From NCBI RefSeq assembly GCF_910592395.1, contig NC_088312.1, forward strand, positions 18,049,292 to 18,113,291: a DNA stretch of 64,000 bases, given 5' to 3'. Below the pieces are notes generated by a model, which saw only the letters and a program-made list of their open reading frames with translations, was not told the origin of the DNA and ran no database searches. Below are positions 1-64,000 of this stretch, piece after piece (the first letter of the stretch is position 1; the number at the start of each line of letters is the position of its first letter). Source of the DNA: Lineus longissimus (Eukaryota; Nemertea; Pilidiophora; Heteronemertea; Lineidae). A program made the position numbers and the translations under genes.

Positions 1-338
1 CGTGTTGTCAAAATCAGAGGTTGAGAATAAGTCATGCTGTCTTTGAACGGTGCGAAAATGAAAAAAATGACCATGGCCGCGAAATACCTCAGCTTGACTT
101 TCATTTTGAAAAAATCTTAAAATACCCTGCGAAGTCACATCAAACACCCCTTGGTCCAAGACTAAGTTGAAGTGGGTAAAAAGCTAGTCTGCAAAGTGAG
201 ACATTCGATTCCGATGGCGGAAATATAGAGGTTTCTCTCTTTGGTCCATTTACTGAACACTTTGGCTGATTACAAAAGTCAGGTCATACTTTGGCTAAGC
301 TTTCGGAAAAGGCCAACCAAAATACTATATATTCAAAA
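1..338. other. No gene recognised at left edge
   Basis: No convincing coding region is visible. The stretch lies directly upstream of a retroelement integrase relic and may be the decayed continuation of the same element, but I could not match any conserved RNase H or reverse transcriptase motif in it. Confidence 0.3.
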
Positions 339-676
339 GGAGGCTACTTGTTCAAGGATAAGTTGTTATTCCATCCAGAGCTAGATGACTCAACCGGCTG
401 AATGATTGATCAGTTGATTGTTCCACAGTCTATGCAAGAAAATGTTCATGATATGGTTCATTCTATTCCTAAATCTAGTTATCTGGGTATGGGAAAGACT
501 CGTTTTCTTCTGTTGATGCATTTCTATTGGCCTGGCGTCTATGGTGCTAGTTACGGATTATTGCTCTTTGTGTCCCGAGTGTTAGAAAAGCTGTCGTTGA
601 TGATAAGTGACAGAGCGAATCTGATCAAAGTTCTGATCATTGAAAAGCCTTTCAGTAAGATTGCCATATATATCTA
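339..676 (+). pseudogene. LTR-retrotransposon integrase zinc-binding region, relic
   Basis: The frame reads GGYLFKDKLLFHPELDDSTG, then a stop codon at about 399-401, then LIVPQSM, a long helical stretch and LMHFYWPGVYG. This order (product loop, LIVP, H-containing segment, YWPG) is typical of the H2C2 zinc-binding N-terminus of Gypsy-type integrases. A CPEC-like pair of cysteines survives only in another frame near 570-590, so a frameshift is present. The tail ending in IEKPFSKIAIYI corresponds to the linker before the first catalytic Asp. No catalytic core follows. The family assignment is solid; which Gypsy lineage it came from is not clear. Confidence 0.65.
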
Positions 677-755
677 ACAAGTTCACCGAGAATGTTATTT
701 GCAAAGCATGATCAGAGAACTTTTTAGTAAAAAAGATTCAAGGTTTTGCACTGAC

Positions 756-941
756 CTGTCTGAAGTGTGCTTCATTTTCTGATGAGGCATCACTTTCCCC
801 ATAATCACCACTGGACGGTGAACGCACCTCATATTCAATAGTGAAAGGTGGGTTGTCATCATCATCCCAGTCAATAACAGGTAACTCGGCATCAGTGATG
901 ATGGTGTCACTAGAACTTCTCACCCAATTAGTTTCCTTGCT
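756..941 (-). CDS. Candidate internal exon of an unidentified gene (phase 0/0)
   Basis: On the minus strand this 186-nt, 62-codon open block is bounded by a pyrimidine-rich acceptor (CTTTCAG, bases 942-948) and a donor (CAG followed by GTCAGT, bases 755-750). It reads from SKETNWVRSSSD to SENEAHFRQ. It is acidic and Ser-rich (VIDWDDDDNPPF, SSGDYGESDASSE) with no recognisable domain, as in linkers of nuclear proteins. Both boundaries fall between codons, compatible with the other two minus-strand candidate exons at 20224-20378 and 7897-8043. Because the 7897-8043 exon ends in a stop, this exon would belong to an alternative transcript or to another gene running off the left edge. Splice-site based inference only. 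Confidence 0.4.
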
Positions 942-1249
942 CTGAAAGGTACAACAGGAGCAAAACTATTTTATTAGACAATTAGTTGCATCACTTATCT
1001 TGTCAAACACTTGGCACCTTTTTTTCAAACGGGTAGGTGATCTATGTAAATAATGTCCGAAATCATCTATTATCAAAATATTCGCCATTTGACGAAAAAT
1101 GGATGAATTTCACATTTCAATAACCATGGTTACGAAATAATTTTTCTGGTTATATTCATGGCACTGATTTTGACATTACCTCCTCCAGGGTTTGGAGGGT
1201 ATGGGATCATACATCCCACAAAAGTGAGGCATTTTCATTCAAACACCAG

Positions 1250-2330
1250 TGAGTAGGTCAAATCAAAAACCTGGGTATTATGGGATGTAGTCTCAATAGC
1301 AGTGTCCACAGCAAAAATTTCAGGATTTTAACTCGCATAATTCCTGAGATATAACCAAAAGTAGTTTTTCACATGAAGCGACTATTATGGGGGAAAAAGG
1401 AAGGAGACTAGCGGTAGAAATAAATTGGAGTCCTGTAGGTTCTGTTCACTTCTTCTAATTCAATAAACTTTCATGAAAGCTAATACATTGATAGTTACAA
1501 TTACAAATACAGATTGGAAGTCCAAATATGTGTGTTCCCAGGCTGGAGTCCAAGACCTGAATGACCATTATACAATCCTTGATTTACCATGAAAACTATA
1601 ACAACACGAAATCACCAAGGAGACATAATACAAACTTTGACAAATCAAACATGTTTCTGATTGAAAGACTTATACTAATTACACTTGCCAATCAAGCGTC
1701 TCCAACTTGTTTGAACATACTTGATTAATAAAACAATGACCTTATAGTGAAAGAGTTAAACCCTCAGTAACCATTGTTTTCAGAATTAGCTAACTAGTTT
1801 TGTGTTTTGACATGTTCGATATGTCAAATATTCACCTTAAACATTATGAGAAATGATACCTTGTAAATTTATACTTTTGATGAAAAGTGCACCATAAAAC
1901 GACCCTGGGGCCGAGCATAGTTCGAAAATCGCAAGGCACAATGGCACCATAAGTCCTTCAAACCAACCAGAGATGAAATGCCTAGCATTTATGGTTACGG
2001 AGATAGGCTTCAGAAACCAATTCAGTCATTTACGCTATTAGACCCCTATAACCTTGAAAAGTAGGTCAAATCAAACACGGGTATTATGTGATGTAGTCTC
2101 ATGAGCAGTGTCCACAGTCAAAATTTTTATGATTTTAGCTACCTTAATTCGTGCGATATAGCCGAAAGTAGTTTTTCACATGAAGCGCCCCCTGGGTCCG
2201 AGGGTAGTTCGAAAATCTTCAAAACTGCCAAAAGGCACAATGGCACCATAAGACCTTCAAACCCCGCATAGATGAAATGTCTAGCATCTATCGTTACAGA
2301 GACAGGCTCCGGAAATGAGTTCAACGACGG
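1250..2330. repeat. Two diverged copies of a GTAGGTCAAATCAAA-type repeat, one interrupted
   Basis: Segments 1253-1380 and 2061-2187 align over their length, from GTAGGTCAAATCAAA to TTTTTCACATGAAGCG. The follow-on segments 1897-2010 and 2188-2310 align as well (GTTCGAAAATC, GGCACAATGGCACCATAAG). The first copy is therefore split by about 515 bp at 1381-1896. This is the same family, by its GACCTTGAAAA-TAGGTCAAA core, as the arrays near 19, 21 and 26 kb. No coding capacity. Confidence 0.6.
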
Positions 2331-2391
2331 TGAAGGCCTCGACAATACCCCTCTAGCCTTTATGGGCCGAGGGGTTAAACCAGCCCAGTCG

Positions 2392-2525
2392 CCCCATGGT
2401 CACAACCATGGGGCAAGCAGTTTAGGCAGTCTGGACCTCAAATCCTTTGAAGTGCAGGTTGAGACAAACTAGCCGAGTAGATGCATTGTCACAACCTTGG
2501 GGCAAGCGGTAAAGGCAGTCTGGGC
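2392..2525. repeat. Short palindrome and 89-bp direct repeat
   Basis: Bases 2392-2413 form a perfect hairpin with a 9-bp stem, CCCCATGGT, a CACA loop and the complement. The segment CAACCATGGGGCAAGCAG..GGCAGTCTGG recurs 89 bp later (about 2492) with a few changes. Function unknown. Confidence 0.5.
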
Positions 2526-3040
2526 CTTTAAATCAAAACTACAAAACCTAGGTCATCGCGGCAACAGATTTAAGGTACGAATCGCGCAATACACGAGGCG
2601 ACTATCGGTTTCTGACCGGTTCCTAACCGGTCCGTAACTGCCAAAACCGATACATAGTTCTGGACCTGGCTGTAGCATCAGTAAACATATTCTGTGGTCT
2701 TCGGCGACCATGTTGGCAGCCTGCTTGAATTGGATAACGAGATTGTTTTTATACAGATGCTGGTGTCAATAGATAAATAGCTGCTTAAAACAAAGGGTTA
2801 TATTTGGCCAATTAGCTTAAATACGGTGCGAGAAGGGGTCTGCTCTATTCTGTAAATATATCATTTGGCGGCCATTTTGCAGCCATATTGAATTGGACGA
2901 TAACAAAACTGTTTTTCTATACTGGTGTCAATATATAGAACAGGTCTGGACAACATTTGAAATAGTGTCCTGTAAGCCATAAATAGCCGGCCATTATTAT
3001 ACCAATGGATGACACAGTCCTTGCCCTCAAAATTTTGCAG
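2526..3040. other. No gene seen
   Basis: AT-rich sequence without a supported coding exon. The phrases GGCGGCCATTTTGCAGCC and GGCGACCATGTTGGCAGCC suggest an internally repeated old element, but boundaries are not clear. Confidence 0.3.
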
Positions 3041-3196
3041 GTGAGCAAAAAAGTGCTCACCTTAATTTTCTCTTGGCTTACTAGGTGAGCTCTTTTTAAT
3101 GCCGTAAGGACTATGGTCTGAAGAGTGTACAACATCATGCATATATCCTTGAATTTTAAAGTTTGATACACTCTTCAGACTGACCATAGTCCTTAC
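3041..3196. repeat. Two adjacent hairpin-forming inverted repeats
   Basis: The first, 3041-3062, reads AGGTGAGC, an 8-nt spacer and GCTCACCT. The second pairs GTAAGGACTATGGTCTGAAG (from 3104, continuing to 3129) with its complement at 3167-3196, with a 2-nt asymmetry and about 37 bp of loop. The GGTGAGCA / TGCTCACC motif also marks the ends of GACCTTGA-type repeat units elsewhere in the window, so this may be a collapsed miniature element. Confidence 0.6.
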
Positions 3197-3519
3197 AACA
3201 TAGTCCTTATCATGTTCAATGAATGAAGTGGTCCAGGGACCATGTGCTCACCTCAGGTAATGTAATGCATGTCATTTGCAGTGAATATGGGGAGAACAGT
3301 TTCAGGCAAGTTTCACCAGTTTTGATTCCATTGAATAAAATTATTCTTCTCAGCTCAATGGCACAAAAGAAAATTACCCGTACCATCTGAGTATAGCATT
3401 TTGGTTATAAAGTTGACTGAATTTCAGAGAAATTGAAGAGTGCACATGTCACATGGAAATTGGTTGACATTGGTTCAACAGTTTAGGAGTACTAGGACTT
3501 TGTTGGATTTTCAAGGGTT

Positions 3520-3666
3520 TATGCCTGTTTCACCTATTCCTGTTTCGCATATTCCTGTTCCGCCTATTCCTGTTTCGCCTATTCCTGTTTGGCCTATTTC
3601 CTGTTTGGCCTATTTCCCGTTTCGCCTATTCCTGTTTCGCCTACTTCCTGTTTTGCCTACTTTCCA
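3520..3666 (+). repeat. 15-bp minisatellite (CCTATTCCTGTTTCG)n
   Basis: About nine to ten diverged 15-bp units, CCTATTCCTGTTTCG and variants, lie in tandem. Since 15 is a multiple of three, one frame stays open as a VSPIP repeat, but no splice sites, conserved flanks or known domain support coding. Confidence 0.75.
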
Positions 3667-3739
3667 GTACCCCTACAATAAATCGACTCTCCCTGGGGGA
3701 ACCTTAGGGATGCATGTCCATTTTATGGGGAAAATTTGA

Positions 3740-5017
3740 GGGGACAATTGGATGATGTTAACGATGTGATGACAATTTGACTAATCAAATGCCATCAACT
3801 TTGTTAACAAACCATGCCATGACCGTTTTGAAAGAGTAACCTTGAAAGCGGGGACAGTCCGGGAAGTTATTTGACCATACGACCATCTGACACACAGTAA
3901 AAACTAGTAATAGATTAAGTAGAGTAAAACAGTCGCTTATTTAATAAAAACAGGAATTCATGACTTTTTGATAAAAATACATAATACTGTACATTTTCAT
4001 AATTATTTGATCAAAATCAGCTGTAAAACCCATGTCATAGTAAAGAACAATGTAGCTATAGGTATTCTTTCTATTACAAAGCCAGTTACTGACTAAGACA
4101 AAAGAAAGAATCCACAATATAAAATGCAGGCCTAAGAAACCTTTCTCAAATCAAATTTTTGGGGGTAGGATAGAGGGTCCCTAGATGGACACTACCAGAA
4201 AATACGGTCAAGTAGGCCTTATGTGTTCATGAGACATGAATGGAGAGTTGTTTCATTAGCGCCATTTGCCCAGAAAGGGTTAATAAAGGCACAAATTTAC
4301 TGACATTTGGAAATCCTGTAGTATTACTTAATTTCATTCCGCTCAATATTCATCAAATGCTACTAAAATAATGATACGGAACTCAATCCACACATGAAAG
4401 GTCAGTACATAAAACCATATCAAATTTCATTTTCCACCATCAAACGCAAAGAAAAAAACCATGCTCTCCGAGCTACGGCGCTCTCCACCAATCACAATTA
4501 ACTAGTAATTTATGTAGCAATATTTGGCGATCTCCCATTGAAGCCCAACCTGTAATTTTCCATTGGTGAAATTTGGAACTAAATGCAGGACCGCGTGCGT
4601 AGCATCATTTGGTGCGAACTTGTGTTACAAACATTGGCGGTATGGCCAAGTCGACGATCGTGGCGGCTGGGTTTTTTTTCCGTGTGTTTTTTTTTTTTTA
4701 GCGTAGTGGCAATACTTTGTGTATTATATACTTGGACGGAGATGATAGCCGGTGGAATGGCTAATCAGGGAAAACACTGGACATGTGCTAGAAGATCGTC
4801 ATCCCGAAAGTGCCAAAATTGAACGATGTTTATTGCTAGATGCGCATTTTTTGTGCCCCACGTTTTGAATTTAGGTGCGTTATGGTGCGGGTGCGCAAAT
4901 GCATGCCTTAAAAGACAAGGCCTGATGACACTTAAATAAATATACGATGATTATAATGACAATAATGATAATATAGACCGTAGACCCCTTAAATCTAAGT
5001 TTATACACCAGGGCCGA
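3740..5017. other. No gene seen; 5' flank of Harbinger-1
   Basis: Mostly AT-rich sequence. Short ORFs (for example 4583-4822, which runs through a T-tract) lack domains and exon signals. CCAAT-type motifs near 4490 and 4560 could be promoter-like but are unremarkable. Confidence 0.3.
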
Positions 5018-5037
5018 CCGCATAGAAACTCCGATAG
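5018..5037 (+). repeat. Left terminal inverted repeat of Harbinger-1
   Basis: Twenty bases, CCGCATAGAAACTCCGATAG, identical to the complement of 11849-11868. The inner CTAACAGGGC block is also shared with the right end. Confidence 0.75.
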
Positions 5038-5270
5038 TGAAGTCGTGTTAGTTGTCCTAACAGGGCCTGACAGCATATACGGTAACAGCGCCAAAATAAT
5101 GACCACATAGAAACCACATAGAGACCATTTGCCGGGCCCAAGGTTGATGTCCAGTACCATAAGATATATTGTTGCGCTTTTATGTCTGTTTATTTCGGTG
5201 TGCATGGGGTTCAAACACGCGCCTTTTTCGCAGTAGTTGTTGCATGTGTCTCGCGGTAGGACCGTCAAAC

Positions 5271-8200
5271 ATGTCCGAGACAAAACGTACAAGGGCTCCC
5301 GATTATTCGGCGGAGGAAAAGCGGGTAATTACCCGCTTGTTTTGTAAGCACAACAACATCCTGACAGCAAAACATTCGTCAACAATTTCGCAAAAGGATA
5401 AAACAGTGATTTTCGCGGATATTCTTCATCAAGTTAATGCTGTGGGTGTCACCAAACGCAGTCTAGACGGCATCAAGGACAGGTGGCAAGCGATCAAAAG
5501 AGAAGTGAAAGCAAAAGTTGCTGCGTATCTTCGCAACAGACTTAAAGAAGCCGTGAAGACAGGTGGTGGCGAAAACCCGTACGCAGATGATGACGATCCT
5601 GAAAGCATCCTCAACGAGTATGAGAAGCTGGTTTACGCTATTCTCCCCCCAAAGCAAGTTGCAGGTGGGTTTTGTATTGCTTGCATTGTTTTAATGTTCT
5701 ATAGTTTTTCTCAAAATAAACATTATATGAAATTATGCGCGGGAGATCGAGAAGCATGTCATATGCATAATATAGGCTCCATCAATGCGCGCGACAACAC
5801 AGGGTGATTTAAAACAAGAGGCCCAAGGGCCTGGCGCTCAGCTGAGTTGTTGCTGCGTTGTTCGTATATATTACATTACTCGTCAAACTCTACTAAACTA
5901 AGGACTCAAAGCCTAAGGATATTAGCTTCTGGATGTGTAACAGTGAATTGCGGTAGACTGGCGCAATCTACTTCAAGCAAGCTCCACCCTTGCAATGTGT
6001 GCGCAAACAGATAACCTAACCTATATTGGATCATCAATTCTACACACAGCAACATGATTCATCCTCAGCTGTTACCATGATGATGATGATGATGATCCTT
6101 TTCGCAAATTGGTCGTCTTCTGTCTTTCTTCCATACTTCAGTGCCACCGGATGTAGTCTGCCCTTGTGGAGGGATCCTTTCAGCACCGGGACACAAGAAT
6201 CCATGCGAATTGAATCACATGGAGAGACTAGCCCAATCACCCGCTTTTGGCTGGGTAGAAATGGGTAAATCTCGCAGACTGGACCTTAAACTCTACTGCC
6301 GACGTGTGAGGCCTGTCTGACAGATGAGTAAGTGGGGTCCACCTAATGCAGAAGGCACCAGTTTCCCTAACTAAAAGGGTAACATTAACAAAATGCTCTA
6401 CCCAACTCTATTATTGCCTAAAGGCCTGTGTACACTAGTAAAATATTAGCAACATTTTTACATTTCCAGTTGCAACAAATGTTGCAAAAATGTTGCGTGG
6501 TGTGTACAGAGCAAAACGCGTCTTACAACATGTTGTAAAATTGTTGCAAATTAAATGCAATGCAATTCTTTGTTGCATGTTGTAAAAATATTGCAAACTC
6601 TTCAGCCAATCAGAAATAGGATTTGCGTCATGTGATCTACCGGAGTTCATGTGACTTGAACAAGAAGCAGGTATAGCAACTCTCAAGTGAGTGTCTTGCT
6701 TCGTAGGGTGATGAAACCTTTCTAGAAGTTTTTGTATGACAGCTTGTCAGTCAGCCGCAACTCCTTCAGGCTGCGTATCCATAGGCTGTTCCGTGCCCTG
6801 CACAACATTCCCTTTTTACCGCCTGGCGCGCCACACGGACAATGAACCTTCGTTGGTGTTATTGATCGTTCCCATAGGTTATGCCGTGTCACATTGCGGG
6901 CATATATGCACTGTGGATTGGGAATATAGGCCCATATTGGGATTGAACATGTCCATTCTTTTGCGAGTGAACAACACGGAAGCAATGTCTGAGGCGAAAT
7001 TAATTCAAGAGGTTCATCAACGGGAACTACTCTGGGACCCCGAAACTGATGATTATCATAACAAGCACAAACCTGTTATTTGTTGCTTAAAAGTCAGGTT
7101 TTATATACATGTACATGTCAATTTGATGTTGCAAGTGAAAATACAAGTTACTTGTATTTTCATTTTCAATATTCATAAGAAATTGTCTTCTGAAATAATG
7201 ACAGCGTGTGGATAAACGCGATTGACCGCTGCGAAATGAGGACTACAAAGGCCTACATGACCAAAAAGGAATATCCAATGGAGACGCAGGGCATAGTGCC
7301 AGGTCACAAGGCTGTTACGCCATAACGCCACACTACACAAGGGCATACCCTATGGATACGCGGCCTTAACAGGCAGTGGTATGCCCCATCATCCACCCTC
7401 ATTTTGATCCAGGGCCTGGTCCATATTCTCTTTGGTTATTTTGCCGCCTCTTCCGTCTCTCAACAATGACAGCTAAAATTGCTGCAGAAGCACTCAAAAC
7501 ACATCTTCTCTCCTTGGAATCATCCATTTTCCCTCCAAAATACCTATTTCCCTTTGTTCCCACTAAAAAGTTTGCAACAATTTACCAACATGTTGTAAAA
7601 ATGTTGCTAATTTGTTGCAATTTTGTTGCTAGTGAACACAGGGCCTTGAAGAGCTTGTTGCAAAATTGTTGTAAAAATGTCGGTAAAATGTTGCTAATAT
7701 TTTACTAGTGTACACCCTGCTTAAGTCAAGTGAAACTCTTAACAAACCTTAGCTGCCACCATTGAAATGTCGATAATAATGATAGCAAGTGAAAACTTTA
7801 AACAGATAGACTTGACTTTTTTAACCAACTGCCACATGCGGTTTTCTTTATTTAGTAAATTTTGAGGTAAGTATTACAGAATGAAATACTTGAATACTAG
7901 AATTGCCTGGCTCTTCTGATGATTGCACTGGTGAACACCGAAGTCGATGGGATGTGCAAAGTCATAGCTCGATCCTCTCTCTTGGTCATCTTTGAGATGT
8001 GGTCACCAAATATGTTCAAATGCAGCTGCAGATCATTCCTGTCCTGCAAAACATGATGAGGAGATAACATTTTAATTTTGATCGAATAGGTAAGCTAGCC
8101 AAGTTTTATATCAAATACAAGGCCAACAACAACTGATAAGGCGCTAGGAAGTTCATTGATATGATTGGGAATACATTGTGATAAGAGTGATGAATCGGCC

Positions 8201-9061
8201 CCGTTTGAAGCATTGTGCTATGTACAGTGTGCAAGTGTCAGTGTGTATCCGCTATCGTATTTATTGTTTGTTGACATTTCAAATCGCTGGAGTCGATCCT
8301 CAATTACACTGTTTATGTACATTGGCAACCTTACCCGATGATATCAGAACGATGTTTATTATTGTCTTGTTTATTCACATTAGTTCTGCTATGTGACAAG
8401 AGTTATTTGTTGAGAAATCCATGATTTAAAGCCGGACTTTGACATCGTTTCTCAGACCAACCAAGCTGCATTTCGCAGATCGTTTTTCAACGATCGTCGA
8501 CGAACTATTTCAAATTAATCACATCCAATTAAACAATCCAAGCCTTCCCTAATGTCATCAACATGCAATAACACAAGCAGCCAAATATTATCGCCTATGA
8601 AATTGTGAATTTAATGAGAACTTACCCCTGAATTGACAGAACGCGATCTATTCCATAGCATGGTCTCCTTACGTCTGAACTGCGCAGACTCGAGACGTGA
8701 CGTTCGCTGCACGTGTGATTGGACGTGGGATAACTCGCGCGAAATTTAAAATGCTCTTCTTGGAGGGTGCTCACTAAATTGCGCCAGTAACACCACCTGG
8801 TGAGAAATTCATGAACTACGCCTATTGATAATGAAAGAGAAAGCTTTGCTCTATAAAATTAGATTTGATTCATGATCCCCAACTGAGAAATCAGCTGCTG
8901 GAAAAGTTTTTGGAAAATTTCGCTCGGTGCCACCTAGTGGCCAAACCGCTCATCCTGCCGGACCCACATTTGGTCTATTCAGGAGTCCTGAAGGGTCTCA
9001 ACGCCTCAGAGGGAAAATCTATCGCCTATCCGCCATAGTTTTGAAACGTGCCTGTTTAACG

Positions 9062-9092
<31 letters not shown>

Positions 9093-9991
9093 GGACACTC
9101 ATTCTACCATTTACTCATATGAATAGCTCAGCTTTTCAGCTGAGCTAAAAACGAACCGTGAAAGCAGATATGTGACATTGGTAGCATTGAAAAGAGTAGA
9201 CCAATACATTTCGGATGATGTATATCTTATAATTTTATCGTCAGCAGTTTTCAACATATTAACCCTTGGATCTGGGTTTCGTTTTTTTTTAATCACACTG
9301 TAGATTAAATATTTCAATATTTTTATGAAATGAATAAAAGATAGGGCCTTTTAGTGAAAATGAAGCGTGTTTCAAAGTTGATATCCCAAGCTGTTACCTG
9401 AACCTCATAAGATTTTAATATAAAAACTTATTTTCTGTTTTAACCGTCCCACATTTTGTTTCAGGAATTGAAGGAGGATTCGCTACTGATGAGATTGGCT
9501 GCAACCAAGAGAAGTTTGGTTCAGCCTCGACGTCGTCAGCGCACTTGGGTGATGATGACGGGAGTGATTTTCATGACGACGACGATGATGATGTGGATCC
9601 TGGGCACTCACTTTCATCATCTCCTGCAGGCAACGAAGGAACGCGGGCTTCCAGTACCTCATCCTTGAAATCTCAGCGAGAATCACGCAGTATGAATTGG
9701 CGGGAGATCCATAAAAGTCGCAAGGAACATGGGCCTTCAAAACCTACAGTCACTGCTAGCGAGTACTTCGAGGAAATGTTGAAAATTGAGGAAAAGAAAT
9801 TGAAACTGAAGAGAAAGTTTTTCGAATTGAAGGAATCATATTACAAGGATAAGTTAGCTATTTTGAGGTCGGAAAAAAAGACTCGGCCAACAACATCTTC
9901 TGCCTCACAAGGTACCCCAAATACAACGGAATATCATACGTTGCAGCCTGCTCCATTGTGGCAACCTTATCACTCTTTTGAAAACAACTAA
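5271..9991 (+). CDS. Harbinger Myb/SANT-like DNA-binding protein, exons 5271-5664 and 9465-9991
   Basis: Two exons give about 306 residues. Exon 1 starts at the ATG of MSETKRTRAPDYSAEEKR and ends CAG|GTGGGT. Exon 2 follows a TTTCAG acceptor. The junction splits a codon 1/2 and both sides stay open. Residues about 10-110 form a trihelical Myb/SANT-like domain (ITRLFCKHNNIL, then IKDRWQAIKREVKAK). Exon 2 has an acidic run (9548-9600, mostly Asp) and a basic coiled coil around EEKKLKLKRKFFELKESYYK. In the Harbinger family this second protein helps import the transposase into the nucleus and bind the element ends. The start was chosen because residues upstream of 5271 do not resemble the family. 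Intact; a polyA signal lies at 10039. Confidence 0.75.
6422..7721. mobile_element. Harbinger-type non-autonomous element (1.3 kb) with TAA target duplication
   Basis: The 37-bp inverted termini agree at nearly all positions after the first few bases, sharing GTGTACACTAGTAAAATATT followed by AGCAACATTTT. They are flanked by TAA at 6419-6421 and 7722-7724, the TWA-type 3-bp duplication of PIF/Harbinger elements. Subterminal regions (6465-6600 and 7565-7700) are full of TTGCAAAA-TGTTGC motifs in both orientations, probable transposase-binding sites. It lies inside the Harbinger-1 intron, so it inserted later. Confidence 0.75.
6984..7072 (+). pseudogene. MADF-domain exon fragment carried in the MITE
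   Basis: The frame MSEAKLIQEVHQRELLWDPE followed by TDDYHNKHKP matches the first half of a MADF (Myb/SANT-like) domain, where an LI-x-x-V start, W/LYDP and a Y..K segment are typical. The conserved second half with the AW-x-x-I helix is absent and the sequence becomes low-complexity after 7075. It is best read as a remnant of the DNA-binding protein gene of the autonomous parent of this Harbinger-type element. A weak GT lies at 7072-7075 but no following exon was found inside the element. Confidence 0.5.
7848..7853 (-). terminator. Polyadenylation signal AATAAA
   Basis: On the minus strand AATAAA lies 44 bp beyond the stop codon at 7897-7899, as expected for the 3' UTR of the candidate terminal exon 7897-8043. 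Confidence 0.4.
7897..8043 (-). CDS. Candidate terminal exon (BESS-like C-terminus), unidentified gene
   Basis: On the minus strand TTTTGCAG is followed by 48 open codons, from DRNDLQLHLNIFGDHISKMT to SAIIRRARQF, then TAG. An AATAAA follows 44 bp later. The helical pattern (F-G-x-H-I, K-x-T-K-R-E-D-R) is reminiscent of the short C-terminal BESS motif of MADF-family nuclear proteins, but the similarity is weak and I do not assign a function. It starts in phase 0, matching the phase-0 end of the candidate exon 20224-20378. Alternatively it could be part of a repeat, since it lies in a repeat-filled intron of Harbinger-1 on the other strand. Confidence 0.4.
   Translation of the reverse strand, partial: DRNDLQLHLNIFGDHISKMTKREDRAMTLHIPSTSVFTSAIIRRARQF
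8626..8661 (-). CDS. Possible short first coding exon (12 codons)
   Basis: On the minus strand an ATG at 8661-8659 opens 12 codons (MLWNRSRSVNSG) ending at an excellent donor, GGG|GTAAGT. The stretch just upstream (8670-8760) is locally CpG-rich with CACGTG-like and TCGCGCGA-like motifs, suggestive of a promoter. The phase fits the 7897-8043 exon. Short and without homology support. Confidence 0.2.
9061..9094. repeat. (ACAG)n microsatellite
   Basis: About eight ACAG units ending in ACGGAC, typical of the tail of the AAGAGGCCC-type repeat. Confidence 0.85.
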
Positions 9992-10038
9992 AATGACGGC
10001 TGTTCAGAGGATTAAGATGAACTGCATCATGTGTGGGG

Positions 10039-10044
10039 AATAAA
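10039..10044 (+). terminator. Polyadenylation signal AATAAA for the Myb/SANT gene
   Basis: AATAAA lies 48 bp after the TAA of the Harbinger-1 Myb/SANT gene. Confidence 0.45.
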
Positions 10045-10450
10045 TGAATAACGACTAACACATAGTTACACAGGTGTGGTTCTGACGTGTGCATTTTATT
10101 TTAATTCTTATTGAACGGTATCGCCAATTGTTGGGAACGAAAAATAATTTAAAGCCTTACTGCATTGAATGTCAAAAATTTATTATCACATCTGTCGTGA
10201 CATAATCCGGAAAACCTCAATCGGAGGTATGCAGACAAATTCTGTATTGTGGCCCTTGTACACTTTCTTTTACAGCGTCATTGCTACAAAAAGTAAATCA
10301 CCCGAGCTAAAATTAATTGCGTGTTTGTTTTGATCTTTTTGTTATCTGTCAGCAAGAATTTGTCAAAATTTATTTCATTATTTCAGTTTTCAATGTGTAA
10401 TGTCAGGTACAATCAATAAATTCTCACACAGTTTTAAAAATTATTTCAAA

Positions 10451-11631
10451 TTATTCGAAAACCCGACGAACCAGTTCATTCCAAGCTCTTATCCCCTCAT
10501 TGTTGTTCCGGATTATCGCACGGCCGGCATATACTTCCATGGCATTCATCACATTTTGATCAATCACTTGATTAAAAGGCACCCTTTGTTGAATTGCGAA
10601 ATTATGAAGTGCACCACATGCTGCAATAATCCGTGATGCTCTTGCTGGCTGAAACATGATAGGCTTTGTCAGACATCGCCATCGCATCTTCCAGACTCCG
10701 TTGCACCTTTCAATTGCTGATCGAATACTTTTGTGAGCCCTATTGTAACGATTTTGACCATTATTGCCTGGAGTCGCATATGGTGTAAGAAGCCATTTTT
10801 TAAGAGGGTATCCAGAGTTCCCAAGAATCCAACTGTCGGCTACCAAGCCATTCTCGAAGCGATCCCATACATGGGAATTCTGTAGGATGAATGAATCGTG
10901 GCTAGACCCCGGCCACCTTGCATCCAAGTCGAATATCTTTAAGTCGGGGCCACAGACTATCTGAGTGTTGATCGAATGCCAACCGCCACGGTTAACGAAT
11001 GCCACCTCATTCGCAGGTCTGTGCGGACCAATAACTTCAACATGACTTCCATCTATTAATCCTGCGATGCAAGGAAAGCCACGCCCACGTTCATAGAATG
11101 CTTGTTTTGCTAGAGTGATTTCATCAGCATCCGGCCACTGTATGAAAGTGTCCATCCGATGGATAATGGCATTGGCTACAGTATGGATACAGTTGCTTGC
11201 GCTACGGTTCGACATCTCATGTACGTCGGCAATCATAGGCAGAAATCCTCCTTGGGCAAAGTACCGCACTGCGGTACACAATTGGTGAGAAGGTTCTAGC
11301 GCCTTTGACCTGGAAAAACAACAGGCAACAGTTTTAGCATTTCTCATAGAATGGTGTATAGGAAATTTGTATTCATCACATACTATGATAAAATGGAGCA
11401 TACATGTATCAATGTATGGGATACGTACCTGTGGCTGAAACTTTCTAAGCTTGGTTTCAGTATGTCCACAAGTCCACCAAATATCTCTTCAGGGAAACGG
11501 TATTTATCGAAGAATTCACCCTCTCGGTACTGTTCAAATGGGTTTATTCTTTGTTTGAATGTTCTCATCACATCAATTCCTCCGTATCGAAGCTGTTCCT
11601 CCACCGCGATGTTGACTTCGACGCGCCACAT
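10451..11631 (-). CDS. Harbinger DDE transposase (HARBI1-like nuclease), exons 11631-11429 and 11309-10451
   Basis: Two minus-strand exons give 353 residues. Exon 1 starts at MWRVEVNIAVEEQLRYGG and ends CAG|GTACGT; exon 2 follows TTTTTCCAG. The N-terminal helical region (FDKYRFPEEIFGGLVDIL) precedes the nuclease. The catalytic triad of the DDE_Tnp_4 fold is complete: Asp in GLIDGSHVEV, Asp in WPGSSHDSF and Glu in SAIERCNGVWKMRW. A C-terminal A-x-x-I-x-A-C-G-A-L-H-N motif is typical. It cuts and pastes the Harbinger element, acting with the Myb/SANT partner encoded opposite. An in-frame stop immediately precedes the longer open frame at 11658, so 11631 is the natural ATG. No disabling mutation is visible; a minus-strand AATAAA is at 10374-10369. 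Confidence 0.85.
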
Positions 11632-11848
11632 CTTGCCCGCCTCGAAGCAAGACCTCAACTAACAGCGCACTAAAGGTGGTCCCGATCACCTTTACTGCAT
11701 TGACCTACCAGCGCCTATCGATATGTCCTCCGATAGCCTAACAAACTTTATATGCGGCTGCCCTAACAACGTTGTTACGTACCGGAGATTCTATGCGGGG
11801 ATAGTGCCTATCGGCGGATCCTTAAATCGCCGATAAGCCCTGTTAGCG

Positions 11849-11868
11849 CTATCGGAGTTTCTATGCGG
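11849..11868 (-). repeat. Right terminal inverted repeat of Harbinger-1
   Basis: Complement of the left terminus. The interior (11705-11845) contains several further CTATCGG / CCGATA motifs and a second TTCTATGCGGGG at 11789-11800, suggesting repeated transposase-binding sites. Confidence 0.75.
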
Positions 11869-11869
11869 G

Positions 11870-12021
11870 GAGATGGGGGAGCCCCCAAACCCCCGTCCTT
11901 CTGACATATTTAGCCAGTACATTGGGGGATGAGTCCCCCAAACCCCCTCCCCGTTCTCTGAAAGTGACAGGTTTTAGTCAGTACATTGGGGGGAAGGCCC
12001 CCCAACCCCCCCCCCCCCATT
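11870..12021. repeat. 64-bp tandem repeat with G-run/C-run hairpins
   Basis: About 2.4 units of 64 bp. CAGTACATTGGGGG starts at 11915 and 11979, each followed by CCCCCAAACCCCC-like text. Each unit can fold G-runs against C-runs, and the C-rich strand ends in a run of 14 C. It abuts the right end of Harbinger-1. Confidence 0.65.
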
Positions 12022-13119
12022 GGACTCTAAAAATAGAATTCCTTGGAGACGCTGAACAATAAGGCCCCATACAGAAATAGTCCCCACCCCAGTAGCTGTC
12101 TCATATCTGCGGACAGAAGCAGCTCTTAGTGGTGAAATAATAATTGAATTTCCACCTGCTAGCCTAGATATATGTGTATGTTTCTTCACCAGTTAGTCAA
12201 TAACAAATTTTTGTAGCTGATATATTCTAAATTGTTTTAACGCTTTTTTTTGGATTAGTTTGGCGCCAAAATCAAGAATGGCAAATTTACGATCTTGACA
12301 CTAGAGGCGCTGATGTCGTTCCGGAACGGTAGATGCTAAATCGGATAGCCAGGCAGTACGGGAACTCTTGCACTCTGACCACATGACCTACATCATTACT
12401 TCACAGTTCCGGCACTGGGTCGAGTTTGGCAGTTACTAGAAATCACGTGACTGGATCTGGATTTAGTAGTGTTAAAAATTGACTTTTTTGAGGTAAAGCA
12501 CGTAAATCGAGAAGAAGAGGACGTTTGCTTTGTCTGCAATGAAATGTCACAACTGTCTCCGCCGACGCTGTCCTGTATGTCCTAGCAGACGATTTTTTGA
12601 ATACATGATGTCCCACACCCGCACTTCAGTGGCGCCGGTGTGAACAAATCTACTTGTGTGAATGGTCAATGGCTCATGACGTCATGAAATAATTGCGCCA
12701 TGAGGAAGGAAACAATGGGAATCACGTCTGATGTGGTAATTGTGGGTGTGGTGCGTCGTGAATGCAGGATCGGCCAACGCGCGGCCCGTATGGAATGCGA
12801 CAAACTGTACCGGAACCAGAATTGTCATGGGTCTGCACAAATTTTTTCAGATTCGATGGACATGATGGATATATGAATTTTGTTTACACTTTAATACATA
12901 ACCATTACACTCACTACGTTGTGTGAGTGTTTAAGGTTGAAGGTGAGATAATGGTGAAGTTGGCTTAGTGGAGTGGCTAGTTTGCATATGGAAATTAAAA
13001 TTGTGGAAACCTATTTTGAGGATGTGAGCGTGGCGGCCACATTGAATTTCAAATCGCGCTGATTTTTGAAAGAAACCTTCCCCTTACAAAACTGCATTAG
13101 GCCTACGCCCACTAAAAAT
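12022..13119. other. No gene seen
   Basis: No supported exon or element. The ORF at 11974-12189 (minus) overlaps the GC-rich tandem repeat and has no domain. Confidence 0.3.
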
Positions 13120-13500
13120 TGATTCCATCCTCCAAGCCGTTCTCCTCGAAATTGACGGAAACCGATTTCAAGCACGTTGCCCTGGTGACCATATTGAGAA
13201 TCAGAACGAGCCGGTTTTCACAAGGAACCTTTCTCTAGTCACCCCCAACATACATACCAAAAATGAATTTGATCAGACGAACGGTTCTCCTCGAAATTGA
13301 CGAAAACCGATTTCAAGCACGCCGCCCTAGAGGCCATATTGATAATTGGAACGAGCCCGTTTTCGAAAGGAACCTCGCTCTAGTCACCCTCAACGTACAT
13401 ACCAAAAATGAATTTAATCGAACGAACGGTTCTCCTCGAAATTGACGGAAACCGATTTCAAGCACGTTCCCTGGTGACCATATTGTGAATCGGGGAAAAT
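13120..13500. repeat. 145-bp tandem repeat, about 2.6 units
   Basis: GTTCTCCTCGAAATTGACG begins at 13139, 13284 and 13429, an exact 145-bp spacing with about 85-90 percent identity judged by eye. Because 145 is not divisible by three, the apparent repeated peptides cannot be a coding repeat. Confidence 0.85.
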
Positions 13501-15505
13501 CATTCAATATGTTACAAAAGTTTTGGAGATCATTAGCAAGCGGCGGTATACACAAATGACACTTGGTGTCAACCATGAAATGTGATTGCCCCACTATACA
13601 TGTAGTATGCCTAGCGCTAGACAATCTATTGAACGCCAGACACTTATGAATGAACCTCCATTTGCGCAGATTCTGCTCTGTCATTACATTGACGGCATGT
13701 TAACCCTCTCTCATAACTTACTTTTTTGATCTGACTAGTTTCGACATGCCAATATCTCACGAAAGAGAGGCTTATCTCATGCAACTTGTCCAGGTCCAAC
13801 ACATTAAAAGGTGGCTAACGAACTGAATAACAAAAAGATAAATTACTACGGTTATTTTGTCATTCAATAACAATTTACATCAGTCTCGCAAACAACTAAC
13901 AACACGAGTCACCACTACACCATAAATCAAGTGTGCCGGAACCTGATCCAACGCATCACCAATCATTTCGACTACTTGGGGATACGAAATTCTGCCACAT
14001 TGTCCATGTTGTCTCGCTTCCAGTTCGACCAAAGACGTCTTGCAGCACTTTTTAACGACAACATCACCGTCAAATCTAATGGCCGGGCCCATGAGGTGCA
14101 CTTCGCCGGAATAAATTCAACCAAGGCTCCAATTTCTGTCACCCCTAACCAGACTCATCCATTGCCTCGTTCAAATCACATGATAAATTATATCTTTCCG
14201 AATGACACACTACTGTCCAGCCTCCACCTGTAGAACAGGGGAGGTCGCTTCTTTGTCTTACCGCAACATAGGCGCTCCAGCCAGAAGACCAACATTGCAC
14301 TTATATCGCCCTAGCGAGTGGAGTTTTTAGTCAACACCCGTAACATGGCTTATGGTTCTTACCAACAGAATCATTCTGGTAAGCCCGGGGTTGTTCCCAT
14401 TCAACCACCAAGCCCTAGTTCAACATTTGTCCCAGAGAACCAGCTACATGCACGCACGCATGAGCAACCGTGAAAACCCGACATTGGTTTCTGATGAGTT
14501 AACAATTAACGAAACCGTACTAGTCTCGGAGAATTCCGCCACAAAATATTCTGCGGTCTTCCCCACCCGTCCACATTTTGGGGGGACCTACCCGCTGATG
14601 ACGTCACTTGATCGCCAATGACGTCACAGTGTGTACGAGACTTCAGCCGTCACATGACATGATGATGTACTCCAAACAATATTTTACAGTAGACACAGAA
14701 ACTTGACTCTACGTCATTCTAAGGTCAAACCTAGTCGCAGCAGGTCGTTCATCACTCTTTGCTTCGTTAATTCCATTGTCACCCCTAACCATACCATCTT
14801 CATTCTGATGAACTCGAAACTGATCCCACGTAAAGATGTAATGGTCGACATTAACAACAAATGGAATCAGAACTTCATCGACGACGCACACTGCGGTATT
14901 ACGGTGAGCCAATAAGGGAGCTACAAGCTAATGTGATTAAATCAATGGAGCTCATTATTATGCAAATTAGACTCCGAGTTTGCCCCACGAAATCTGGCCA
15001 CCTCTAGTCTGAAGGACTTTTATCGAAGTGTTTATAAAATGGCTTGGTACAACTTTTTTTTGGTCAATTTCATCAATACTTCAATGCTCCTTTCGGTTAT
15101 TTATGTCCAGCCCTCTGAATTATTATACAATACGTTGTATTATAATGCGAGTGAAATAATGTTTTGACAAATAATTTTGACTATTGTGGTGTTTGTGGCA
15201 TTTATATGACACACCCTGTATACCGTCATGATAGTCGCGCATAATGTTCTGCACAATTTTGTAATGGAGCCTGTAAGCATGGCGCTAAGAGCCAGTTTGT
15301 AAACCCGAGTATGGTCTAATAAATACGTTATTATACCCAGAAGATATCTGTTGAGTGGTACCTAACAACTATTATATATATTATATATTGTATGGGTTGA
15401 CGTGCAATATTTATTTCATCATGCCTCATACCCGTTTAAATAAGTACGGCGCATTATAAATTCAGTCTAGACATTCGCCATTTGAGATAACGCATCATCA
15501 ATGAC
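13501..15505. other. No gene seen
   Basis: Low-complexity and unique sequence without supported exons. Two TGACGTCA palindromes (near 14597 and 14619) and a hairpin around 14488-14515 are the only visible local structures. Confidence 0.3.
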
Positions 15506-15671
15506 GTTATCAGTACAATAATGACGCTACGTCACATCAAGAGTATTTTTAACGTGTATTTCATATATAATTGTGAACCCCAAAGAAGCTTCAATAAAAG
15601 CGAAACGTTGGTATTCACTCGGTGTTGGGTGTTTCCCCATTATTCCTATACTAGTTATCAGTACAATAATG
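15506..15671. mobile_element. 130-bp insertion flanked by an 18-bp target duplication (Penelope-like end?)
   Basis: GTTATCAGTACAATAATG occurs at 15506-15523 and again at 15654-15671, exactly flanking 130 bp. Inside, at about 15586-15615, is AAGAAGCTTC, a short spacer and AAGCGAAACGTTGG. Such a GAAGC...GCGAAACG phrase is commonly seen at termini of Penelope-like retroelements. An 18-bp target duplication with no terminal inverted repeat argues for target-primed insertion of a truncated retroelement. Confidence 0.5.
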
Positions 15672-16089
15672 CCATAGAATAGTGAAAATTATGGCATGGT
15701 ACGTGCTGTCATAACCAGTAGTAGTGAAAGGTAAAGGTTTACAGGGTGACCCTGAAAAATGGATAGCATACTTTTTCACCTTGAAAATATGTTTTGAAAT
15801 CCAACATCCAAAAGGTTATAAACGTATGTAGCCTGTTTCCTGGCAATGCCTCGGGCATTTACAGATCAGGTTACTCTTATTGTTGAAACATCCATGCAAC
15901 AGTGAAATCCTCAAAATCAATGGAAATTCTTCCCTCTTTTTGAGACAAGATGTAGAATTGAAAAATGAAGCAGCATTTTTGCATTAACTTTATCCATTTC
16001 CTTTATTTTCTATGCTGTAAAAGGGTATCCTTCGGCATATATAAACCAACGCCTGCGGCCTCTCTCCCTGTAGACTTATAGACATCAAC

Positions 16090-17350
16090 ATGGATAATGG
16101 AGAAGCCTTACCAAAGCGTCAAAGGAGCTCTTCCATGCTAGAAAAGACTCTCCTATCTGAGAGATCTTGAGGCTGCTCTACTCAATGGAACTGTCACCAG
16201 TATGCATCAATTTGCATAGCACTACAAGATCCCACTAAGGACCATGCAGGGATGGGATCTTCACACACTTGAAGAGCAACATCGAAACAGCCGTTGCGCT
16301 GATCGACATGAAAAAGAACGACTGGTTGGCCTCTGGCCTGAAGTAGAGGATCGTGTTTATCATTGGTTTCAGCAGCTGAGAGACAGGCGACTTCCTGTGG
16401 CTGTCCAGGATATTCAGCAGCATGCTTTGACCATTTTTGAAGAGTGATGGGATGGGCTATTGGCCAAAGACAAACAGGACATCCAGTATTCTAGGCCTGA
16501 AGTCATGACTTCCATGCATCTTCCAGGAGGACTTTATGAATAGGAAGAACATCATCCTGACAAAAGTAAACAAGAACAGCATGACTCACCTGCTGATGTT
16601 GCCAATTGGGTTGAGGTCTACCGCAATGACGTAATAGATATAATTGACTGTTTTGGGATAGCTATGCAGTTCTTCTTTAAACTTTAACATGGGCCAAACG
16701 TTTACTTTATCTTAATTCCGGCCGATGTACACAACCAACACCAAGAGAGCCAAGTCAGTTGATGTCCACACATCAAGATCCAACGTGAAATTAGGGTGTA
16801 TGGTTACCCTTTGTATCTTGGCGACAGGAGAAAAATTACCAACCTACGTTATTCTTACGAGGAGTGGATTTGTCCATGCACTTGCTACGCTGGAGGAGGA
16901 TGGCTTTGGTCTGACAACGTGGTAGGTACATCCTCTGCTTTCAACTGGATGTAGGAAGAGACTGTTCATCATTGGATTGATGAAGTGTTCGAGTCATTAG
17001 TCACTGAGCAGTATGCTCACCAGTTTCTGCTTGTTATTGATAGGTATCGGGTACACCGTACAGAGAACTTTGGCCTTTAGAGTTACGGAAATGGGAGGCA
17101 TCCTGAACTTTAGCCCAGCAGGCTGCCCATCACTTGTAGAGCCCCTGGACGTGGCTGAGATGAAGTCATACAAGAACTCCGTAATGAGCGAATAGAAAGC
17201 ATGGAAAAAGGAAAGCACCAATGAAGCCGGTCGTTGTGATATCATCCAACTTCGAGATGTTGTAAACATTGTCAGCAGATCCTGGAGTTGAATTGTGAAC
17301 ATTGAAGATGAGGTGATAGAGTAAGGTTATTGACAATTTCTTTGAGCACA
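16090..17350 (+). pseudogene. Decayed pogo-family (CENP-B/Tigger-like) transposase
   Basis: Read across three frames, this stretch aligns with the minus-strand transposase at 54516-55869. The start MDNGEALPKRQRSSS corresponds to MEQEEPLRKRRRSYS. The segment 16244-16447 contains ERLVGLWPEVEDRVYHWFQQ and LPVAVQDIQQHALTIFEE, matching the CENP-B-type HTH region. At 16733-16925 KSVDVHTSRSNVKLGC and ATGEKLP mark the DDE domain start. At 17040-17195 the HRT/GGILNF and PLDVAEMKS segments carry the end of the catalytic domain. Multiple stops and frameshifts make it non-functional. No clear terminal inverted repeats were found. Confidence 0.8.
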
Positions 17351-17592
17351 GGCAATTAGACATGTCAGAGCGGATTGTTAAATGCTGAATAAATCGTTGG
17401 GACTTTGGAAATTAGAAAAATTGTTGGTTCCTCTTGTTTTTCAAGTAATTTCTATACTGTAGGTTCAGCAAGAGTTGCTGCCTGTGAAAAGATGGCAGGT
17501 CTTGTCCTCTAAATGGAATGTTTTACTAAGGAGATAATGCTCCTATCTCAAACTAGTTTTCACATGCGAGCCAATCAATCTCAAGTAATGTA

Positions 17593-17930
17593 AAGGGTGT
17601 CCAAGAATGTTTGCCGGGTTCGAATTTCTGGATGTCACCTGAGAGTGAAGAAACTGGCTTAGCCATGAAAAATAAAGATGCAATAATTGCAAAGAACTCG
17701 ATATAATCGGACATGGGGTGATATGAATAAAGACTAGTAAATGATTTTACTTCGGTTTTGTACAGAAAGGCCTAGTGTAAATGTACATGGGGTTTTCAGT
17801 AAAAGCAATTGCTAGTCTTTATTCATATCACCCAAAGTCTGGCATTTAGGCCGGAGTTAACTAAAGATATCTCTGGTTTTGATGGCCTCTCCAAAAATAG
17901 AGCCGCCGGCAAACTTTCTGGGACACCCTG
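17593..17930. mobile_element. MITE, 338 bp, with an internal 22-bp palindrome
   Basis: The left end AAGGGTGTCCAAGAATGTTT and the complement of the right end, CAGGGTGTCCCAGAAAGTTT, align over about 25 bp and both continue GCCGG. Inside, GGGTGATATGAATAAAGACT (17716-17737) is perfectly inverted at 17812-17833. The left flank is TA and the right is CA, so the target duplication is imperfect. Confidence 0.6.
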
Positions 17931-18954
17931 CATGGACTTGGAATGGCAATTTGCTGTGTGAAATGGAATCCTCTGGCATATACCATATCCTTTCCTTTAC
18001 TCGCAACAAACATGTGTTAATTTCAAATGGATCAACTGCAACCGGCGACAACTGCGGTCAAGGAAAATCACACGAGTGAAGCTTTTGGCTTTTGGGTCAA
18101 TGTCAGCTAACCTCTTACACCAACCCTACACAGAATGCAAGCCAATTAATCTGAAGGATTGTCTGGTCTTTGAATGCTGGGGGCGTACCATATAGGCCTA
18201 CTAAACTTAATATTGTGCCTGAATAACTGAAAGGAGAATATTTGATAAGCTAGTGCATGATCGTTAACTGGCATCACCCCAATACATTGTTCTTCATTAC
18301 AGGGGGCAACAGCTGAAACCCTAAGTTGAGATAAAAGTGATAAACTTACCATTTTTTACCCATGATTACAAATAACCATAATCGAGTTCACCTAAGAAGT
18401 GAGCAAACTCTGTCTTTAAAGGGAACTGGAACCGCCGAGCGATTTATTCAACTTTTCGACTTTCACCGCCCGAGAAAGTCAAACTTCCAACTTCCTATTT
18501 GAGTTCAGATTTGTAGCTCCGCCCCCGGTGCCCGAGCATGCTCAGTTCAATTTGTTATTATTGAGAATCATGTGAGAATCATGTGAGTCATGCGATCTTT
18601 CATTCACGAGTTTTCGTAGTAAATTCCAAAGTAGTGACGTCACTCAATGATTGACAGCTAGGCGCCATGTTCCATTCTAGCCTCGTTCTGATCACCCGAT
18701 ACGCGGGAAATGAAAACGAGGTCATACGAACTGGCTTGGCGGTTTCAGTCCCCTTTAAGGGCAGTTCAAATCTAGTTCAAAGCAGTTCAAATCTTCATTT
18801 GTTTTTGATTTAATGTTTTGTGCAGGTTCATTCCTGCTTTTCTATGGAAACACTTACAGTACACGTCAAGTCATCATAAATAATTTCTGCTCGTTCATCC
18901 TTTTTTCGCACAGCACTAGAAGTTTGATGTTCAGTATTTTCTCATCCTGATGTG
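17931..18954. other. No gene seen
   Basis: No exon supported. GAATCATGTGAGAATCATGTGAG near 18565 is a short direct repeat. Confidence 0.3.
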
Positions 18955-20200
18955 ATTAGGAATACATCCTGGTTAAGAAACATGCTACATGTATGGTATA
19001 TAGGTCACACCAAAATCGGTATGACATGTGATGTATCATTTCTTGGAGAATCTAAAATTAAAATATCATCGAAAACAAGTCACTAATAGTAATAAGCGAG
19101 ATATTGTACTTTTTACATTTTTTAGTTTCGGCTTCCTGGTGGCCAAGTCATCAATCAGATGGGATCGAAATTCGGTGTCCGAGGTTACATAACGTAGGGA
19201 GTCAGGTGTACCAAATTTCAAGTTCATAGCTTTAGGAATAAGAAAAGTGCCATAGCCATCGCCAAAGTGCCAAATGGCAAATTAACGCCATTTGACCTAT
19301 GTGACCTTGAAAATAAGGTCAAAAACATGTACGATATGTGATGTATCCTTGCTAGGACTAGGAGAACCTACCATAAGAATTTTATCAAAAAACGAATCAC
19401 TCAGAGTCATAAGAGAGATATCACACTTTTTAGGTTTCCACTTCTGGCCTGGTCGCCAAGTTAAGAATCAGATAGGACTGAAATTCGGTGTCAGAGGTTA
19501 CATGACATAGGGAGTTATGCGTACCAAATTTCAAGTTCATAACTTTAGCGGTTAAGAAACCATTTGACCTCCGACCTTGAAAATTAGGTCAAATCAAAAA
19601 CCCGTAGGATATGTGATGTATAATTGCTAGGAGTACCTGCCATAAAAAAGTATCATTGAAAACAAGTCACTAAATAAGCGAGATATTGCACTTTGGACCT
19701 TTTTTAGTTTTGCCCCTGGTGGCCAAGTCCAAAATTAGATCAGATGGAAATTCGGTGTCAGAGGTTATAATGTAGGGAGTCATGTGTCCAAAATTTCAAG
19801 TTCATAGCTTTAGCGGTTAAGAAGTGTGACATAATACCCTCAAACTGCCAATTTACAACATTTGACCTCTGTGACCTTGAAAATTAGGTCAAATCAAAAA
19901 TCTGTGACCTACCATGAACATTTTTCGAAAACGAATCACTCATAAGCGAGGTATCGCACTTTTTAGGTTTCCACTTCTGGCTCTGGTGGCCAAGTCAAAA
20001 ATCAGATCGGACCGAAATTCATTATCAGAGGTAGCCTGACCTGGTGGGTCATGTGTACAAAGTTTAAGTTCACAGCTCTAGTGGTTAAGAAACGTGCCAC
20101 TGTTTTTAAAACAGGATACAGACAACGATGCTGCCAACGGACAACAGATGACAGACAGAACGTTGTTGTATAGACTCCCCTATGGTGCCCAAAACTGGGT
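18955..20200. repeat. Tandem array of GACCTTGAAAA-TAGGTCAAA repeat (270-300 bp units)
   Basis: About four units. GACCTTGA occurs at 19303, 19573 and 19873, giving 270- and 300-bp spacing. Each unit also has CTGGTGGCCAAGTC, GAAATTCGGTGTCAGAGGTT, TTTCAAGTTCATAGC and TTAGCGGTTAAGAA. The array ends in ACGGACAACAGATGACAGAC and TATAGACTCCCCTATGGTG, the same tail seen near 23165 and 26625. Confidence 0.85.
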
Positions 20201-20223
20201 CAAAAAAATATTGAATTTAATAC

Positions 20224-20378
20224 CTGAACACTAAGCTTGTCACTACTTGAATCCGGAGATGGGACTTCCACAACATGTATAGCCCATGGTCCTTCTCCAT
20301 CACTGCTCACAAAACTTATAGATGAAGGACAACGTTTTCTTCTCCGTCTCTTTCTGCAGTCAGGGGATGTTTCAGAAG
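20224..20378 (-). CDS. Candidate internal exon with basic stretch, unidentified gene
   Basis: On the minus strand an acceptor (CAATTTCAG) precedes 155 open bases and the donor CAG|GTATTA. The frame reads SETSPDCRKRRRRKRC, then a Ser/acidic stretch including SSDGEGPWAIHVVEVP and SPDSSSDKLSVQ. RKRRRRKR is a likely nuclear localisation signal. It starts with two bases of a split codon and ends between codons, so it can join in frame to 7897-8043 or 756-941. Composition resembles linkers of nuclear DNA-binding proteins. No upstream exon was identified; support is from splice sites and open frame only. Confidence 0.4.
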
Positions 20379-20684
20379 CTGAAATTGTGAAAATGTTTCA
20401 AGGGGTTTACATTATAGGTGATGCAGCCCTCGGGGATCACTGCTGGTGACATGTGAAAAGCATCCTTGCACCATAAAAAGCATGACAGGAGTGGGTTTTT
20501 TTTTTAGTCAGCTAAGCATAACCTGTGCAGGGCCAACAGACCCTCATCTGTTATTCAAGCACAGCAATATCCAGGACCTGAATCTTACCAATTGAATTGT
20601 AACTAAATTACTAATCAAATCAGTTATATATTACTAATCAATTACAAAAAAAATAGAGCTAAGATTGAAATTGCAAGAATTTTA

Positions 20685-20895
20685 TACTGTAAACTGGAAA
20701 CATTTTGCGGCAGCTTTTTTTGCAGAAAAGCAGTTTTTTCCAGCAAAATAACGAATTTGCGCGTTTCAATTTTGCAGAACTACGGGGTCTGTAATGCATA
20801 ATAAAATGATGAAGTTATATTTTGCACTTGTTAATTTTGCAGATCAGGTCAGACCGCAAAATAAAAATGTCCGCAAATTTTCCGGGGTTACAGTA
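20685..20895. mobile_element. MITE, 211 bp, TACTGTAA...TTACAGTA
   Basis: Left TACTGTAAACTGGAAACATT-TTGCGG is inverted against the right end CCGCAAATTTTCCGGGGTTA-CAGTA, with about 26 bp of imperfect TIR. GCAAAA motifs recur in the interior. No coding capacity. Confidence 0.6.
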
Positions 20896-20910
20896 CATGT
20901 TATAAGAATG

Positions 20911-23195
20911 AAACGACCAGGACCATTGTGCTCACCTCTCGACAAGGAAGGGAGATGCAAGCGGCTACCTTCACACCACACATGATCAACATCAGAGCTC
21001 TAGTTCTGACCAAAAAAAACTTACACGATTTTTTTTATTTTTGCCCCCTGGTTGCCACATTTGTAATCGAATCCGGACTGTAGTTGGTCGTTTTGGTAGG
21101 ACTTGCCAAGAGGCATATTTGTAAAAGTTTAGAATGATCTGGGTCACATTGTATGAAAACGTGCCAGGTTTGTTGAAATTTTCAAAGTTGACCTCTGTGA
21201 TCTTGAAAAGTACGTCAAATTAAAAACCCAGGTATTGGGTCAAGTATCCTCACTGGATGTACCTATGAGAAATATTTGGAAATAATCCAGCGTTAAGTTC
21301 AGGAGAGAAAGCACTTTTTGTGTTTAGGGTTTTGGCCCACTGCTGGCCAATCGATGTATCAAATCACATCAAAACTTAGTCTCCGAAGTTATTTGGCCTA
21401 GGGGTACATATGTACAAGATTTCAGGTCAGTAACACCAGCGGTGATGAAACCAGCTGTTATTACCTAACGGCAGTGCCAAAAGCAAACGTTCACCTCTGT
21501 GACCTTGAAAAGTAGGTCAAATCAAAACCCAGGTTATATTTCAAGCACCCTTATGAAATGCATCTACGGTAAACATGTCGTGATTCTAGCTAGCAGCATT
21601 CATAAGATATACAGTGGAAGCCAGGTCGTGCCCCCCCCCCCCCCCAGTAACATGACCACCCCACTATGACAACCAAGATTCGCCGGTCCCGATAAAAACC
21701 ATCACTAGGCCCCCGGCAACACAACCACCCCGGTACCCAAACCACGACCACTGGATTGGGCAGTCCCAACGACCAAATTCACGCCTCTAACCCGACCAAA
21801 GGGCCTAATTGCCGTAATTGGTCCCGACCGCATCTCCAATTAACACCTCGACGCAAAGCCTTGTTAATTATCATAACACCTCGGGACAGGTGTAATCGTG
21901 AGAATCCATGCGAAAAAAAATTACATTTTTTTACATTTGTTCTAGCAGTTATTATCATTGAAAATAAAAATGCAAATAAAGTGAATAAAATGTGTTTTAC
22001 GAACGTTTTTGAATCTATATCCTTTTTTCATAAAGCAGCCATGTTAGTCTCAGACATGCGCATCTAATACATAGTATTGGCAGCATGTCCTAATATAGAT
22101 AAGGTCAGGCGGCTGTGATCACCTTACACTTGGAGCATCCGAAAATGTGGAATGATGCGAACTGACATGACGAATTCTGATAGCTAAAGATTAAGTTACG
22201 CTTTTTCCGATACTCTCATATGCATAGCGTTTTGCATGTTCTTATTTTAATACGGCGGGGAGATTGTCATTAGCCATAACATAAGCTTGCGGATTCATTA
22301 TGATTCATATTGAGAATTTGATTGATTTGAGGAAATATCATTCGATATTTTGGCTGAAGACACTGGAAAATATTTCTTATAATAGATCTGATTAAAACAG
22401 TAACATTACTCAACTCATCTTCTACGTGTCAAGCCTGACATCTAGGGCGCCAGTGATTGAACCATTTTTGGTGTGAATTGCTGCCCATCTCGGAACTTGC
22501 CGCTAATTTATTTTCGTACATATTCTGAGCAATCAATAGCTGGCTTGCGGTGCTAACAAAGCAAAAAAATCCTAGTTTTACATGATACTGCCAATAAGGT
22601 TAAGGTCAAGGTCAGCTTGAGAATGTGACAGAAAGTGAAAGGCCTGCGAAAGCGCTGGACAAATTTTGCCCTGACTTCAAGACAATGAGCGGAATTACAT
22701 GTACGAAACATTACCAGAACTTAAAATGTAACATCTAATAAACCCGTTTTATCGTGGAACAGTTTTGTCAAGCATGGCACAGAAATTGAAATGAGCACAA
22801 ATCTAAGTCAGGTGGCGTTGATATGGCTGTGCAGCAAACACATGCTGGTCGGCAATTTTGGGCGGGAATTTTGTCCCCGGATTTTCAACTTCACTAACCC
22901 GACCACCCCAGTAACATGACTGTCAAATTTTGGTCCCATGCGTGGTCGTGTCACCGGGGTTCCACTGTAGCCAAAATGAGGTTTTCAAAGAGCATTACTT
23001 ATATGGCGACAAGCAGTTAAATTCTGCTTATTTTCATTTTGAAAGAAGGTCTTGCCTAGGGGTACCTACACACCAAGTATGAACCTTCTAGGTCAAGTGA
23101 TTAAGAAACGTGCCACTCTTTTGTCAAAAGTTAAGGAAGAACGAAGACGACGGACGCTGCACTATTGTATAGACTCCTCTATGGTAAGCCAAAAA
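20911..23195. repeat. GACCTTGA-type repeat element, split by a pogo-like insertion
   Basis: It begins CCAGGACCATTGTGCTCACC, contains GACCTTGAAAAGTAGGTCAAA (near 21500) and CTGGCCAATCGATG-type text, and ends TATAGACTCCTCTATGGTAAGC near 23190. The 21612-22967 element interrupts it. Confidence 0.65.
21612..22967. mobile_element. Pogo/Tigger-type non-autonomous transposon, 1.36 kb, TA target duplication
   Basis: The left end is TA|CAGTGGAAGCC and the right end is the complement of CAGTGGAACCCCGGTGACAC followed by TA. CAGTGGAA ends with a TA duplication are characteristic of pogo-like elements. CACCCCAGTAACATGAC recurs near both ends, and a run of 15 C lies at about 21630. No transposase frame is visible inside. 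Confidence 0.7.
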
Positions 23196-23210
23196 CTGTA
23201 AATGATACTA

Positions 23211-24870
23211 AACAAGAGGCCCAAGGGCCTGGCGCTCAGCTGAGTTAATATCATTAATATCTTCCCGGTGTTTAGTTCATTATGCATGAAAATGGCATGC
23301 TCCATGGTATTTGATATCCTTTTGCGTTCACTACGGTACCAATGTTTTTGGTTGACATAATTATGCCACTGTTCATTCCTCAATCCTGACCATAATTCGG
23401 GTGAAATCATCGTATGAAAATATTTACCGAAACATGAAGTTTATGCCATGAATGAGGACACTCATTGTCATAGCCTCGTTTACAAGTACGAAGTATTTTC
23501 CCGCGAATATTCAAAACTGCTTGGCTCCTTTGCCAGTTTAAATAACATGTGACTATACACAAAATAGAAAACTTTGATGGAAATTGTAAATCATTTTTTT
23601 ATCTATCAGGGGAAACAAGCTGATGATGATCAAATAAATCATTCATGAGAAATCATTTTGTTGCTGAAGCTTGCATGACGAAGTTAATGCTAAACCTTTT
23701 CTTGTGCTCTACTGCGCCACCGTAGTTTTCTATTTAGACCAGCGATGACGTCATTTCTGGTGATTCCCTACGTTGTCCAATGAGCGCTTTTTAAAATGTG
23801 CCATTTGGTATTGTACAGTATGCAATGTATTTTTTCAGCGCCGCCAGTTGCCGAAGAGAATGCCGTAGCTCCCTCAATTTCCAATCAACTTTTATGGGAG
23901 TGACATTATTGTATTGCTTAGAATGTCTACTTTTTACTCATGAAAGAATCGTAGAACTAAAACATAATAGGCGAACAGAATCATGCCGATTCACTGCACA
24001 TACTGTGGGAATTCTCCACTTCAAAATACATCGGCGATGTCATCGCGAACAGAGCATGCACTTCCGATATCGTTTTCACAGAAATGTCGCCAAATATTCA
24101 AGAACTAATTTCTGAATTTAGTCCCTAAAGACCTTATGACTACCACTGAAACGAACTAGTGATAATATCGCCTACCAGACTACTTTTTAAGCAGAAAATT
24201 GGGTACTTGAGTGTCATTGAGCTCCAAGATTATTGCACATAGCGTAAACAACATGCCGCCATTTTGTCTCCGCTTCGGTATTTCGTACGCCGCTTATAAT
24301 GCACCTTCTCAATTAAAACCAACATAATAAGGCCTTACATCGTTGATTGAATAGGAACACCACACAAAACACAATAAAGTGGGGGTACAATCGATTACGA
24401 AGCTGAAGTGAACAGTGATTTATTCCTGGAGCTACTGCTTTTGTTGTGTAGCTGCCATGTTTTGAGAACTGGCAAATAGGAGACTTCATTGATGGCTGAC
24501 GTCATCGGGCGGGAATTTGAATCGGCAGAAATAATTAAAAGGCAGGTAGCGCCCTCTCCTGTTAAAATTTTGAACTTGTTCTCAATAAAATAGATTTTCA
24601 AGAATTTTATCTTAATATTAGAGCATATTTCGACTAATTCTGCTGCTCCTAGGCCGATATAGGCCAGTTTCCTTCATGCACTCTCGCTCGCAGGAAGTAG
24701 GTCGAATGGCGACAAATTTTGTTTTGAAAGTAGAGTTTGACCAGAAGTATCCAGAAATGCAAAATTGAAGTCTCTAGGTCTTACGGTTACAAAATCTGCA
24801 CCATGGGTTTAACGGACGGATGGATGGATGGATGGACAGACGGACGCCACTTGCCAGCAGAGCTAAAAAC
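23211..24870. repeat. Second AACAAGAGGCCCAAGGGCC repeat
   Basis: Starts with the same 30-odd bases as 5813 (AACAAGAGGCCCAAGGGCC, then TGGCGCTCAGCTGAG) and ends with (GGAT)n/(ACAG)-like text and AGCAGAGCTAAAAAC. It lies directly after the preceding GACCTTGA element. Interior is AT-rich without coding support. Confidence 0.5.
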
Positions 24871-25890
24871 ATGCAGAGGATTGCATAATTTGGAGACCCA
24901 ACAAAAGCCCTGCACTGGGCAGGCAAGGTTTAATACCAAAACATCTATCTGGTGCAACACCAGTTCTGAGATGGTTGATTGAACTGTTTCGTGCTCAGTC
25001 ATCTGTGACAGTAAATTTTATTTCTTGGTGTCATAAGAAAGAGGGCATCATCAGGTAATAAATGGTGGTTGCCAATTTCCGAAATATTAAGCCATGTCCA
25101 AGAAATTAACAAATCAATCTCGGTTTCCTTTTTTTTGAAACGCACTGTATAGCTGGATGCAATGACACTGAGGAAAAATGGCAAAAAAGACATTGAATTC
25201 TTCATGGAAATTTTCATGGAATTGCTCACAGTCACAAGCAAGCGATTTTCGCAGCAGAATATTTTGCCGACCATGACCTCCTCGCGAAAATATCCTGCAC
25301 ACTAACATAGATGGATCTTCCCGTTTACAAAATGATGTCATTCTATGTCATGCAAAACTTATAATTCTTTGTGATTGCGTGTGCATTAATATGACACTCA
25401 CAGAGGGTGGTGCGATGTAGTAATATGAATGTCGCGCGATCATTGTTGGTTTCACTTGGATACAGGGAGTTTTTCTCGCCTATCTCGTGACTTGCAATGT
25501 TGCATGATGTTTTAGAATATAAATTTTGTCACAATAACAGCCTCATAACATTGGTTAAGCAACATTTTGTTATCATGAGAAATGCCAACAGGAGGACGGT
25601 TTGTCACAACTTTTCATAATCAGGGCTGCTTACCCTAGATTTTTTTGGAGAAAGACTAAGATAGTTAAAAAAAGTGTATTTCCCAAGACTATGTGTAGTC
25701 TCACTCTGAAATTATATGTGTAATATTGCTAATCAATGTGTAGTGGCAGTGCCTATACAATATAAGATATCATTCTCTGCAGTTTTTATTGGAATGCAAA
25801 GTCTAGTTAAATACCTCAATGTCACTGCCCAATAGCAACGTCAAGAAATCATAAAGACGAAGAATTAGGAAATTCAGAAATAAAATAAAA
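24871..25890. other. No gene seen
   Basis: AT-rich sequence with no supported exon or terminal repeat. Confidence 0.3.
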
Positions 25891-25892
25891 CG

Positions 25893-26652
25893 GACAAGGG
25901 CCATTGTGCTCACCGTTACCGTATAGATATTTGGTGGTTAGGAATTCATCCTGGTTAAGAAACATGCTACATGTATAGTAATTTAGTATATAGGTCAAAC
26001 TGAAATCGGCATGACATGCGATGTATCGCTGCTTGGATTGTACCTACCATAAAAATATCAGCCAGCAAGTCACTTCTAAGCGGAATATTGCAATTCTTAC
26101 CTTTTTTATTTTTGGCCCCCTTGTGGCCAAGTCAAATATCAGATCAAACCGAAATTCGATGTCAGCAGTTATATGATGTAGGTTGTCATGTGTACCAAAT
26201 TTTAAGTACATAGGTATAGCAAATAAGAAACTTGCCATAGTTACACTCAAACCGCCAATTTATTCCATTTGACCTCTGTGAATGCCAAAATTAGGTCAAA
26301 TGAAAAACCCGTATGATATGAGATCCTTGTTAGGAGAACCTACATGAACCATAAAAATGTCATCGAAAACGAGTCACTCATAAGAGAGATATCACACTTT
26401 TCAGGTTTCCAATTCTGGCCCCCTGGTGGCCAAGTCAAAAATCAGATCAGACCGAAATTCATTGTCAGAGATTTCCTGACATGGGGGGGGGGGGTCCTGT
26501 GTACGAAGTTTCAAGTGCATAGCTCTAGCGGTTAAAAACGTGCCACTCTTTTTGAAACAGGATAGAGATGCACGGATGACGATGACAACAACGGTCACTG
26601 ATGACGACGGACACAGCGGTGCTGTATAGACTCCCCTAAGGTGAGCAAAAAA
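25893..26652. repeat. GACCTTGA-type repeat element bounded by TGCTCACC / GGTGAGCA
   Basis: Starts GACAAGGGCCATTGTGCTCACC and ends TATAGACTCCCCTAAGGTGA-GCAAAA, so TGCTCACC is inverted at the two ends. The interior has two CTGGTGGCCAAGTC / AGACCGAAATTCATTGTCAG units and a run of 10 G at 26484. Confidence 0.75.
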
Positions 26653-29600
26653 TGCAAAAGGGTGGGTAACAGTTTCCTGATCTCAGATAAGATATTAACA
26701 AGATGAAACAAAATTATACCTTATTTATTCAGCTCTGAACTCCTAAAGATAAAGGAGATGGAGAGCATTTTTTCTAAGGGACAAAATTGATTATTTGATT
26801 TCCTGTGCTATGGCGTGATGGTGTGCATTCTTTGTCCTCGAGGGGTTTTAGAATCTTGTTAAAATACCACTTTCTTATTATAGCCTAATAATCTCTACTA
26901 TACGAGTTACACTATTTGAGGCATGTATTTTGTGACAGAAATCAAGCAACAACCAGCCAATAGTAGTGATAGACATTGAATAGAAAACAAATTATCTTGC
27001 AAAAGCCCCCTATTGTCAAAATTTAGAACCTAGTGCTACTGCTAGTGCTAGTTAGGATGCTGTAGTCTATTGGTTCCAAATTCTAAGTCTTTATTTATTC
27101 TTGGTAACGTGTATACATGCAGAGTCACTCTTGTTTCTTACAACTGCTCTTGGCCCCTTTGAATGTGTTTTGGAGGTCATTTGCTGCCATTTTGCAGCTC
27201 GCTACGAAGTCTCGCGCAATTCAATGAAAACCTAGTCATCCACCGCAATGTGATTTCCATCGATATTTCATTGTTCGCACGGAGTGCTGCAAACAAAACT
27301 ATTGAGATACGGGTTAAGCTATCTATAACCAGACGTCGCCACAAGTACTGTGTGTGCAGTCACTATGCGCAGTTTCTTGGTTTCATTGATTCGGGAAAGG
27401 GCGACTGAAGAAACGTAAACACACACAATCACACTAAGACTGAAGGTAGTTTACCAAATTTTTGGGCAAATTTTGGGCTGAGAAAAGGTGTAAATTATGT
27501 ACAAACGCAGAATCCGCAACTTCTACGTACAAAATACGCAATTTACGTACAAGTACGACGCCCTGCTTAATGACAAACATACAAGAGATTGCCTGGGCAT
27601 TACAAATTCGCTGTGATATCATCAGATATCTATCTATAAGGGCTATTGTATACAAATAAAACACCAAAGGAGCATGCATTGTCGGTGCTTCGCCGTATTA
27701 ATCTATTTCCTGATCTTTCGGGTTTTCTCATTTTTTGTCTTTCGCTACAGTACCAGTGACGTCACATCTGTTTTTCACATTTTCAACATCATTACCCATT
27801 ACCGTTGCGTCATGCGTTGGCCAGGGATTGTTGGGACTTTCCGGGAGGGGTTCGGGCGCATCTTTTCGTCAGTTGTGTGTCAAATTTTTATTATTTCTCT
27901 TTCCCAAAAGCATTTCGACCTTCAGCAGTTTATAATTCATTTGGATATTGCCCACAATGTTATATAAGTTTTACAAGGTAAAATATATTTCACAGTGTTT
28001 TACTGCACTTTACAGCCGGCGTTGCCAGTTTAAACCTTGACGCCTTTGTTTCTTTACATTACAATCTGCCTCCTTTTCCCTGTTTATCTCAGGTCCAGTG
28101 TACACTTATGTATCTCTGTAGGTTATTTGGCCCACTTGTACGCGTTTCATCTTCCTGTATTTTGTTTGAGTTCAATTTTATGTATTTCAGTGAGACCGTT
28201 ATCATCGTTCTCAATAAATCATTTTAAGAAGATGTTACATCGCGTCTAACATGTCTAAATCACGGTCATATTAGGATCAAAAATCAACCGCAACCTCTAC
28301 ATGCATGCATGTATACTATAATGCATGACTGACTATTCATCCATCATATTGGCGATGCCTAGCGTTAGAATTAGGGACTAGGTTTGTAAGTTAGACCAAA
28401 CATCCACAGGGCTTACTGAAGAAAACGGTATGGTTCCGCTATCAGCGGAATAGGGATCATTATTTTAGTATTAACCTCTTGACTACAGGGCTTTAGATAA
28501 CTTTTTTGGTCAGGAAGTCAAGTACTTCCTTAACATTATTGATGCACCATTTTGCAAATACTCCCAACTTGTCAGTATTATCCCAGGCTGGGCGTACAGA
28601 TACTTCCAATTTCCTGAGGTTGGAAGTATAAACTGATGTTATGCAATGCATGTTATGTTAAGCAATGCATGTTGTGATCGAAAGTTCCCTTGCATCTCAA
28701 ACCACAGTGTATGTGTAGAGCTTGGCCTATTTCGCCACCTCGTCGTCTTAGCTGATAATGGCTGTTCCAGGCTTCATTATTCATGCTCCATTTCAACAGC
28801 TGGAAAGCCGACGGGAACCCCTGAATTCCGAAATGAAAGCCCCTAAACAATGGAGCCAAAGCATGACAGATTGGTACTCGAGTTCCTCGTTGGTGGCACT
28901 ACCGTACAGAATTCGTAATTAGATATTCTCAATACCAGTAACCTTGAGATTCAGTAACCAATCACAGCTCTCACCCTGGGCACGTGCCACTAGGATGACT
29001 TCACCGGCCCCCAAATATGGTCAGCTACTATCGTAGTAAAACATTTTCATTCATAAAGCTGTACATGCAACATCGTTCATTGGCCAGCCGCATGATTAAC
29101 AGGACTTGGGCATGGTAGAGTAGCGCCAGCGGGGGATTTTGGAACTAATTGTGACAGACTGACTATCAAGTACCGGCCGTGCTGAGGAGTGTGAGGCGGG
29201 CGGGCGGGCGGTGAAAGTTTTAAGTTCGACGCCAAACACATTGGGACTCGGGATTTTTGGACGTCAGAATACACCTTCAGAGCGTACGCTGAAATCAGAT
29301 GTTCATTTAGAGGGTGTCACAATACCTTTTTGGCCCAGAAAACCTGGCGTATTCCTTTTTTCCACAGGCGTATATACGCCCATACGCCCGTTATCTAAAG
29401 CCCTGTGACTACTGCCTTACTGGGCCATTCGAACTGTTCCATACTAGGACCTTTTTTGGTATTTGTGCATCAGGCAAAACCTCTGTCTTCGCCCCCACCA
29501 CAGCGCCATCTATACGACTGAGTTCCAGTTGGTGGATAGCAGACGACATGCCTGTGTCACTATACACAAGTAGAGCCGAGCCAGGTCATACTAAACAATA

Positions 29601-29940
29601 CACAGAGTATTATAGCGACTGCTCAAGCGGTCGGCGGTAAACACGTGTATTTGATTGCGACCGCTAGAGCGGTCAACTGTTTAGACAGGACCTAATTAGG
29701 CCAGACCAGACCAGATCACATCGCCCGTCATGAATGACCTTGTCTCAGAAAGACGTAATGCGTTTACACGACGAAAGAGAAGTCGAACTAAAGTCAAAGT
29801 AAACACTTTGTTCACAATGCCAGCGGTAGATGTCATACCGAAATGACGTCACACTAAGTGGCACCGTCATCAATACTTGACGCGACGTAAAAGCTAATGT
29901 CAGGGGCACTGTTGTTAAATCATACAAACCTAGCTGCTAA
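26653..29940. other. 3.3 kb with no gene seen
   Basis: No reading frame shows a recognisable domain or paired splice sites. Only short local features are present, such as a (GGGC)n run near 29200 and GCATGCATGTAT-type palindromes near 28305. Confidence 0.3.
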
Positions 29941-30081
29941 GAGGGACTCTCCCCTGATCAAAATTCAGAATCAATCTAGACCAATCTAGATCGATCTGAT
30001 TCGGTTTTGTTCGTGTGAATATTGAGTCGCGTTTATACACGAACAAAACGATTCTGAATTTCAATCAGGGGAGAGTCTCTC
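29941..30081. mobile_element. Palindromic MITE, 141 bp
   Basis: GAGGGACTCTCCCCTGAT plus AAATTCAGAATC at the left is inverted at the right end. An inner pair, TTTTGTTCGTGT and its complement, extends the hairpin. Confidence 0.75.
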
Positions 30082-30429
30082 TATACTCCCACCTAGGTCT
30101 GTAGGTCTACAGCATAAAGTGAATTTGCGTGATCATCGAGCAATCAGGAGGTCAACTTTCTCAGTCTATATTAATATAATATAAACCATTTGCGTATGTT
30201 GTAACTACCTGGATTCATGGTACAATGTTCAACCGGCTGCAGAAATATTTTAGTGTCGGCGGAGGTAGTGAACGACCAGGTTTTCATGCGCATGGCCATT
30301 GGGTCTTCATACACATATAAATCATAATCTCTGTACTTGTATGGTAATGAATCAGACCTTTTTTACCAGTTTATTTTCTTTTGTTCCGAAATTATTTATC
30401 TGGTGCGCACAGTTATATTTTTGGAACGA

Positions 30430-30573
30430 CTTTAGAATTCCCGATCGGAAGTATAGGTCTAAGGGACGAATGAATACCGAATAATGAACAAGTAGCCTAA
30501 CCCTAACCCTAACCCTTTAAACCGATTCACAACTTATATAGTGCCGAGGAACATCCGATCGGTAATTCTAAAG
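30430..30573. mobile_element. Palindromic MITE, 144 bp, containing three telomere-like repeats
   Basis: The left arm CTTTAGAATTCCCGATCGG and the complement of the right arm, CTTTAGAATTACCGATCGG, differ at one position. The interior carries (CCCTAA)3 at 30496-30517. Confidence 0.65.
30496..30517. repeat. Interstitial telomere-like (CCCTAA)3
   Basis: CCTAACCCTAACCCTAACCC, the animal telomere hexamer in three copies, too short to be a true telomere or fusion point. Confidence 0.8.
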
Positions 30574-30840
30574 TTTAGCCATATTTTTATCAGGGTGGGC
30601 TACTGTGTAAAAAAATGCGAATCAGAGAATGGTTCCCACTTCGACGGTCTGTTCGGCTGAAATACAAAAAAATCAAAATTCCAGAGGAAGGGGATGATAG
30701 TAGGGCCTACCACAGGAATTTTAGTTTCTTGCGATTTCTTGTAATTTCTAGTAATTTAAGTTTTAACACGTTTTTGCCTAAAGACAATTCCTTGGATGGA
30801 TTAGGCCCAGGCTACACGATGATCACTACACTATCTATAG

Positions 30841-30982
30841 ATCCATGCATTTGATTGGGAACAACGTTTACGAAGACGTCGCGTCTTGTCACGTTACAGT
30901 AATGTAAAAATGCAGGGTGACGTGACGACGGCCAACACTACATTATGTAGGCTAAACGTTGTTCCCAATCAAGTGCATGGAT
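30841..30982. mobile_element. Palindromic MITE, 142 bp
   Basis: ATCCATGCATTTGATTGGGA-ACAACGTTTA (30841-30870) is inverted at 30953-30982 with one mismatch. TAG flanks the left end and AG the right. Confidence 0.75.
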
Positions 30983-31273
30983 AGTTCCAATTCCTTACCT
31001 GCTTTCATGGCATTGGCAAGTCCACTCCGTAGATGATGGATTTTTCGACTACATACGATTTGCGCATAAAAAGTCCGATTAAGACTTCTCACAAGATAAA
31101 CAGTAGGGGGTTATATAAGATGTGCTTAAAATAAACCCAGAGCTAGACATAGCATATTAGGCCTAGGTCGTAGCATGCATCTTACACCATTCACCATCGT
31201 TCACAAACTCGCCCAAAAGCTGCAATTAAACAATTTCAGACACTGCTGTAATTGCCGCCATCTTGGATGTCAG

Positions 31274-31590
31274 CGTTTCGACAATCCCACGTCATAAACT
31301 GTCTCGCCAGTTCAGACTGTAATCTTATTCAGGTCTAATTAGTTGCTCTAATAAAACGTTTCATTTTATTAACAAATATAAAATATGATCTTTATAGATA
31401 AAATTTGACACTTACTAGTGGACTTTAAGATGATTGTATGGAGAACTACAAACGCAGCGTAGGGCAGCAATCATTTTCGCTTGCTTTGTGGTGATGCGTT
31501 AGCCTAACACAGTAAGAATTTCTTTCCTGATCTACATCCGCGATACAGCTTTTCAAGATGGTGGAAACTTACTAGAGGTGGCACTGCACA
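31274..31590. repeat. Dispersed repeat, copy 1 (copy 2 at 62985-63265)
   Basis: Shares with copy 2 the blocks ACGTCATAAACTGT, GCCAGTTCAGACT, GCGCAGCGTAGGGCA-type text (GCAGCGTAGGGCAGCAATCA here) and CTTTTCAAGATGGTGG. This copy has about 75 extra bases (31320-31395) that also occur near 32500 and 33670. Confidence 0.75.
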
Positions 31591-32564
31591 GTGCGGAGGA
31601 CGGTGTCAAGGGCAGCGTCAAATAGGCCCTAATGCGGCTAAGTGGATGTTTGACTAGAGTGCGCACGCGCGTATGCAAATGAGGACAAAAAGTTCGCAGG
31701 AAAAAAATTTCGCCCCCGGGCAACCGACACGAGGTTGTCTTTCAGTTCCGGCCGAGCATGGAATGCCAAAAGGGAATTTATTCAGAACATTTTGAGAAAC
31801 ATGTTCAGGACATGAAATATGTATGTAGAACATAAGAAATATATGCAGAACATGAGAAGTGCATGCAGGACTTGAGATTTTATACCCAGGACAAGAAAAA
31901 CCTATGCAGGACATCAAAATTATGCAGGAGATGAAAAGTGTATGTAGGACGTAAATATTTATATCCAGGACAAGAAAAATCTATGCAGAACATTAACATA
32001 TATGCAGGAGATAAAAAGTATATATGCAGGACGTGAAATATGTTCAGAACATGACAAACGGTCAGGACGACAGTGCCTATCATTTTCATGTTATGTCCTG
32101 CATGCATAATTGAGATCGTCCTGCAGCCATATACAAGCTGCCCTGCATGCATCTTTGCAAACTCGTCCCGCATACACTTTGAAAAATGGGAAAAAAGTAG
32201 TCCTGAACATATTTTTTATATGCAAATTAGGCCAATTAGGATTCCCCATTTTGATGACGTAGAACGCAGATTGCCAAAATGGCGGGTGGGATGAGCCGAG
32301 CTCAGTTGGCCGAGCTGGAAAATCGCAGTAATTTTGAAGATGCTATGCGCGATTTGCGACAATTACCAACACTTAGAATTGCCGTTCTGTGAAACTTTCG
32401 GCAAATTGCGAGGCAAATCACACTTTTATAATGGTGACGTCATCAGTTTTGGGGGACGCTTAACACCAGCGTAGGAATTCTCTACGCCGCGCCATCTGTA
32501 ATCTTATTCAGGTCTAATTAGTTTCTCTAATAAAACGTTTCATTTTATTAACAAATATAAAATA

Positions 32565-33624
32565 CTAGCATTACACCCGTGGCGCAGGCAGGTTCAAATG
32601 GGCTATATCTTGATTAGATTGAATTGCAATGAAAATCTAATGCAATATCAAAGGAGCAATATTGAAGAGGCAAATTAAACCAACCATTTGTCCACAGACT
32701 CGGACCTAGCTGTGGCGTGCTGTATGTGTGCATAAAAAGTGTATCAATTGGTCCGAAAGAGATGATGAGGCAATGTCAATATGCCTCGTTCCTCAGTCAG
32801 CAATATGCCCCTTTTTATACGGAGAAGAAGGAGAACTCAGATAGGCCTTCACATGTCGGCTTCCAAATGTCTCGGGCAAGGCACTTAGTCGAAAGGCAAG
32901 CTAGAAGTTCAGCATCGTGAGCAGCTCCTTGATAAGGCCATGCCAAGTTCAGAGTGTCTCTTCAGATACATCAAGTATTGAAAGCTGTGGTGAGCACATA
33001 AACAGACCATGGTCACCTTCATTTGAAAATTCCTTCATAATCAAGGGCTAGCTCTAACTAAAACAGCACCCATAAACAATAGACCATCACCTAACTGCGG
33101 GAAAACCCAAGTCCAGCAACCAAAGTACCAAAAATACATTTTTGTTTACATTTGAACTGCACACATACGTTTGTTTACAATTTCATTTCCCACGAAATCG
33201 TGGATTCAGCAGGTCAGCAGGTATACCGGCTGTTCCAATCATCCCCCTACAGCCAGCTGTTCAAATGGTAATGTTATTCACCCCAGAGGGAGTGCAGCAG
33301 GTCAGCAGGTATACCGGCTGTTCCAATCATCCCCCTACAGCCAGCTGTTCAAAAGGTAATGTTATTCATCCCAGAGGGAGTGCAGATAATTGATTAAGCC
33401 CCTGCATAATTTAACAGCAATGGCTTGGCTTCTGTAAGTGGTAAGGAGAATTGACAGTGTCCGATTAAAAATCCCTCATTACTGCTCCGCTGAAGTATAT
33501 TTTTGAACAAAACCAAGACGTTGCATCAGGGTAAGGTGTCACCACAATTCATGCAAAATTTCAAGGCAATCCAACGCCTCTAAGTGTGACTTTATTCGTC
33601 CCCCTTCCAGTATTATTATATAGA
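32565..33624 (-). mobile_element. Non-autonomous Helitron, 1060 bp, inserted A|T
   Basis: On the minus strand it begins TCTATATAATAATAC and ends ACGGGTGTAATGCTAG, that is 5'-TC...CTAG-3' with an imperfect hairpin (ACCTG...CGGGT) just before the CTAG end. It sits exactly between A and T with no target duplication, the Helitron signature. The uninterrupted paralogues at 31385 and 33725 read AAATATGATCTTTAT, the empty site. No Rep/helicase is encoded. Confidence 0.8.
33211..33386. repeat. 88-bp tandem duplication inside the Helitron
   Basis: AGGTCAGCAGGTATACCGGC begins at 33211 and 33299; the two 88-bp units differ at only a few positions. Apparent ORFs here simply translate the repeat. Confidence 0.85.
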
Positions 33625-34165
33625 TGATCTTTATCTTTAGGAATTCTCTACGCCGCGCCATCTGTAATCTTATTCGGGTCTAATTAGTTTCTCTAATAAA
33701 ACGTTTCATTTTATTAACAAATATAAAATATGATCTTTATAGATAAAATTATCGTATAGCTGAAGAATCAATACCAAAGCGTTTAAGATGACCATCCAGG
33801 ACGAACTCAATGCAGGACGATATGAAATTATACATGCAGAAGAAGAAAATATACATTTCAAAGGCATTCAGAAAATACGAAATTGATATGCAGAAGAAAA
33901 GTACTTTAAATTAGCATTATGTCCTGACCATTTGTCATGTTCTGAACATACTTCACGCCCATTCACTTCTGTTTCATCTCCTGCATATAATTTTGATGTC
34001 CTGCATAGATTTTCTTGTCCTGGATATAAATATCTCAAGTCCTGCATGCACTTCTCATGTTCTGCGTATATTTCTTATGTTCTGCATACATATTTCATGT
34101 CCTGAACATATGTCTCAAAATGTCCTGAATAAATTCCCTTTTGGCATTCCATAGCTGAGGCCGAA

Positions 34166-35593
34166 TCATACATCACAGGCATCATACTCTATACATTTAT
34201 GGGTTCTTAGGAATCCAGAGAAGAAGTCTGTCGCATTTTCATTGCATTCAATTCATAAGTGCACCGATATGACACCACTTGGATCCTGAAAATGGTAAAT
34301 AACTATCCAAGAAATGGCATGATGTGTGCGATCTTCAAAGGGGGCTCAATCGGTTCAAAATGAATGATTTGGGAATGACATTACCACCGGCAGATAGGCA
34401 AATGCATCTAGTTTCCTCAATTGATGTGAAAACATTGGGTCATCTTGGCTATTTTTTTCGCTATATGGCCTAGAATTTGGAAGAGCATAATTGACACTCT
34501 TACAACTACGCCCAACCTCGCGTGGCAGATGGAAGGTATTCTACATATTGAGGCCAAACTGGGGATTGAGCCCAACTTCAAATGGCGCAGATGCTAGGCA
34601 CATAAAATCGCCAAAGATCCCTATGGACATGGAAACTGAGACCAGGGCGTTGAAGTGTTTAGTATTTGGAACAGGATGGACCCATTTATGAACAAGGAAA
34701 AGTCCTGCGTCTTAAGAACTACATTTCTTTTCCGTGTGGTGCCACCAGTGTGGGTGTATTCTTTTTTTTCTATATCCGTCACGTATAGTTGGTTTTTTTA
34801 TTGTCCTCCGCCGGCTACGGGCTGCGACATGGTCTCTCCGACCGTCCATTGGTATCGGTATAGTTTGGTAAATTGATTGAAAAGTGGCTAATTGCGAGCC
34901 TCTTGGACTAGTGGCAGATATAGATGAATTAGAATAGATAAAGATTCATGTTCAGAGAAACTTGGTCAAATTACGTTGTCATTATCGTCAGGATTGTTGT
35001 CACAAATAGGGTGTGTCAATGAAGACCAAAAATTGCAGCATTTGTGTGTTAAAACAAGTACACATTAAAGAGTTGTACGAACTATAGTCAGACAATGCGT
35101 ACAGTGTAAATGGTACCTGTATGTCCATGCGTAAAGTGAGCTGAAATTGAATTGTGATTGGATACTAATTAATTGTAGTAGGCCTGGACGTTCATGTTGA
35201 TTCAGTAATATTACCACTGCATTTTATAGACTGAGTAAGATATAGGGTCATAATAGTAGTCAATTGGACTTTTATTTATGAAGAAGCTATATTTTGAGAG
35301 CATGCAGTGAACGTCGAGTTTTCATAATTGTCGATACATGTGCGGTATTGTGTTATAATTCTCGAAATAGTGAACTACCGTCATTCCTTCAAAAGAGACT
35401 TGTGTGCCTATATTTGAATATATATGGGATTGACTGAGTGCCATTTAGTGAATTGCCGTTGAATAACATTGAGTCAAGTTATTTGCAGGAAGTGACATTT
35501 ATTAAGTGAAAGGAGAATCATCTGATGATAAATCTTCATTTGATTTGAGAACAGACAGTTTTAGTATACCAGAATCTGAGTAAAACACATAGC
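34166..35593. other. No gene seen; upstream region of the BEL element
   Basis: It presumably includes the 5' LTR and leader of the BEL/Pao element, but with the 3' LTR missing I could not delimit it. TGGTATCGGTATAG near 34850 resembles a primer-binding site start but is not proven. Confidence 0.35.
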
Positions 35594-37050
35594 ATGGGTG
35601 AAGCCGACGATCGTGAAAGTCAGAGTGGATCATCGCCACCTGCTTCTCTGATAAGAAGACACGAGAGGATATTTCGTCTTGATTTTGAGCAAATCAAAGA
35701 GGATGTCCTGAAGCTCACATTGGGAACAGGAAACGTCGTAGTTGTAGAATCTAGACTGCAGGAATTACGACAACTCAAGAAAGAATACTTCAAGGTCAGA
35801 AGTGACATTTTAGATATCTTGTCAGAAGAAGAGGTAGAGGTTGAGTGTCAGAACATAAGCATGTTTCACCGGGAATTTAGGCGTGTTGATGATAAAGCGA
35901 CGAGCTATATAAAAGAAGTTGAAGCAGAAGTTTCACGGTCAAGTTCCTCATCCGATCAGAGTGTACACCACTTAACAAGCAGAAGCAGGAATGCAGAGGC
36001 AATAAAGCTGCCAAAATTGGATTTGCCTACGTTTAATGGAGATATACTGCAGTTTACAGCGTTTTGGGACTTGTTCACTTGTGCAGTGCATGCAAATGAG
36101 GGATTATCTGGTGTACAGAAGTTTGCTTATTTGAGATCATCCTTGAAAGGAGCCATGCTTTAAAATCTATAGAGGGATTTGAAGTGACAGAAGTCAACTA
36201 TCAACATGCAGTAAAGGTACTCTGTCAAAGATTTGGTCGCAAACGTCAGATCGTCTCATCACTGGTGAAGTCCATTGTCACAGCAACCTGTAAGGATTCT
36301 GAGAAAGCTACGTCATTGCGCGAACTCCACGACTTGCTACAGAATAGGGTGCGTGCCTTGGAAGCCATGGGATTTGACTCCACAGATGAAAACGTTCGAA
36401 TGCTGGTAATTCTGCTGCTTGAAATGAAGATGAGTCCAGAGCTTACAGAGAAATGGGAGTTACACACAGCAGATATTGATGATGATGATATCACAGTCAA
36501 TTCAATCTTCCAGTTCCTACATAACCAGGTTTTGTCTAAGGAAGCAAGGGAGAGGACTTCAGGAGCATCAGCTGGGAACAAGCCAGTTGATAAACAGCAT
36601 GGACCAGGGAAACAGTCGAGGTATAACCAGGGTTATCATACGGGTAACAAGAGCAAAGAATTCACAGCATCAGCACTTCTTGGCGGCACAAGGAGCATCA
36701 GTTGCGGGTTTTGCACTAGAAGCGGACATGAGGCTTGGGACTGTAAAGAAGCCAAGAAGAAGACAGTCAACGAACGTTGGGATTTAGCAAAGCGGAACAA
36801 GCTTTGTTACAACTGCCTGAGAGTAATGAATTTCAACCATTCAGTTAAATCCTGCAATTCGCCGACTTGTCCCATTGACGGATGTGGAAGAAAACATCAT
36901 CGTCTACTTCACAATAAATCTCAGGAAAGCGACAAGAAGAACGTGACCATCAGTGGATTTGTTGCGGCAGGTCCATCCAAAACTACTGAGGTGTTGTTAC
37001 AGACTGCACAGACAACTGTGATTACCGAGGATGGATCAAGAGTTCCAGTC
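35594..37050 (+). pseudogene. BEL gag with zinc knuckles (frameshifted)
   Basis: Starts MGEADDRESQSGSSPP. A coiled-coil N-terminus leads to the BEL Gag core (KLPKLDLPTFNGDILQFTAF and FWDLFTCAVH). Near 36155 a one-base loss moves the frame, and the core resumes as EGFEVTEVNYQHAVKVLCQR. The nucleocapsid has three cysteine/histidine clusters: CGFCTRSGHEAWDC, CYNCLRVMNFNHSVKSC and CPIDGCGRKHHRLLH, the last as in other BEL elements. Gag packages the element RNA in cytoplasmic particles. The frame ends at an in-frame TGA (37051-37053) just before protease, probably a CGA-to-TGA change because the same frame continues open. Confidence 0.85.
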
Positions 37051-37053
37051 TGA

Positions 37054-37790
37054 GTGTTGCTAGACCCTGGTAGCCAAAGATCATATGTTAGAAAACGGAT
37101 TGTCGACTCTTTGGGGATTACTGGTCCAAATGAACTCTTGAGCATTGCAACCCTAGGAGGACAGACTAGTAAAACGAAAAGTATGCCGAGAATCAAGCTA
37201 TCAATTGCAGATATTCAAGTTGAAGTCCTGGCCATCGAAGAGATTTGTGCAAAACTGGACTTGGTTGATGTGAGAGTTGAGAGATATCAACACCTGAGAG
37301 GACTTGCATTTGCAGAATCATATCCGCTCGATGGAGAAATTGATGTCTTGATTGGAGCCGACTATTATTACCTACTGGTAGACGGAACTGTTAGGAAGGG
37401 ACCCCTAGGAACACCTACTGCAGTTAAAACCAGCCTTGGATGGGTACTTTGTGGTCCCACTGGTTCCCAGGAGAAAGCGCCAGTTACTACGTCCATGTTT
37501 GTCGCCACCAAAACGGAGAATGTTGCATTCGAGCTTCAACAGTTTTGGGAGTTGGAATCTATTGGTATTGTGAATGACCAATGCGCGAAAATGTCTGTTG
37601 AAGATAGGGATGCTATAAAGACGTTTGAGGACTGCCTGTCTTTTGATGGAGAACGTTATACGGTTGGGATACCGTGGAAAGAGAATTGTCCACAATTGAA
37701 GGATAATTACAGCCAGGCGCTGCGGAGATTGGAGTCAGTCGAAAGAAGATTAAAAGTTGGCAATCAAAGCAGTTTGAACAAGAAGACATT
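37054..37790 (+). pseudogene. BEL aspartic protease and linker to reverse transcriptase
   Basis: Continues the gag frame after the TGA. VLLDPGSQRSYV is the protease active-site segment; BEL proteases usually have D-[ST]-G at this place, so DPG is a substitution that may disable it. Later VDVLIGADYYYLLVDG and TSLGWVLCGPTG are the conserved BEL region between protease and RT (the G-W-x-L-x-G-P motif). Coding is interrupted by the 37803-38773 insertion. In this family the protease cleaves the Gag-Pol polyprotein. Confidence 0.8.
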
Positions 37791-37802
37791 GTGAATGTCA
37801 TA

Positions 37803-38773
37803 TGGTTCCCACGTAGTTATATTCAGTAACAAAAATTGTGAGTTTGACCTTGACCTTGACCTTTAACTTTCAAGGTCATTGCATACTCTCACTATACCAT
37901 GGACCAAGATATTTCAAAATATCAAAGTTCATATATCAAAATCTCATGATATCTCGACAACCTGACACCTGTAATTGAACATTTTGACTTCATTGAAACC
38001 CTACAATGAACACAGATGACCTAGGTTTTGTTGCATGTTGCCAAACTATCCTAGCATCAAAATATTGCAAAATATCAAATTTGAGATATCAATATCACCA
38101 TGACCACACCATCCTATATCAAATGTGAGTTGCCTATTCGATTCCCAAGGGTGGAAAACCTAGGGGTAGAACTCATTTCCATTGCTGTACACCTCAAAAT
38201 GGCCGAGTTATGCCATCTGGAAAAAAGCGTGACGTAGACTTGGTTGCACATTGCTAACTTACTCAGATGTCAAGATATCTCAAAATATCAAATTCGATAT
38301 ATCAATATCACCATGACCCTGATAACTGAGATTGAATTTGATGCACTCATTGAAATCAGGCACATCAATAACCTAGGGTAGACCTTGTTTCCAAACTTCT
38401 AACTTGAATAGGGACAGAGATATTCGCATCTGAAAAGTGTGACAGACAAAATCTCACATCTCAAAATGTCAATTTCACCATGATCCCCGTGTCGTAAGTT
38501 GACAATGATGGGCTCATTAGATTGCTAGTGTCCACAAACCTAGGGGTAGGAACTGTTTCTAGACCTCTAACCCTCATTTTAACTGAGCTGTGACAGTCAT
38601 AAGACTGGACAGACACACACACACACACAGACACACAGACACACAGACACACAGACACACAGACACACAGACACACAGACACACACACACACAGACACAC
38701 AGACACACACACACACAGACAGACACCATGACCAAACACAATATGGTTCCTGTTCTGAAAGAACCAGGAACCA
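37803..38773. mobile_element. 971-bp non-autonomous insertion in BEL pol, TA duplication
   Basis: TGGTTCC at the left and GGAACCA at the right are flanked by TA (37801-37802, 38774-38775). The interior has a GACCTTGACCTTGACC motif, repeated ATATC-AAAATATCAAA text and a (CACAGA)n minisatellite at 38615-38725. The last 32 bp fold as a hairpin, ATGGTTCCTG with its complement. ORFs across the CA repeat are artefacts. Confidence 0.65.
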
Positions 38774-38779
38774 TAACTA

Positions 38780-39603
38780 CAAGGAAGCGATAGAGCAGTA
38801 TGAAAACATGGGTTTTTCGGAAAAGGTCAAGAGAGACGCTGATCCGGCCAAGAGTGTCTACTACCTTCCTCATCATGCAGTAGTAAGAGAGGATAAAAGT
38901 ACAACCAAGACAAGAATCGTATTCGATGCATCGGCACGTGATAAGCATGGCGTGTCATTGAACGATTGCCTACACCAAGGTCCCGCCTTACAGCCAAGCC
39001 TTGTCGCCGTATTGCTGGGATTTCGTATGAACAACATCGCATTGATGGCAGACGTGAAGAAGATGTTTCTTCAAATCAAGATTAGAGAGGAGGATCGTGA
39101 CGTGCATCGATACCTATGGAGAGATGGGAACTCAGACTGGCCTCCAGAGATCTACAGAATGAACCGAGTCACATTTGGGGTAAACGCGAGTCCATTTCTT
39201 GCCATAGCGACCGTGAAGCATCACACTCGAAGGCTTGAGAAGGTTTACCCGCAAGCGGCAAGAGAGATCCAAGACAATATGTATGTTGACGACTGCCTGT
39301 CGGGAGCAGCTGGAGTCCCACAAGCTTTAGACCTGAAGACAGATCTAAAGGATTTGATGAGAGATGGTGGTTTTGATTTGACCAAGTGGGCTAGTAACTC
39401 CAAAGAAGTTATGGAACAAATAGAACCTCAGGATAGAGCTCCATCCGCTGTGATTGACATGAGCACGGGTGAGTCACTAAAGACACTAGGAATTGCATGG
39501 AATACGTCAGATGACACCTTCCGCTTCCCAACGGTGAAGAATTTGATTGACTTGGAGGATCCTGAAACAAAACGGAGTCTCTTAAGTATCGCATCAAAAA
39601 TAT
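38780..39603 (+). pseudogene. BEL reverse transcriptase
   Basis: The frame resumes after the insertion with YKEAIEQYENMGF and VYYLPHHAVVRE. Diagnostic motifs are TRIVFDASARD, SLNDCLHQGPALQPSL, ADVKKMFLQIKI (first catalytic Asp), FGVNASPFLA and MYVDDCL (YVDD catalytic pair). The thumb follows with GGFDLTKWASN, the usual BEL signature. Near 39600 one extra base shifts the frame inside SKIF, so translation would stop in a foreign frame at 39686. It copies element RNA into DNA in this family. Confidence 0.9.
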
Positions 39604-40480
39604 TCCATGGGAATGCTATCACCTTATGTCATCAGAGAAAAGTTGCTTTTCCAAGAGTTATGGCAGAAGGGTTTAGGCTGGGATGATACATTGGATGAGA
39701 CAACAGCACAGAAATGGCGCATAGGGAAAGGAGAGCTGAAGGAGTTGGATCAATTGGAGATTCCCCAATGTTTACCCCTGGGACTAGGAGAAATCTCAAG
39801 CATTGAACTTCATGGATTTGGAGACGCATCAGAGAAGGCGTACGGAGCAGCGGTATACATCAGAGTGGTAGACCAGAATGGGTACACCGCAACAAGATTG
39901 GTGATGTCAAAGTCAAAAGTAGCGCCAGTGAAGAAAGTGTCACTACCTAGACTTGAACTTCTAGCAGCTGTAGTAAATACAAGATTAGTTAAGTTCGTCA
40001 AGGAGTCACTATCAAGAAACATAGACAGAGTTACAATGTGGACAGACAGTACAGTAACACTTGCTTGGATACGCAAGCCTAGTCATGTCTGGAAGACATT
40101 TGTAGCTAATAGAGTGGAGGAAATCCAAACGACTTGGGAACCTGAGTTATGGAGACACTGTCCAGGAGAAGATAATCCTAGCGATTTGCTGACTCGTGGA
40201 TTGCCAGCAGAAGACTTAGTCAATCGTGAGGAATGGTGGAGTGGACCTCATTGGTTACCATTGTCGACAGATATGTGGCCCAAGGGAAAGTTGTCAGATG
40301 AGTCGAGTGAAGATCTAGAGGAGAAGAAGACAACAACGCGGTCCAATGTGGCCATCGTTGAGGAGCCACCCAAGGATGCGCCAATAGATGCTAGCAGATA
40401 TGGTTCATGGAACAAGCTTACCCGAGTGACAGCGAGAGTCTTTTGGGTCATACAAAAGTGGAGGGGAGAATCCAGGATGA
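39604..40480 (+). pseudogene. BEL RNase H region
   Basis: The frame after the shift begins MGMLSPYVIREKLLFQELWQ. HGFGDASEKAYGAAVYIR supplies the first acidic residue, LPRLELLAAV the Glu and MWTDSTVTLAWI the next Asp, the order of a BEL RNase H. VEEIQTTWEPELWRHCPGED and NPSDLLTRG close the domain. A further frameshift near 40480 moves the coding phase to the integrase frame. Confidence 0.85.
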
Positions 40481-41016
40481 TGAAAATAAAGCTGGAAAGA
40501 TACCAACACTCAACGTTGAAGATATCAGAAAGGCAGAGTTCTACTGGTATCGCCACATTCAGAGGAGCACATATAAAGACGAAATCCAGACATTGGAGAA
40601 CAGAGGTGTTCTTAGGAAGAGTCGCATCCTTAAATTAGATCCCAAATTTGACGAAGTCAACAAAGTGCTCAGAGAAGGCGGCAGGTTACAGAACTCGGAG
40701 TTGAAAGAGGAGACCAAGCACCAAGTGATACTTCCGCACAACCATCCAATCGTGGACAAAATAGTCATGGACATGCATGAGGAGTGCATGCATGCAGGAT
40801 CGGAAACAGTTGTAACCAACTTGAGAAGCAAGATTTGGGTAACTCAGGTCAGGAGGGATGTCAAGAGGATTCTAAACAAATGTCTTATCTGTGAAGTACA
40901 CAGAGCATGTCCATCCAAACAGAAGATGGCGCCGCTTCCTTCAGATAGAGTGTCTTTTTCGCCTGCCTTCTCCGTGGTTGGTGTAGATTTTGCTGGGCCG
41001 TTGTACGTACTCGAGG
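40481..41016 (+). pseudogene. BEL integrase, zinc-binding domain and start of core only
   Basis: IRKAEFYWYRHIQRSTY and LQNSELKEETKHQVILPHNH are conserved BEL text. The HHCC domain is present (HEECMHAGSETVVTNLRSK ending in CLICEVHRA). The core begins VVGVDFAGPLYV with the first catalytic Asp, then the sequence meets the Tc1 insertion at a TA dinucleotide. The remaining catalytic residues are missing and do not reappear on the other side of the Tc1. Confidence 0.85.
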
Positions 41017-41018
41017 TA

Positions 41019-41386
41019 CAATCTCGGTCAGAAGTTATTAACCACCTGATATTTGTAAATTACTCCGTTATTCCCCAATATTTTTTCACCAATTTCTGAT
41101 GCATGGTAGTTAGGTCATTTGTCCATCATTTGGCAAAATGATTTTTCTGATCAATGGGCGGACTTCGGTTTTGTCGTTGTTCAAAGATTACCGGTACAAT
41201 TGAGATTTTCTTAAACTCTGCAATTCCTGAAAATTTTCACCTGTAACATCTTCTTGTTACTGCATAGATGGATATTACCATCAAACATTTTCAAAATATT
41301 TGATTTTTTAACGTGAAAATGGCAACTTTGTTGGGATTTTGGCACTCTGTTTCTGTGTCCAGTGAACAGCACTCCGAGATGACCCC
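41019..41386 (+). repeat. Left terminal inverted repeat of Tc1
   Basis: Begins CAATCTCGGTCAGAAG and ends at AGATGACCCC. Near-perfect complement of 42762-43129. Confidence 0.9.
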
Positions 41387-41632
41387 CTTTCTATAGTTTG
41401 GTTTAGTGGTTTTCCTAGACTTCATCAGTTTCATAATTGACATCCTGATTGAATGGTTGAAACTGACCTGCATTCATCCTTTAGGAAGAACATGGCATGG
41501 GGTTGTAAGATCGCCTATTATATTAGGCCTTGGCCATTGAAAATACTCTCAGTATCTCCTGAATAGCCAGGATGAACCTGGAAAGCACCCAAGTTTTGAT
41601 CTGTTCAGTCTGCTGTCAACACATGTTTTGAT

Positions 41633-42652
41633 ATGCCGGGGACACATGGCTCAAGAGAACTTTCTGAGTATCAGAAAGGTCAGTTGATGTCATTGAAAGC
41701 TGCAGGGAGGAGTAATCGAAATGTGGCAAGGGAAATTGGTTGTTCTCATGCAACAGTGCAATTTTGGTGGACCCGCTTCCACAATGAAGGAAATCTTCAT
41801 TGCCGAGAAAGACCAGGTGCCCCAAAATGCACCACTGAACGAGAGGATAGACAGCTTGTTAGGCAATCGAGGATGCATCCGTTCAAAAATGTGAAATCCT
41901 TAAGAAATGATGTGGGTTTGAGGGCCAGCCTTTCAACTGTTAAGCGGCGCCTCAGAGTGGCAGGACTAAACGGTTGCATTGCAGCACAGAAGGACAAACT
42001 AACTGATGCCCACAAGTTGAGCAGATACAACTTTGCAGTGGCTCATCAAGACTGGACTATTGAACATTGGCGTCAAGTTGCATTCACTGATGAGAAGACT
42101 TTTGTCGTTGGAGATAATGGTCAAGTTTTCGTTCGCAGGCCAAAAGGCCAACGCTTTCATTCAGAATACATCAAAATTGTTCAAAGAAGTGGTAGATTCA
42201 GCGTGCCTGTCTGGGCATGGATGAATTCACGTGGAGACGGACAGATAGTGCGTATAAATGGGAGGTTAAACCAGAATCAGTATCTGCAAATTCTTGCAGA
42301 TCAGATGGACAACATTCATCATGCTTTTCCTGACAGACTTATTTATCAACAGGATAAAAGTCCAATACACACAGCTAGGCGTGTTGGACAGTGGCTTCGT
42401 GACCGGGAAATTGAAGTTTTGGACTGGCCTTCTAAAGGGGCTGACATGTCGCCAATTGAAAATGTTTGGTCAAAGGTTCAGAGAGATGTGGACTTTACAA
42501 ATGTTACTAATCAGGATGAACTGTGGCTTGCTGTCGAGGAAAGTTGGAATCGTCTTCGTGAGGACCACGAGTATTGGGAGGGATTGGTTGTGTCACTTCC
42601 TGATAGAATGAGGGCTGTTATAGAATCTAGGGGTGACTGGACTAGGTTTTGA
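41633..42652 (+). CDS. Tc1-like transposase, DD34E
   Basis: A 339-residue uninterrupted frame, the usual length for Tc1 transposases. Residues about 8-60 form a paired-like HTH (LSEYQKGQLMSLKAAGRSNR, VAREIGCSHATVQFWWTRF), and a second HTH follows (TVKRRLRVAGLNG). The catalytic domain has Asp in AFTDEKTF, Asp in YQQDKSPIHTA (where QQDN-x-P-x-H is commoner) and Glu in WPSKGADMSPIENVW, with 34 residues between the last two. It cuts at the element ends and reinserts at TA. The start ATG follows directly on non-coding leader; alternative upstream starts do not extend the domain. No mutation suggests loss of activity. Confidence 0.92.
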   Translation: MPGTHGSRELSEYQKGQLMSLKAAGRSNRNVAREIGCSHATVQFWWTRFHNEGNLHCRERPGAPKCTTEREDRQLVRQSRMHPFKNVKSLRNDVGLRASLSTVKRRLRVAGLNGCIAAQKDKLTDAHKLSRYNFAVAHQDWTIEHWRQVAFTDEKTFVVGDNGQVFVRRPKGQRFHSEYIKIVQRSGRFSVPVWAWMNSRGDGQIVRINGRLNQNQYLQILADQMDNIHHAFPDRLIYQQDKSPIHTARRVGQWLRDREIEVLDWPSKGADMSPIENVWSKVQRDVDFTNVTNQDELWLAVEESWNRLREDHEYWEGLVVSLPDRMRAVIESRGDWTRF

Positions 42653-42761
42653 ATAAACTGTTGTTGTATGGTGATAGTAAAGGTGGGGTAGAGACTAAGC
42701 ACAGTAAAAAAACCCACTATAGTCATTGGACCTTTGTTAATAGGGAAGTGGTGAAGCTTGA

Positions 42762-43129
42762 GGGGTCATCTCGGAGTGCTGTTCACTGGACACAGAAACA
42801 GAGTGCCAAAATCCCAACAAAGTTGCCATTTTCACGTTAAAAAATCAAATATTTTGAAAATGTTTGATGGTAATATCCATCTATGCAGTAACAAGAAGAT
42901 GTTACAGGTGAAAATTTTCAGGAATTGCAGAGTTTAAGAAAATCTCAATTGGACCGGTAATCTTTGAACAACGACAAAACCGAAGTCCGCCCATTGATCA
43001 GAAAAATCATTTTGCCAAATGATGGACAAATGACCTAACTACCATGCATCAGAAATTGGTGAAAAAATATTGGGGAATAACGGAGTAATTTACAAATATC
43101 AGGTGGTTAATAACTTCTGACCGAGATTG
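42762..43129 (-). repeat. Right terminal inverted repeat of Tc1
   Basis: Complement of 41019-41386; ends GACCGAGATTG before the flanking TA. Confidence 0.9.
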
Positions 43130-43131
43130 TA

Positions 43132-44285
<1,154 letters not shown>

Positions 44286-44397
44286 GCGGTCAGGTTGTCG
44301 CCCCGTTTGGAATTAGAGACCGCATAAATAATACACGATCAGAGTCGCCAAATTCCACTGGAATTTCCATGTACCCCAGCAAGGAGGAGTTCTTAAG

Positions 44398-47300
44398 ATG
44401 CCTGTAGAAGAGAAGCGGAATTTCTACAAATGCCGAGGAAATTATGTGGGTTCAGGGGACATCCCAACATGGTCTACATTGGCAGAAGAAGGGAAGTTTG
44501 ACAAGACGAGTAAACGCAGGTACCAACCTAGTCCCAGTCTTAATGAGAAGGTTTCAGTTTGGCAAGGTGACATTACATGCCTGGAGGTGGATGCTGTCGT
44601 AAATGCCGCTAACAAATCTCTCTTAGGAGGTGGAGGAGTTGATGGGGCAATCCACTCAGCAGCGGGCCATCAACTTGTTGAGGAAACAGGGAAACTGGGT
44701 GGTTGCCACTGCGGAGATGCCAAGATAACGGGAGGATACAAGCTACCTGCCTCAAATATTCATACAGTCGGTCCAAAAGGCAAACATGAAGCTCAGCTAA
44801 GGAGTTGTTACTTCAGGTGTCTGGAGGTCATGAGAGCGAATGGGTTAAAAACACTCGCCTTTTCTTACATCTCGACTGGATTATATGGGTACCCCAGTGA
44901 AGAGGCTGCAGAATTTGCTTTGGAAGCGGTTAGAGGGTTTCTAGATCTACATGGAAACGAAATACAGCGGATTATCTTCTGTGTGTTTTCGCAAGAGGAT
45001 TACAAGCTATATTCCAAGTTGTTACCACAATTCTTTCCGGTAGACGATGCTTCCTATACTCGGAGACTCGAGTTGACTGGGATGGATGTTACAGAGTCTA
45101 GCCTTAATTCCAGAGATGATGGGGTATCAAACTCTACTTCTGAAGATGTCTCCACTGCAATGATGGAACCGACCGTTAGTAATGTACACACTGTGGGTAC
45201 TTCTCCTGACTCATCATTGATTCCAATTGCGTTGTGCCAAGATTCCTTCCAAGGAGCGTCCATGGTGTTGCCCTGCCAGCTGTTAGGGAAAGATGTCACA
45301 GCCCTTGTAGATCTGGGAGCGATGGTTACCGTGATGAGTAAAGATTTTTACGAGTCGCTACAGGAACCACCAACACTGAATGAGAAGGCTGAGCTGAGAG
45401 GAGCAGGAAATGATAAACCAATGGAAGCTCGAGTATGCAAGGGACAGTCCATCGTGATAGCGGGAGAGACATTCTCTCTGGACTTCTGCGTAGCTCCGAT
45501 CAGGGACGACCTTTTGCTAGGATTTGATTTCTTGGAACGACATGGAGCCCTGGTGGATGTTAGGAACAGCAACATATGTCTCGAGGGAATCAAAATTGCT
45601 GCGTCCATTGTCAGAGGAAATCAAAGAAAAAAGGATGTAATAGTCAGAAACGAGCGAGTTGGTAGTACATGTACTAACCCCGAAGTTGATGAGACGGTAC
45701 CAACCGATCGACCTCCGGATGTGGAGCCAGAACCAAAGGAAAAGCCGGCTCCGATCAAGAAGAACCCAAGAGGGAAGGCCTTTGTTAAAAATGTTCAAAC
45801 TTCAAGGAAGATAAATGTACCGCCCAACTCCGTTACCTTCATCGAGGCACATGTTATCCATCCAGTCCACAAGAACACGTGCGTGGTTTTCCAACCCAAG
45901 AACAACATCGAAGGGCTCCGGTTTCCCTCAGTGCTGACTAAAAACAAGCCGAAATTTTCTGTAAATGTTATCAATCTCACAGATCGGAGTATCAACATAC
46001 CAAAGGGAACTTTACTAGGGGACGTCTCGGAGGCCGATGAAATTATAGAGGATGACCCATATCTTGAACAGCTGTCGCCAGGGGGAAGTGGCGGTGCTTC
46101 GATCAATCGAACAGAGTCGGTGCCTGGAGATAAACCAGAGGAAGAAACAACAGATTGGGATGAGACACTGCCGGAACATTTGAAGGGTTTATATCAACGT
46201 TCCTGTACCGAATTGACGCCAGATCAGAAGCAGCAGGTGGGAAAACTCCTGTTTGATTTCCAAGACATTTTCTCAAAACATGATTTAGATACTGGATGTT
46301 TTGAAGAGATAGAACACTCAATCGATACGGGAGATCAGCGGCCAATTAAGCAGAGGATGCGGAAGACTCCGTTAGGATTTGAAAATGAGGAAGAGGGACA
46401 TCTAACCAAACTTCTCGATCATGAGATTATCACTCCGGCGAATTCAGCCTGGTCACCACCACCAGTCCTAGTGCGGAAACGGGATGGAAAAGTGAGATAC
46501 TGCCTGGATTACAGAGTCCTCAACTCCTGCACCAAGAAAGACTCATTTCCAATTCCGTCTGTGGATTTGTGCCTGGATACATTAGCAGGAAGTGAGTTCT
46601 TTAGCACTCTAGACCTCGCCTCTGGATACTACAACCTCAAAGTTAAGAAGGAGGATAGACATAAGACAGCGTTTGGGACAAAGTTCGGTACGTTCGAACA
46701 TATTCGTCTACCCTTCGGCCTTTGTAATGCACCGGCCACGTTTCAAAGAGCGATGGAGCTGATCCTGCGGGGTTTGACATGGAAGACAGTACTGGCCTAC
46801 CTAGATGACATTATAGTTCTAGGAAAGACGTTTGAGGACCATATGACGAACCTCCGAGAAGTCTTTGCCCGCCTGAGGAAGTACAACGTCAAGCTTAAAC
46901 CTAGCAAGTGTACGCTGTTCCAGCGAGAAGTCGATTTCCTGGGGAAGAACGTCAGCTCAGAGGGTGTCAAGATCAGCCCCAAGAAGATGGACGTGATTAG
47001 GTCTTGGCCGGTACCAAAGAGCGCGAAAGAGTTAGCCACGATAGTTGGGTACGCTAGCTATCATCGGAATTTCGTCCCCCACTTTGAAGAAAGAGTGCTC
47101 CCCTTCCGGAATCTGATTGCCGACAGCAAGAAGACGGGGGATTTCGGGTGGACCGAAGAGAAGCAACAGGCTTTTGAAGAGCTCAAGGAGATCCTTTCAT
47201 CGGCACCCTGCTTGGCATACCCTCTTCCACAGGGAAATTTTGTCCTTTATACAGATGCATCTAGCAACTCAATTGGAGCTGAACTCTCGCAGGTACAGGA

Positions 47301-48069
47301 TGGGGTAGAGCGAACAGTGGCCTATGCTAGCAATGTACTGGCAAAAGAGCAGCGTAACTATTGTACAACCAGGAGAGAACTGTTGGCGGTAATAAAGTTT
47401 ACCCGGCAGTTTAGGCATTATCTGATAGGCCGTCCTTTCATCCTACGTACCGACCACAGTAGTTTGGCATGGCTGATGAGATTCAAGGAGCCGCAGGGAC
47501 AGCTTGCCCGCTGGTTAGAAGAACTTCAGCAGTATAACATGACGATAGTTCACCGCTCTGGCCGATTGCACTCCAATGCTGATGCGTTGTCACGAATTCC
47601 AAGCGAACAGGAACCGTGTGATTGCTATCGAGCTGGTGTGGATCTTGAAAGCTTACCATGTGGAGGCTGTAGGTACTGCTCTAAGGCACATAAGGAATGG
47701 GATAGGTTCACCCAAGATGTGGATGATGTCGTTCCGTTAACTGTGAGGTCGGTTATGGTGAATTTGGTGGAGGACTCATCACAAGACAATGAGATGGACG
47801 TGCCAGTGAATCAGCAAAACTCTGTATTAGAAGATCCTGTACCAAAGGTTCAAGACGCCAATCAAAGTGAGGATCGCTGCACAGCAGAAGAAGAGAATAT
47901 ACCTTCTGATTCAGAACTTGATACAGACACATCAAGGCCCTCTGAGGTCAACTGGCTTGAACGTTACTCCTCTGAGGATTTGAGAGCAATGCAATCAAAA
48001 GATCCAGCGTTGGGAAAAATCATAAGCTGGTTGGAAAGGACAGACCCGAGTCAGCAGAATTGTATCTAA
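44398..48069 (+). CDS. Gypsy-1 Pol: MacroD-type macro domain, protease, reverse transcriptase, RNase H
   Basis: An uninterrupted 1223-codon frame. Residues about 49-211 are a full macro domain: GDIT (57-60), NAAN (69-72), GGGGVDGAIH (77-86), CGDAKITGGYKLP (105-117), IHTVGP (121-126) and ISTGLYGYP (158-166). The Asn, Asp and His residues used by MacroD-type hydrolases to bind and cleave ADP-ribose esters are all present. The leader (GDIPTWSTLAEEGKF) also looks MacroD-like. A retropepsin follows with LVDLGAMVTVMS, where Thr or Ser is expected after the Asp (D305-L-G), and LLLGFDFL. RT has RYCLDYRVLN, FSTLDLASGYYNLKV, LPFGLCNAP and AYLDDIIVLG (YLDD about residue 800). RNase H has LYTDAS, RRELLAV and RTDHSSLAW. 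A Cys cluster (CDCY, CGGCRYC) precedes the integrase, which is one base out of frame at 48060. Confidence 0.92.
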   Translation: MPVEEKRNFYKCRGNYVGSGDIPTWSTLAEEGKFDKTSKRRYQPSPSLNEKVSVWQGDITCLEVDAVVNAANKSLLGGGGVDGAIHSAAGHQLVEETGKLGGCHCGDAKITGGYKLPASNIHTVGPKGKHEAQLRSCYFRCLEVMRANGLKTLAFSYISTGLYGYPSEEAAEFALEAVRGFLDLHGNEIQRIIFCVFSQEDYKLYSKLLPQFFPVDDASYTRRLELTGMDVTESSLNSRDDGVSNSTSEDVSTAMMEPTVSNVHTVGTSPDSSLIPIALCQDSFQGASMVLPCQLLGKDVTALVDLGAMVTVMSKDFYESLQEPPTLNEKAELRGAGNDKPMEARVCKGQSIVIAGETFSLDFCVAPIRDDLLLGFDFLERHGALVDVRNSNICLEGIKIAASIVRGNQRKKDVIVRNERVGSTCTNPEVDETVPTDRPPDVEPEPKEKPAPIKKNPRGKAFVKNVQTSRKINVPPNSVTFIEAHVIHPVHKNTCVVFQPKNNIEGLRFPSVLTKNKPKFSVNVINLTDRSINIPKGTLLGDVSEADEIIEDDPYLEQLSPGGSGGASINRTESVPGDKPEEETTDWDETLPEHLKGLYQRSCTELTPDQKQQVGKLLFDFQDIFSKHDLDTGCFEEIEHSIDTGDQRPIKQRMRKTPLGFENEEEGHLTKLLDHEIITPANSAWSPPPVLVRKRDGKVRYCLDYRVLNSCTKKDSFPIPSVDLCLDTLAGSEFFSTLDLASGYYNLKVKKEDRHKTAFGTKFGTFEHIRLPFGLCNAPATFQRAMELILRGLTWKTVLAYLDDIIVLGKTFEDHMTNLREVFARLRKYNVKLKPSKCTLFQREVDFLGKNVSSEGVKISPKKMDVIRSWPVPKSAKELATIVGYASYHRNFVPHFEERVLPFRNLIADSKKTGDFGWTEEKQQAFEELKEILSSAPCLAYPLPQGNFVLYTDASSNSIGAELSQVQDGVERTVAYASNVLAKEQRNYCTTRRELLAVIKFTRQFRHYLIGRPFILRTDHSSLAWLMRFKEPQGQLARWLEELQQYNMTIVHRSGRLHSNADALSRIPSEQEPCDCYRAGVDLESLPCGGCRYCSKAHKEWDRFTQDVDDVVPLTVRSVMVNLVEDSSQDNEMDVPVNQQNSVLEDPVPKVQDANQSEDRCTAEEENIPSDSELDTDTSRPSEVNWLERYSSEDLRAMQSKDPALGKIISWLERTDPSQQNCI

Positions 48070-48969
48070 CTTCGCCCGAGGTCAAGGCGCTGTGGTTGAA
48101 GAAGAATCTGCTTGAGATCCATGATGGTGTATTATATCACGCCTGGATTCAGGACCCTGTTTCAAGGAAGTTGTTGGTGGTGCCAGGTAGTCTGCGTGCA
48201 GAAGTCCTTTCCTGGTGCCATGACTCACGTGTGGCTGGACATCTGGGGAGGGATAAGACTCGGAGCAGAGTCCGACAGTCCTTCTACTGGTATAAGATGA
48301 ACATGGAGATAGATGATTATGTTCAGACTTGTGCCATTTGTAATAGATATAAAAGGAGTAACCAGAGGAAAGCCTCACTGAGAAAAAATCATGCAGGATA
48401 TCCCATGGAACGAGTCCACATTGACATTTTGGGCCCATTTACCCCCAGCGATCGCAACAATGTTTATATATTAAGCATGATCGATCAGTTCACCAAGTGG
48501 GTGGAGTGTGAGCCATTGCCGGAACAGACAGCGGCACTTGTAGCTGAAGGGTTCTTGAAAAAGTTTATTACCACCTTTGGATGCCCTTTAAGTATCCATT
48601 CCGATCAAGGGGCCCAGTTTGAAAGCCGGTTGTTTCAGGAACTCTGCAAGTTGTTGGAAGTAACAAAAACCCGTACAACGCCATACCACCCTTCTGGGAA
48701 CGGCCAGGTGGAGCGTTACAACAGGGTACTCCTACAAATGATCCGGTGTTTCATAGAGGATAACGTAACCACATGGATGAAGAGTTACCATATCTAACCA
48801 TGGCGCTGCATGCTACTGTACATAAACAGACTCACTTCACTCCCAATCGGATGATGCTCGGAAGAGAGGTCCTTCTCCCACTAGACGTGATGCTGGGTAC
48901 GATTCCGCCAGAATGGAAGCTGCCAAACAAATGGGTACAAGAATTGGAGAAACATCTTTCAAGGACACA
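48062..48969 (+). pseudogene. Gypsy-1 integrase, N-terminal and catalytic domains
   Basis: Follows pol after a one-base shift near 48060 and continues in two frames (48060-48797, then from about 48773). The zinc domain is WCHDSRVAGHLGRDK...CAICNRYK (HHCC). The catalytic Asp-Asp-Glu is complete: HIDILGP, IHSDQGAQFE and NGQVERYN. A second one-base shift near 48772 leads into EELPYLTMALHATVHKQTHF and MMLGREVLLPLD. The frame breaks off at LEKHLSRTH where the LTR of Gypsy-2 begins (48970). The C-terminal part is found at 53131. In Gypsy elements integrase joins the cDNA to host DNA. Confidence 0.88.
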
Positions 48970-49149
48970 TGTTACGTATTTTAAAGATACACCAATTTGC
49001 CTACGACAATAACAACTAATGTTTTCATGATTGCTAAATAAGTACCACGCACAATGCTGATTGATGTGATTTCAAGTAGCTGATCAAAATATACGATTTA
49101 TGTTGAATTCAGAGTCGCCCAACTCAATTCATCACCCAAGCATGAAACA
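48970..49149 (+). repeat. 5' LTR of Gypsy-2
   Basis: Starts TGTTACGTATTTTAAAG, ends GCATGAAACA and is immediately followed by a TGG-type primer-binding site. It begins precisely where Gypsy-1 integrase similarity stops. No second copy is available to confirm the ends. Confidence 0.65.
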
Positions 49150-49167
49150 TGGTGTCAGAGTACACGA
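49150..49167 (+). promoter_or_regulatory. tRNA primer-binding site of Gypsy-2
   Basis: TGGTGTCAGAGTACACGA directly after the LTR end CA. TGGTGTCAGA-type sites prime minus-strand DNA synthesis in many Gypsy elements; the tRNA used is not assigned. Confidence 0.6.
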
Positions 49168-49287
49168 ACTGAACAAGCCCGCTGCACAGTGCATTGCATA
49201 AATACTGCAAAAAAATTCGCGTTGTAGTGACGTTATACCAGCCACGCTGAATTCGCACTACTGTAAAGCACACGCTGTCCCGTCAAG

Positions 49288-49690
49288 ATGGCTGATCCAG
49301 CTCCTGCCCCCGGCCCTGCTGCTGCCGTTGCTGTGCCTCCTGCAGGGTTTGTACCGACAAACCTACCACTCCCTGACAAGTTGGAACTACAGGAAGGAGA
49401 TATTGCCAAGAATTGGAAGCGATGGTTGAAAGATTTTAACAATTATTTGATCACTGCCAGACTACAAGATGAGAAACCAGAATACAAGCTTGCCCTGATG
49501 GAATCCACAATTGGTAGAGATGCATGCCAGTTGATTGAAGGTTTTTCCTACGAAGATCCTGCCCATGCCAAGGAGTTGAAAGTCATTTTCGACAAGCTTG
49601 AAGCTCATTGCATTGGTCAATTGAATGAAACTTATGAACGTTTTCAATTCAATTCGCGCACACAGAAGGATGATGAAAGCATTATGTTTA
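49288..49690 (+). pseudogene. Gypsy-2 gag, N-terminal part (one-base deletion at its end)
   Basis: Starts MADPAPAPGPAAAVAVPPAG, then DKLELQEGDIAKNWKRWLKD, typical of short Gag proteins of the Mag lineage. A one-base loss near 49683 shifts the reading frame; the other frame continues without interruption as a capsid (LRRLAKTCNFGTLEESLIRD) and then into pol. In intact relatives gag and pol are one open frame. The Ala/Pro-rich start and ATG context make 49288 the natural start. Confidence 0.82.
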
Positions 49691-52600
49691 TGTCGCCGCA
49701 CTACGCCGCCTAGCCAAAACATGCAACTTTGGTACACTTGAGGAATCGCTCATTCGAGACCGCTTAGTCACAGGAATCACAGATTCACGCTTGAGAAAGA
49801 AACTTTTGCAAGATGCAAAACTGACATTAGAATCCGCAATACATACTTGCCGCGCGTTTACTACAACCGAGAAGCATGTCAAGCAAATATGTCATGATTC
49901 CGTGCACATGATGAAGAAAGGACAATCGCAATCGCACTCAAAAGACTGTAAATACTGTGGTAGAAAGCATCAATTTGGTACACAACATTGCCCAGCATAT
50001 GGAAAGGAATGTTCGAAATGCCATGGGGTCAACCACTTTGCATCAGTCTGCCTGAGCAAGAAGAAGTATACACAAGCTGCATACAAGCCGAAACATGACT
50101 ATGAAGACTTGCCCGGAAAGAAAGGGAAACCTACGGAGAAACGTGGAGGAAGTCGGAAAGGTCACAGAGGGAAACAGAAGCTACACGCGATGGAGCATTA
50201 TGCCCAGGAATCTGCCAACAGTACAGATGACGAGGATGATTATCTCCTATCGATGAACGATAAACAGGACTTTCCTAAGAAATTATTCGCAAAGCTGAAA
50301 TTGGGAATGCCTGGTGTTTCAATAAGATTCCAGATTGACAGTGGATCGACTGTCAATGTGTTGCTCCTCGATCAATACAAGCGCATTTTCAAAGATGACG
50401 ACCTCCAGTTCCTAGAGAAAACCAACCCGCTGTCAATGTTTAATAAAACAGAGATACGCCCAGAAGGGAAGAGACATGTCATGGTTATGAATCCGAAGAA
50501 TAGCCGCCGCTACAGAATAGAGATTATCGTCGTACCGGAAGGTATACCCATCCTAGGTGCCCAATCCGCGCTGGGGATGAAACTGATTAAGATCAATAAA
50601 GACAACATAATGCAGATGTCTACTCAGAATGGCGAAATACCCGAAGAAGTCCAAGAGATTCTCGACAAATACAAGGACGTCTTCGAAGGTGAAGGTCACC
50701 TTGAACACAAGCTCCACCTAGAGGTCGATCCAGCAGTAAAGCCAGTCAAGCTTCCTGTCCGAAAGTTGCCACTTTCCGTCCGAGATAAGCTGAAGTCAGA
50801 ATTAGACAGACTCGAGAAGCTGAAAATCATCGCGCCTGTTGATAAGCCAACAGATTGGGTGTCCTCTATGGTAGCTGTAACGAAGCCTAATGGAATGATA
50901 CGCCTATGCCTGGATCTAAAACCATTGAATAAAGCATTGAAGAGGAACCACACGTACTTGCCAATGATTGATGATATCCTACCAGACCTGAAAGACGCTA
51001 ACGTATTTTCCGTTGCCGATGCCAGAAACGGATACTGGCATGTAGAATTAGACGAGGAATCAAGCTATCTAACCACTTTTTCTACTTTTTATGGTCGTCG
51101 GAGATGGTTAAGAATGCCGTTTGGAATCTCCCCTGCAAGTGAAGAGTTCCACAATCGCCTGAAAGAAGCACTAGATGGTTTGCCAGGAATAGCAGCTATT
51201 CATGATGATATCCTCATCTATGGAAAAGATGAAACCGACCATGATCGCCACTTAGAAGCCCTGCTACAACGATGCCGTGAGAAAGGGATAAAGCTGAATA
51301 GAGACAAGCTAAAAGTCCGCCTAAATGCCGTGCCGTTCATGGGTCACATACTCACTGACCAAGGTCTGAAGATGGACCCAAGCAAGCTAGAAGCCATTCG
51401 AAAGATGCCAGCCCCGCAAGACAAGCAAGGAGTTAGACGCCTATTAGGAATGATCAACTACCTTCAGAAGTTCGCCCCGATAGCTGAACTAACTTTGCCG
51501 CTTAGAGACTTGATAAAGAATGAAACCGAGTTCACCTGGTGTGAAGACATCCATGGGAAAGCACTCGAGAAGATTAAAGATGCACTTAGTACACCGCCTG
51601 TACTCGCCTACTTCGATCCAGCGAAGCCCACCACGATCCAATGCGACGTGAGTATGTCAGGATTAGGAGCCTCGTTGATGCAACAAGGACAACCTATCGC
51701 GTATGCCTCCCGCTCGATAACAGAGACTGAAACTAATTATGCGCAAATAGAAAAAGAGTTACTCGCGATAGTATACGCCGTCGAACGTTTCCATACCTAC
51801 GTATATGGTAGAAGGATAACAGTAGAATCCGACCACAAACCGTTGGAATCCATCCTAAAGAAGAACCTGACATCCGCTCCCAAACGTCTTCAACGAATGA
51901 TGCTACGCCTACAGCACTACGATTTTGAAGTCGTCTACAAGAAAGGAACCGAGATGCATCTTGCCGATACATTGAGCCGAGCCTACCTCGAGACAACAAA
52001 TGGAGATGAAGCCTTCGAAGCAGTACACCAAATCGACTATGTCCCTATGTCGATTGAACGCCAAGAAACTATCCGTAACGCAACCAGCGAAGATCCAGCC
52101 ATGAAGACACTTGCCAACAGCATACGTAACGGATGGCCTGAAACCAAAGACACTGTCCCGTATGCTGTCCGTGATTACTACAACTTTCGTGACGAGATGA
52201 GTGTCCAAGATGGTTACATCTTCAAAGGTCATCGCCTGGTTGTTCCAGAGAAATGCCGTCCCGAGATCATCAAACGTATCCACAGCAGTCACATCGGTCT
52301 ACAAGGTTGCCTGAGAAGAGCCCGAGAATGCGTCTATTGGCCCAGATTATTCAATGATCTGAAAGCCTTAGCTGATAGATGCGAAACCTGCAGCACGTTC
52401 CAGGCCAAGCAGCCGAAAGAGACAATGGTACCCCACCAGACCCCTACTCGTCCTTGGGAACTGGTAGCCTGCGATCTATTCCACTGTGATGACCAAGACT
52501 ACCTCGTCCTCACAGACTACTACTCCGATTTCATCGAAGTCGATCGCCTGCAGAACAAGAAAGCGCCAGAAGTCATTGGTAAACTGAAAGCCCATTATGC

Positions 52601-53130
52601 CCGCCATGGTTTGCCAACTGAAGTGATGACAGACAATGGTCCGCCGTACGACTCCCAGAAGTTCAAAGATTTCGCCAAGCAGTACGATTTCAAGCATGTT
52701 ACCAGCTCTCCTCATTACCCACAGTCAAATGGTAAGAGTGAGAGTGCCGTAAAAGTCGCTAAGAAGATCCTGAAGAAAGCCCATCGATCCGGTGAAGACC
52801 CGTACCTAGCCCTCCTTGCCCAGCGAAATACGCCAACTGAGAACGTCGGATTGTCACCTGTCCAAAGATTGTTTGGAAGAAGAAATCGCACAACACTGCC
52901 TGTTCACAAACACTTGCTCAAACCACAAGCTCCAAACGACAAAGATGTCCAACATCGCTTAGGAACGAGACAAGACAAGAAAGCCAAATACTACAATCCG
53001 CACACCAAAGACCTGCCACCACTGAAGCAGGGAGACGTTGTCAGAATCCAGCCAACTGACAAAGGCCGTACTAAATGGGAGAAAGCCATTGTGAAAGAGA
53101 AAATTGCCACACGCTCATACAACGTCGAAA
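49691..53130 (+). CDS. Gypsy-2 Gag C-terminus and Pol polyprotein (protease, RT, RNase H, integrase)
   Basis: One open frame with its first in-frame ATG at 49791. Zinc knuckles: CKYCGRKHQFGTQHCPAYG and CSKCHGVNHFASVC. Protease: FQIDSGSTVNVLL (DSG). RT: IRLCLDLKPLN, SVADARNGYWHVELD, RMPFGISPASEEF and AAIHDDILIYG, with HDD in place of the more usual Y-x-DD as often seen in this lineage. RNase H: TIQCDVSMSGLG, QIEKELLAIVYA and VESDHKPLESI. Integrase: zinc residues in IHSSHIGLQG and CETCSTFQ; catalytic Asp in ACDLFHCDDQ, Asp in VMTDNGPPYD and Glu in QSNGKSESAV. No chromodomain. Only the end of integrase and the 3' LTR are missing; the last codons up to 53168 belong to Gypsy-1 sequence. Confidence 0.9.
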
Positions 53131-53685
53131 AAGGACTACGATGTCCGGGCCAAGGAAGGAAAGTTTGATCCTGGAGACGTGGTGTACAAGTTGAGCGAGG
53201 CGGTGAAGACTGGAATAAGCAGGAAATTGTGTCCTCCGTGGCGTGGCCCATTTCTGGTTGTAGGAGCCCGTCCGCCAGTGTACAAGGAAGGGGATCCAAA
53301 GCGCAAAGTATATGTACATCATGACAAGCTGAAACTGTGTCACGACAGATCTCTGCCAATTTGGTTGAAAAGGGCACGTCATGAGTTCTTCGAGGCTGAA
53401 GATGGAAGGGTAAGTGATCGGGATCAGGGTCCTGCAGATCCTAAGGTACCTGGGGCAGGTGCGGTAAATGTACCGGAGCCTAGGGAACAACTTGAGCCGA
53501 CGAAGGAAGCAGATGTTGCTGACGGAATGCCTGCAGAACTAGTACCGGTAGCCACTGAAGAGAGAGATCATCCTTATGATTTCTTGGAGGTAGAGGAGTT
53601 GGCAAACCTTTTCAAGGAAGAACGGTTTACCAAAAGTGGCCGGCGACAGCGGGATCCGGCGTGGATGAAGGACTACATAGTTTAA
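53131..53685 (+). pseudogene. Gypsy-1 integrase C-terminus, separated by Gypsy-2
   Basis: The frame KKDYDVRAKEGKFDPGDVVY-KL is the typical post-catalytic segment of Gypsy integrases. SRKLCPPWRGPFLVVG is a GPY/F module and HHDKLKLCHDR follows. The tail has an acidic/Pro region and ends TKSGRRQRDPAWMKDYIV, a common final motif of Gypsy Pol. It fits the missing end of the integrase broken at 48969. Confidence 0.85.
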
Positions 53686-53930
53686 GGACTCTCTGTGTTC
53701 GGGGTTGAGGAGTTCTTACTTCTTCCTCGTACATATGATATATTACAACTATGTAGTTCTTGTATTTGGATTCTCTGTGGACGAAGGACTGCACAGTTAA
53801 GGACTCTCTGTGTTCGATGTTGAGGAGTTCTTACTTCTTCCTCGTACATATGATATATTACAACTATGTAGTTCGTGTATCTCTGTGTCAACTGGTTGAG
53901 GAGTCATTACTTCTCCCAGGTATCATATGA
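53661..53930. repeat. 116-bp tandem duplication after Gypsy-1 pol
   Basis: GTGGATGAAGGACTACATAG (53661) recurs as GTGGACGAAGGACTGCACAG at 53777, with the following 90 bp nearly identical (GGACTCTCTGTGTTCG, CATATGATATATTACAACTA). A third, partial copy extends to about 53930. The first unit overlaps the last codons of pol. Confidence 0.85.
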
Positions 53931-54192
53931 AATTTGTGTATCTTCTGATATTGGGAATTCGTTAACCATGTTACCTGTAAATATTCAAAACGGTTTGGAA
54001 ATACTCTAGTTTCGTCTTTCTAAGGTACCTTCATTAAGCCCAGGTTAGCCCGCCTCCAACATACAGGGCAAACACCATCTGGAACATGATTGGATGGCGC
54101 CGGGCAAGGCAGGGGAGTATAATGAAGTTCATCGGTGTAACTGACACATTTCTCGACGGGTCGCGTAATTGATCAGATTGTCCATAGTCAAA

Positions 54193-54356
54193 AGGCCTTT
54201 TTACATGGTGCGGGTTCGAAACGGATCGAGGAAGGTTCGGATATTTTCTACACGCACAAATGAGCCTTTGGTCATTGTGGCCAGTTTCTATCAGCGTGCA
54301 AAAAATAAGCAAACCTTCCTCGATCCGGTTCGAACCCGCACCGTGCTAAAAGGCCT
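54193..54356. mobile_element. Foldback MITE (164 bp) inside the pogo element
   Basis: AGGCCTTTTTACATGGTGCG, continuing through GGTTCGAAACGGATCGAGGA (54193-54237), is inverted at 54312-54356 with a few mismatches. The right arm contains CGGTTCGAACCCG, which resembles a tRNA T-arm or pol III B box, but no tRNA fold is completed. Confidence 0.7.
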
Positions 54357-54512
54357 AATATGACGAAACATGAAATGAATATCCCTTTGATGATCAGGCT
54401 TATCGACTGATTCAGTTGAAGGAAAGTGTCATTATACGTACAGGATGGTTCAAAAAAATGTTCACGTTCGAATCGGAAAAATCCGTACAACCAATGCAGA
54501 GTCGCAATAAAT

Positions 54513-55869
54513 TCAGTCCATTTCTATTTCCTCCTCCAGAATGTTGACAAACTCAAGCCCAATTTCCTCCTCCTCTTGGTCTAGCTCCCGCAGTGGTCCG
54601 GCGTCAATTGGGGTTGCCCTGAACAAGGCCAACTCGAATCCACTCTCAATTACTTGCGGAGGTACAGCTTCCAAAGCCGCACTCACGATATTAACTACCT
54701 CACGCAGCCCAATACGTTCACAGGTCCCGTCATCTTGGGTGTTGTCATTTTTCCAGGCTTTCCACGTCTTCCGCAAATTGTTTTTAAAGGATTTCATCAC
54801 GGCAACATCGAGGGGTTGTGCCAGAGACGTACAGCATGCCGGGATAAAATTCAGGATGCCTCCCAATTCTGTCACTCGGAGACCGAAATTCTCCGTGCGG
54901 TGCACTCTGTACCCATCCACGAGGAGAAGAAATTGATCGGTATCTTGTGTGGTGATGTATGGCTCGAATACTTCATATAACCAATGATTGGCAGTCTCAT
55001 CCTTCATCCAACCTGTAGCGGAGGAGGTTATAATAATGTTTGCAGGCAAGTCCTCCTCTTGCAGGGCTGCCAGTTGTCGGACGAAACCAGTCCTCGGAAA
55101 AGTGATGTGCGCCTGTAACTTTATATACTCCCGTCGCGGTGATGGTAAGGGTCACCGTACAACCCAGCTTGGTGTTGGATCGTGACGTCCGCACGTCAAC
55201 CGACTTGGCTCCCCTGGCGTTGGCTGTGTACAAAGGACGAGACTCGAACAGTGCAAACGTCTGGTCCATATTGAAGAGTAATTGCAAGGCAATCTGAAAC
55301 TGGTCGATCGTCTGCGTCACGTCGTCGCGGAAGACTTTGACACGTTGGGCAGCGTCAGCCGGCAGAGTGCTGGTATTCTTATTCACTTTCCGGAGAGAGA
55401 TCTTCTTTCTCTTCATGAATGCTTCTACCCATCCGGCGGAAGCGTGGAAAACGTGCTGTGTAGGTCTGGACTCTATGAAGCCTTGTCTTTGTTCGTCCGG
55501 CAACTGATTCCACCAGTCTTCAAAAATCGTCATAGCACTGGCTTGTATGTCCTGGATCGCAATAGGCAGCCTCCTCTCCCTCAGCCGCTGGTACCATTGG
55601 TAAACACGCTCCTCGACAACCGGCCATTGACCCACCAGTCGCTCTTTGACTGTCCTGTCCTTGCCGCGACCTTCGCGCTCTTTCTCTTCCAGGTCTTCAA
55701 GGTTCCACTTTCTCAACGTTAAAACTAGGATCTTGTAATGTTCGGCAAACTCGTTCATGCTTTCGACTGTTCCATTCAATAGCCCTGTCTCAAGTTCCCG
55801 CAAGTACGCTATTTTCTCGGATACCGAATAGCTCCTTCGCCGTTTTCTCAAGGGTTCTTCTTGTTCCAT
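54513..55869 (-). pseudogene. Pogo-like transposase (CENP-B-type HTH plus DDD domain), one frameshift
   Basis: Starts MEQEEPLRKRRRSYSVSEKI. A psq-type HTH (NEFAEHYKILVLTLRKWN) is followed by a CENP-B-like DNA-binding domain (ERLVGQWPVVEERVYQWYQR to FIESRPTQHVFHASAGWVEA). The catalytic domain has Asp in LLFNMDQT, Asp in LLLVDGYRVHR and the last Asp in SLAQPLDVAVMKSF. Near 55124-55131 a one-base change moves the frame; both sides carry clear homology, so the gene is about 450 codons with a single lesion. The C-terminus is acidic (DQEEEEIGLEFVNILEEE). The related relic on the plus strand at 16090 matches throughout. Confidence 0.88.
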
Positions 55870-56449
55870 GTTGACTGTTTGTCTGGGGGCGAGTGATCAT
55901 CGGCGTTAGGCCTTTATAGGCCTAGGATGTCTAGACATGTTTTTAATAGAAGAAAGTGACAACGTGTGCCATAAAGCCATGAAATAACCGTTTACATCGC
56001 GTCTGGCAAAAGCAAGGCACAGGGCCTACTGAATTTTAAATTTTATGAAATTCAATTTTCTCTGTAGTGAATTAATTTCACTAATTAATTTGGGACTCAA
56101 TAAGAGGTAGGTCAATCCGATATCCACATCAAGTTGTAGGTCTGGATGCTGAAATGGGGCTTTCTTAACGAGACATTAAAATGTTGAAGATTGTTTTTCT
56201 GGCACACTCTGTATGAATCAACCCATTTGCCGATTTTGGAATAAACCCTTGAATGAAACTGACATTTCCTGGGACATGTGCATTGACCGTCTCGTCGCAG
56301 CCGGTGCAAACCTCATGCAGTTCGGCCATTCACATTGGTCAGTGATGTTGAATAGAACTGAATGATCCATTGTAATGGTAACTTGGGGCTGAGGCCTAAA
56401 TACCGGCATGAATGTATGGAAGGTACCTTAGAAAGACGAAACTAGAGTA

Positions 56450-56783
56450 TATGAGGCGTATGTACAACGAAAACAAGACTTGTTGTTGGTACGTGTTGTG
56501 GTTTGAGTGCTTGAGTTCGGCATTTGTTTAATTTTGGTTGGTATCAGTTTATGTCGGTTCAATTACGTTTGCTTCTTATTTCTTTAGTTGCTATCGGGAA
56601 GTAAGCTTCTAATTTTATTATACTTGGTAAAACAATATGTAATGGCTACTGATCACATGGTTATTATGTTGTCACTGGACGCTGCTGCCTTTGTTAATGG
56701 CTTTAGTTGGAAACGTACTGGTTTACAGTCCTGCGTGTCCTGGTCAGAAATTGGTGAGTCGTGGATATGTTATTACCAGTCCT
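56450..56783. other. No gene seen between pogo and Harbinger-2
   Basis: T-rich sequence. GTTATTACCAG at 56769-56779 recurs at 59951 and 61792, so this may be the upstream flank of the TatD unit, separated from it by the Harbinger-2 insertion. Confidence 0.35.
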
Positions 56784-56966
56784 GGGTCCTTATTCACGAA
56801 GCTTCCGTAAGGACTTACGGTACCGTAAGACATACTTACGGCACCGCAAATATTTACGCTGTATTCACAGAGCGACCGTAACTTTGCGGATCCGTATGTC
56901 AGGACCGCAAATCTGCGTGAGGTCCTGCGCCGTCCGCAAGCATTACTACAGATATACCGATTTGTA

Positions 56967-58186
56967 ATGGCAGTCGCATTGATAGTCGAGGAACAAATAA
57001 ACAGGCGTGCGTGGAGGCGTCAGCGAGTGTTTCGGGACAGACTTCAGCCATTCGATATTTATGATGACAGAGACCTCATATCACGGTACAGGATGCCAAG
57101 GCATGTTTTGATGGAAGTGATAGATCTGATTCGTGACGAAGTCGAACACCCAACCAATAGGTCGCATGCAATACCAGCTGTGCTTCAAATCCTATGTGCA
57201 ATCAGGTATTACGCAACTGGAAGTTTTCAGCTTGTTACGGGAGACCTCGGTAATATAAGTCAGCCATCCATATCCCAAATAATCTTCACAGTTTCGTCTG
57301 CTCTACAAGAGGTGTCTGCCAGGATAATTCGATTTCCGATGGACCAAGCTGGACAAAATAGAGTGAAAGAAGGTTTTTACAGTGATGACCGCAGGATCCC
57401 AAATGTCTTGTGATGTGTAGATGGTAGTCTCGTGCCGATCAAGCGCCCTTCACAAAATGAAGAGGCTTATTATGCAGGCATCAATACCCAGCAATAAACG
57501 TGCAAGGTGTCTGCTCCGAGGATAAAAAATTCCTCAACACAGTTGCAAATTGGCCAGGGGCTGCTCATGACGCGTTCATTTGGCGCCAATGCCATCTCAA
57601 CCGGTTGTTGCAGAATGGTGGAGGAAACGATGGCTACCTACTTGGAGACAGTGCGTATCCCTTGGCGCCGTGGCTTTTGACACCAATTCGAAATCCAGAA
57701 AACGAGGCAGAGAGGAGGTATAATTCTCATCAGAGACGTATGAGACAAAGAATTGAGGGAACATTTTCGAGGTGGAAAATGCGGTGGTTGTGCCTACATA
57801 GAGATGGTAAGTAGTGCCATAAAACCGCTGTTGTAAGGTCTATACAGTGCCATCATTATCCATTAAAGTTTGGCTATCTTTGACTTTATTGTCAGGTTTC
57901 AGAAAGAGTGGACCTACATTAAGTATGTAAAACGCATTTGCATTTCTTTTAGGTGGCAACCTTACACTCCGGCCGGAGAGAAGTTGCAAGGTTATCATGG
58001 CAACTGCTGTCCTCCATAATATATGTGAGGTGCATGGTTTACCAGTGCCACGGGGTGCACCACCTAACTTGGTGGACGATGCAGACTTGGACAGAAACCC
58101 CCCCCCCCCCCCCCCCACTCTATCCAGATGATGTGGATGGTCAAGCTGTAAGGAACAGAGTAATCAGACAAAATTTCGGGAATTGA
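56967..58186 (+). pseudogene. Harbinger-2 DDE transposase, exons 56967-57806 and 57953-58186
   Basis: Begins MAVALIVEEQINRRAWRRQR with the Harbinger N-terminal HTH region (FDIYDDRDLISRYRMPRHVL). A TGA at 57411-57413 replaces a sense codon just before CVDGSLVPIKRPSQNEEAYY (first catalytic Asp). A one-base loss near 57476 follows. NWPGAAHDAFIW holds the second Asp and RQRIEGTFSRWKMRW the Glu. Exon 1 ends GATG|GTAAGT, and exon 2 after CTTTTAG continues LRPERSCKVIMATAVLHNIC. A run of about 18 C at 58090-58108 breaks the frame again before LYPDDVDGQAVRNRVIRQNF and the stop at 58184. Not functional as read. Confidence 0.85.
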
Positions 58187-58271
58187 AGTATGTAATTATT
58201 CAATAATACAATACATAGTTGCAATACAGAGTGGCTTCCGCATACATTACTTGATAACTTTTGGAAGAAGG

Positions 58272-59541
58272 CTAGTGCGCACCCTTCTTACCCAGCTTTT
58301 GAAACAAACCTTCAGTGATGGCGCTTACATTGGGGCAGGGTTTAGGAGCATTGCTGATAGATTGTTGGCGAGTCATCAGTTCCAATTTTTTCTTTTCAAT
58401 GTCAACAAGTTGCTCAAGAGTGGTCAGAGTCTTCTCTTCGACCTGCAAGCGGCGCTTGTCAACATCTAGCCGGCGGGTTTCAACGTCCAGCATCATTTCG
58501 GTTACGGATTTCTTCCCTGCACTTGTACTGTTACTTGTAGTTGGGCTTACACGGGGAGTCTTTTTTGGAGGTGGCTTTGCAACGCGAAAATCCTCGTCCT
58601 GGCTATCAGCTGGTTCATCGAAGTCGGAGTAATTGCCGAATGTCTGTGTCGGTGCCTCCATCAGCTCATCGAAAGCATCATCGGACTCGACACAAGCACG
58701 AGTTGCCGTTGCACTTTGACGCGAACGCTGCAATACAAACGATGTGACGTAATATTGACTGCCTATAGTGGAAATTATTTCGCCATGATGAGGTATAACT
58801 TCATTCTTGTAGATTTAAGGTTATATGAATACTTTGAATTGTATTTCAGCATGTTATCCAGCCGACGTCTGACCAAACATTACGCTAATACGTCCTTAGA
58901 GGAGGAATACCTGCTACCGCCCCCTTGTAGGCATTCAAAACTGGGTCAGATCGAACAATAGGCCTAGTCCAAGCTGCTACCAGAGGGAAAATGACGCACG
59001 AGATAAATGTTGTGATGGGATGCAATAATTTGATAAGTTAATTAGCCGAAGTGTGTGGTATGTCAAGGTTCAGTAACTTATGTGATTAAAGCTTATTTTC
59101 ACAAGTTCCTACCTTTGATTCTTTCTTATAGCTCGGTAAAGCGGCGGTGTCATACTCGTCACGGTTGTTAATACCGAAAACTTGAGCAGCGCCCAGCATC
59201 CCGATGACACGTCGCTCTGTATCGGTCAGAGAATCGCTCTTGGGACTCCTCGGGACATTACCGGTCTTGCCATCCCTTGTCCGATCCTCGTTGGCTTTTT
59301 TCTTGGCACGCACTTTAATATCGTCCCACTTCTTTTTTACTTCCTCTACAGTTCGTAGAGACGGGCTGATGGCGTTTAACTTCCTAGATATTTCCAACCA
59401 CGCGTCATTTTTTCTTTTAAGGGTGACTTGGTCACTGAATTTCGATGAAATAATCCGGTAGTTGTCCTCCACCAACTCGATGAGTCGATTAGTTTCATTG
59501 GGAGTGAAGTTTTTCTTTCTCGTCCTCTTTGGCTACGACAT
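58272..59541 (-). pseudogene. Harbinger-2 Myb/SANT-like protein, exons 59541-59113 and 58727-58272
   Basis: Exon 1 begins ATG TCG TAG, so the third codon is a stop; the rest of the frame is open (KKNFTPNETNRLIELVEDNY, WLEISRKLNAISPSLRTVEE, KKKWDDIKVRAKKKA), a Myb/SANT-like trihelix. It ends AAAG|GTAGGA. Exon 2, after ATTGCAG, joins in phase 0 and has an acidic segment, a Lys/Pro-rich stretch (KPPPKKTPRVSP) and a coiled coil (ETRRLDVDKRRLQVEEKTLT). Partner protein of the Harbinger-2 transposase. A downstream ATG could in principle bypass the stop, so inactivation is likely but not certain. Confidence 0.82.
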
Positions 59542-59947
59542 CTTCACGGCTTCAGAACCACAGACCAAGTGACTCTACAAACGTCTGGCCAGTGTATTAA
59601 AACGCATGCCGAAAAACTGACGAATAAGGCAATAAGATCTTATGTAAGAGGAATATTTGTCCCATTGCTATCCATTGATTATGCCCTCACAATTTTTAGC
59701 CGAGTTGCGGTCATTGCGCAATTTACGGATCCTTACATTTATGGAGTCGTTACGGGATGTTTTGTGAATACCCTTAACCAACATTTCACGGTCCCGCAAT
59801 GCCACCGTAAGGCCCTATTTGCGGTACCGTAACTCAAAAATTTGCGGAAGCTTCGTGAATAAGGACCCTGGCTTTTCCGAGAGCTGGCCGCTGTCCTGCA
59901 GTGTTGTTTCTCTATGTATTGTTGGTTTGGGGAACTGGTGGCGAAGG

Positions 59948-59963
59948 TAGGTTATTACCAGCT
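59948..59963 (+). repeat. 16-bp direct repeat upstream of the TatD gene
   Basis: TAGGTTATTACCAGCT, identical to 61789-61804 on the far side of the gene (1841 bp apart). The 11-bp core is also at 56769-56779. Confidence 0.6.
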
Positions 59964-60085
59964 TTTGCTACTTGTTCCATTTCAGTACTATTTTATTGCA
60001 GTAGGCGTCCGTGGTAACGTAATTATTATTTTGGTTGCGCTTGTGTCATGGTCTGGGTTGTTGGAGTATTTCCTCCGCTTTCAGG

Positions 60086-61504
60086 ATGGAACCGGAGCAA
60101 TTCCAGCCGGATTATGAGGACGACGCGCCTACAAGTGCAGCAACGTCTACAAGTGCAGCAACGTCTACAAACGCAGCAACCCCTGCTAAGAAGCGGCGTA
60201 TGCGGTCCAGAAATAAGAAGTGCCCAATTTGCCATGTGGAAGTTAATGGTCATCTCCCTGGACATTTCTTGAAGTACCATGCACCATGGTTTCTAGGGGT
60301 TTCTACCTCGTGTTTCACTTGTAAGGTTCAGGAAGGAATTCCGGCGTTACTGAGAGCTCGGCACGGCTCATGTCGTAACATGACGGAGGGTGCATTTCTG
60401 TCATGGGTCTTTTCCGTGAACGCCGTGCTTGTTTTTTTTGTGAAAACACTTGAGTTGGAGTCGGTAGAGGATCTGACTTTGTTGGTTAAACGGGAAGGAT
60501 TGTATCCTTCAGATACGCCAGAGGGGTTTGATTTCGTCAACTTTTCGTTCTTTCTTGCAGCACAATCTATTTTGTTTGGGCAAAGATCTTCTATAACCGT
60601 TTCACCTCCATCTTGTGCCCTGGCCTTGTTGTCTTGGAGGACCCTGTCGAGGCTTCTGTTGAAACTTGATGAGCGTAGGAGAGAAGAATTCAAGCATCTT
60701 CAGCTTGTACGTGCACCTGAAGATTTCCGATTCTCCTCCTCTAATCGATGCACACTTTCATCTCGATCAGATGTTTCGCCGTGGTCTCTCCAAGAGCCTT
60801 GGCCAGGTTAGCTTATTTAGTTCAGGGGTAACTAACTACGCGTACGAATCGAGTTGGAAGTTTCTACCCAGACACTTGGAAGAGTTTCCAAGTATGTGTT
60901 TTTCAGTGGGTGTGCATCCCAGGTTTGCCTCGGTTAGTTCGAAGCCATTCAGTCAATATTTGTCTGACAAGCGGTGTGTCGCCATTGGCGAAGTCGGTGT
61001 CAATTTCAGTGGTGGGTGTGAGTGTGGCGGGGACCGGCTTTGTTCTGCGTTGGATTGTGTCCGGGATCGTCAGGTCAGCTATCTCCGCACTGTCCTTCCG
61101 TTAGCAGTGGCTAAGAAGAAAGCGGTGATCATTCACTGTCGCGACGGCGGAGGTCAGGCAGCCACCCCTGAAGTGATTGGTGTTTTCCGTACGCTGAATT
61201 TGACTGGTCTCCGTGTACGTATCCACTGTTTCAATGGCACGCACTCGGAGCTTGCAGATTGGTTGGGGCTTGGCCCGAACATTTATATAGGCATCGGCCC
61301 ATTGGTTACTTCGGGCGCCTATTTCCGAAGTGTACTGCGTGATGTACCCTTGACCCGTTTTGTTTTGGAGACGGATTCTCCGTATCTCATGGGAAGTTTT
61401 ACCAGGTTGCAAGAAGGGCATCGTCCCTGTTTAGGTTACCTATTCCGGTCCTGCTTCAAATGAATGCTAGGAACTTTGGTCTTGTGTATAACATTAAGCT
61501 GTAG
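60086..61504 (+). pseudogene. C2H2 zinc-finger plus TatD-type nuclease gene with two frameshifts
   Basis: Intronless. The start MEPEQFQPDYEDDAP follows a CTTTCAG that could be an acceptor. An 18-bp repeat encodes TSAATS units, then a basic stretch (KKRRMRSRNKK) and CPICHVEVNGHLPGHFLKYH, a C-x2-C-x10-H-x4-H finger, and a CFTC pair. A helical middle ends at LQLVRAPEDF. Near 60730 the frame shifts and the TatD domain begins PPLIDAHFHLDQMF. Metal ligands of TatD metal-dependent DNases are all present: H-x-H, GEVGVNFSG (Glu), IIHCRDGG, RIHCFNGTHSE and LETDSPYLM (Asp). Near 61420 a second shift seems needed; the alternative frame ends NARNFGLVYNI and stops at 61502-61504. I cannot assign it to a named element or host gene. 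Confidence 0.75.
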
Positions 61505-62984
61505 TGACGTAGCTTTTTTGGCGGGGGGAGGGGGTATGTGATTGTTGGGTGTTGTGACGTGATCGTTGCATTAGCCTTAGCTGTGACAGTGTGAGCTGAT
61601 CGCTGATCGCTGGTTTATTTATTTATTTTCGTCACAGTCCTTGGTTATGCTACTTCGATTAAGTTGTTTAGTATTTACCTATGTGTTAATTGAACCTTAC
61701 AGGAAGAGGGTAATTTGTCATTTTCGTTTTCTGGGTCATCTCTTGTTAGTGTGGTGTGTGTTAGCTTGTTCATTTTCATAACTTTGAGTAGGTTATTACC
61801 AGCTCAGTTTTGTTGATGGCCAGGTTATTATCATGCCAACTACTCTATGTTACCTCCTGTAGTGTTAAGCTACTCTGTGACAAACTTCCTGTTCGGCCGT
61901 GTTATTTGTATACCAGTTACTGAGGGGTGCACACCTTCTGCTTGGTTCACTGCGTTGGACCGCCTTAAGTTGCCGTATTATGTATATTCTGTATTTTGGA
62001 TGTCTTGTAATATATTGTGTTCAGTTGCTAAGAGGTTGGGAAACTGTTTTTAGGTGGGAGGGGAATGTGGGAGTCTCGTAATGCAACATTTAGAGTATTG
62101 AGATCTTATAGTTTTGAACGTAGAGTATTAGTTTATAGTTTATTAGTAATAGGGGCCATATAAGTTGAGTCTCAACCCTGGTTATTGTGCCCAGATCTTG
62201 TGGGGGAAATCTAACCCTTCTTGGCTTTTGTTATATATGGAAGCTATTGTGTGTTGGGTTGGCTCTGGCCTGCTGTTATGTCATGTACATAGCCCTTCCA
62301 AAGGAGAGGGGAGACCAAACGCAGACACGAGACAAGTAAGACACCAACGTAAAAGACCCTGATTATATACTTAGAAGGAAAACAAGTTCTGCCACCAAGT
62401 TGTGCATCACCAAGTTGCAGCGCCTGAAACCAATGTGGGTAAGTTGCCACAATATCAGCTGACATGTAATCTACCGTTCCAGTACTTTACAACTACGTTA
62501 CAAGTTTATACTGAATTCTTAGAGAATCCCGACTTGGGGCCTCAGAGAGAGAGACGGGCAATAGATGCTACTGGCTTGCTTGACTTCCCCCAAGTGCAGA
62601 ACATGCTACATCTGTAGCGCGTCACCAGGTGACGAAGCTCATTCGTGTTTGGTCATTTTGAAAAGAATGTAGTAACTAGCCAATCACAAGACTGACTCTT
62701 AATTGATTTAATTATCTCTACCGAGATGGGGCTCGTGCGCTGTCATGGAAACGACCTCAATGATCTCAATGACAGAGGAGCCAGGAATAGTTTAAAATGG
62801 CGGGAAATAACCTGATTGCAAACTGGTAAACACATTGGAGAGGTTTAGCAAATTCATTATACAGCACTAAATCAACACTGGCATACTGTGAGGACAAAGA
62901 AATCAATGATTTTTTAGGAACTACGTACGGTTAGGGGTTGGCCGCGCATGAATACAAAAAACAGTCCCTAATGAGACCTCAGGG
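61505..62984. other. No gene seen downstream of the TatD unit
   Basis: Contains the second 16-bp direct repeat (61789-61804), a CGTCACC-A-GGTGACG palindrome near 62618-62632 and an ORF at 62402-62617 without recognisable domain or splice signals. Confidence 0.3.
61789..61804 (+). repeat. 16-bp direct repeat downstream of the TatD gene
   Basis: Second copy of TAGGTTATTACCAGCT. A related CAGGTTATTATCA occurs at 61821. Confidence 0.6.
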
Positions 62985-63265
62985 TTTTGACAATCCTACG
63001 TCATAAACTGTGTAGCCAGTTCAGACTTAATGAGGCCGAATTTGTGCCACTTTCTCTCATAAAACGTGTCTATATAAATAAAATTTGACAAATACTGGTG
63101 TGTCTTAATATGATTGTATTGAGAACTACATACGCAGCGTAGGGCAACAATCATTTTCGCGGGCTTTGTGGTGATGCGGTAGTCTTACAGCAATAAGAAA
63201 GATTCTTTCCTGATCAACATCCGCGGTACTGCTTTTCAAGATGGTGGCAACTTACTAGTGCCATT
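62985..63265. repeat. Dispersed repeat, copy 2 (copy 1 at 31274-31590)
   Basis: Shares ACGTCATAAACTGTGT, AGCCAGTTCAGACT, GCAGCGTAGGGCAACAATCA, CTTTGTGGTGATGCG, TTTCCTGATC-ACATCCGCG and TTTTCAAGATGGTGG with copy 1. It lacks the 75-bp internal block of copy 1. Confidence 0.75.
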
Positions 63266-63730
63266 AAGCCATTATGAGCAAACTATCTTTTACCTGCATA
63301 GCCAATTATTCTGCTTTTAAATCATTGTCCTTTCGATAAGGAGTAAATAGGTTTGTCGACTATAGCAACAGACAATCGCGGTCGGTGGTTATCAAGAGGT
63401 CATTTCTATTTTTGATTCATGTATCATTATTGTTTTATTATCCTAAACGGGTCATTTTTACTTTGCTTACACAAAATATATGTAGCCGTATTTTCAGGTT
63501 TTGACATTACTGAAGGCATAAATATGATTTCATCGGTAATTGATCATTCTTAATTTTTTCAAGGCAACTGATCATGTATAGTATAAGGGGTCAATAACAC
63601 ACACGATCTACATTTAACAACACTGCATTGCATGCAAATCCATTGAAAACTCCATTGAAAATTCATCGGTGGAACACATTTCCATGCCCTATTAAGTTAC
63701 CAAGGTTTAAATGTTCTTAATGATAATTAG
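63266..63730. other. No gene seen
   Basis: AT-rich sequence with no recognisable exon or terminal repeat. Confidence 0.3.
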
Positions 63731-63923
63731 TGTCACAAAAGCAGTCTGGGAGGAATTGTGACCATTCAGCTTTAAGGGTGTCAGCCATGTTGTTTTTAGT
63801 GGAGAGTAGATGTGAATTTTGTGGATAGGATACTTGGGTCCCTCTACAATAAAGAAGGAGTTTCTGTGGAGAACGTAGTCCTGTCTTTCTGTTGGCCGCG
63901 GGTGATGAGGGACGTCCGCGACA
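63731..63923 (+). repeat. Probable 5' LTR of a further LTR retrotransposon
   Basis: Starts TGTCACAAAAGCAGTC, contains a TACAATAAAG polyadenylation-type signal at 63845-63854 and ends GTCCGCGACA. AT and a TGGCGACC primer-binding site follow. The body of the element would lie beyond the right edge. The left end is chosen from the TG rule only. Confidence 0.5.
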
Positions 63924-63925
63924 AT

Positions 63926-63943
63926 TGGCGACCTCCCCAGGAC
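63926..63943 (+). promoter_or_regulatory. Probable tRNA primer-binding site
   Basis: TGGCGACCTCCCCAGGAC, two bases after the LTR end CA. TGG-starting sites pair with the CCA end of a tRNA; the tRNA is not identified. Confidence 0.5.
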
Positions 63944-64000
63944 GAATCAGGACGTCCAGAGTGCCACCACGTTCGTTATTGAGTCAAGCCGGTGAAACAG

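Follow-up and report, generated by a model that had tools for sequence, protein, structure and literature searches.

The window analyzed here (the whole 64,000-nucleotide stretch of Lineus longissimus DNA) raises the question of why the Pol frame of a Gypsy retrotransposon should begin with a MacroD-type macro domain, whether that layout belongs to a family of elements, and what such a domain would do for them.

An open Pol frame within a damaged element

In the window copy a single frame stayed open over 1223 codons, with Pfam domains in the order MacroD-type macro (residues 68–173, E = 4.7e-32), aspartic protease (residues 292–381, E = 5.7e-7), reverse transcriptase (RT; RVT_1, residues 692–851, E = 1.1e-31) and RNase H (residues 945–1046, E = 4.1e-32). 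This is the layout described in an earlier note made from the sequence alone, and all macro motifs quoted there were found in the translation. Its description of the macro domain as complete was nearly right: one codon is missing before IHTVGP relative to a second copy, C1. The surrounding damage reported there was also evident (Table 1): gag is truncated at its 5′ end, where it adjoins a Tc1/mariner-type copy, and the integrase lies in another frame from about position 48060, is then split by a nested Gypsy element and resumes at 53127. Only the 3′ LTR is kept. Pol probably does not begin naturally with the ATG at 44398, because the C1 pol frame opens earlier, inside gag; upstream of 44398 the frame of the window copy is shifted, unlike that of C1.

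Table 1. Features of the macro-bearing element and its surroundings (window positions)
Feature	Position	Strand	Basis
Tc1/mariner-type transposon, inverted repeats of 371 bp (99.7%), lying at the element's 5′ break	41016..43132	.	
gag remnant, 5′-truncated, end approximate	43129..44286	+	alignment to C1
Two CCHC knuckles of the gag remnant	44112-44153, 44178-44219	+	
Pol frame: macro, aspartic protease, RT, RNase H	44398..48069	+	ORF and Pfam
MacroD-like region: IPTW-containing leader followed by macro domain	44398..45063	+	
Macro core PF01661	44599..44916	+	Pfam
Residues equivalent to MacroD catalytic N, D, H (N72, D82, H86)	44611..44655	+	alignment
Aspartic protease, retropepsin-like	45271..45540	+	Pfam
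Reverse transcriptase RVT_1	46471..46950	+	Pfam
RNase H	47149..47535	+	Pfam
Integrase (H2C2, rve), shifted frame	48060..48971	+	Pfam, alignment
Foreign stretch within the macro element; holds the greater part of a second Gypsy's gag-pol frame	48972..53126	+	
Macro element: C-terminal part of integrase and 3′ region	53127..54003	+	
Element 3′ region in pieces (56448-56785, 59867-60064, 61533-62065), foreign stretches between	54004..62065	+	
3′ LTR, 93.8% to the C1 5′ LTR	62066..62451	+	

The fusion in other copies and relatives

The MacroD-type domain was found at six loci of the L. longissimus genome and is followed by protease and RT at five of them. The fusion occurs in three lineages of this genome and in one metagenome relative, protein P0003, which has the same order (macro, protease, RT, RNase H, integrase); the family copies and P0003 carry the Ty3/Gypsy order of protease, RT, RNase H and integrase. 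With six loci and a metagenome protein, the fusion is a family trait and not a one-off join. C1 is a full-length element with LTRs (TG..CA; five mismatches in a 404-nt alignment) and a 4-bp target duplication (ATTG flanking both sides). Its gag holds Retrotrans_gag and two zf-CCHC stretches, and its pol frame opens 10 nt within gag and continues into the macro domain; Pol is therefore probably translated as part of Gag-Pol; the corresponding gag/pol overlap in C15b is 53 nt. From the integrase to the 3′ LTR of C1, no unspliced, intact frame of more than 105 codons was seen that could represent env. The RefSeq L. longissimus protein “macro domain-containing protein CT2219-like” is identical to the C1 copy, and annotators should be warned that a retroelement is listed there as a host gene.

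In the close relative C10, no macro domain was found between knuckle and protease. Three further relatives were uninformative or dropped: the frame of P0081 begins after this slot, C4 is a 5′-truncated copy, and P0083 had 48% of alignment columns filled. Among viral contigs no macro relative was found, and the one pol relative (L030) had no macro match at E 0.01. Four loci on prokaryote contigs likewise gave no macro match at E 0.01, one of them (L028) from a sequence that excludes the region upstream of RT; these four are probably eukaryote contamination. No report of a Gypsy element with a macro domain was recognized in the titles and abstract openings of the literature matches listed.

Host origin of the MacroD-type domain

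By both sequence and fold, the macro region of the window (model residues 1–216) matched MACROD1 residues 105–325, and the domain was closest to MACROD1/2 by sequence and fold. The leader of the window and C1 copies matched those of animal MacroD proteins in general and of the worm's MacroD gene; searched alone, the leader found no counterpart in copies C15, C2 and C13, although IPTW is present in the C15b frame. Equivalents of N, D and H (N72, D82 and H86 in the window copy), which we take to be the MacroD catalytic residues, were kept in six of the seven retro copies examined, the window copy among them; in C1, Q replaces the catalytic H.

The worm's own MacroD gene contains introns and lies in separate pieces at locus C3. 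In the tree that included it, retro macro domains and host MacroD formed one clade (99/96; trees with the host gene were built without the long-branch rows of Panagrolaimus and Ligilactobacillus). Together with the MACROD1 and leader matches, this supports the earlier proposal that a cellular MacroD was captured along with its leader. An arthropod, sponge or bacterial MacroD as source was unsupported, given that the worm's own gene groups with the retro domains. A tree built without the host gene gave a retro-only clade (97/93; bootstrap there had not settled). Once included, host MacroD was nested within the retro domains, but a clade of retro domains alone was not rejected (p-AU 0.291). For RT, a single clade of the MacroD rows, P0081 and the truncated C4 was not rejected (p-AU 0.169) in a test that left out L026–L029 and the window's second Gypsy, which an earlier analysis had included. 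MacroD may therefore have been captured once or several times, with or without losses or swaps.

A second ADP-ribosyl hydrolase class in the same slot

Sister Gypsy families carry a TARG1/OARD1-type ADP-ribosyl hydrolase domain at three loci (C11, C5b and C14), in the position that MacroD occupies, between the Gag zinc knuckle and the protease. OARD1 was the closest solved structure by sequence for C14 and C11, and the C11 domain matched human OARD1/TARG1 at E = 3.2e-42. The C11 domain is 55% identical to host OARD1 and 45% to C14, and the C11 and C14 domains may, on sequence, represent one capture or more. That of C5b is 97% identical to C11 (synonymous/nonsynonymous changes, 1/6) and holds an internal stop codon. 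K84 and D125 are presumably the TARG1 catalytic residues; both are present in C11 and C5b, and C14 has the K without the D. Because two different predicted ADP-ribose erasers occupy one slot, we argue that ADP-ribose removal was the selected function, and the presence of the TARG1-type domain in sister families strengthens the earlier suggestion of a role against ADP-ribosylation.

Selection on the macro domain

Between lineages, pN of the macro domain (0.25–0.29) was far below a saturated pS (0.77–0.78), and we therefore regard the domain as having been under long purifying selection at that scale; pN of the protease was higher (0.38–0.40). Synonymous/nonsynonymous counts in the macro domain of young pairs were 3/6 (window copy and C1), 2/9 (C15b and C15a) and 4/9 (C15b and C2). 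Young copies thus look near neutral in this domain, and decaying. Outside the macro domain, by contrast, the window copy and C1 differed by 10/6 in RT plus RNase H, and by 18.7/27.3 in the whole rest of pol. The dN/dS comparison proposed in the earlier note as a sign of maintenance was accordingly split: the ratio is about 1 among the youngest copies, on few changes, whereas maintenance is indicated between lineages.

Proposed function and alternatives

Viral macro domains are known to act as counter-measures to PARPs. The reading that we favor, and consider fairly probable, is that a captured host eraser, packaged via Gag-Pol, strips ADP-ribose off element proteins or cDNA ends; within it we infer frameshifting, packaging, release, substrate and host pressure. 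A nemertean Ty3/Gypsy lineage would have captured a host MacroD mRNA, to be read as the first Pol domain, after the Gag zinc knuckles and ahead of the protease. Frameshifting from gag would probably yield Pol, so that the enzyme would enter particles as part of each Gag-Pol and could be cut free there by the protease. In the particle or pre-integration complex, the enzyme would then remove mono-ADP-ribose placed on element proteins or cDNA ends by host PARP-type enzymes. In its favor, DNA-end ADP-ribosylation is said in PMC5787345, citing earlier work, to be reversed by MACROD2 and TARG1, and MacroD1 is shown there acting on 5′- and 3′-phosphorylated ends. Against it stand the near-neutral change in young copies of both domain types, the Q of C1, the missing D of C14, the stop in C5b, the codon lacking in the window copy and the C10 result. 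The link from PARP to Gypsy control is also weak: misregulated mobile elements in parp-1 mutant flies mostly went up, but three of the eight significant ones went down, ten further risers (nine of the gypsy superfamily) fell short of significance, and PARP may have acted indirectly (PMC7712786).

Several other explanations were weighed. An assembly join, or a single event in which a MacroD retrocopy landed in a dead Gypsy, might fit the heavy rearrangement of the window copy but deserves almost no credence, since a join or recent insertion is ruled out by six genomic loci and a full-length C1 with LTRs and target duplication, to which the metagenome relative can be added. It is very unlikely that the domain is a passenger that does little and is kept for a time before being lost: dN/dS near 1 in young pairs, the damage to catalytic residues of C1 and C14 and the C10 result would agree with this, but between-lineage pN lies far under saturated pS, and also under that of the protease, and a second hydrolase class occupies the same slot. 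The domain might instead be a reader whose binding of ADP-ribose anchors Pol, or the pre-integration complex, on ADP-ribosylated chromatin, a minor possibility in our estimate. Macro domains commonly bind ADP-ribose, and six of 17 related Gypsy pols (P0085, P0086, P0088, P0089, P0092 and P0093) contain a PHD finger, which is a fold that reads chromatin. Yet the catalytic residues are kept in six of seven MacroD-type and two of three TARG1-type copies, and both captured classes are hydrolases, unlike pure readers such as macroH2A. A house-cleaning role akin to that of dUTPase in some retroviruses, in which the domain clears a metabolite (O-acetyl-ADP-ribose or ADP-ribose-phosphate) that interferes with reverse transcription and host defense plays no part, appears unlikely. 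In its favor, the slot is that of the betaretroviral dUTPase, in the nucleocapsid-protease interval, and MacroD1 is termed a promiscuous ADP-ribosyl hydrolase in PMC5787345. We know of no reason for such metabolites to hinder reverse transcription. No observation here separates this clearance from the eraser model.

Beyond the packaged eraser itself, a broader reading, which we put forward only tentatively and hold to be somewhat doubtful, is that animals maintain an ADP-ribose-based barrier to LTR retroelements, acting on element proteins or cDNA ends, and that this Gypsy clade answered it at least twice by capturing MacroD and TARG1, both packaged through Gag-Pol. The cDNA-end version is specific: both enzyme classes are reported to take ADP-ribose off phosphorylated DNA ends (PMC5787345). 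A retrotransposon lineage that brought two different host erasers into a single Pol slot would count as evidence for a restraint of animal retroelements by ADP-ribosylation, and the MacroD- and TARG1-type Pol domains are concrete proteins to assay.

Comparison with known systems

Betaretroviruses carry in Pro an accessory enzyme, dUTPase, between nucleocapsid and protease, reached by frameshift; its position resembles the Gypsy macro slot, and its fold and chemistry are unrelated. Human MACROD1 and MACROD2 differ from the Gypsy domains as free cellular enzymes, and so does human OARD1/TARG1, which shares K and D with the C11 Pol domain. Among the BFVD matches listed, the closest viral proteins, in the first four places, were macro proteins from DNA viruses of large size (Scale drop disease virus ORF_067R, Edafosvirus and Sylvanvirus; 32–43% identity), which are free-standing or lie in other proteins and not in a retroelement Pol. 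Macro domains of coronavirus, alphavirus and rubella likewise sit within viral polyproteins; identity was 17–26% across the 7th to 50th of the BFVD matches listed, a range that includes matches not named here. A “Gag protein” of a Rhinella marina endogenous retrovirus (A0A2U9K508) has a macro-like fold by structure search in BFVD (E = 2.8e-11) but belongs to a vertebrate retrovirus and is 24% identical across the matched part. A macro-domain ORF also occurs in endogenous retroviruses of fish (Basta et al. 2009, cited in PMC4977317), which, like the L. longissimus Gypsy, are LTR retroelements with a macro domain. As far as the citing text describes them, their macro domain is an additional ORF, whereas that of the nemertean Gypsy, an invertebrate element in which no env-sized ORF was seen, is an in-frame N-terminal Pol domain whose host kinship was placed by tree and whose slot holds another class of enzyme in the sister families.

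A Gypsy Pol frame that opens with a macro domain

Translation of window positions 44398-48069 (+) gave a single frame of 1223 uninterrupted codons, in which Pfam placed a macro domain (E = 4.7e-32), an aspartic protease (5.7e-7), RVT_1 (1.1e-31) and RNase H (4.1e-32), in that order. Four such domain scores within one frame are no chance outcome. The element around the frame is wrecked (see table). Left of the neighboring Tc1/mariner copy lies a retroelement remnant (38808-41099; RVT_1 within 38808-39686 by Pfam), which we take to resemble BEL/Pao. At the 3' end of pol, the window copy (53661-53880) and the copy at locus C1 (L011 1402-1621) share a tandem repeat of ~105 nt.

Features of the window element and genomic loci carrying the MacroD-type domain
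Feature	Position or locus	Remark
5' break of window element	43129	start of similarity to C1 copy, inside gag; adjoins Tc1/mariner-type transposon
Tc1/mariner-type transposon	left of window element	inverted repeats 371 bp, 99.7%
Integrase, first part	48060-48971	frame shifted relative to window pol
Foreign sequence splitting integrase	48972-53126	includes second Gypsy
Integrase continuation	from 53127	
3' pieces, scattered, then 3' LTR	62066-62451 (LTR)	
Retroelement loci with MacroD-type domain	C5 (window), C1, C2, C13, two on C15 (C15a, C15b)	

Distribution and layout of the MacroD-type family

The 391-Mb assembly (30 contigs) was searched with the macro region of the window copy, and the 10 matches comprised seven rows at six retroelement loci and three rows on C3, the latter being separate pieces of the host MacroD gene. 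Protease and reverse transcriptase (RT) matches followed the macro domain at five of the six loci; in C1, C13 and C15a these were spread over broken frames, and the similarity of C2 to C15a ended ~52 nt into the protease. The C1 copy was closest to the window copy (96-98% in protein; in DNA, 98.2 and 98.6% over two blocks spanning 43129-48971 and 94.8% in the following block), while macro domain identity to the window copy was 56-58% in a second lineage (C15a, C15b and C2) and 60% in a third (C13). The two LTRs of the C1 element have TG..CA ends and show 5 mismatches over 404 aligned nt, and ATTG flanks the element on each side; its outer flanks also share an 811-column stretch at 96.7% (C1:10410323-10411130 and 10423129-10423937). 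The best protein match to the window macro region (96%) was a Lineus longissimus RefSeq protein that is present whole in the C1 copy and ends at the same stop. NCBI annotation treats this C1 retrotransposon domain (L011, C1:10417570-10418235) as a gene of the host, under the name “macro domain-containing protein CT2219-like [Lineus longissimus]”. A JGI metagenome protein of 1630 aa (P0003) is likewise ordered macro, protease, RT, RNase H and integrase; identity is 61% for the macro domain and 81% for RT, and the frame starts within the leader of the macro domain.

In C1, a gag frame of 1006 codons encodes Retrotrans_gag and CCHC knuckles. The gag and pol frames overlap by 10 nt in C1 and 53 nt in C15b, which points to Pol being made by frameshifting from gag and places the macro domain between nucleocapsid and protease. 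No env was seen between the C1 integrase and 3' LTR, where the longest frame was at most 105 codons.

Origin and maintenance of the MacroD domain

The leader of the window copy matched animal MacroD leaders and the first piece of the host MacroD gene; a leader-only query found no match in C15, C2 or C13. Matching stretches of the host gene are spaced across about 3 kb, and since the retroelement form is uninterrupted, the captured source was probably an mRNA. In a 40-row tree, the five retroelement domains and host MacroD formed one clade (99/96), with Tubulanus, a second nemertean, and the remaining 33 rows outside it. A retroelement-only MacroD clade was not rejected (p-AU = 0.291), so that one or several captures are compatible with the data.

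Between lineages, synonymous differences in the macro domain were saturated (pS = 0.77-0.78) at a pN of 0.25-0.29 (95% ranges inside 0.20-0.35). This is below the protease value (0.38-0.40), above that of RT compared with the C15 lineage (0.17), and much the same as that of RT compared with C13 (0.245). Neutral change would by then have wiped out the protein, so these values indicate past maintenance of the domain. Young pairs were near neutral in the macro domain (synonymous/nonsynonymous: window-C1, 3/6; C15b-C15a, 2/9; C15b-C2, 4/9), and the present genomic copies look as if they are decaying. Other regions of the second lineage were similar or nearly so (C15b-C15a: linker-protease-spacer, 4/19; RT to integrase, 12/25; gag, 19.7/64.3); for window-C1, RT plus RNase H gave 10/6 and the rest of pol combined 18.7/27.3.

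A TARG1-type domain in sister elements

A protease-spacer query of the genome, for which 121 out of 142 candidates were scored, returned at least 50 matches, including related pols without a MacroD match, and the slot between the Gag CCHC knuckle and the protease was inspected in three of these (C5b, C14 and C10). The C14 slot encodes a macro domain of a different class (Pfam Macro, E = 4.2e-5), whose five PDB matches were all C6orf130/OARD1, i.e., TARG1 (best E = 2.6e-28). Queried against the genome, it returned five rows: C14, C11, C5b and two pieces of the host OARD1 gene. C11 is ordered CCHC, TARG1 domain, linker and protease, with one frame change ahead of the protease; OARD1 was its best PDB match (E = 3.2e-42), and its Pfam Macro score (E = 0.0014) fell under the cut-off. 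The C5b domain is 97% identical to that of C11, has one internal stop and lies about 1.9 kb from the protease, versus about 0.55 kb in C11; the intervening C5b sequence holds a frame presumably akin to a THAP zinc finger (L052, C5:13866110-13869463). C11 and C5b both retain the TARG1 K and D, which we take to be catalytic, and C14 has K only. C11 and C14 domains differed at pS = 0.85 and pN = 0.39. C10 gave no macro match between knuckle and protease; its frame (L056, C10:8252440-8255766; 1468-2679, -) shows two protease-like stretches upstream of RT with “QVEL” repeats between them.

In a spacer plus RT tree of 30 rows (C11 omitted), the MacroD-type and TARG1-type elements, C10, the related pol P0081 and C4 formed a clade of 11 (100/99); no macro domain is known in the 19 rows outside it, for most from protein annotation only and for the rest by tblastn on available sequence. 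The two types interleave inside the clade (C13 pairs with C5b, 84/87), and a single clade of MacroD rows, P0081 and C4 was not rejected (p-AU = 0.169). A PHD finger (PF00628), another chromatin-linked accessory domain, was found in 6 of 17 related Gypsy pols (P0085, P0086, P0088, P0089, P0092 and P0093). Gypsy-like pols on prokaryote MAG contigs (L026-L029) are probably eukaryote contamination.

Putative function and relation to known elements

MacroD and TARG1 classes are both ADP-ribosyl hydrolases, which by rough estimate are few among thousands of host gene families. Because such enzymes are so rare, two captures of the same trade into one slot would be unlikely without selection for ADP-ribosyl hydrolase function. 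The best-supported reading of these sequences is that the captured domain acts as an ADP-ribose eraser travelling with Gag-Pol, through which it would be packaged; it would act on an ADP-ribosylated substrate under host pressure exerted by ADP-ribosylation. Support for ADP-ribosylation restraining such elements is thin. In a study of parp-1 mutant flies, the majority of misregulated mobile elements were up and three of the eight significant ones down, ten more risers (nine of the gypsy superfamily) were below significance, and the effect may be indirect according to its authors (PMC7712786).

Among the matches listed in a literature search of titles and abstract openings, we recognized no paper describing MacroD or TARG1 in a Gypsy Pol. 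Macro domain capture by an LTR retroelement is itself not new, since fish endogenous retroviruses with macro domain ORFs have already been published (PMC4977317).
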